Source of the DNA: Bacteroidetes bacterium CG12_big_fil_rev_8_21_14_0_65_60_17
Lineage (GTDB): Bacteria > Bacteroidota > Rhodothermia > Rhodothermales > UBA10348
Assembly (NCBI GenBank): GCA_002787815.1
Contig: PCUY01000043.1
Coordinates: 121,657 to 154,064, forward strand
Direction: 5' to 3'
DNA length: 32,408 nucleotides
Both the position numbers and the translations under genes were made by a program. How positions within the stretch are numbered: position 1 is the stretch's first letter; the number at the start of each line of letters is the position of its first letter. Below are positions 1-32,408 of the stretch, piece after piece. Under the pieces are notes generated by a model. It saw nothing but the letters and a program-made list of their open reading frames with translations, had not been told where the DNA came from and did no database searches.

Positions 1-2373
1 TCCGCACCAGTGTCGGGACGATTGCGTCCGCCACTTAATGGTACCCCGGAATCACTCCTCCAGGAACTCGATTCTCCGGATTTCCTGGAACAGCACGCCG
101 CGCCGCTCGACGGAGGTCGTTTCCGCACGGAACTGTACCTGGATGGCGTGCACTGCGCGGCCTGCGTGTGGCTTGTGGAGCGGCTCCCGCAGCACGTGGA
201 GGGTGTCCATTCGGCTCGATTGAACCTCGCGCGGGGACGACTTTCCATCACCTGGAATCCGGGCACGACAACACTCTCTGACATAGCCAGATGGCTGGCG
301 CGTTTCGGTTATCCGGTCCAGGCGCGTGTGCCAGAGGGCATAACGGGTCGTTCATCATCTTCGGGCCCAGGGCGCGCTGAAAAACAGTTGCTCATCCGCG
401 TCGGCGTCGCCTGGGCGCTTGCCGGGAATATAATGCTGCTTGCCTTCGCGCTCTACGGCGGGCTCGATCTGGACATGACGGGGCTCGGAAGCGCTGCCCG
501 ATGGCTGAGTCTCGCACTTGCCCTGCCGGCTGTCATTATCGGTGGAGGTGTTTTTTTCAGACGGGCATGGGCATCGATACGACTCGCCGTCCAGTCGGTC
601 TCCCTGCGGCACATCCACATGGATACCCCCATCTCAGCCGGCATCCTGACCGGTTTCGGGTACAGTACCTGGGCCACGTTTTCCGGACAGGGTGAAATCT
701 GGTTCGACTCCATAACCGTACTGATCGCGGCACTGCTTACGGCACGTTGGTTGCAACTTCGTGCGCAGCGTCTTGCTGGAGATACGTCCGATCGCCTGTT
801 GGCGCTCCTGCCGAGCGTTGCGCGCCGGCTCCGCGACGACGGGCGAACCGAGCGGGTCAGGGCTGAGGACCTGGAATCGGGACAGCGGGTGCGTGTCCAT
901 CCCGGCGAACTGATACCCGTCGATGGTACCGTCGAGCAGGGCGAAAGCCATGTAGGACACGCCATCCTTACGGGCGAGAGTCGCCCCATCCTGGTTCGCC
1001 GTGGAACAGCCGTATTCGCGGGTACGATAAACGAAACGTCGGCGCTGACCGTGCGTGTAGCCCGGACGGGAGACCGGACGCGCATTGGCAGCCTGGTCTC
1101 CTGGGTTTCCGAGCCGGACGCGCAGCCTCACGGAGGCCTTCCGGAGAAACAGGGCGGACCCCGGGTGGGACCCGCCCACGGCGCGGACGTCGGCCACCGG
1201 AGCGTGCTGCATCTGGCCGATGACCTGGGAGGATGGTTTTCGATCACTGTTCTTGCCCTTGCTGGCGCTTCAGCCATTCTGTGGAGTTTCCTCGATCCGG
1301 CGCGGGCGGTCAGTCACGTAGTAGCGCTTCTTGTCATCACGTGTCCCTGTGCGCTTGGTATGGCGACCCCGCTGGCGCTCGCCACAGGCCTTGGCCGCGC
1401 AGCCAGGCGAGGTCTGTTCATCAAAAGTGAGTCCATCCTGGAGCGGGCCACTTCTGTCACGACAGTGATCCTCGACAAAACAGGAACCATCACGGAAGGG
1501 GCCATGCGGATCGATGCGTTCGAGGGGGCGGCCGACGCCGTGGAACGGGCGGCCTCGGTGGAAGTCGGACTGGCCCACCCGATTGCGCGGGCCCTCGCCG
1601 CCTGGGCCGACGGTCGCGTGCTCGAAACCGCCACCGAGGTCCGCCACGTTCCATCGACTGGCGTCGAAGCACGCGTCGCCGGGCGACGCGTGCGCGTCGG
1701 CCGCCCCGACTGGATTCTCGGCGCGGCAATGGTGCCGGACGCTCTGAATGGGGCCGAAAAACGCATGGCTGAAGGCGGCCGCACCCCCGTCGCTGTGGAA
1801 ATAGATGGCACACTCGCCGCTGTCGTCGCCATTACCGACCCGGTTCGTTCCGACGCCCGGGAAACCATCAGATGGCTCTCCGAACAGGCCGATGTCTGGA
1901 TATGTTCGGGGGACAACGAGGCCACAACGGCGCACATCGCCGATCTTGTGGGCGTGCCCGCCAGCCGCACCATCGGGGGCGCCTCTCCTGAACGAAAAAA
2001 GCAGCTTGTGGACACACTGACCCGCCAGGGGCAGCGTGTCATGGTGGTCGGCGACGGGGTCAACGATACACCGGCCCTCCGCGCTGCGCATATCGGTCTG
2101 GCGGTAGCAGACGGTTCGGCTGCCAGCCGCATGGCCGCCCACGTTCATGTAACCAGGCCCGGCCTTGGTGCTGCGCGGGACCTGTTGCAACACTCCCGGG
2201 GCGTTCTCGGGGTCGTTCGCCGGAATCTCGCCTTCTCGCTTGCCTACAATGTGATTGGCGCCGGTGTCGCCCTGGCGGGTCTCGTAACGCCACTTTTTGC
2301 AGCGGTTGCCATGCCCATATCCAGCTTCATTGTCGTGCTCTCCTCACTCCATCAGGGTTCGGACAAGCCATGA
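1..2373 (+). CDS. ccoI: Copper-translocating P-type ATPase, CcoI/FixI type (5' end outside window)
   Basis: An inner-membrane P1B ATPase that exports copper from the cytoplasm and, in this gene context, supplies it to cbb3-type cytochrome c oxidase assembly. Numbering from the GTG at 10, the visible signatures are an HMA metal-binding domain with C49-A-A-C52, the actuator TGES motif near residue 320, the intramembrane copper motif C445-P-C447, the phosphorylated D489 in DKTGT, the HP motif at H523 and the hinge GDGVND at 681-686. The frame is open upstream of the GTG to the window edge, and CcoI proteins normally start with a Cys-rich segment ahead of the HMA domain, so the true start is probably outside the window. 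The loop between the actuator domain and the CPC helix is about 20 residues longer than usual (residues about 366-400). The stop overlaps the next gene in ATGA, as expected for ccoI-ccoS. The general ATPase call is secure; the CcoI subtype rests mainly on the neighbours. Confidence 0.95.
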   Translation, partial: SAPVSGRLRPPLNGTPESLLQELDSPDFLEQHAAPLDGGRFRTELYLDGVHCAACVWLVERLPQHVEGVHSARLNLARGRLSITWNPGTTTLSDIARWLARFGYPVQARVPEGITGRSSSSGPGRAEKQLLIRVGVAWALAGNIMLLAFALYGGLDLDMTGLGSAARWLSLALALPAVIIGGGVFFRRAWASIRLAVQSVSLRHIHMDTPISAGILTGFGYSTWATFSGQGEIWFDSITVLIAALLTARWLQLRAQRLAGDTSDRLLALLPSVARRLRDDGRTERVRAEDLESGQRVRVHPGELIPVDGTVEQGESHVGHAILTGESRPILVRRGTAVFAGTINETSALTVRVARTGDRTRIGSLVSWVSEPDAQPHGGLPEKQGGPRVGPAHGADVGHRSVLHLADDLGGWFSITVLALAGASAILWSFLDPARAVSHVVALLVITCPCALGMATPLALATGLGRAARRGLFIKSESILERATSVTTVILDKTGTITEGAMRIDAFEGAADAVERAASVEVGLAHPIARALAAWADGRVLETATEVRHVPSTGVEARVAGRRVRVGRPDWILGAAMVPDALNGAEKRMAEGGRTPVAVEIDGTLAAVVAITDPVRSDARETIRWLSEQADVWICSGDNEATTAHIADLVGVPASRTIGGASPERKKQLVDTLTRQGQRVMVVGDGVNDTPALRAAHIGLAVADGSAASRMAAHVHVTRPGLGAARDLLQHSRGVLGVVRRNLAFSLAYNVIGAGVALAGLVTPLFAAVAMPISSFIVVLSSLHQGSDKP

Positions 2374-2531
2374 ATGTGCTCTACATCCTGGTCCCGCTTG
2401 CACTGGCCCTCGCGGCCGCCGGTGTAGCCGCATTCATATGGAGCGTCCGCTCGGGCCAGTACGATGATGTAGAAACCCCGGGAATGCGCATGCTGGTCGA
2501 CGAGGACGAGGATGACGACCCGGAAAAGTAG
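2370..2531 (+). CDS. ccoS: Cytochrome oxidase maturation protein CcoS (cbb3-type)
   Basis: A 53-residue membrane protein. One N-terminal transmembrane helix (about residues 3-24) is followed by a WSVRSGQYDD segment and a short acidic tail (DEDEDDD). In this family the helix followed by an Arg-Ser-Gly-Gln-Tyr/Phe-Asp-Asp motif is the hallmark. CcoS is needed for insertion of cofactors into the CcoN subunit of cbb3 oxidase. The ATG at 2370 overlaps the P-type ATPase stop by 4 nt, which implies translational coupling and matches the conserved ccoIS order. It is easily missed by gene finders because of its length. The gene ends 17 nt before the stop of the convergent membrane protein gene. Confidence 0.93.
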   Translation: MNVLYILVPLALALAAAGVAAFIWSVRSGQYDDVETPGMRMLVDEDEDDDPEK

Positions 2532-2548
2532 GGCGTATCCACACTGCG

Positions 2549-3184
2549 TCAGTGCATGCCCGGCATGCCGCGCACAAGCATAAGTGCGCCGAAAACAATC
2601 ACCAGAATGGCACCCATGCGCACCAGAATGCGCCTCTGGCCCGCATCCAACAACCGACCCAACTGGCCCGCCACGAACAGGGCCGGCAGGGTGAACAATC
2701 CGAAGACGGCCATGAACGCAGCGCCTGCCCACCATGACATGGTACCTGCTGCCGCGCCGAGCGCCGCGTACAGAAGCCCACAGGGAAGCAGTCCATTGAG
2801 CGCCCCCATCGAGAAGCGCGCAACCATGGAGGGCGACCCCACGCGCGCCGACAGGGCACCAACGAGACGACCTGCCGCTGGCGGCATATACAGTCGATCA
2901 AACGCCACCCACCCTCCCAGTTGCAGACCGGATCCGATGACGATCAGTCCGACGAGCACACGAAGCACCAGCGATGCGGCGGGAGACACCGCCAGCGCCT
3001 GACCCAGCGCACCGGCTGAAACTCCGAGCACCACGTACGTCAGCGTTTTTCCAAGACCATACACGGCGAAGCGGAGTCCGCCACGGGTTCCGGTATGCGC
3101 CAGCATGGCAAACCCGCCACACATGCCCATGCAGTGAAGACTCCCCCCTGCAGCCAAGAGGAATGCAGCAAATATCCAGTCCAC
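2549..3184 (-). CDS. TauE/SafE-family membrane protein (COG2836) next to cbb3 assembly genes
   Basis: A 211-residue polytopic membrane protein with about six hydrophobic helices. The N-terminus has a Gly-Ser-Leu-His-Cys-Met-Gly-Met-Cys-Gly-Gly motif at about residues 14-24, characteristic of the COG2836 branch annotated as sulfite exporter TauE/SafE. The His and two Cys in the first helix suggest metal or thiol chemistry rather than simple anion export. COG2836 members are often adjacent to ccoGHIS in proteobacteria and Bacteroidota, and a role in copper or redox supply to the oxidase has been considered; the true substrate is not established. The start is GTG at 3184; no better upstream start is visible. 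The gene is convergent with ccoS and divergent from the glycosylase gene, with only 62 nt between the two divergent starts. Confidence 0.85.
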   Translation of the reverse strand: MDWIFAAFLLAAGGSLHCMGMCGGFAMLAHTGTRGGLRFAVYGLGKTLTYVVLGVSAGALGQALAVSPAASLVLRVLVGLIVIGSGLQLGGWVAFDRLYMPPAAGRLVGALSARVGSPSMVARFSMGALNGLLPCGLLYAALGAAAGTMSWWAGAAFMAVFGLFTLPALFVAGQLGRLLDAGQRRILVRMGAILVIVFGALMLVRGMPGMH

Positions 3185-3246
3185 AGAAACAGCTCCGCCA
3201 ACGGCTTATCTTGGGTGGCCAACCATGCAACACCGGAATATACACC

Positions 3247-3894
3247 ATGTCCTGGCCTTTCGATATCGACGGCTGCCTGCAGCATCTGATCGCATCCGAT
3301 CCGGCACTCGGCCGTCTTGTCCGCAGGATAGGCCCTGTCACGCTCACGCCGCGCACCGACGAGCCGCCGCTTGACGCACTGGTTCGGAACATCGTGTACC
3401 AGCAGCTCTCGGGAAAAGCCGCATCGACAATCCATGCGCGCCTGCTGGCCCTGACAGGGCACCCGCTACAGCCGCAACGTATCCTGGACACGCATCCCGA
3501 TGCGCTCCGTTCGGCGGGACTCTCGCGTGCCAAAACCACAGCCATTATTGACCTCGCCGTACACGCTGCCGAGGGTCACATTCCAGATGCCGCCGACATG
3601 AGTGCCATGGACAATGCGTCCATCGAGGCGTGTCTGACACGTGTAAAGGGCATTGGTCCGTGGACCGTCCAGATGTATCTGATGTTCTGCCTCGGACGGC
3701 CCGATGTGTTTCCCGCATCGGATCTGGGAATTCGCAAGGGGATGGCCCGGCTCTACGGGCTCGACGAACTGCCGTCACCGGCCGACGCCACGGACGCATC
3801 CATCCCCTGGAAACCCTACCGCACCATTGCCTCCTGGTACCTCTGGCGCAGCCTGGATATCACGGCTGACGCACTACCGGCCGCCGGAACGTGA
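3247..3894 (+). CDS. DNA-3-methyladenine glycosylase II (AlkA-type, HhH-GPD)
   Basis: A 215-residue base-excision repair glycosylase that removes alkylated bases such as 3-methyladenine. The helix-hairpin-helix signature V133-K-G-I-G-P-W-T140 is followed by the catalytic Asp, D159. The W139 to D159 spacing of 20 equals the W218 to D238 spacing of E. coli AlkA. An upstream IVYQQLSGKAA segment (about residues 49-59) is also typical. The protein lacks AlkA's extra N-terminal domain, so it resembles the short HhH-GPD glycosylases (Mag/AfAlkA type). The frame is open much further upstream, but the ATG at 3247 begins the conserved domain, and earlier starts would overlap the divergent membrane-protein gene. 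The 3' end overlaps the convergent methyltransferase gene by 35 bp. Confidence 0.93.
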   Translation: MSWPFDIDGCLQHLIASDPALGRLVRRIGPVTLTPRTDEPPLDALVRNIVYQQLSGKAASTIHARLLALTGHPLQPQRILDTHPDALRSAGLSRAKTTAIIDLAVHAAEGHIPDAADMSAMDNASIEACLTRVKGIGPWTVQMYLMFCLGRPDVFPASDLGIRKGMARLYGLDELPSPADATDASIPWKPYRTIASWYLWRSLDITADALPAAGT

Positions 3895-4582
3895 CCACGT
3901 GCTGCATGGGCAGGATGTCGAGCGTGTCGAACCACTCGAAGCCGGCGGCCTCCATTTCGAGTCGGATCTGCTCCTCGGACATGCGGTGTAGCGGCGCGAC
4001 GGGAATGGTGTCGTCTTCTCCGCGGTATTCAACCACGACAAGCCGGCCTCCGGGCCGGAGCGAGCGCAGTATGTGGGCCATCATTTCCTGTGGATGCGAA
4101 AATTCGTGATATGACGACACGATGAGGACCAGGTCGAGGCGTCCTTCCGGAAGGGATGGATTGTCCACAGCGCCCAGAACGGGTTCGACGTTCCGCGCCC
4201 CGAGCCGCTCGGCACGGGCGACAAGGGTGTCGATGAGCGCCTCGTGTACCTCCACGGCATAGACGCGGCCGTGTGGTACGCGCTCCGACAGTGGAAAGGT
4301 GAAAAAGCCGGTACCCGCTCCGATATCCGCCACGCGATCCGAGGGAGTAAGTCGCAGGGCGGCAAACAACCGGCCGGGCAGTTCTTCAGCGTCCCTTTCG
4401 GGTCGATCGAGCCAGACGGCGCCGTGCTCGGACGACATGACGTCTGCAATTTCCCGGCCCATCCAGGTATTCCTGTCGGACTCACTGCTGCATGCGGTCA
4501 GCGCGAACGCCAGAACAGCAGCCGCCATGATGACAACACCCGGAACAGGGGCCTTGAAAACGCGAGAAAGTCCGGTTAACAT
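3860..4582 (-). CDS. Exported class I SAM-dependent methyltransferase, putative lipoprotein
   Basis: A 240-residue protein. An N-terminal hydrophobic segment (residues 13-30) ends in a lipobox, L28-T-A-C31, followed by a linker and a Rossmann-type methyltransferase domain. Motif I (VADIGAGTGFF) is intact; further elements are YAVEVHE, where the acidic residue would bind the ribose, LDLVLIVSSYHE, and LRPGGRLVVVEYRG. The conserved WMGREIADVMSSEHGAVWLDRPER block just after the signal matches a known subgroup of methyltransferases that often carry signal peptides. The substrate is unknown. An exported SAM enzyme is odd because SAM is a cytoplasmic metabolite. The start at 4582 is the first ATG and gives a complete lipoprotein signal. 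The gene is divergent from the T9SS cluster across about 100 nt and overlaps the glycosylase gene tail to tail. Confidence 0.85.
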   Translation of the reverse strand: MLTGLSRVFKAPVPGVVIMAAAVLAFALTACSSESDRNTWMGREIADVMSSEHGAVWLDRPERDAEELPGRLFAALRLTPSDRVADIGAGTGFFTFPLSERVPHGRVYAVEVHEALIDTLVARAERLGARNVEPVLGAVDNPSLPEGRLDLVLIVSSYHEFSHPQEMMAHILRSLRPGGRLVVVEYRGEDDTIPVAPLHRMSEEQIRLEMEAAGFEWFDTLDILPMQHVVTFRRPVVRQP

Positions 4583-4605
4583 TGTGTAGTGTGTAAAACT
4601 TTGCC

Positions 4606-4634
4606 TTTACCAACCGCCTCAAAACTGCTATGTT
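4606..4634 (+). promoter_or_regulatory. Candidate promoter for the T9SS cargo gene, with a tandem 7-mer
   Basis: TTTACC at 4606-4611 and TATGTT at 4629-4634 are separated by 17 nt, a sigma-70-like layout 52 nt before the chosen ATG. Two copies of TGTTCAC run head to tail at 4631-4637 and 4638-4644, directly over and after the -10-like element, and could be an operator. This is read by eye; the Bacteroidota TTTG-N19-TAnnTTTG pattern does not fit here. Confidence 0.25.
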
Positions 4635-4685
4635 CACTGTTCACGGTTTTCGGTGCATTACGCCGCCGCCCGACCCAAGTACTGC

Positions 4686-6884
4686 ATGAGTTCCCGCTAC
4701 CGTTCCATCCTGTCTGTTGCAAGCCTGACCGCCGTCCTCTTGACAGCGACTGGCATTGCCGCGCCCGAGGCGAGCGCGCAGGCATCGTTCGAGGAAGCCC
4801 TCATTGACGTGGGAAACGTCGGTATTACGGTCACGAACGCGGGTTTCGTGGGGCGCTCGAATGTCCGTAACAACCCGACCGGCAATCCGTCTTTCGAGTT
4901 TCCGCTCAATTCGGGCGTTGAACACCTGTTTGAAGCCGGTCTCTGGATCGGGGCCCGGCGTTCGGACGGTACAGTCACGGTCCGAACCGGTGCCATTACC
5001 TCATCGGGGGGCTACTCTCCGGGTGCCACCGGGTACGAATTTGCGCAGAATCAGCTTTTCAGAACGCGTTCGTCACTCCCTACGTCGGAGGCCTTCACGC
5101 GCGATGCCGTGAGCCACCAGGACCTTCTCACGGCGTTCGAGGATACGTCCCGGGTGCTGCCGAACACGTCCATCCAGCTTCCCGATGTCGCCGGCCGCCT
5201 TGGCATGCGTGTGGAAATGTCCACGTTCGCCTGGAATTTTCCTTTCACGGAATCGTTTGCCATATTGAACTTTGACATCATCAATACCTCGGCGGCGGCC
5301 TGGGAGGATGTTTACGTGGGCCTGTTCCACGACCTCGTCGTACGCAATGTGAATACGACGAATGACACCGGCGGCGCCTTCTTCAACAAGGGTGGACTCG
5401 GCTACATTGACTCGCTCCAGACCATGTATGCGTTCAATGCAGGGGGCACGGAAGGAACGCTGAACACGTACGGCTCCGTAGCCGTTCTTGGTGCCGAATG
5501 GCGGGATCCAGCAACTGGCCGCAAGCGTTTTTTCCACCCGGCCGTGGCCGACGATTTTGTGGCCGACGGACTGCAGCCACCTGTTGTCAACCCGCGCTGG
5601 TGGCTCTTCTCCGGTGGCAGTGACGAACTGAACCGGCCTGGCACGGACGATGAGCGGTATCGCCGCATGTCGACGCCCTTCCCGAACCCGGCTGAGTTCG
5701 GTTCGGAAGCGGAGTTTGAAGCTGCCCAGGAAGCCTGGTTCACGCGCCTGCGGACAGATGGACAGATTTCGGCGGGGAACTGGATTGGGCTCACGCCCAT
5801 GGGGCCGGTGCCGCAGGTGCTGCCGGGCGACACGCTCCAGGTTACGTTCGCGCTCGTGGCCGCGCTCAAGCCCGAGGAATTCCAGGGCCCGGGCGGAAAA
5901 TCCATCGATACGCCGGAAACCCGCGCCCTGCTGGCCAACAATATCCAGTGGGCACGCCGTACGTACGGCGGCGAGGACAACAATTTCAACGGTCGGCTCG
6001 ATGCGGGTGAGGATGTCAACGGTAACGGCGTCCTGGACCGGTATCTGATACCGGAGCCGCCCGCATCTCCCCGTGTCCGGGTTGAATTCGAGCGGGACCC
6101 GACAACCGATGAGCCGGTGGTAGCGCTCTACTGGGACCGCACGGCCGAGGAGTCCATAGACCCTGTGACGGGCGAAATGGACTTTGAGGGCTACCGGCTT
6201 TACCGCTCCGATCCCGGGGATGACCGGGGGGGCAACATCGCGGATGCCGCTTCGCTGATTGCACAGTATGACATTGCCGGCAACCGAACCGGATTCAATA
6301 ACGGATTCAGCGAGGTTGAACTCGATGAGGCCCGCGTCTTTGATGGGGACCCCACAGCATACTGGTACCGGTTTGAAGCCCGGGACCTTCGGAACGGCTG
6401 GCAATACCTGTTCGCGGTTACGGCTTTTGACCGGGGAGATCCCGACGCAGGCCTCGATCCCTTCGAGTCGTCCCGCGTCGCGAACAGTATCCGGGTCTTC
6501 CCGGGAACGCCCGCCGACGAGACCGGCGATCAGAAGGTGGGTGTCTATCCCAATCCGTACCGCGTCAATGCGGCGTGGGACGGGGATTCAAACCGGACGC
6601 GCAAACTGAATTTTTACAATCTCCCGCCCCGGTCCCAGATCCGGATCTATACGCTGGCGGGCGAAATCGTAGCGACACTCGATCACGACGCGGAGACGTA
6701 CATCGGGGATACCCGGTGGTTCGACGACTTCAGCGCTCCTGGTCGCATCCAGCCGGGCGGTGAACACTCCTGGGACCTGTTGTCCGACAACGGCCTGGGG
6801 CTTGCTGGAGGCCTGTACCTGTTCACAGTGAAAGACCTTGACGACGGCGACGTTCAGCGTGGCAAGTTCGTCATTATCAAATAA
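4686..6884 (+). CDS. Large secreted protein with Por/T9SS-like C-terminal sorting domain
   Basis: A 732-residue secreted protein. A signal peptide spans about residues 1-30 and ends in EASAQA. The long N-terminal part begins with an IDVGNVGITVTNAGFVG segment and a GVEHLFEAGLWIGAR motif, seen in uncharacterised secreted proteins of Bacteroidota and related phyla. A calcium-binding-like loop, DNNFNGRLDAGEDVNGNG, lies in the middle, followed by a fibronectin-III-like stretch (VALYWDRTAEESIDPVTG onward). The last 110 residues contain VGVYPNPYRV and end with GGLYLFTVKD and GKFVIIK, matching type A sorting domains. Expected location: outside the cell or on its surface after T9SS export. I chose the ATG at 4686 over the one at 4653 because it gives a compact signal peptide. 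It is 17 nt upstream of a second T9SS cargo gene. The function is unknown. Confidence 0.82.
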   Translation: MSSRYRSILSVASLTAVLLTATGIAAPEASAQASFEEALIDVGNVGITVTNAGFVGRSNVRNNPTGNPSFEFPLNSGVEHLFEAGLWIGARRSDGTVTVRTGAITSSGGYSPGATGYEFAQNQLFRTRSSLPTSEAFTRDAVSHQDLLTAFEDTSRVLPNTSIQLPDVAGRLGMRVEMSTFAWNFPFTESFAILNFDIINTSAAAWEDVYVGLFHDLVVRNVNTTNDTGGAFFNKGGLGYIDSLQTMYAFNAGGTEGTLNTYGSVAVLGAEWRDPATGRKRFFHPAVADDFVADGLQPPVVNPRWWLFSGGSDELNRPGTDDERYRRMSTPFPNPAEFGSEAEFEAAQEAWFTRLRTDGQISAGNWIGLTPMGPVPQVLPGDTLQVTFALVAALKPEEFQGPGGKSIDTPETRALLANNIQWARRTYGGEDNNFNGRLDAGEDVNGNGVLDRYLIPEPPASPRVRVEFERDPTTDEPVVALYWDRTAEESIDPVTGEMDFEGYRLYRSDPGDDRGGNIADAASLIAQYDIAGNRTGFNNGFSEVELDEARVFDGDPTAYWYRFEARDLRNGWQYLFAVTAFDRGDPDAGLDPFESSRVANSIRVFPGTPADETGDQKVGVYPNPYRVNAAWDGDSNRTRKLNFYNLPPRSQIRIYTLAGEIVATLDHDAETYIGDTRWFDDFSAPGRIQPGGEHSWDLLSDNGLGLAGGLYLFTVKDLDDGDVQRGKFVIIK

Positions 6885-6901
6885 CCAACCTGAGAGAACC
6901 C

Positions 6902-9076
6902 ATGAGAAAACTGGCTACCACCTGGATGCTGCTGCTCGTTGCGGCGCTTGCCATCCAGACAACAAATGCACAGACTGTTGCAACCATTGCTGAAATCAAT
7001 ACCATCCCGCAGGACGGAATCGACGCCGCCAATGCGCTCGGCGGTGACATCACGTTCGACGACATCGTGGCCAACATCCGCTCCCCGTTCGAAGGCGAAA
7101 CGGTGCAGTTCACGGCCGTCGTGATATCCGACCCGCGCAACTCGGGACTTTCGAGTGTCAACTCCTCGACCGGCGAGCCGTCCCGTGTCCACTACTTCGT
7201 GCGCGATGTGGCAGCCGCGACGGACGGCTTTGACGGGCAGGTCATGCAGGTCGTGGATGGAAACTTCCGCGCCACGGGCTCGCTGAACCTGTTTGTAGGT
7301 GACGTAGTACGCTTCACGGGCGACATCGCCTACTTCGGTGTGGGCATCCAGTTCTCTCCCTCCAGTGTAGAGTTCCTGGGAACGTACCAGGACCAAGGCC
7401 TGCCAGCTTCGATTCTCGAGCCGCGGACCGTCACCCTTGCCGATCTCAATCAGCCCACGGGGGACAACCAGGGACGTGCCAACTGGGACAACTTCAATGC
7501 CCTCCATCAGGACTTCGTACGCATTGAAGGCGTCCAGGTATTTCAGTCCCCAAACCGGACAGATGACCGCCCCAACTGGGCTCTTCGGGACCTCTCGACA
7601 AGTGCTGTCATCTCAAACGATGATATATCACTGCAGTATCGCAACGACCGCACGGATTACCCGTCCGACTTCAACGCAACGAATGATTTCATAGCGCCGC
7701 CAGTAGGCGCCACGGTGAACGTACAGGGATTTGCACTTCTCAGGTCCAGTTTCGACCCATTCGGAATCGGTGATCCGGCGGTCGCGCTGATCAAAATAAC
7801 ACCCTGGGAAGATGCCGACCTCGTCGTTACGCAGTCGCCTCCAAACATCTCGAACATTGAACTGCCTTCCACGATACCGGGAAACAACCCGGTCACGATA
7901 ACTGCGAGTATTGTTCCGGACCAGACGCGGTCGCTTACGTCCGTCTCGCTTGACTACAGCACATCCGGCGGCGCCTCGGGCTCGGTTGCGGGCGTTGATG
8001 CAGGCAATGACACATGGACGTTCGAGATACCGGCACAGGCCGATCGCTCATTCGTGATTTTCACGATCAGTGCTACCGACAGTGAGGGTGCCGTTTCAAC
8101 GACTGTCGAGAACTCCTACCGGGTCCTGTTTGATGGTATTACGGCCGTGCGCGATATACAGGAGCCGGCCGCCGGATCCAGCAGCTCGCCCTTCGATCGG
8201 CTCGTGGCCGACATGGACCTTGAGGTAACCGTCATGACGGACCCCGCAACGGGCGTAATCGGGGCACAGGACGGAACCAGTCCATGGTCCGGCATCATCC
8301 TGAGCAGTTTCAACAATCCCTTGACGGCTGCCGGTGTAAACCAGGGCGACGTAATCCGGATCACAAACGCGGAGGTGCGTGAGAATTTTGGTCTGACGGA
8401 ACTTCGGAACTACACGTTCGATGTTGTCTCAACCGGCGGCGACATCTTCAATCCCATCGTGCTTCCAACGAGTGCACTCCAGGATTCAGACGTAGCCGAA
8501 TCGCTTGAGGGCATGTTCGTCCGTGTGGAAAACGTAACCGTGACGGCGACGAATGCGGATGCTCCGAGCGGACCATTCGGTGAATTCAACGTTTCCAACG
8601 GCACGGAAGACGATGCGCTCCGGGTGGACGATGCTTCCAGCAACGTATCATACGAGGGAGGTAATCCGGGTACCGTTTTCGCGGAAGGTGAAACGCTGGC
8701 ATTCGTACAGGGTACACTCTGGTTCTCGTTCAGCAACTTCAAACTGCAGCCTGGCAGCTTCGACGATATCGGCGAGGTCACGAACGTCGCCAATGAAGAC
8801 GATGTCCTGCCGCGCGTGACGTCGCTCCAGCAGAACTATCCGAACCCGTTCGCGGGTGAAACGGAAATCCGGTATGAGGTCGCAACCTCGGGACCGGTCA
8901 CGCTCGACGTATACGATGTGCTGGGACGCAAGGTGATGACGCTGGTCTCGGAAAACCAGACCGCCGGAGAACATTCGGCACGTTTCCAGGCGGACGGCAT
9001 GGCCGGTGGGCTCTACCTCTACCGCCTGCAGTCCGGTGAGAAAACCCTGACGCGCACCATGATGCTCGTCAAGTAA
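6902..9076 (+). CDS. T9SS-secreted protein with OB-fold-like nuclease-accessory domains
   Basis: A 724-residue secreted protein. The signal peptide (residues 1-23) ends at TTNAQ. Two regions resemble the OB-fold accessory domains of extracellular nucleases (YhcR/ExeM type): residues about 40-290, with EGETVQFTAVVISDP, VRIEGVQVF and VNVQGFALLRS, and residues about 410-630, with DLEVTVMTDPATGVIGAQDG, GVNQGDVIRITNAEV, MFVRVENVTV and FVQGTLWFS. Between them lies an Ig-like segment (about 315-405). The final 90 residues form a textbook type A sorting domain: LQQNYPNPFAGETEIRYEV, LDVYDVLGRKVMTLV, GGLYLYRLQSGEK and a C-terminal VK. No catalytic nuclease motif is visible here; the catalytic partner could be the phosphatase/nuclease-fold protein at 15999-17141. 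A GAGAG stretch just before the ATG could be a weak ribosome-binding site. The domain assignment is by pattern and should be checked with a profile search. Confidence 0.75.
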   Translation: MRKLATTWMLLLVAALAIQTTNAQTVATIAEINTIPQDGIDAANALGGDITFDDIVANIRSPFEGETVQFTAVVISDPRNSGLSSVNSSTGEPSRVHYFVRDVAAATDGFDGQVMQVVDGNFRATGSLNLFVGDVVRFTGDIAYFGVGIQFSPSSVEFLGTYQDQGLPASILEPRTVTLADLNQPTGDNQGRANWDNFNALHQDFVRIEGVQVFQSPNRTDDRPNWALRDLSTSAVISNDDISLQYRNDRTDYPSDFNATNDFIAPPVGATVNVQGFALLRSSFDPFGIGDPAVALIKITPWEDADLVVTQSPPNISNIELPSTIPGNNPVTITASIVPDQTRSLTSVSLDYSTSGGASGSVAGVDAGNDTWTFEIPAQADRSFVIFTISATDSEGAVSTTVENSYRVLFDGITAVRDIQEPAAGSSSSPFDRLVADMDLEVTVMTDPATGVIGAQDGTSPWSGIILSSFNNPLTAAGVNQGDVIRITNAEVRENFGLTELRNYTFDVVSTGGDIFNPIVLPTSALQDSDVAESLEGMFVRVENVTVTATNADAPSGPFGEFNVSNGTEDDALRVDDASSNVSYEGGNPGTVFAEGETLAFVQGTLWFSFSNFKLQPGSFDDIGEVTNVANEDDVLPRVTSLQQNYPNPFAGETEIRYEVATSGPVTLDVYDVLGRKVMTLVSENQTAGEHSARFQADGMAGGLYLYRLQSGEKTLTRTMMLVK

Positions 9077-9102
9077 CGCCTGCACAAGATGGAAGGATGT
9101 GA

Positions 9103-9130
9103 CCCTGGGGCGCCCTGCGGCGCCCCAGGG
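9103..9130 (+). terminator. Perfect GC-rich stem-loop, probable intrinsic terminator
   Basis: The arms CCCTGGGGCGCC (9103-9114) and GGCGCCCCAGGG (9119-9130) pair perfectly over 12 bp around a CTGC loop and are followed by CATTTCCTTT, a moderately T-rich tail. It sits 27 nt after the stop of the T9SS cargo gene. It splits the cluster into two transcription units, or thins transcription into the downstream genes. Because the hairpin lies inside the longest open frame of the next gene (GTG at 9099), it also argues that the gene starts further downstream. Confidence 0.75.
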
Positions 9131-9170
9131 CATTTCCTTTACCTCGACCACAGACCGAAGTCGTTCAACC

Positions 9171-10811
9171 TTGTCCGATCACGCATCATTTTCCTCCCAC
9201 AGGCCATGGACCCTGACCGCCTTGTCAGTGGCCCTGCTTTTTGGAGCCTCACTTTTCGGCTGTGACAGCGATTTCAAGGGCAGTGCGCTCGAAAACCTGC
9301 CACCGAACACGGCACTCAGCGTGCGGGACGAATCGCTTGTCGACAACCTGGCGGATGACAACCGACTGCTGTCAACGCTGCGCCTCTCATGGTCAGGTGA
9401 CGATCCGGACGGCTTCGTAATCGGGTTCGACGTACGCGTCTTTCCTGCAACATCGAGTCCGGACAGCGAGGACCTGTGGGTATTCACGACGCGCAACGAT
9501 TCCCTCCTCCTGCTCCCCCTTCCCTCCGGGGAATCCATCGCCGACGTGGTCGTGGAAGTACGCGCCGTCGACAACGAAGGAGCCAAAGATCCCACACCGG
9601 CGCGCAGCGTCTTCCCCATCCAGAATTCGCCACCCACAATCCGATTCAGCCAGTTCGAACTGCCGCCTGACACGACCTTTCCGGTCGTGAGTTTTGCCTA
9701 CGTGCCTGACGACCCGGATGGCATACAGAACCTGCAGTCTGTCGGCGTGAGCCTCAATGACAGTACCTCGTTCGTCGAGATACCACCCGAATTTGATTTC
9801 GTGACCCTGGTTGGAGATCAGAACCAGGTCGCTACCGCCGACGAAGTGGATGCGCGCCTGTTTCTGGGCCGGGGTGTGGAGGCCACGTCACTCGTGGTCC
9901 CCGGTATGCGTCTTGACGCAGACAATACATTCTACATCCGGACAACCGACCAAGCCGACACCACAAGTACCATAGAGCGCTTTACCTGGCGCGTGAAGCG
10001 GAACGCATCGGACATCCTCTATGTGAATGACTACCGGCTTTCCACCAATCAAGACGTAAAGAATTACCACCTCGATATTCTGGCCCAGTTCCTGCCCCCC
10101 GGTATGCCCGTCGACACGTGGGACATATCAGAGCCCTTCACGACGGGCTCGTCCGGAACCGTGCCGCGCTCTTCCGCGCTGCCGCCTGTTGCCGAGCCCA
10201 TGCTCCGGCTGACGCTATCGCTCTACCGGTTCATCTATTGGGTATCGACCAGCACGACGGGCAATGTCGGAACAGACAATATGCCCTTCGTTGCCCCCGC
10301 CATGGCTGAATTCTTCGGGAATGGCGGCAAAATGCTCGTACACAGCCCGGTGAACGTACCCACTGTGGATACGGATTTCACAGACAACGCCGCCGTGCTG
10401 CTGCTCCCACTTTCTGAACCCCTGGTACTTCCCGATTCCGTGCGCCGGCTCGAACTGGCCAGTGGTGCGCCCGTTACGCCTACTGCAACAGGCACATCAC
10501 TGGGCCTCCCGGCCCTCGAATCCAGCCGCTTTTTCATCAACCTGCGTCCGTATCGTTCCACAGGCGCCAACATTGAATCCCTCTACACCGGTGCATTCCG
10601 CTTCCGCTCGGCCAGTGGGGGCAGTGGCGACTGGACGGACCCGAACACGGTCGCATCCATCAGTGCCGACCGGCGCATTGCGCTCATGGCACTACCGCTC
10701 GTCAATGATCTGAACAGCACCGAGAATTTCACTGCGCCCGGAGACACCGATCCGGCGGGTCTACTCGTCGTGCACGCGCTTCTTCGCGCCCTGGAATTTC
10801 CAAGTCGATGA
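9171..10811 (+). CDS. Lipoprotein with Ig-like repeats and a GATase-like C-terminal fold (unknown function)
   Basis: A 546-residue lipoprotein. From the TTG at 9171 the signal peptide has a basic HRPW n-region and a lipobox, L28-F-G-C31-D. Two Ig/fibronectin-like domains follow (about residues 45-150 and 155-285), with SWSGDDPDGFVIGFDVRV and VEVRAVDNEGAKDPTPA, the type of repeat seen in Bacteroidota surface proteins. The C-terminal half (from about 285) starts DILYVNDYR and contains RFIYWVS, AEFFGNGGKMLVHSP and a final LLVVHALLRALEF. This is the strand/helix rhythm of a class I glutamine-amidotransferase-like fold, with no obvious Cys nucleophile, so probably non-catalytic. The longer open frame from GTG 9099 runs through the terminator hairpin, so I prefer the TTG start. 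It is coupled by a 4-nt ATGA overlap to the TonB-dependent receptor gene, so it may be that receptor's surface partner. Confidence 0.72.
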   Translation: MSDHASFSSHRPWTLTALSVALLFGASLFGCDSDFKGSALENLPPNTALSVRDESLVDNLADDNRLLSTLRLSWSGDDPDGFVIGFDVRVFPATSSPDSEDLWVFTTRNDSLLLLPLPSGESIADVVVEVRAVDNEGAKDPTPARSVFPIQNSPPTIRFSQFELPPDTTFPVVSFAYVPDDPDGIQNLQSVGVSLNDSTSFVEIPPEFDFVTLVGDQNQVATADEVDARLFLGRGVEATSLVVPGMRLDADNTFYIRTTDQADTTSTIERFTWRVKRNASDILYVNDYRLSTNQDVKNYHLDILAQFLPPGMPVDTWDISEPFTTGSSGTVPRSSALPPVAEPMLRLTLSLYRFIYWVSTSTTGNVGTDNMPFVAPAMAEFFGNGGKMLVHSPVNVPTVDTDFTDNAAVLLLPLSEPLVLPDSVRRLELASGAPVTPTATGTSLGLPALESSRFFINLRPYRSTGANIESLYTGAFRFRSASGGSGDWTDPNTVASISADRRIALMALPLVNDLNSTENFTAPGDTDPAGLLVVHALLRALEFPSR

Positions 10812-13717
10812 TGACAAGATACCTGTTCCTCACGGCCGTATTTCTCCTGGCCGGTTTACATGAAAGCCTGGCCCAGGGCTCCCTGGTCGGACGCGTAATC
10901 GACACCGAGTTCAACGACCCGCTGATTGGCGTGAACATCATTGTAACGGGCACGACGAGTGGCGCCGCGACGGACGCGGATGGACGCTACCGGATAGACA
11001 ATCTGCGAGCCGGACAGTATTCGGTCCGTATTTCCTATATCGGATTTGAGACGAAGCTTTTCACGGAGGTGCAGATACGCGACGGTGAGGAAACCGTGCT
11101 CAACGTGGAGCTCGGAGAAGCCGTGCTTTCGACGGAAGACGAGGTGGTTATCATCGGTGAGCGTCCCCTTGTGGACGTCGAGGAATCGGCCTCCACAACG
11201 CGAATGACGCGCGAGCAGCTCGAGGCCGCGCCGCTCCGCGACGTCCAGGATGCGGTCTCCTCACAGGTGGGAATCATGCAGGATCCAACCGGACTTTACA
11301 TCCGGGGCGGCCGTGCCAATGAAACCGGATTCATTGTGGATGGCGTATCGGCGAAGGATCCGCTCGCCGGAACGGGCTTCGGACTCGACCTGGGATCCAA
11401 TTCCTTTCAGTCCATCGAAGTGACCACAGGTGGCCTGGGCGCGGAGTTCGGAGACGTCACGTCAGGCGTCGTGAGCGTGCAGACGCAGGATGGCACGGAC
11501 ACCTTCCAGGGCTTTTTCAACCACAAGCGCGACCACCTGGGCTTCAATGACGATGCCGCATCCAATTTCAGGGAGGAGGTATTCGAATTCAATCTGAGTG
11601 GTCCCATCGTCCGTGGTAAACTGCGCTTCTTTCTGTCCGGACAGGTGCAGCTTTCCGACGGTTTCACACGCCAGGAATCCACGCCCGAACAGGTCCGCAC
11701 CTCTCTCCTCGACGGAACATTTCTCCTGCCCCGTACGGGAAACCGCTGGAACGGCATCTCCAAGCTCACCTATGAGTTGAGACCGGGAATGAAGCTCCAA
11801 GGTTCGTACCAGCGCTCGTTCACCGTGAACCAGAATACACGCATGCTCCAGGTGACCGGGAACGACGCCATCGTCCAGCCCGGTTTCCAGTATGCCTTCA
11901 TTCTGGATCCAGACAATGCCAATACCTACGCACACGACAATATTATATCGTACGTCAAGTGGTCCCATGTGCTCGGAGACCGCTCTTTCTATGATATCCA
12001 GGTCTCACGGCTCTTCACCCGGCTCCGGGCGGATGCCAACGGCAGACGGTGGCGGCCCGAGGCGGTCACATCCGAGCTCGACCCGGCCAGCATTGTGACA
12101 TTTCCGCCGAATATTTTCGTGGACAACGACGGCGAGCCCCTGGACCCGAATGCGCTTTTCGTTCTTCCTGGTCCCGGTTTGGTCAACAATGGAGGAATTG
12201 CAACGCAGTTCCATGACCATTTTGCAGAAGAATGGACAGCCCGGCTCTCCTACACGAGGTTTTCCGTATCCAAAAATCACCAGACCAACATCGGTCTGGA
12301 AATGAAATTCAACGACTACCAGTGGATTGATGTCATTCGTCCGTGGGTCGGCGCACCCATCGGCTCCGACACCGAGGGCACGAGCACGAACCGCCTGGGT
12401 GAGTCTTCTGACATCTGGCGCGTCAAACCAAGGCGTGGCGGGCTCTGGGTAAGCCACCAGATCCGCTTCCGCGGGCTTGTGGCCAACCTCGGAACGCGCC
12501 TCGAATACTGGTCTCCCGGCAAATACGTGGATGACCTGATCGACGACCCGCAGGCGCCCATTCTGGACAGCGTCCGGGATTCCTACAGAGACGGTACGGT
12601 CAATGTGTTCGGACTGGCCACCAAGTTCCGAATGCTCCCAAAAGTACGCGTTTCCTTCCCCATCCAGGAGAACCGGGTGCTCTTTTTCAACTACGGCCAC
12701 TCGACCATCCTGCCGCACCCGACCTTCGTCTACACGGGCCTGGATCCCTTCTTCCAGGATCGATCGTTCTTCTCGGACCTTGGAAACCCGGATCTGGATC
12801 CCGAAGTCGACATCAGTTACGAACTGGGCCTGCGCACGCAGTTCACCAGTAACGACGTGCTCACGTTGACGGGGTTCTGGCGGGACAAGTTTGACTTCAT
12901 TACCGTGCAGAATGTGACCGTGAAGGATCCGACCGGAAGGGACGTCACACGTGCATTCCGCATCAACGGAGACTTCGCGCGCGTGCGCGGCATTGAGGCG
13001 AGTTACCTGAAACGCATTCGCCAGTCGTTCCAGGGACAGGTATCGGCTTCCTATTCACGCGCAACCGGACTGAGCTCAACGAACAATGACGCTCTCAGTC
13101 AATTCCTGGCGGACGGCGACATCGACAACACATTTGAAACGCCACTTGCCTGGGACCGGCCGGTCGATATCAAGGCGAGCGTTACCTATTCGTACGACAA
13201 GGCATCACCACTGGGTGGCGTACCGGGGCTCAATAAATTCCGGGTATTCCTCTCTACCACCTGGCGGAGCGGCCAACGCTTCACGCCGGTCGAATTCCGG
13301 GGCAACCAGATCAACCCGTTCACGGGAGAGGCCGACTGGCGCCCCATTTATGAGCGCGTCCAGGACCCGGCTGAGCGCTTCTCGGAGATCGGCGACGCCT
13401 GGTGGTGGTTCGACCTCAATGCACAGCGCACGGTGCCCGTGGCGGGCACGAACGTGGTATTCACCCTGGAGGTCACGAACCTCTTCAACCAGTCGAACAG
13501 CATTATAGTGAATCCGGTGACGGGTAAAGCTTTCCCTGATATCGACCCGAACAGCATAGACATGACAGCGCTGCGGGGTAACCGTGATTTTGACGTTCCC
13601 ACGGGAACGCGTGATCTCCGGTTCGATGATCCCGATTCGGGCGGCCTGCCTCCCCTCAACCCGGCGCGGTTTCTGCCTCAACGCCACATCGTCCTGGGGG
13701 TGGCCTTCCGATTCTGA
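10808..13717 (+). CDS. TonB-dependent outer-membrane receptor with carboxypeptidase-regulatory-like domain
   Basis: A 969-residue outer-membrane protein. The signal peptide is residues 1-23 (ends SLAQ). A carboxypeptidase-regulatory-like beta-sandwich (about 25-105) contains GRVIDTEFNDPLIGVNIIVTG and DADGRYRIDNLRAG. The plug domain (about 115-235) has TREQLEAAPLRDVQDAVSSQ, YIRGGRANETGFIVDGV and SIEVTTGGLGAEFGDVTSG. A long beta-barrel ends in VLGVAFRF with the usual C-terminal Phe. It should take up a large or scarce substrate using TonB energy; the substrate cannot be read from the sequence. No SusD gene is next to it; instead the gene sits between an unrelated lipoprotein (ATGA overlap) and a PorV-like protein (1-nt overlap), an arrangement pointing to surface secretion or scaffolding as much as sugar uptake. 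Confidence 0.93.
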   Translation: MMTRYLFLTAVFLLAGLHESLAQGSLVGRVIDTEFNDPLIGVNIIVTGTTSGAATDADGRYRIDNLRAGQYSVRISYIGFETKLFTEVQIRDGEETVLNVELGEAVLSTEDEVVIIGERPLVDVEESASTTRMTREQLEAAPLRDVQDAVSSQVGIMQDPTGLYIRGGRANETGFIVDGVSAKDPLAGTGFGLDLGSNSFQSIEVTTGGLGAEFGDVTSGVVSVQTQDGTDTFQGFFNHKRDHLGFNDDAASNFREEVFEFNLSGPIVRGKLRFFLSGQVQLSDGFTRQESTPEQVRTSLLDGTFLLPRTGNRWNGISKLTYELRPGMKLQGSYQRSFTVNQNTRMLQVTGNDAIVQPGFQYAFILDPDNANTYAHDNIISYVKWSHVLGDRSFYDIQVSRLFTRLRADANGRRWRPEAVTSELDPASIVTFPPNIFVDNDGEPLDPNALFVLPGPGLVNNGGIATQFHDHFAEEWTARLSYTRFSVSKNHQTNIGLEMKFNDYQWIDVIRPWVGAPIGSDTEGTSTNRLGESSDIWRVKPRRGGLWVSHQIRFRGLVANLGTRLEYWSPGKYVDDLIDDPQAPILDSVRDSYRDGTVNVFGLATKFRMLPKVRVSFPIQENRVLFFNYGHSTILPHPTFVYTGLDPFFQDRSFFSDLGNPDLDPEVDISYELGLRTQFTSNDVLTLTGFWRDKFDFITVQNVTVKDPTGRDVTRAFRINGDFARVRGIEASYLKRIRQSFQGQVSASYSRATGLSSTNNDALSQFLADGDIDNTFETPLAWDRPVDIKASVTYSYDKASPLGGVPGLNKFRVFLSTTWRSGQRFTPVEFRGNQINPFTGEADWRPIYERVQDPAERFSEIGDAWWWFDLNAQRTVPVAGTNVVFTLEVTNLFNQSNSIIVNPVTGKAFPDIDPNSIDMTALRGNRDFDVPTGTRDLRFDDPDSGGLPPLNPARFLPQRHIVLGVAFRF

Positions 13718-14736
13718 TGCTACAGATCCGATCATTTCTCCTGCTGCTGGGCCTGCTGTTGGCAGCGGCCAGTACAAATACGACAAGCGCACAGCTGCTT
13801 CCGTCCCTGGGTGACGAACGCGCCGGTACGTCCGGCTTCCAGTTCCTCAAAATCCCGGTCGATGCCCGAAGTGCGGCTCTCGGCCAGACCGTTGTGGCCT
13901 CTGCGTCCGATGTGGGTGCCATTTTCTGGAACCCCGCCCTTGTAGCACAGTCCCCGGGCATCCAGGCTGGCTTCTTTCACACGGAATATTTCGCCGATGT
14001 CGTACTTGACTACGCGGGCATCATCTATCCCATCCCAGGAACGAACATGGCCATCGCATCGAGCATCCAGACCATGGATTCGGGCGAGATGGACGTAACC
14101 ACCGAATTCCAGCCATTCGGAACCGGTCAAACGTTTGAGCTGCGGGATCTCGCCCTGGGCGTCACATTCTCACAGCAGTTGACCGACCTTTTTTCCTATG
14201 GGGTCACGTCAAAATACATTCGTGAGAGCGTCGCAGGGCTCACGACCAACACGGTTGTATTCGATGTCGGCTTCTTTTACGCCGTAGGCGCCACGGGACT
14301 GGACCTGGCCGTCTCCGTACGCAACTTCGGTGTCGACGGACGGCCGGACGGTACCATCGAACGCACGGTCATAGGCCCCAACCCCACCGTACAGGAAACC
14401 GACTTCGAGTCCATCACGCCACCGACCACGTTTCACATGGGTGCCATGTACGAGCTCCTGAGGGACCGTCCGGACCACATGGTGCAGATCTCGGCGCAAC
14501 TCAACAATCCGAATGACAACGCGGAAAACTGGAATGTTGGCCTTGAGTATGGTTGGGACGACCTGCTTTTTTTGCGCACGGGATATCGCTTCGCCATCGA
14601 GGAATTTGAAACACCGAGCTTCGGTGTGGGCCTCAAACTGCCCATCTCCGGCCCTGATCTTCGATTCGACTACGGCTTCAATCGGCTCGATCGCCTTGGA
14701 AACGTAAATCGCGTAGGCCTGAACCTGACGCTGTGA
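13717..14736 (+). CDS. PorV/PorQ-family outer-membrane protein
   Basis: A 339-residue outer-membrane beta-barrel of the PorV/PorQ (UPF0164/FadL-like) family. The signal peptide is about residues 1-26. The family signature follows: GTSGFQFLKIPVDARSAALG (about 36-55), then ASDVGAIFWNPALVA (about 68-82), and a series of alternating strands to a final FNRLDRLGNVNRVGLNLTL. In type IX secretion, PorV shuttles cargo from the translocon to the attachment complex and recognises C-terminal sorting domains. Its position in one operon with several T9SS cargo proteins suggests a cargo-specific PorV-like shuttle, but this genome may also hold a separate core porV, so this may be a paralogue. Its ATG overlaps the receptor stop in TGATG. 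Confidence 0.88.
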   Translation: MLQIRSFLLLLGLLLAAASTNTTSAQLLPSLGDERAGTSGFQFLKIPVDARSAALGQTVVASASDVGAIFWNPALVAQSPGIQAGFFHTEYFADVVLDYAGIIYPIPGTNMAIASSIQTMDSGEMDVTTEFQPFGTGQTFELRDLALGVTFSQQLTDLFSYGVTSKYIRESVAGLTTNTVVFDVGFFYAVGATGLDLAVSVRNFGVDGRPDGTIERTVIGPNPTVQETDFESITPPTTFHMGAMYELLRDRPDHMVQISAQLNNPNDNAENWNVGLEYGWDDLLFLRTGYRFAIEEFETPSFGVGLKLPISGPDLRFDYGFNRLDRLGNVNRVGLNLTL

Positions 14737-15989
14737 TGAGAACAAGAACCTTTTTTCTGCTGCCGCTGCTTTTCCTGGGCGTCCTACTGGCCGGGTGCGA
14801 CAGTCTGTTCGGCTCAAAGGACGATGCCGTAACGGACGAAATTTTCGATGCCGGTCGCGCCGAGCCATCGCTCATCAACGAGGTTGAGTACGTTCCCCTC
14901 TTCCCGTTCTTTACCCAGGGGTTCTCCGGGACATTTACTTCGCCCAGGGATGTCTACGTGGGATACGACGAACTGATCTACGTGGCAGACGATGACGGCG
15001 TTCACATCCTGGATCTTTCCGGTCGCGCCGCGGCCCTGATCGCCATTCCGGGAGGTGCCACGAGCGTCATACAGGATCGGCGGATGCACCTGTATGTGAC
15101 AGCGCGGCGCGACACGGTGCTCGCCGGGGAGTCCTGGAATTTGCCTGTGGTCTATCGCTTCGATGGCATTTCGAGTGGATCGCCCCGCATGGCCGATATC
15201 ATCTGGCACCCGTTCGACGATGATTCACGACGGTTCAACCGCCCCGACCCCGTTCCGTCGGACGAGGATGTTGCCTTCACCAGTGTCGGAGTGCTGCCTG
15301 ACAACAATGTCTATATCTCGCGTACCGGCCCCGTCAATGACTCCGGATCAATCCTCCTTCCACACAATATCATCCTCGAATTCAGGCCCGACGGCTCTCC
15401 CCGACAGGCCCTGATATCCCTCAGCCCGACCAACCCGAGTCTCAGGAGCGCTGTGTATCCATCTACGGTCACCACGTTCGTGCATCCGCCACAACGAGCA
15501 TTTTTTGGCACCGACCGCCACTTCCTCGTCGGTCAGACTCCCGGACCAGCGGGTGGTGGCCCCCTCCGCTTCTCGGCCCTTTCCATCCGCGTCGTTGACA
15601 CGCCGAATGGAACGGAATTCCAACCTGATGCTCAGAAGCTGCAAATCACGTTCAACCCGGAGGCCGGCAACTCCTTCCTCTATGATGAATTCAAATTCGA
15701 CCGCGTGGGTGACATCACGGTTGCCATGGATGGCACTAATTTCATTTTCGTGGTCGACGCGGGGGCCGACAGTCTGCACGTGTTCACAGGCCAGGGAGTG
15801 GAAGGGGTGAGCCCCCCTCCAGGCTCATCAAGCACATTGCCCGTGAACGTATCCTTTGGAGGCTCGGGAGACGGCTCCGGTCAATTCAATAACCCCCTCG
15901 GAGTAGCCTACTTTAAACGCATCGTGTACGTGGCCGACACTGGAAACAACCGTATATCCCGTTTTCGCCTGAATACGGACTTCGAGTAA
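14736..15989 (+). CDS. NHL/beta-propeller-like lipoprotein
   Basis: A 417-residue putative lipoprotein. From the ATG at 14736, a lipoprotein signal with L18-A-G-C21-D is clear; the GTG one codon upstream would also work, but the ATG gives the same TGATG coupling as the preceding gene pair. Repeated segments such as SPRDVYVGYDELIYVADDDGVHILDLSG, DITVAMDGTNFIFVVDAG and NNPLGVAYFKRIVYVADTGNNRISRF are the NHL/SMP-30 type of propeller blade, probably four to six blades. Such lipoproteins act as surface binding scaffolds. Being last in the tightly overlapping block (9171-15989), it may join the receptor and PorV-like protein in an outer-membrane complex. Function is inferred only from fold and position. 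Confidence 0.8.
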   Translation: MRTRTFFLLPLLFLGVLLAGCDSLFGSKDDAVTDEIFDAGRAEPSLINEVEYVPLFPFFTQGFSGTFTSPRDVYVGYDELIYVADDDGVHILDLSGRAAALIAIPGGATSVIQDRRMHLYVTARRDTVLAGESWNLPVVYRFDGISSGSPRMADIIWHPFDDDSRRFNRPDPVPSDEDVAFTSVGVLPDNNVYISRTGPVNDSGSILLPHNIILEFRPDGSPRQALISLSPTNPSLRSAVYPSTVTTFVHPPQRAFFGTDRHFLVGQTPGPAGGGPLRFSALSIRVVDTPNGTEFQPDAQKLQITFNPEAGNSFLYDEFKFDRVGDITVAMDGTNFIFVVDAGADSLHVFTGQGVEGVSPPPGSSSTLPVNVSFGGSGDGSGQFNNPLGVAYFKRIVYVADTGNNRISRFRLNTDFE

Positions 15990-15998
15990 GGTATATCC

Positions 15999-17141
15999 AT
16001 GCACGTCCGCCTTTGCCTGTTCGTCATCATTTTTATCCTCGGCCCGTGGATCGCGACCGGACAGGTACAGAGCGTTGGCGGCGCCGCGACGCTCGACGTA
16101 GCCACGTGGAATATCGAGTGGTTCGGAAGCCCATCGAACGGGCCTTCGGACGAAGCCAGGCAACACAGCAATGTGCTGGAAGTTTTCTCCGCCTCGGATA
16201 TCGACCTCTGGGCCGTCCAGGAGATAGCAAGTCCGTCTGCCTTCGAGGATGTCCTGACCGCTCTTGGGAGTACCTATGAAGGCGTACTGGCCACCCAGAG
16301 CGGTGAGCAGCGCATTGGATTCGTCTACAACCGGGACGTCATCCAGCCGCTCCGGATTGAACATATCCTGACGGATTTCACGCATGCGTTCGCCGGTCGC
16401 CCCCCGCTCGTGATGGAGGCCCTGGTCACGCTCCCTGACACGACCTTCAATGCCACCTTCGTGACGCTTCACATGAAGGCGTTTTCGGATCTTGATTCCT
16501 GGTCCCGTCGACAGGATGCGTCCTCGCGACTGAAATTCAGACTGGACTTCCTTGAGTCCGCGACCAACCTCATAGTGCTCGGCGACTACAACGACGAACT
16601 CCGCGCATCCATCACCAACGGCCAGGATTCACCGTATACCAATTTCATGCAGGATACGGCCAATTACAGGTTCTCCACACTGGCTCTCGAAGATGCCGGC
16701 GTATGCACGTTCTGCCGCTCGCCGACATCCACCATTGACCACATCCTGTTGAGTGACGAACTGTTCGCTGCAGGGGAAGCCGGATCGACAGACAGACACA
16801 GCTCGGTCATACAGGGAATCCCGGGCTTTTTGAGCAACACGTCCGACCATGTGCCGGTCTTCACGCGGTTGCTTCCGGTGGTTGTCAATACGTCGACAGA
16901 CATACATCCGGAGAAGACCACGCTGGAGCTCTGGCCCAACCCCGTGCACGCATCGCTGCATATCAGTGGCCTGCCGGCCAACACGTCCGTGAATGTCTTT
17001 GATGCACTCGGCAGGCGCGTGCACGAAGCCCAAACCGCTTTTTCGTCCACGCTGGAATTGGATGTAGTTCGGCTGCCGCCCGGTGTCTATGTGTTGAGGA
17101 CAGATCCCCTGGGCGAAGTCCGTATATTCACGAAGTTCTGA
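15999..17141 (+). CDS. T9SS-secreted endonuclease/exonuclease/phosphatase-family enzyme
   Basis: A 380-residue secreted metal-dependent phosphodiesterase or nuclease of the EEP (DNase I/exonuclease III-like) superfamily. The signal peptide is about residues 1-21. All core motifs are present: N38 in ATWNIEWFG, the metal-binding E75 in WAVQEI, H158 in LHMKAF, D196 and N198 in LGDYND, D247-H248 in TIDHIL and the general base pair D283-H284 in SDHVPV. The C-terminal 80 residues (ELWPNPVHASLHISGL, VNVFDALGRRVHEA, PPGVYVLRTD, final KF) form a type A sorting domain. The WNIEWFG variant is typical of extracellular nucleases. It follows the NHL-like lipoprotein by 9 nt, so is likely cotranscribed. The likely job is digestion of extracellular DNA; RNA, nucleotide or phospholipid substrates are not excluded. 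Confidence 0.88.
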   Translation: MHVRLCLFVIIFILGPWIATGQVQSVGGAATLDVATWNIEWFGSPSNGPSDEARQHSNVLEVFSASDIDLWAVQEIASPSAFEDVLTALGSTYEGVLATQSGEQRIGFVYNRDVIQPLRIEHILTDFTHAFAGRPPLVMEALVTLPDTTFNATFVTLHMKAFSDLDSWSRRQDASSRLKFRLDFLESATNLIVLGDYNDELRASITNGQDSPYTNFMQDTANYRFSTLALEDAGVCTFCRSPTSTIDHILLSDELFAAGEAGSTDRHSSVIQGIPGFLSNTSDHVPVFTRLLPVVVNTSTDIHPEKTTLELWPNPVHASLHISGLPANTSVNVFDALGRRVHEAQTAFSSTLELDVVRLPPGVYVLRTDPLGEVRIFTKF

Positions 17142-17512
17142 GGGTTCAGCGAGCTGCGCGAAAGAGCCACGACGCCACGAGGCCCTGCGTGCCTCACCTG
17201 TCGCCTCTCAATTGTCGGTCGAGTGCTGACCGTATTCGAACCAGATCAACAGCCCGTGGAGTGAATTACCGAATGGGTAGCCGGCCTCCCTGTACTCGTC
17301 GCCAGCCGTTTTCATGAAATCTGCTACGATGCGCCGCATTGTGGCCGTTTGGGTTCTTTTCGTGCTCTCCCGGCGATTCGTTCCAAGACGTTTCATGTTC
17401 CGACTGGTTGGTTGTTGGTTACACCTCCAGTATCGACACGAGACGAACAAACTGTAGCCCGGAAACTGTGTCCGCATGCAGCCGCGCTCCATCGACCGCC
17501 AGCATGGTTTGG
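17142..17512. other. 371-nt gap without a supportable gene
   Basis: The two flanking genes converge on this stretch. No open frame in it has a recognisable domain, credible start context or family resemblance. Only a weak stem (GAGGC and GCCTC around a 7-nt loop, near 17178-17195) is visible as a possible terminator. Its composition looks less GC-rich than the neighbouring genes, which may mean decayed sequence. Confidence 0.5.
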
Positions 17513-18013
17513 TTACAGATCGTAGGCCGCTTTCACGGACTCCCAGCTCTGCAGGTCCACTGCCTTCTTGCCAAAGACGCTTCCGTCAATCACGACCAAC
17601 TTAACCTCACGGTCCGGCTCGTTCAGCAGATCTATGGCAGGTGTCGAAGCCTCATAGAATACCTCAAGAAACCCTGCATCGTAACCGAAGCCAAGCGATA
17701 TCGTGTAATCGACCGCCGGGAGGTCGGCCGATTCTACGCCTATGGTCCAAGGCATGGCGGTCCATGTCCCCTGGTCACGGAAGAACATCAATACGCCCCC
17801 TTCATCCACGACCAGAGGCGTCAGATCCGGAACGTCGTATTGGACCGACGCGACGGAACCATTTACCTCTGCGTCGTCCATGGAGAAGACGAAATTCAGT
17901 GAAAAAACGTTGGCATTGCCGGGAGGGCCCGGTGGTCCTGTCGGCCCGGTCCCGGTTTCCATGTTGCAGGCTGCGAGCGACAGGGCAAGAAGAAGCACGG
18001 GGATCCTTTGCAT
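17513..18013 (-). CDS. Small lipoprotein with a short collagen-like GXY motif
   Basis: A 166-residue putative lipoprotein. The signal peptide has a lipobox L13-A-A-C16, followed by a short collagen-like run, GTGPTGPPGPPG (about residues 21-32), and a 130-residue beta-rich domain with no family I can name (FSLNFVFSMDDAEVNG, TISLGFGYDAGFLEVFYE). Short GXY runs right after a lipobox are a recurring design in Bacteroidota, where the collagen-like part may act as a trimer-forming stalk. The ATG at 18013 is preserved behind a good ribosome-binding site (AAAGAGG, 8 nt upstream), one of few in this window; the frame runs open for another 51 nt upstream. It stands alone, convergent with the nuclease gene and divergent from the guanylyltransferase gene. 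Confidence 0.75.
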   Translation of the reverse strand: MQRIPVLLLALSLAACNMETGTGPTGPPGPPGNANVFSLNFVFSMDDAEVNGSVASVQYDVPDLTPLVVDEGGVLMFFRDQGTWTAMPWTIGVESADLPAVDYTISLGFGYDAGFLEVFYEASTPAIDLLNEPDREVKLVVIDGSVFGKKAVDLQSWESVKAAYDL

Positions 18014-18216
18014 AAAAATAACCTCTTTCTGAAGAACACGGTGTGTTGCCACAATCCCCTTCAAATGAGAGGCCAGTTGTCACTTGACGCGATAATGACA
18101 TTCCCTGACACGTTGCGCGGGCAGAGCTGTAGCCTATCCTGGACAAGCATTGCCCGAAACCTGGGGCAGGGTCCCCTGTTGATTTTGGCCCGCTCTTCAT
18201 TCAAACCACCACATAC

Positions 18217-19293
18217 ATGGTTCACGCAGTCATCATGGCAGGAGGCGTAGGAAGTCGCTTCTGGCCAGTAAGCAGACGCTCGTCACCAAAGCAATTTCTG
18301 GATATCGTAGGGGACGATACCATGATCCAGGCGACCGTACAGCGCCTTTCAGGTCTCATCCCCATCGAAAACTGCCATGTTGTGACCAATGCCGATTACG
18401 TAGACACGACGCGCAAACAGTTGCCTGCACTACCCGAGGACAATATCCTGGCAGAGCCCGTCGGACGAAATACAGCTCCATGTATCCTCTATGCGGCGCT
18501 GCGACTGCAACTGTCCGACCCCGATGCCATCATGGTCGTCCTGCCAGCCGATCATCGGATCGGTGATGTTGAGGCCTTCCAAACTGTTTTGAAGCGGGGA
18601 ATTGAGAAGGCGCACGAGCAGGGCGCCCTGGTCACGATCGGTATTGAACCCACCTATCCGGCCACCGGTTATGGGTACATCCAGTACGACTCGGTACAAC
18701 ATGCAACCGAAGCCGATTCGGGTGCATGGTTTGTAAAGACATTTGCTGAAAAACCCAACGAGGCCACGGCCGAGCGTTTCATTGACTCCGGAGATTTTCT
18801 CTGGAACAGTGGTATGTTCATCTGGCGCGCCGACTCTATCCTTTCTGCCATTGAGCGACACCTTCCAGACGTATGGGATGCGTTTGCTTCGTCCGCGAAG
18901 GCGATGGGCACCCAGAGTGAGGTGGCCGCAATAACACGAGCCTACAAATCGTGTCCTTCCATTTCCATTGACTACGGCGTCATGGAGCATGCGGAAAAGG
19001 TGTTTGTGGTACCCGGAAACTTCGACTGGAATGATGTAGGCGACTGGAAAGCCGTATATGACCTGTCAGAGAAAGGCCGCCACGGCAACGCCATCACAGG
19101 GCACGCTGTCGTACACGATTCCGGTCGCTGTCTGGTGCACGCCGGTGAAAAACTGATTGCACTCGTCGGAGTACATGACCTGATTGTCGTCGATACGGCC
19201 GACGCCGTACTCATCTGCCATCGTGACGCATCCCAGCAGGTCAAAAATGTGGTCGACTATCTGCAGGCGCATCAGCTCGATGAGTATACGTGA
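18217..19293 (+). CDS. manC: Mannose-1-phosphate guanylyltransferase
   Basis: A 358-residue cytoplasmic enzyme making GDP-mannose from mannose-1-phosphate and GTP, the precursor of mannose, fucose or rhamnose units in surface glycans. The nucleotide-binding signature is G9-G-V-G-S-R-F-W-P17 with the catalytic-region S-P-K25-Q-F. Also visible are EPVGRNTAPCI (about 80-90), VLPADHRI (about 108-115), ATGYGYIQ (about 150), FLWNSGMFIW, PSISIDYGVME and NFDWNDVGDW. The length equals the monofunctional form; the phosphomannose isomerase cupin domain of bifunctional ManC is absent. No other sugar-nucleotide or glycosyltransferase gene is next to it, so it seems to stand alone. About 200 nt of upstream non-coding sequence is shared with the divergent lipoprotein gene. 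Confidence 0.95.
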   Translation: MVHAVIMAGGVGSRFWPVSRRSSPKQFLDIVGDDTMIQATVQRLSGLIPIENCHVVTNADYVDTTRKQLPALPEDNILAEPVGRNTAPCILYAALRLQLSDPDAIMVVLPADHRIGDVEAFQTVLKRGIEKAHEQGALVTIGIEPTYPATGYGYIQYDSVQHATEADSGAWFVKTFAEKPNEATAERFIDSGDFLWNSGMFIWRADSILSAIERHLPDVWDAFASSAKAMGTQSEVAAITRAYKSCPSISIDYGVMEHAEKVFVVPGNFDWNDVGDWKAVYDLSEKGRHGNAITGHAVVHDSGRCLVHAGEKLIALVGVHDLIVVDTADAVLICHRDASQQVKNVVDYLQAHQLDEYT

Positions 19294-19370
19294 ACTTCAC
19301 GTAACCTGATTGCCGTCAGAACGTACGCACGCCGGTTGCAAAGTTGCCGTCCTGTTGCCAAGTCCTATCC

Positions 19371-20948
19371 ATGACACGTGTCCTCTTTTTACTGGTGCTG
19401 ATGAGCCTTGCCGACACCCCCGCGTTGCATGCGCAAGACGTCGGTCAGAATAATCCGGACGAGGACTTCCCCGGTGAGTTGGTCATCACGCTCGATGAGG
19501 CCATTCAGATCGCACTCGCCCGGAATATTGCACTGGAACAGGCGCGCCTCAATGTGCAGAATGCCAGTGCACAGGTTCGTGAAGGATGGGCAGAGCTTTT
19601 CCCGCAGGTGGATGTTTCGTCCTCATACACGCGGAATTTCCGGACGGCCAATCCCTTCACGGGGTCCCAGGCGGGTGGATTCTTCCAGTCGCTCGGATTC
19701 ATTGACTGGTTGAGTTTCAACGAACAGGCCCGGACGGACGGAGACGACGCTACGTCTCCGATTACGGTCCAGGAGTTCTTTGCCCGCCAGCAGGCCGGCC
19801 TTGAGGCCGCAGGAATAGAACAGGACGGGGGTGGAAATCCGTTTGGCGTCCCCAATCAGTTCCTGACTGGCCTGTCCATCACACAGAGCCTGTTCGACGG
19901 GCGCGCGTTTTTCGGAGCACGTGGCGCCTCGAGGTGGCTCGAACCGTTTACCGAAGCCGGGCTGAACAGGCAACAACAACTCCTCGTTGACGAGGTCAGG
20001 CGGAGATTCTACGGTGCACTTCTGGCCCAGGCCCGTGTGGACGTATCGCGTGAGTCGGTTGCACGTGCACGGCGTACACTGTCTGAATTATCCAGGCAGG
20101 TGGAGGAAGGTACGGCCCCGAAATTTCAGCGAATGACGGCCGCTGTCGAGTTGGCCAATCTGGAATCGTCGCTCACGCAGCGCCAGACCGACCAGGCTGC
20201 ACAGATCGACGCGCTCAAGCTGAGCCTCGGTATCAACGTGTCGCTCGACATGAAACTGCGCGGGGCTCTCGAAGCCGATGCGCTCCGTTTTCCCCCACCG
20301 GATCCGGAGACCTCGCAGGCATCCCTGGCCCTGACACGACGACCGGATCTCTCACAGGCCCGTATCAACATGGAACTCGAACGCATTCAGCTCAAAGTAG
20401 CGCGGGCCGAGTTCATGCCGACGCTCGATGCGTTCTTCAATTACAATTTCCAGGGCAGTGTGCCTGACAACAGGGTCGTTACTTCTTCCGACCCGGAAAA
20501 CCCATTTGCGTTCTCCTCCGAAGAGCTCGGCTTCTTTTCAGATGCCTGGTGGGATCGGACAGTAAGTGGCGGATTCCGGGTGACCTGGAATGTTTTCAAC
20601 GGTATGGCGTCGCGCCAACGCCTTGAACAGCGAAAAATCGCGCTCCGCCAGGCGGAACTCGATGCTGAATTTCTGGAGCGTACCGTCCAGACGGAAGTCA
20701 AGGCAGCCCTCAGGGATGTTTCCTCTGCAAGGACGCGCATGATTTCCCAACAGGACAACGTACAACTTGCCGAGACCAATTTTGAATTTGCAGAGGCACG
20801 CCTTACAGAAGGCGTAGCCAGCCCCATCGAGGTCAGAGAAGCCAGTAACCAGTTGGACGAAGCGCGTCTGAATTTCCTGCAGGCTACCCACGACTACCTC
20901 GTTGCACTCAGCGCTTATCAGACAGCATTGGGCGAGCCCACCCCGTAG
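19371..20948 (+). CDS. TolC-family outer-membrane efflux channel
   Basis: A 525-residue outer-membrane factor of tripartite efflux pumps. The signal peptide is about residues 1-20 (ends ALHAQ). The mature part has the two TolC halves: ITLDEAIQIALARNIALEQARLNVQNASAQV (about 36-66) begins the first coiled coil, and RRPDLSQARINMELERIQLKVARAEFMPTLDAF (about 322-354) the second, with long Ala/Gln/Glu-rich helices between and a final VREASNQLDEARLNFLQATHDYLVALSAYQTALG. The ATG at 19371 gives the signal peptide directly; a start 27 nt earlier would only add a non-signal prefix. It is first of a four-gene set with adaptor, permease and Mpl, the adaptor following by 20 nt. Confidence 0.94.
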   Translation: MTRVLFLLVLMSLADTPALHAQDVGQNNPDEDFPGELVITLDEAIQIALARNIALEQARLNVQNASAQVREGWAELFPQVDVSSSYTRNFRTANPFTGSQAGGFFQSLGFIDWLSFNEQARTDGDDATSPITVQEFFARQQAGLEAAGIEQDGGGNPFGVPNQFLTGLSITQSLFDGRAFFGARGASRWLEPFTEAGLNRQQQLLVDEVRRRFYGALLAQARVDVSRESVARARRTLSELSRQVEEGTAPKFQRMTAAVELANLESSLTQRQTDQAAQIDALKLSLGINVSLDMKLRGALEADALRFPPPDPETSQASLALTRRPDLSQARINMELERIQLKVARAEFMPTLDAFFNYNFQGSVPDNRVVTSSDPENPFAFSSEELGFFSDAWWDRTVSGGFRVTWNVFNGMASRQRLEQRKIALRQAELDAEFLERTVQTEVKAALRDVSSARTRMISQQDNVQLAETNFEFAEARLTEGVASPIEVREASNQLDEARLNFLQATHDYLVALSAYQTALGEPTP

Positions 20949-20968
20949 CACCCATATTCTTGCACCTC

Positions 20969-22078
20969 ATGCAACGCTATTCCACGCTCGTATTACTACT
21001 CGTCCTCGCCGCATGTCAAAATTCGGGCGACATGCCGGTGACCGATCGCCCCGGGTCGCTACCGACTCCGTCCGGTACGACGACATCAGAGCGCACTCTC
21101 CAGGTGGAAACCGCCGTCCTGGAGCCGGAGCCCTTCACCGAAGTGATTCAACTCACCGGCTCCGTCGTATCCATGAACGACGCCGTACTCTCTGCGGAGA
21201 CAGCTGGAACCGTCGTCGAAATGGCACCGCTTGGGACGCAGGTAGCGCAGGGCGCCGTCGTGCTGCGCCTTGACGACCGCCTTGTCCGGTCGACCCTCGA
21301 CCAGGCGCGTGCTGCGGCCCGATCGGCCGAGGCTGCATTCAGACTCGCCAACCAGACATTCAACAGACAAGAGCGCCTCTTTGCCGACTCCATCATATCA
21401 TTCCTCGAATTTGAAAACGTCACCGCGCAACGCGATCAGGCGGCGGCTTCGCTCTCGCAGGCAGAAGCAGCGGTCCGATCGGTCGAGCGGCAGCTCGAGT
21501 TCACCGCTGCCCAGGCACCGTTCGCTGGTACAATCGAGGAACACCTGGTCGATCCCGGCGAGCAGGTCTCTCCGGGCATGCCCCTGCTGCGCATTGTAAA
21601 TACCGAGTTTGTCCGCGTTCGGGCCGGGGTACCGGAAACGTATGCGAACGATATCAGGAAAGGGACGCCCGTAGAGGTTGGATTCCGCTCCTACGGGGGG
21701 CCGTCCCGTAACGCGAAAGTCACTTTTGCCAGCTCTGTCATAGACCCTGCAAGCCGGACGTTTACGGTGGAGATTGAATTGGACAACCCGGATCGGGTAC
21801 TGAAGCCGGAGATGATTGCCGACCTGCTGCTCGCAAGAAAAACCTGGAGTGACCAGGTCGTCGTCCCGCAGAATGCTATCCTGAGGGATGAAGTCGGGTA
21901 CACGGTCTACGTGGTGGAAAACGGCAGGGCTGCGCTCCGGACGGTCACTCCGGGTCCATCGCATGCAGGGCGCACACTGATCCGGAGTGGACTTGAGGCT
22001 GGAGATGAGCTCATCGTTAATGGGCAGACGAACATCACGGCCGGTGATGCCGTCCGCGTGGTCAATACGGAGAACTGA
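20969..22078 (+). CDS. RND efflux periplasmic adaptor (HlyD/AcrA family), lipoprotein
   Basis: A 369-residue membrane-fusion protein linking the RND pump to the TolC channel. From the ATG at 20969 the signal ends in a lipobox L14-A-A-C17, anchoring it by lipid like AcrA. Visible domains: a lipoyl/barrel-sandwich half (TGSVVSMNDAVLSAETAGTV, about 63-82), a coiled-coil hairpin (about 110-165, VRSTLDQARAAARSAEAAF and QAEAAVRSVERQLEF), the second lipoyl half (APFAGTIEEHLVDPGEQVSPG), a beta-barrel and a membrane-proximal domain (VVPQNAILRDEVGYTVYVV). A TTG three codons upstream is a possible alternative start. The stop overlaps the pump ATG in TGATG, so the two are translationally coupled. Confidence 0.94.
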   Translation: MQRYSTLVLLLVLAACQNSGDMPVTDRPGSLPTPSGTTTSERTLQVETAVLEPEPFTEVIQLTGSVVSMNDAVLSAETAGTVVEMAPLGTQVAQGAVVLRLDDRLVRSTLDQARAAARSAEAAFRLANQTFNRQERLFADSIISFLEFENVTAQRDQAAASLSQAEAAVRSVERQLEFTAAQAPFAGTIEEHLVDPGEQVSPGMPLLRIVNTEFVRVRAGVPETYANDIRKGTPVEVGFRSYGGPSRNAKVTFASSVIDPASRTFTVEIELDNPDRVLKPEMIADLLLARKTWSDQVVVPQNAILRDEVGYTVYVVENGRAALRTVTPGPSHAGRTLIRSGLEAGDELIVNGQTNITAGDAVRVVNTEN

Positions 22079-25000
22079 TGCGTATTACAGACAAGGCCAT
22101 TGAGTACAGGACATCAATCCTGGTACTGACGGTGGTTCTGACACTGGGTGGGATCTTCAGCTATGTCACCATACCCAAAGAAGCTGCGCCCTCCATCGAA
22201 ATCCCCAATATCGTCGTCACAACGTTTTTCCCGGGTGCTTCTCCCAACGACATCGAGTCGCTGATCACGCAGCACATTGAACAGGAAATCCAGGCAATCA
22301 CCGGTATCAAGGAAATCCGTTCTACATCCACGGAAGGCGTGTCGACCGTGATCGTGGAATTCGACCCGGATGTATCGATCGATGAAGCCTTTTCCAAGGT
22401 GCGGGACAAGGTGGATCTGGCCAAAAGTGATCTCCCGGGTGACGTAGAAGAACCCATTGTCTCTGAAATCGATTTTTCCCAGTTCCCGATCATGACGGTC
22501 AACCTGTCGGCACCCTATTCGCTGACGCGGTTGAAGGATGTGGCAGAACAGCTCGAGGATGACCTGGAATCGATTTCCACGGTGCTGGAGGTGGACGTGA
22601 TTGGTGCCCTGGAGCGCGAAGTCCAGGTTCACGTCGATGTCAACCGCATGAACGGCTACAACATTACGTTCCGGGATATTGCCCAGGCCATCCGGGACGA
22701 GAACACCAACCTTCCCGGTGGATCCATTGATGTGGATGAAATGAACTGGTTGGTTCGTGTCGATGGTGAAATCACTGATCCCTATGAGATTGGTGATTTC
22801 GTGATTGACTCTCCTTCCGGGCGACCCGTTTACATCCGCGACGTAGCCCGGGTGGAATTCGGGTTTGCGGATCGCACCTCCTATTCGCGACTTTCCGTCC
22901 GGCAGGTCGAGCGGCCGGACGGAAGCCTCGATGTGTACCCGGAAGAAGCACAGGCGCTACTGCCGGTTATCAGCCTGAATGTCAAAAAGCGGGCAGGGGA
23001 AAACATCCTGGATACCGTTCGTGAGGTACGTGCCGTTCTGGATACCTTTCCCTTCCCGAACGGTACGGAGGTCATCGTGACCGGTGACGAGTCGGAAAAT
23101 GTCCGTGACCTGATCAAGGATCTGGAAAACAACATCATCAGTGGACTGATCTTCGTGGTCATGGTCCTGCTGTTTTTCCTGGGTGCGCGTAATGCGGTAC
23201 TGGTGGGCATTGCCATTCCCATGTCCATGTTGCTGTCTTTTGTCGTTTTTCAGGCGCTCGGCTATACGCTCAATTTCGTCATCCTCTTCTCGCTGATCAT
23301 TGCACTCGGCATGTTGGTTGACAACGCTATTGTGATCGTCGAGAATATTTACCGATTCCGTGAAGAGGGATACGAACGCTTCGATGCCGCATGCCGTGGT
23401 ACCCGTGAGGTAGCCAGTGCCGTTGTTGCATCCACGGCCACCACCGTCGCGGTTTTTGCGCCCATGATGTTCTGGCCGGGCATTATCGGCGAGTTCATGT
23501 CCTACATGCCTCTGACACTGATCGTGACGCTCTTGTCGTCACTTTTCGTGGCCCTTGTCATCAATCCGGTTTTTACCGGAATCTTTGTGCGCCTCGACGG
23601 CGAGGTCGCCGCCAGGCGCACACCCCTGGCCAGGCGGCTCGGGGTGCTTGCGGTCCTGCTCCTTGCCGCTCTGCTCGGACTGGCGAACTGGAAAACGCTG
23701 GTCGTGCTTGTCGTGGCTGTTCCGTCGGTCTACCTCCTCCACACGCGGCTCCTCAAAAAGCAGGGAGATCGGTTCGTGCAGAAGTTTCTACCGTGGCTCG
23801 TTGCCCGATACCGGACCTTCCTTACCTGGATGCTGATTCGCGACTATACGGTCCACCGTGCCTGGGTCCGGAATACGGGGGCACTGTCAGCCTTTACCCT
23901 TGGTTTCGTCCTCACGCTCGCCGGCCTCCTCGTCGGCTCAACACTGGGGCAGGCCGCATCGATGGTGCTGCTCATTCCCGGTATGGCCCTCCTGGCCGTG
24001 GGCGCGCTCGGCGTCCTTATCCACACGGCGGAGACCGTGCTCCTTGGCGGTTGGGGAAGTGTCAAGGCGGGCATGCTGTTGACCGTCCTGTCCCTGGCGG
24101 CACTCTACCTGATGAGTCTTGCCAAAGCGGACATCGCATTCTCAACGGCGGCTGAACTCGTCCTTTTTCCAGCTGCCATTGCCGTGCTGGGTGTAATTGG
24201 CGCTGTCCTTTTCAGAGGGCGAACGCTGTTTCTTACCGACAATCGTGCCCGCCTGCTCAACACCACGCTGGGCTCCCTGCTTATCATCATTGGCATGTTC
24301 ATCACTGCTCCGACGGGTGTCGAGTTCTTTCCGGACACCTCTCCGGGACAGGTCCGGGTAACGGCCGAGGGTCCACTCGGGATGAATATTGATGCATCGG
24401 ACAAGGTCGCCCGGGAAGCCACAGCAAGGATAGAGGCCCTCATTGACCAGAACCCGGCGTTTGAGGCAAATGTCAAGAACATGCTCGTCAATGTCGGCGT
24501 GGGTGCCGATTCAGATTTTGGTGGCGGTGCCTCGAGTCCCGAACGATCCCGAATCACGCTCAACCTCGTCGACTATGCCGCACGTGCCGAAGACTCGTTC
24601 ATTTCGCTCAACAGGATACGGGATGGTCTCCAGGGCATGCCCGGTATCCACATCGCGATCGACAAGGACCAGAATGGACCGCCCACCGGAGCACCGGTCA
24701 ATATCGAGATCTCCGGACCCGATTTCGATCGGATTGTCGAAATGACAAAAACCGTTGTTCAGCAGCTGCGAGAGGCCTCCGAATCGGGAGCGATCCCTGG
24801 TCTGGTCGATATAGAAGACAACCTGAATCAGGGGCGGCCTGAACTGCGTGTCGACATTGACCGGGAACGCGCTGCCCGCTTTGGACTCAGTACCGCAATC
24901 ATTGCCAGCCAGGTACGCGCTGCCATAAATGGCCTCGAAGCAGGTACGTACCGGACGGGTGACGACGAATACGACATCATCGTACGCCTGCGCGAGGAAG

Positions 25001-25893
25001 ACCGCAGCACACTTGAGTCCGTGCGCGATCTTACCATATTCGAAGATGGCACGCAGGTGCCTCTCGTGTCGGTGGCGAACGTGAACGTCTCGAGCGGCCT
25101 CGGGTCCATTACACGTCTCGACCTCGACCGCGTAGCCATTGTCACCGCCGAGGCAGCTTCTGGATTCAACGGCCAGGCCATTCTGGGCCAGGTTCAGACC
25201 TTGCTGACGGATTTCGAACGCGACATGCCACCCGGTTACACCATGGCATATACCGGCGAAAACGAGGAGCAGCAGGAAAGCTTCGGATTTCTGACCGTCG
25301 TCCTCATTGTCGGGGTCGCACTCGTATTCATGATCATGGTAGCCCAGTTCAACCTGATCTCCTCCCCGTTCATCATCATGATTGCCGTGGGATTCAGCCT
25401 GATCGGCGTACTCCTCGGACTCATCCTGACACGCACGCCGTTCGGCCTGATGACTTTCATAGGAATTATTTCGCTCGCAGGCATCGTGGTCAACAACAAC
25501 ATTGTGCTCATCGATTATGCCATGCAGCTGCGCGAACGCGGAATGGAGAAACAGAAAGCCATCGTTGAAGCCGGCGCCACGCGTCTCCGCCCGGTACTTC
25601 TCACGGCAATGACCACCATACTTGGACTTATTCCACTTACGTTCGGCATCAATGTGGACTTTGTGGGCCTGTTGACGGACCTGGACCCTGACTTCCAATT
25701 TGGATCGGAGAACACGCAGTTCTGGGGGCCCATGGGGACAGCCATCATCAGTGGCCTTACTTTTGCCACTTTCCTTACCCTCGTCATTGTTCCGGTCATG
25801 TATTCCACATTCGATTCGCTGTCGGTCCGTCTCGGCCGCATGCTGAAAGCAGAGGCGCACGATCCATCCGAACCCCAGGCAGTTGCAGAATGA
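22078..25893 (+). CDS. RND efflux permease with an extra central membrane block
   Basis: A 1271-residue inner-membrane proton-driven efflux pump of the AcrB superfamily, normally about 1020-1050 residues. TM1 (about 12-32), porter segments and the TM4 signature G-M-L-V-D415-N416-A-I-V-I-V-E-N are clear; D415 matches AcrB D407 while N416 replaces D408, and N1139 stands where AcrB has K940, a relay variant common in non-AcrB RND groups. After TM6 (VINPVF, about 494) the chain needs about 254 residues to reach the second porter half (GVEFFPDTSPGQ, about 748), against about 70 in AcrB. That stretch has seven hydrophobic helices where one is expected, so about six TMs are additional. The substrate is unknown. 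The gene is coupled to the adaptor upstream and to mpl downstream (4-nt overlap). Confidence 0.93.
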   Translation: MRITDKAIEYRTSILVLTVVLTLGGIFSYVTIPKEAAPSIEIPNIVVTTFFPGASPNDIESLITQHIEQEIQAITGIKEIRSTSTEGVSTVIVEFDPDVSIDEAFSKVRDKVDLAKSDLPGDVEEPIVSEIDFSQFPIMTVNLSAPYSLTRLKDVAEQLEDDLESISTVLEVDVIGALEREVQVHVDVNRMNGYNITFRDIAQAIRDENTNLPGGSIDVDEMNWLVRVDGEITDPYEIGDFVIDSPSGRPVYIRDVARVEFGFADRTSYSRLSVRQVERPDGSLDVYPEEAQALLPVISLNVKKRAGENILDTVREVRAVLDTFPFPNGTEVIVTGDESENVRDLIKDLENNIISGLIFVVMVLLFFLGARNAVLVGIAIPMSMLLSFVVFQALGYTLNFVILFSLIIALGMLVDNAIVIVENIYRFREEGYERFDAACRGTREVASAVVASTATTVAVFAPMMFWPGIIGEFMSYMPLTLIVTLLSSLFVALVINPVFTGIFVRLDGEVAARRTPLARRLGVLAVLLLAALLGLANWKTLVVLVVAVPSVYLLHTRLLKKQGDRFVQKFLPWLVARYRTFLTWMLIRDYTVHRAWVRNTGALSAFTLGFVLTLAGLLVGSTLGQAASMVLLIPGMALLAVGALGVLIHTAETVLLGGWGSVKAGMLLTVLSLAALYLMSLAKADIAFSTAAELVLFPAAIAVLGVIGAVLFRGRTLFLTDNRARLLNTTLGSLLIIIGMFITAPTGVEFFPDTSPGQVRVTAEGPLGMNIDASDKVAREATARIEALIDQNPAFEANVKNMLVNVGVGADSDFGGGASSPERSRITLNLVDYAARAEDSFISLNRIRDGLQGMPGIHIAIDKDQNGPPTGAPVNIEISGPDFDRIVEMTKTVVQQLREASESGAIPGLVDIEDNLNQGRPELRVDIDRERAARFGLSTAIIASQVRAAINGLEAGTYRTGDDEYDIIVRLREEDRSTLESVRDLTIFEDGTQVPLVSVANVNVSSGLGSITRLDLDRVAIVTAEAASGFNGQAILGQVQTLLTDFERDMPPGYTMAYTGENEEQQESFGFLTVVLIVGVALVFMIMVAQFNLISSPFIIMIAVGFSLIGVLLGLILTRTPFGLMTFIGIISLAGIVVNNNIVLIDYAMQLRERGMEKQKAIVEAGATRLRPVLLTAMTTILGLIPLTFGINVDFVGLLTDLDPDFQFGSENTQFWGPMGTAIISGLTFATFLTLVIVPVMYSTFDSLSVRLGRMLKAEAHDPSEPQAVAE

Positions 25894-27359
25894 AGTCTCT
25901 GGACGCATTTCCCGATGCACATCTCCGCATTTTCGAGCGCCCCGAGCCACCCCCGGACCCCGATTCCGTATACCTCATTGGAATCTGCGGAACGGGCATG
26001 GGATCGTTGGCCGGCCTGTTTCAGCAGGCTGGTAAACACGTCAGCGGCTCCGATGCCGCGGTCTACCCCCCGATGAGCACCCGGCTCGCCGCCCAGCACA
26101 TCGAGGTCTACGAGGGATTCAATGCGGAAAGGCTTCCTGGCATGGCCGATCTGTACGTCGTCGGAAATGCCTGTACACCAACCCACGTCGAGGCATCATG
26201 GGCTCGCGAGCACCGGGTACCCCAGGTTTCTCTCCCCGAGGCCTTGTCCCGCTATTTCATACGTGACCGAAGATCACTTGTCGTCGCGGGCACGCATGGA
26301 AAAACCACGACGACCAGTCTGCTCACGCACGTCCTCCAGTCCGCTGGCCTGGACCCCGGATTCATGGTTGGCGGTGTCATGAACAACGGAAATGCCTCCT
26401 TTTCCGCAGGGACGGGCAGGCACTTCATCGTGGAGGGGGATGAATACGATTCCGCCTACTTCGACAAGCGCCCGAAATTCATGCACTACCGGCCCGTGTC
26501 GGCCATAGTAACGAGTCTCGAGTTTGATCATGCAGACATCTACGAGACCATGGACGACTACCGGGAGGCCTTCCGGGCGCTTGTGGGCCTCGTCCCCGGG
26601 AAGGGTCTCCTCATGCTCAATGCAGACGACGAAGAAGTCCGCGCCCTCGCCAATGGAGTGCGCGCCAGAATCCGGTTCTACGGACTTGAAAATGAACATG
26701 CTGACATTACAGCGCGTGATATCCGACCCGGGAACGGTGGCATCCGATTCACACCCGTAGTCAACGGGAAGGGCTTGGGTCCCATGTTTCTCAATATGAG
26801 CGGCCGACACAATCTCATGAATGCGCTTTCTGTTCTGGGTGTCTGCCTCGACGAGGGCGTCTCTGCCCGTCAGATAGGCCGTGCTTTTGCCTCATTCGAG
26901 GGGATACGACGCAGACAGCAGATCCGGGGCGAAGAGCGCGGGGTTATCGTGGTCGACGACTTCGCCCACCATCCGACGGCGGTCCGGGCTACACTCGAGG
27001 CCACGCGGGAACGGTGGCCGGACCGCCGCCTCGTGGCCGTCTTTGAACCGCGTTCCAACTCGAGTCGCCGGAAGGTCTTCGAGACGGGATATGCCGAAGC
27101 GTTCCGCTGGGCCGATGCGCTCTTCCTGAGCACGCCGCCGTTCAGACATAACGACGATCCGTCCAATTTCATGGACGTGGGACGGGTCCTGGACGATGTC
27201 CGGTGCCACGGTACCGATGCATTCCAGGGTCTGGATGCTGACGCCCTGCTGCCCATGCTTCTCCGCTACCTGAAGCCGGGAGATGTGGCCCTGATCATGT
27301 CAAATGGCAGTTTCGGCGGAATCCATGGGCGACTCCTCGAGGCCCTTGCGACAAATTGA
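25890..27359 (+). CDS. mpl: UDP-MurNAc:L-alanyl-gamma-D-glutamyl-meso-DAP ligase (Mpl)
   Basis: A 489-residue cytoplasmic Mur-family ligase. Mpl joins recycled murein tripeptide to UDP-MurNAc, bypassing MurC, D and E. The N-terminal Rossmann part has IGICGTGMGSLAGLFQ (about 30-45) and SGSDAAVYPPMS. The ATP-binding loop is G134-T-H-G-K138-T-T-T. The Mpl-specific EGDEYDSAYFDKRPKF (about 180-195) and SLEFDHADIYE (about 211-221) distinguish it from MurC. The C-terminal domain holds VVDDFAHHPTAVRATLEA and FEPRSNSSRRKVF. Mpl implies meso-diaminopimelate-type peptidoglycan and a recycling route; the dipeptide epimerase at 30041 uses another product of the same pathway. The gene overlaps the RND permease by 4 nt (ATGA), an unusual partner. 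Confidence 0.95.
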   Translation: MKSLDAFPDAHLRIFERPEPPPDPDSVYLIGICGTGMGSLAGLFQQAGKHVSGSDAAVYPPMSTRLAAQHIEVYEGFNAERLPGMADLYVVGNACTPTHVEASWAREHRVPQVSLPEALSRYFIRDRRSLVVAGTHGKTTTTSLLTHVLQSAGLDPGFMVGGVMNNGNASFSAGTGRHFIVEGDEYDSAYFDKRPKFMHYRPVSAIVTSLEFDHADIYETMDDYREAFRALVGLVPGKGLLMLNADDEEVRALANGVRARIRFYGLENEHADITARDIRPGNGGIRFTPVVNGKGLGPMFLNMSGRHNLMNALSVLGVCLDEGVSARQIGRAFASFEGIRRRQQIRGEERGVIVVDDFAHHPTAVRATLEATRERWPDRRLVAVFEPRSNSSRRKVFETGYAEAFRWADALFLSTPPFRHNDDPSNFMDVGRVLDDVRCHGTDAFQGLDADALLPMLLRYLKPGDVALIMSNGSFGGIHGRLLEALATN

Positions 27360-27377
27360 CAGGATGTGTGGATACGA

Positions 27378-27406
27378 TTTGACCCTGGACAAACGTTCTG
27401 TAGACT
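27378..27406 (+). promoter_or_regulatory. Candidate promoter for the DegP/DegQ-like protease gene
   Basis: TTTG at 27378-27381, 19 nt of spacer and TAGACTGG from 27401 fit the Bacteroidota sigma layout TTTG-N19-TAnnTTTG in spacing and at the TA, with partial match of the last four bases. The same bases read as TTTGAC-N17-TAGACT in sigma-70 terms. It lies in the 104-nt gap after mpl, 58 nt before the chosen ATG, and would separate the protease gene from the efflux operon. Confidence 0.4.
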
Positions 27407-27463
27407 GGCACGTTTTTTTCTGTGTCATGGGACATCGCAGAAACCACTTCCAACCAACACGTC

Positions 27464-29038
27464 ATGATTACGAGAACATCCATTTCATACACGTTCATTG
27501 TGGCCGTCACATTCGTAGCCGGTATACTCTTCGCTACGGCCGGATCCGACGTCCTCGGTTTGTCGGAGCGGCTCATGAAATCCACGGCCGCACAGGGCCC
27601 GGAGACGGAAGTCCATGAGGGCGACACGCGCATTGACCAGGTTGTTTCGATAGATGATGCCTTCGTCCGGGTAGCCGACCTCGTCTCTCCTACCGTCGTT
27701 CAGATCAGATCGGAGCGCATCGTCGAACGCACATTCACGAATCCCTTCCAGGGATCGCCGTTTGAAAACTTCTTCAGACAACAACCACAGGGTGAGCCAC
27801 AGCAATTCCGCACCAATGCGCTTGGATCGGGCGTCTTCATTCGCTCCGACGGATATCTGGCCACCAACTTCCATGTGATTGACGGTGCCGACGATCTGGA
27901 AGTGATGCTGAACGACGGCTCGTTCCACAAAGCCGAGATCGTCGGATCCGATCCCGATTCCGATCTGGCTGTCCTGAAGTTGGTGGACTTCAGTGGCTCG
28001 CTCCCCGCTATTTCATTCGGTGTGAAGGACGATATCAGGATCGGGCAGTGGGTCCTGGCTTTCGGATCGCCCATGTCTGAGGATCTTGGCAACACGGTCA
28101 CTTCCGGGATTGTCAGTGCGCTGCGCAGAACGAGTGTCCAGCTGGGCAGCATCAACCCGTTCGCATCGCTGATCCAGACCGATGCTGCCGTGAATCCCGG
28201 GAACTCGGGAGGACCACTTGTCAACCTCCAGGGCGAACTCGTCGGTATCAACTCAGCCATCTACTCCCGGACGGGTGTGAACCAGGGTATTGCCTTCGCC
28301 ATCCCCGTCGATGTGGTCCGGAATGTGACAGGTCAGCTCATGGACAAGGGTCGGGTCGATCGAGGATTTCTCGGTGTAACTTTTGACCGCGTTCCCGAGA
28401 CGCTGGCCAGATTGAACAACGTTCCCCGGAGCGCTGCCCAGGTTACCTCTGTGACGGAGGGGGCACCTGCCGACGATGCCGGGCTGCGTGAGGGTGACAT
28501 CATCACGGCCGTGAACGGCTCACGGTTGAAGGATTTCAATGAACTTCGCACCATGATTGCCAATATGGCTCCAGGTGACGAGGTACAACTCGACGTGACG
28601 CGGGGAGACGAGGCCCTGACCATCCGCGTTGAATTGGCTGAGCGTTCTCTCTACGTGGAAGACGCACGAAGCCGCTCAAACGCCGGAGGCAGGAGTAAAG
28701 CCGGGACCATACCCGAAGAAACTCTCGGCCTTCGCGTCGAGGACCTCAGTGCTCGTCAATTGGAGGCTATGGGGCTGTCCGGTCAGAACGTTCAAGGAGT
28801 ACTGATTGCGCAGATTGACCAGAACAGCTCCGCCTTTCGTGAGGCGGAACTGCGGCGTGGGGACATAATTTCCAGGATGGACCGAAGGCCGGTGTCCTCT
28901 GTTGATGAGTTTCGCCGTGTGTACAGGAGCATGGATGCTGGTAGCTCCTTCATGGTCGAGGTGCACCGTGCAGCCCGGGAGGGAGATGGCTCGATCACGC
29001 TGCGCAAGTTCTTCACGGCGCTTACCAAGCCGGAATAA
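27464..29038 (+). CDS. Do-type periplasmic serine protease (DegP/DegQ/HtrA family)
   Basis: A 524-residue HtrA-family protease/chaperone for damaged envelope proteins. An N-terminal hydrophobic segment (about 8-27) serves as signal or membrane anchor. The trypsin-like domain carries the complete triad: H137 in ATNFHVIDGAD, D167 in DPDSDLAVLK and S248 in NPGNSGGPL. Two PDZ domains follow: the first around 295-390 (RGFLGVTFDRVP, GAPADDAGLREGDIITAVNG), the second around 415-515 (LGLRVEDLSARQLEAMGL, LRRGDIISRMDRRPVSSVDEF). The ATG at 27464 places the hydrophobic segment right at the N-terminus; an upstream GTG at 27422 would add 14 non-signal residues. A promoter candidate lies 58 nt upstream. 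Two further genes follow closely and may be cotranscribed. Confidence 0.94.
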   Translation: MITRTSISYTFIVAVTFVAGILFATAGSDVLGLSERLMKSTAAQGPETEVHEGDTRIDQVVSIDDAFVRVADLVSPTVVQIRSERIVERTFTNPFQGSPFENFFRQQPQGEPQQFRTNALGSGVFIRSDGYLATNFHVIDGADDLEVMLNDGSFHKAEIVGSDPDSDLAVLKLVDFSGSLPAISFGVKDDIRIGQWVLAFGSPMSEDLGNTVTSGIVSALRRTSVQLGSINPFASLIQTDAAVNPGNSGGPLVNLQGELVGINSAIYSRTGVNQGIAFAIPVDVVRNVTGQLMDKGRVDRGFLGVTFDRVPETLARLNNVPRSAAQVTSVTEGAPADDAGLREGDIITAVNGSRLKDFNELRTMIANMAPGDEVQLDVTRGDEALTIRVELAERSLYVEDARSRSNAGGRSKAGTIPEETLGLRVEDLSARQLEAMGLSGQNVQGVLIAQIDQNSSAFREAELRRGDIISRMDRRPVSSVDEFRRVYRSMDAGSSFMVEVHRAAREGDGSITLRKFFTALTKPE

Positions 29039-29066
29039 TGTTCTGTCATTCGGTACCTTGGGTCCG

Positions 29067-30044
29067 ATGACGACCATTGAATATTTTCTCGACGAACTCA
29101 TGGGGGCGGCGCCTGACGGCGCCGCCCCCAATGATCTGGAGGCGCTCGCCTCCGATGCCCTTGATCGCGGTCTTCCGCTGACGACCCCCGAGGCCGTTGT
29201 CGCATACGTCTCAACGGCAGACTGCGCAAGCCGCAATCCACAGACACAGCTGGACCTCGTGTTCGGCAAAATCCGCCGGGTGACGACAGACCTTTTTTTG
29301 AGACTGCAGGAGGTCACGTCTGACCTTGGCATTCGACGACCTGACCTGCACATTCGGCTTCGACACAGCGCATCGCTGTTGGCTGGCCACGGGATGGACA
29401 TCTGGCCACAACTTGCGCGGGGTATTGCCCGGGCAGCCTCCGATGCCGGAGCTGCGCGAACGAGTCTTCCTGTCGTATGCTGGAACCACGCCCGCTTCAC
29501 GGACATGCTGCCCGACCTGGCCCAGCTGTTTGCGCACAGCGACGTACGGCTGGACTATCCTGACCCACCCGACCCATTCGACCTGGGGTGCCTTTCCGCA
29601 TCGCTCGTCATTTCGCGCAGTACGTCTTCGACGCGGTACGTGATCTCCAGAAACATGGCCGTTTGTCCGGCTGTCCATCCGGAAACGGTGGAACTCGCCG
29701 TACAGTCCGTTCTGACAGGTCTGTCGACCGATGCACCTGAAGTGCGAAGCGCGGTTGCCCGTACGCTTTCCCGAGCCAACCGCCACCTGGCTCATGCGCT
29801 CGCCGCCGGCCATGCGCACTGGAAAGCCGGCCCCGGCCATCTGGAATGGCGTGCCATGCCGGATGTGGACGTTCATCAACTTACCCGGAGTATTCCCACG
29901 CACCTCGGGTGGCCTGTCCACCAGGGCACACCGGGGCATCTGACTGTGCGACCTGACACGACCCCTGATGAACTGGAAGATGGACTGGCACGCTCACTGT
30001 CCCACCCCGGGTACGTGGTCGTTTCAGACGCAAAGGCGACATGA
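29067..30044 (+). CDS. Unrecognised protein coupled to dipeptide epimerase
   Basis: A 325-residue protein with no signal peptide, no transmembrane helix and no family I recognise, hence probably cytoplasmic. It is Ala/Arg/His/Asp-rich, with a mostly helical N-terminal half (FLDELMGAAPDG, LDLVFGKIRRVTTDLFLRLQEVTSDLG) and a second half with VVCWNHARFTDMLPDLAQLF, SLVISRSTSSTRYVISRNMAVCPAVHPETVELAV and HAHWKAGPGHLEW. It reads as a genuine gene: it starts 28 nt after the protease gene and its stop overlaps the epimerase start by 4 nt (ATGA). Its codon use resembles the neighbours. A perfect 13-bp inverted repeat at 29101-29130 lies in codons 12-22. Position suggests a link to peptidoglycan recycling, but this is inference only. 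Confidence 0.75.
   Translation: MTTIEYFLDELMGAAPDGAAPNDLEALASDALDRGLPLTTPEAVVAYVSTADCASRNPQTQLDLVFGKIRRVTTDLFLRLQEVTSDLGIRRPDLHIRLRHSASLLAGHGMDIWPQLARGIARAASDAGAARTSLPVVCWNHARFTDMLPDLAQLFAHSDVRLDYPDPPDPFDLGCLSASLVISRSTSSTRYVISRNMAVCPAVHPETVELAVQSVLTGLSTDAPEVRSAVARTLSRANRHLAHALAAGHAHWKAGPGHLEWRAMPDVDVHQLTRSIPTHLGWPVHQGTPGHLTVRPDTTPDELEDGLARSLSHPGYVVVSDAKAT
29101..29130. repeat. Perfect 13-bp inverted repeat inside the start of a gene
   Basis: TGGGGGCGGCGCC (29101-29113) and GGCGCCGCCCCCA (29118-29130) pair completely around a TGAC loop, 62 nt after the protease stop and 34 nt into the next reading frame. No T tract follows. In protein terms it encodes MGAAPDGAAPN. It may limit read-through or translation from the protease into the next two genes, or be a by-product of the GAAP repeat. 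Confidence 0.6.
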
Positions 30045-31111
30045 CAAGCGACATCCAGCTCGAGGTCAGCCCCCTCCCACTCGCTCTCCGACATGCGTTC
30101 CGGATTGCCCACGGCACCAGCCATGAGCGGACGAATGCACTGCTCACACTTTCCTGCCGCAACAACCTGAACGTGAAGGGCCTAGGAGAGGCGGCGCTTC
30201 CCCCGTACTATCCCTGGACAATCAGTGATGTGGAAGCGTATATCAGATCACTTCCACTCGAGAGCCTCGACGTCTCCGTTGCCGCGCATGATTCCGTCCG
30301 TGACTGGCTGGAGCACCTACCCGATGGTCCCGCCACGGCCCGGGCTGCCGTCGACATGGCTGTTCACGATGCATGGGCGAGGCATCGCGGCGAGTCGCTC
30401 CACGTAGCACTCGGTCTCGAGGGCCGGCAATTGCCGACGAGTACCTATGCGCTACCCATCCCGGAGTCACTCACGGAATTGGACCGTATGCTCTCGAACG
30501 CGTCCGGCTTCCCGTTCCTGAAGTTGAAGCTGGGAAGCGGTGACCCGGCCTACGACGTGGACGTCGTTCGGCATGCACGAAAACGGTACAGCGGCAGCTT
30601 GTGTGCAGACGTGAACAGCGGCTGGTCTATCGACGAAGCATGCGAATGTATTGCAGCACTTGGTGGCTGTGCCCTCGAATTCATTGAGCAGCCCGTAGAG
30701 GACGGGTGGCAGGAGCTGAATGACAGGTTACAGGAACGGGTCCCTGCCCATTGCCGCGCTCCCCTCGTCGCCGACGAGTCGGTACAGGACCTGGAATCCA
30801 TCCGTGCACTGGCACCCCATGTGGATGGAATCAACATCAAGCTCGCCAAGTGTGGTGGTATTTCGGGTGCCCTACCGCAGGTCCGGTTGGCACGACAGCT
30901 GAACCTGAAGTGCATGCTCGGGTGCATGATTGAAAGCTCCATAGCTCTGACGGCCGCCGCGCACATCGGGGCACTGTTTGACTGGCTCGACCTTGATGGC
31001 ACCATGCACACAGCTGCAGACCCGTTTGAGGGACTGCTCTACCGAAGTGGGGACATCACCCTGCCTGCCGCTGCCGGCCTCGGGGTCAGGCCTCGGCGTG
31101 CACCTGTTTGA
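30041..31111 (+). CDS. Dipeptide epimerase (L-Ala-D/L-Glu type), enolase superfamily
   Basis: A 356-residue enolase-superfamily enzyme of the muconate-lactonizing subgroup. The residues match dipeptide epimerases: catalytic K161 and K163 in FLKLKLG, the opposing catalytic K267 in INIKLAKCGGI, and Mg ligands D190 (ADVNSGW), E216 (FIEQP) and D245 (VADES), with MIESS near residue 305 as the substrate-side loop. Such enzymes convert L-Ala-D-Glu, from murein peptides, to L-Ala-L-Glu for degradation, which pairs well with Mpl in the same window. Some relatives act on other dipeptides and related sequences are labelled o-succinylbenzoate synthase, but no men gene is near. It overlaps the upstream unknown gene by 4 nt and the convergent hydrolase gene by 26 nt. 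Confidence 0.85.
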   Translation: MTSDIQLEVSPLPLALRHAFRIAHGTSHERTNALLTLSCRNNLNVKGLGEAALPPYYPWTISDVEAYIRSLPLESLDVSVAAHDSVRDWLEHLPDGPATARAAVDMAVHDAWARHRGESLHVALGLEGRQLPTSTYALPIPESLTELDRMLSNASGFPFLKLKLGSGDPAYDVDVVRHARKRYSGSLCADVNSGWSIDEACECIAALGGCALEFIEQPVEDGWQELNDRLQERVPAHCRAPLVADESVQDLESIRALAPHVDGINIKLAKCGGISGALPQVRLARQLNLKCMLGCMIESSIALTAAAHIGALFDWLDLDGTMHTAADPFEGLLYRSGDITLPAAAGLGVRPRRAPV

Positions 31112-32324
31112 GCGTCGTTTTCACGACGACCTGACTTTCGGCCAGTGACCTGTGAACCGGACACTTGTCCGCTATCTCCAGCAGCCGGCTCCGCTGCTCG
31201 TCGGTCAGTTCTCCGACAAGCTCGATCTCACGCTCCACGAGATCGATCTTGCCCATCCGGTCGCCCGAGTCACAATCACAGTCTTCAGCGTGTGTTTTTT
31301 CGTGCGTGAGGTGTACGTGGACTTCGTCCATCGGCCACTTCTTCCTGTCGGCGTACATACGCAGCGTAATGGCCGTACAGGCTCCCAGTCCCGACACGAG
31401 CAGATCGTAGGGACTGGGCCCCCTGTTGGTGCCACCCGCAGACTCTGGTTCATCGGCGACCAGAGCGTGTCCTCCTGCAACGATTTCTGTCCTGTACCGC
31501 GACGCATCGAGAGTTACCGTGACGTGATGGTGACCATGACGATCACTTTTCTGTTCAGAGGGCACTTCGATGTACCGCCTGGACCAGGCGGACAGCACGC
31601 CACCTGCGTAGAGCGCATCTTCCTCACTTGAGAGCAGATGATCGGCAGAATCCAGAGAAACAAAGCTTTTCGGGTGTTTTGCGGCTTTGTAGATCAATGC
31701 AGCATTGTCTATTCCCACAATGGTATCCACGGGAGAGTGCATGACCAGGATGGCTGTATCCAGATTCCCGATTACCGTGGCCGGATCCTGTGCCTCGAGG
31801 TCATCCAGAAATTCCTTTCGAATGGTAAACGGACGACCACCGATCGATACCTTGGCATGCCCGGACTTCAGGATTTCCTCTTCTGATTCTGCAAAAAGGT
31901 GTCGGACGTGTGCCGGATCGTAGGGTGCACCAACGGTCGCGACAGCACGCACAGACGGCAATTTTCCGGCAGCATGGAGCACAGCCGCCCCGCCCAGTGA
32001 GTGCCCGACCAATAAACGGGGGGCTTCGTACTCGGATGTCAACCACGCAGCTGCAGACTCCAGGTCTCCGATATTTGAACTGAAATCCGTATCGGCAAAA
32101 TCTCCCTTACTCTGGCCAAGGCCCGTAAAATCAAACCGGAGTACCCCATATCCCGCACGGGTCATGGCACGCGTCAGATGTCCCACGGCCTTCAGATTCT
32201 TGGAACATGTGAAACAGTGGGCAAAAAGAGCATAGGCATACGGCCTTCCGTCGGCCGGCAGGTCCAGGTGCGCAGCCAGTTGGATGCCACGACCATTTTC
32301 AAAACGGATGCGGTGAGTCGCCAT
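31086..32324 (-). CDS. Bifunctional alpha/beta hydrolase-OsmC family protein
   Basis: A 412-residue two-domain protein. Residues 1-255 are an alpha/beta hydrolase with HCFTCSKN near 36-43, the nucleophile S109 in GHSLGG, acid D200 in HSPVDTIVG and H229 in ADHL, so an intact triad. Residues about 265-410 are an OsmC-type domain with the two peroxidatic cysteines C316 (GACTAITLRMYA) and C388 (KCPVHRSL) at their usual places, plus a His/Asp/Cys-rich insertion (HEKTHAEDCDCDSGD, about 341-355). OsmC proteins reduce organic hydroperoxides; the hydrolase half may release or handle acyl substrates. The fusion is a known architecture. It has no signal peptide, so is cytoplasmic. The start at 32324 is the first in-frame ATG, with a promoter candidate just upstream. 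Confidence 0.93.
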   Translation of the reverse strand: MATHRIRFENGRGIQLAAHLDLPADGRPYAYALFAHCFTCSKNLKAVGHLTRAMTRAGYGVLRFDFTGLGQSKGDFADTDFSSNIGDLESAAAWLTSEYEAPRLLVGHSLGGAAVLHAAGKLPSVRAVATVGAPYDPAHVRHLFAESEEEILKSGHAKVSIGGRPFTIRKEFLDDLEAQDPATVIGNLDTAILVMHSPVDTIVGIDNAALIYKAAKHPKSFVSLDSADHLLSSEEDALYAGGVLSAWSRRYIEVPSEQKSDRHGHHHVTVTLDASRYRTEIVAGGHALVADEPESAGGTNRGPSPYDLLVSGLGACTAITLRMYADRKKWPMDEVHVHLTHEKTHAEDCDCDSGDRMGKIDLVEREIELVGELTDEQRSRLLEIADKCPVHRSLAESQVVVKTTLKQVHAEA

Positions 32325-32340
32325 GGGTGGATTAGGTTGT

Positions 32341-32372
32341 TGAAAATAAAACTGTCACTACAGCAGCTCAAA
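32341..32372 (-). promoter_or_regulatory. Candidate promoter for the hydrolase-OsmC gene
   Basis: On the minus strand TTTG (32372-32369), a 20-nt spacer and TATTTTCA (32348-32341) lie 16 nt before the ATG, close to the Bacteroidota TTTG-N19-TAnnTTTG layout. The implied 5' leader would be only about 10 nt. Read by eye; weak support. Confidence 0.28.
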
Positions 32373-32408
32373 CGTTACGGCGCGAGGCTGTACCGATTCG
32401 GGTACCTG

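Follow-up and report, generated by a model that had tools for sequence, protein, structure and literature searches.

Several described systems of Bacteroidota and other bacteria bear on the locus analysed here. In the levan utilisome, a PUL-type system, the surface binding protein is SGBPlev, whose domain layout recurs below (PMC7618045). The Pus clusters of Flavobacterium join SusCD-like pairs with phosphodiesterases when phosphate is limiting (PMC8115612). The nuclease ExeM is reported to depend on its OB region as well as on its EEP domain (PMC6085458). Bacteroidota are also reported to play an important part in breaking down the extracellular DNA of sediments and sludge (PMC8289736, PMC11495043). 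Those surveys count nucleases, and the passages searched describe no outer-membrane uptake route. In the open-access literature, no description was found of the gene cluster presented here or of an import system of this kind.

Gene cluster in a Rhodothermales genome

The window, which is the whole stretch of DNA that was analysed, comprises 32,408 nt of Bacteroidetes bacterium CG12_big_fil_rev_8_21_14_0_65_60_17 (assembly GCA_002787815.1, contig PCUY01000043.1, positions 121,657-154,064 of the forward strand; GTDB lineage Bacteria; Bacteroidota; Rhodothermia; Rhodothermales; UBA10348). Seven co-directional genes are tightly packed on the + strand between positions 4653 and 17141 (Table 1). From the gene at 6902 onward, the spacings between neighbours are, in order, 22, -4, -1, -4 and 9 bases. 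The six open reading frames in 6902-17141 lie at the positions, and in the tight overlap, given in the original prediction, which began the cluster too late: the 4653-6884 gene, separated from the 6902 gene by 17 bases, belongs to it in nearly all relatives. A scan of the locus for consensus promoters and for terminators found nothing clearly above shuffled sequences, with fewer promoter sites than in the shuffles, and no regulator was inferred.

Table 1. The seven genes of the cluster, in positions of the window
Feature	Position	Strand	Size	Basis
P4653, secreted protein, T9SS-tail-like C terminus, first gene of conserved core	4653..6884	+	743 aa	
OB protein, T9SS cargo	6902..9076	+	724 aa	profile search and AlphaFold2
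LP, lipoprotein, three domains	9099..10811	+		predicted structure; layout as in PMC7618045
TonB-dependent receptor (TBDR), CarboxypepD_reg_2 and Plug domains	10808..13717	+	969 aa	profile search
PorV/PorQ-family outer-membrane barrel, paralogue distinct from true PorV	13717..14736	+		profile search
NHL lipoprotein, NHL/beta-propeller-type repeat, conserved C terminus	14733..15989	+		profile search
EEP-superfamily enzyme (nuclease or phosphatase fold), T9SS tail; variable slot	15999..17141	+		profile search, alignment

Predicted properties of the proteins

The OB protein ends in a type A T9SS tail (TIGR04183, 41.7 bits against a cut-off of 23), outside which no Pfam match was found. Across the family, Pfam matches to OB domains are marginal, PF01336 (E 0.012) and DUF5689 (E 0.24) each appearing in one of 17 members, and structure prediction was therefore used. 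The AlphaFold2 model has a mean pLDDT of 91.8 and displays the order OB1 (about 60-167), OB2 (about 172-311), Ig (312-411), OB3 (about 412-513), OB4 (about 514-628) and CTD (636-724). Searches of the whole models of the OB protein and LP with Foldseek were swamped by Ig chains, and the domain ranges come from VIA-align; the Foldseek matches of the OB protein include the tandem-OB protein Teb1. Over residues 22-167 the model aligns with the RPA OB fold 4gop_B (Z 9.8, rmsd 3.9, 104 aligned, VIA-align). The assignment of OB2 to OB4 uses the predicted strands together with the similarity between the profiles of OB1 and OB3 and between those of OB2 and OB4, a pattern of internal duplication. The CTD fold matches PorZ. 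The 6902 product is thus predicted to consist of two OB pairs around an Ig domain, with a T9SS tail, and the OB folds that had been proposed from its sequence are borne out by the model. Orthologues are net acidic, with a mean of -8 charges per 100 residues, which sets them apart from typical nucleic-acid-binding OB proteins; this net negative charge speaks against simple DNA capture.

The start codon of P4653 is uncertain. The protein has ~40% identity to Flavobacteriales copies, and a profile search against solved structures gave no match. The same genome has glycan-type loci in which longer relatives, of about 1140-1190 aa, are placed between the TonB receptor and the PorV paralogue; other loci with TBDR and PorV genes in this genome carry GH3/GH16 or CBM20 genes.

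The predicted structure of LP has two FN3/Ig (Ig-like) domains followed by a ThuA-like C-terminal domain, which matches the ThuA-like structure 4jqs (Z 14.4) and SGBPlev (8aa2_G, Z 10.3). LP qualifies as a putative surface glycan-binding-type lipoprotein by resemblance of layout and fold only. The second lipoprotein contains one NHL repeat by profile search and has a conserved C terminus, with LNTDFE in Rhodothermales. The receptor falls below the SusC/RagA cut-off (TIGR04056, 64.6 bits vs 368); its best solved relative is RagA, over the N-terminal 210 residues only. No SusD family match was found by profile search in any of the seven proteins. The barrel protein passes the PorV/PorQ family model NF033709 (185 bits, cut-off 90) but is not PorV or PorQ itself, as it stays below the equivalog cut-offs for PorV, PorQ and PorV2; on the PorV equivalog it scores 81.9 bits against a cut-off of 250, whereas the true PorV, which adjoins PorU elsewhere in the same genome, scores 297.7. 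The TonB receptor, PorV-like and NHL-like assignments of the original prediction agree with these family profiles at 10808, 13717 and 14733.

The last gene encodes a protein with an EEP domain (PF03372, 3.9e-10) and a type A T9SS tail (32.9 bits, cut-off 23). Its catalytic set, N38, E75, H158, D196, N198, D247, D283 and H284, is invariant in 18 sequences, and a complete enzyme, as proposed earlier for this frame, is present with full active site and tail. Besides DNases, phosphatases and deadenylases also match the EEP profile, and sphingomyelinase 2 does so weakly.

Conservation and the variable slot

All seven genes are found together across Rhodothermales. The order P4653-OB-LP-TBDR-PorV-NHL is kept in Rhodothermales, in MAGs of Balneolales and Flavobacteriales, and, among 59 loci taken from other classes of Bacteroidota, in about 42. 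The expectation that all seven genes travel together thus holds for Rhodothermales, but in Balneolales and most loci of other classes only the six do so. The arrangement persists in different orders and classes whose flanking genes differ, which puts the cluster far beyond chance. The gene set is ancient, and much of the phylum Bacteroidota shares its order. The neighbourhood survey and the structural check of the OB protein both fell out in favour of the original prediction, in that the genes stay together in relatives and the first of its proteins has OB folds. The TonB receptor, one of the best-conserved members, accompanies the rest in nearly all loci read. Of 392 genomes of the phylum, 114 have a homologue of LP, and cultured carriers of the block include Roseithermus (R. 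sacchariphilus), Gracilimonas (G. mengyeensis DSM 21985) and Balneola.

OB, NHL and EEP genes co-occur across 114 genomes of the order: OB and EEP are both present in 55 and both absent from 52, with seven discordant. In families of the order that lack a neighbouring EEP gene, one is still found elsewhere in the genome, and EEP is present in 15/15 Balneolales-type genomes checked. A 5'-nucleotidase (PF02872) was considered as a consistent partner and rejected, being present in only 24 of the 57 genomes with the OB gene.

Read across these loci, the EEP gene is a variable add-on to the six-gene core. In 48 loci from outside the class, the slot directly after the NHL gene holds a PLD cargo in 16, an EEP cargo in five and neither in 27; because of these 27, the core may have another function. 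Between two congeneric genomes that share their flanking genes, exactly one gene differs, the one at this slot, which is EEP in one and PLD in the other. The PLD proteins examined are T9SS cargoes with a Nuc/Zucchini-type PLD domain and both HKD motifs; for the one searched, the relatives of solved structure are Zucchini/MitoPLD, Nuc and NucT. A second phosphodiesterase family, a PLD of the nuclease branch, stands in for EEP in relatives, in line with the original prediction.

The original prediction also held that the locus is an ExeM-like nuclease divided into two parts. This idea holds for Rhodothermales only; the Balneolales EEP orthologues examined are single chains of the form OB-OB-EEP-tail. 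As an explanation for the cluster at large, a split ExeM was rejected, both since these orthologues keep their own OB pair and since the OB protein stays with the core in lineages without a neighbouring EEP gene.

Possible functions and comparison with known systems

By sequence, a single block of conserved gene order combines a TonB receptor and a PorV-family barrel with two lipoproteins and with two T9SS cargoes, 6902 and 15999, that bear sorting tails. Somewhat better than even, with a probability of roughly 0.55, is the reading that it represents a PUL-like, TonB-powered surface acquisition system that has a PorV-family partner in the absence of SusD and whose cargo would most likely be nucleic acid or another phosphodiester. 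Against this reading count the acidity of the OB protein, the 27 loci with neither enzyme after NHL, the breadth of the EEP profile and the patchy presence of 5'-nucleotidase. In such a system the four-OB cargo and the three-domain lipoprotein would bind the polymer at the surface, the EEP cargo, or the PLD-type nuclease cargo of other lineages, would cut phosphodiester bonds, and the TonB receptor would import the pieces. The PorV-like barrel may dock or shuttle the locus's own T9SS cargo onto the complex. Extracellular nucleic acid, as a source of phosphorus, nitrogen or nucleobases, would be the most likely polymer, and another phosphodiester compound is possible. More tentatively, and at somewhat less than even odds, the block may be a phylum-wide nucleic-acid utilisation locus, in which the exported OB protein captures the polymer, a swappable EEP or PLD nuclease cuts it, the dedicated receptor imports oligonucleotides and the barrel both replaces SusD and docks cargo.

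Other functions can be envisaged. The acidity of the OB protein and the Pus precedent would also suit TonB-linked scavenging of phosphorus from other phosphodiesters, such as phospholipids, teichoic-type or cyclic compounds, by enzymes that are lipases or phosphatases. Both superfamilies contain lipid-active enzymes, the EEP profile extends to phosphatases and weakly to sphingomyelinase 2, and PLD relatives are named cardiolipin hydrolase. This nevertheless appears unlikely, as the enzymes are accompanied by OB pairs and an LTD protein, as in ExeM, the PLD matches fall in the Nuc/Zucchini/NucT group and no lipid-binding family was found. About equally improbable is that the core serves general surface assembly or polysaccharide handling, with EEP and PLD cargoes as passengers on a T9SS-docking part. 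In favour of this, the core is much more widespread than any nuclease beside it, paralogous TBDR-PorV loci deal with glycans, oligosaccharides are among the ligands of OB folds, and LP is similar to a levan-binding protein; yet EEP and core co-occur near-perfectly in Rhodothermales and Balneolales, even when unlinked, two unrelated phosphodiesterase families appear repeatedly at the same slot, and among the proteins scanned no glycosidase family was recognised beside core loci. A secreted nuclease that clears biofilms or extracellular traps without import, the TonB receptor being a neighbour with another task, is very improbable given the conservation of that receptor and the utilisome-subunit layout of LP, even though extracellular nucleases, ExeM and Xds among them, shape biofilms and T9SS-tailed cargoes reach the surface or medium.

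A phylum-conserved block that pairs a TonB receptor with a swappable nuclease cargo would provide an uptake route for extracellular DNA, would widen the PUL concept beyond glycans and would mean that paralogues of the PorV family serve a purpose beyond the core T9SS. If true, a nucleic-acid utilisation locus would be the first outer-membrane system of its kind, and it can be tested in the three cultured carriers named above.

The acquisition system proposed here shares with PULs and the levan utilisome (PMC7618045) a TonB receptor with surface lipoproteins and a logic of binding, cutting and import, and LP shares with SGBPlev the two Ig-like domains and the ThuA-like C-terminal domain. It differs from them in that there is no SusD match and the receptor scores low, its enzyme is an EEP or PLD protein rather than a glycosidase, its enzyme and OB protein are T9SS cargoes rather than lipoproteins, and a PorV-family barrel belongs to the block. 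As in Pus (PMC8115612), genes for TonB-type outer-membrane transport stand beside members of phosphodiesterase families, EEP here and PLD in relatives; Pus, however, has SusCD-like pairs, periplasmic enzymes and Pi control, whereas this locus lacks SusCD and its enzymes are predicted to be on the surface. The barrel belongs with T9SS PorV/PorQ at the level of the family model and is set apart from them by the equivalogs and by the true PorV that adjoins PorU elsewhere in the genome. With ExeM/YhcR (PMC6085458) the locus has in common an OB pair and an EEP domain, an architecture that the Balneolales orthologues share with the addition of a T9SS tail. The window, by contrast, encodes OB and EEP as two different proteins, and the OB protein has four OB domains, is embedded in a larger core and is kept in many lineages without a neighbouring EEP gene.

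A seven-gene block and its products

Six genes, starting at 6902, 9099, 10808, 13717, 14733 and 15999, made up the original prediction, and their coordinates are all confirmed. A seventh gene immediately upstream, at 4653 (Table), belongs with the cluster. The window is positions 121657-154064 of contig C14, in an assembly of 2.9 Mb. All seven genes are on the plus strand with spacings of 17, 22, -4, -1, -4 and 9 bases, and this tight arrangement would fit one transcript. In five Rhodothermales loci a recurrent upstream gene is likewise on the same strand.

Coordinates of the cluster's first gene, its flanks and related loci (G000, source genome; L162, a locus from another genome; G030, another sampled genome)
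Feature	Position	Strand	Description
4653 gene	4653-6884	+	secreted protein; C terminus weakly similar to the PorZ C terminus
Methyltransferase gene	3863-4582	-	SAM methyltransferase; divergent, immediately 5' of the cluster
Small putative lipoprotein gene	17513-18064	-	collagen-like GPTGPPGPPG; between the cluster and a sugar nucleotidyltransferase gene
Tripartite efflux operon	19344-25893	+	3' of the cluster; TolC-like OEP, HlyD-type adaptor, AcrB-type RND pump
L019	G000:C39:6000-25000		TonB receptor + PorV family; GHL10 and amidase cargo
L020	G000:C21:63000-82000		TonB receptor + PorV family; LacI-type regulator, CBM20 cargo, MFS sugar transporter
L021	G000:C67:8000-27000		TonB receptor + PorV family; GH3/GH16
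Long frame in L162	L162:5184-9005		1274-aa frame replacing the 6902 and 9099 genes, C-terminal part matching the 9099 lipoprotein; fusion or frame read-through
EEP gene in G030	G030:C24:41681-42723		adjoins the NHL gene's final 43 codons, all that is present of it; apparent remnant of a cluster since lost, or assembly break

The 4653 protein matches no Pfam family and has no relative among solved structures. The 6902 protein, whose named relatives are from Rhodothermales MAGs and Roseithermus sacchariphilus, carries a T9SS type A tail. In VIA-align comparisons of its AlphaFold2 model (mean pLDDT 91.8, pTM 0.65), residues 22-167 align to an RPA OB fold (Z 9.8, rmsd 3.9, 104 aligned), residues 312-411 resemble the P. 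gingivalis peptidylarginine deiminase Ig domain (Z 12.6) and residues 636-724 the PorZ tail (Z 9.3). Teb1, a tandem-OB protein, is among the Foldseek matches. Sub-domain profiles pair OB1 with OB3 at 97% probability and OB2 with OB4 at 95%, so the protein consists of an OB-OB unit present twice, once on either side of an Ig domain. The OB folds that had been proposed for it are therefore upheld, that of OB1 as a model-based prediction and those of OB2-OB4 from predicted strands and the profile pairing.

The 9099 product is a lipoprotein with an invariant Cys55. Its model (pLDDT 86) displays two FN3/Ig domains and a further domain similar to ThuA-like 4jqs (Z 14.4) and levan-utilisome chain 8aa2_G (Z 10.3); SGBPlev of the utilisome has two Ig-like domains and a ThuA-like C-terminal domain (PMC7618045). 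The 10808 product is a TonB receptor that fails SusC by cut-off. The 13717 protein is of the PorV/PorQ family and does not reach the PorV, PorQ or PorV2 cut-offs. The true PorV of the genome adjoins PorU on contig C9, so a working T9SS is likely. An NHL-type lipoprotein (14733) is followed by a T9SS-tailed EEP protein (15999), which is a complete enzyme, as had been claimed: every catalytic position is invariant across 18 sequences.

Conservation of the cluster

The genes were expected to stay together in relatives, and the seven-gene order is indeed found in most Rhodothermales loci of sufficient length. A survey of 114 Rhodothermales genomes gives 55 with both the OB and EEP genes, 52 with neither, two with OB only and five with EEP only, and OB and NHL presence is concordant in 110; nominal P values for this co-occurrence are inflated by shared ancestry. 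Two cases are informative: one near-complete genome (G037) is without OB, NHL and EEP although its six congeners have EEP and NHL, and in another genome (G058) all three are present, as in no other member of its family. The EEP gene lies on another contig in G032-G034, G044 and G045 and directly upstream of the 4653 homologue in G046. Tandem duplication of the OB gene into one long frame (about 1000-1338 aa) is seen in L093 (genome G091) and G092:C8.

Of 392 genomes sampled across the phylum, 114 have a homologue of the 9099 lipoprotein, and 60 of those 114 belong to other classes. The full order of the six core genes, 4653 to NHL, is found in about 42 of 59 loci from other classes, the rest being mostly contig ends or lone lipoprotein homologues. 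This order is kept, between different flanking genes, in Flavobacteriales MAGs and in Balneolales such as Gracilimonas mengyeensis and Balneola sp. EhC07. In two loci (L204, L233) the core lacks the OB gene that would otherwise separate the 4653 homologue from the lipoprotein gene. In two Chitinophagales MAG loci (L176, L178) only the 4653-OB pair is found, and no lipoprotein, receptor, PorV-like or NHL gene was detected beside it. Between two loci of one genus, L219 and L220, the OB protein is 37% and the lipoprotein 47% identical, and the receptor 81%, the PorV-like protein 78% and the 4653 homologue 72%; fast divergence of the first two would be expected of exposed parts in contact with substrate or phage.

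The enzyme slot

An EEP orthologue, linked or unlinked, is present in each of the 15 core-carrying Balneolales-type genomes searched. In nine Balneolales loci examined, an OB pair precedes the EEP domain in a chain of about 600-900 residues, one of them within a longer frame; Pfam identifies the pair as DUF5689 in the two chains scanned. The original prediction of an ExeM-like system in two parts holds only for Rhodothermales: OB and EEP are on separate chains in the window, but the nine Balneolales enzymes carry an OB pair of their own. Flavobacteriales MAGs have a more distantly related EEP cargo, encoded immediately 5' of the 4653 homologue.

The NHL gene is readable in 48 out-of-class loci. 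The same-strand gene that follows it encodes a PLD-core T9SS cargo in 16 of them and an EEP cargo in five, and frequently shares a few bases with NHL. Both HKD motifs are present in the PLD cargoes examined, and PDB relatives of one (L190) are Zucchini/MitoPLD, endonuclease Nuc and NucT. In the congeneric L219 and L220, shared neighbours other than the fast-evolving OB protein and lipoprotein are 57-92% identical, and the slot holds EEP in one and PLD in the other, with only the sorting tail in common. No other clue to function is as strong as this recurrence of two unrelated phosphodiesterase families at a single site.

Putative function and known systems

The locus is real and widely conserved; its substrate is putative. 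At the sequence level, sorting tails, lipoboxes, receptor class, EEP active site and gene linkage are established. The OB protein and the 9099 lipoprotein would capture a polymer, EEP or PLD would cut it, and the TonB receptor would import the products. The PorV-like barrel may dock the cargo. Barrel-anchored T9SS cargo has a precedent in type B tails with PorP-like proteins (PMC9143113); the cargo of the window locus has type A tails and its barrel is PorV-like.

Of all the steps, the substrate is the least secure. Nucleic acid is favored by the joint occurrence of OB pairs, LTD, EEP and nuclease-branch PLD, and by the requirement of ExeM for both OB and EEP (PMC6085458). Three observations weigh against it: the net charge of the OB protein is negative, the EEP profile hits phosphatases and deadenylases too, and a 5'-nucleotidase is not a regular partner.

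Three other loci of the same genome (L019-L021) have a 4653-like protein of 1139-1192 aa between the receptor and the PorV paralogue, and resemble SusD-less, PorV-type loci for glycan utilisation. By analogy with these, the window locus looks like a further member of one PorV-type family of utilisation loci, in which the enzyme would tell the substrate.

No description of this locus was found in the open-access literature searched. The parts of ExeM are present, but on separate chains. In its way of working the locus probably resembles a PUL or a Pus cluster (PMC8115612), but it fails the SusC and SusD tests.
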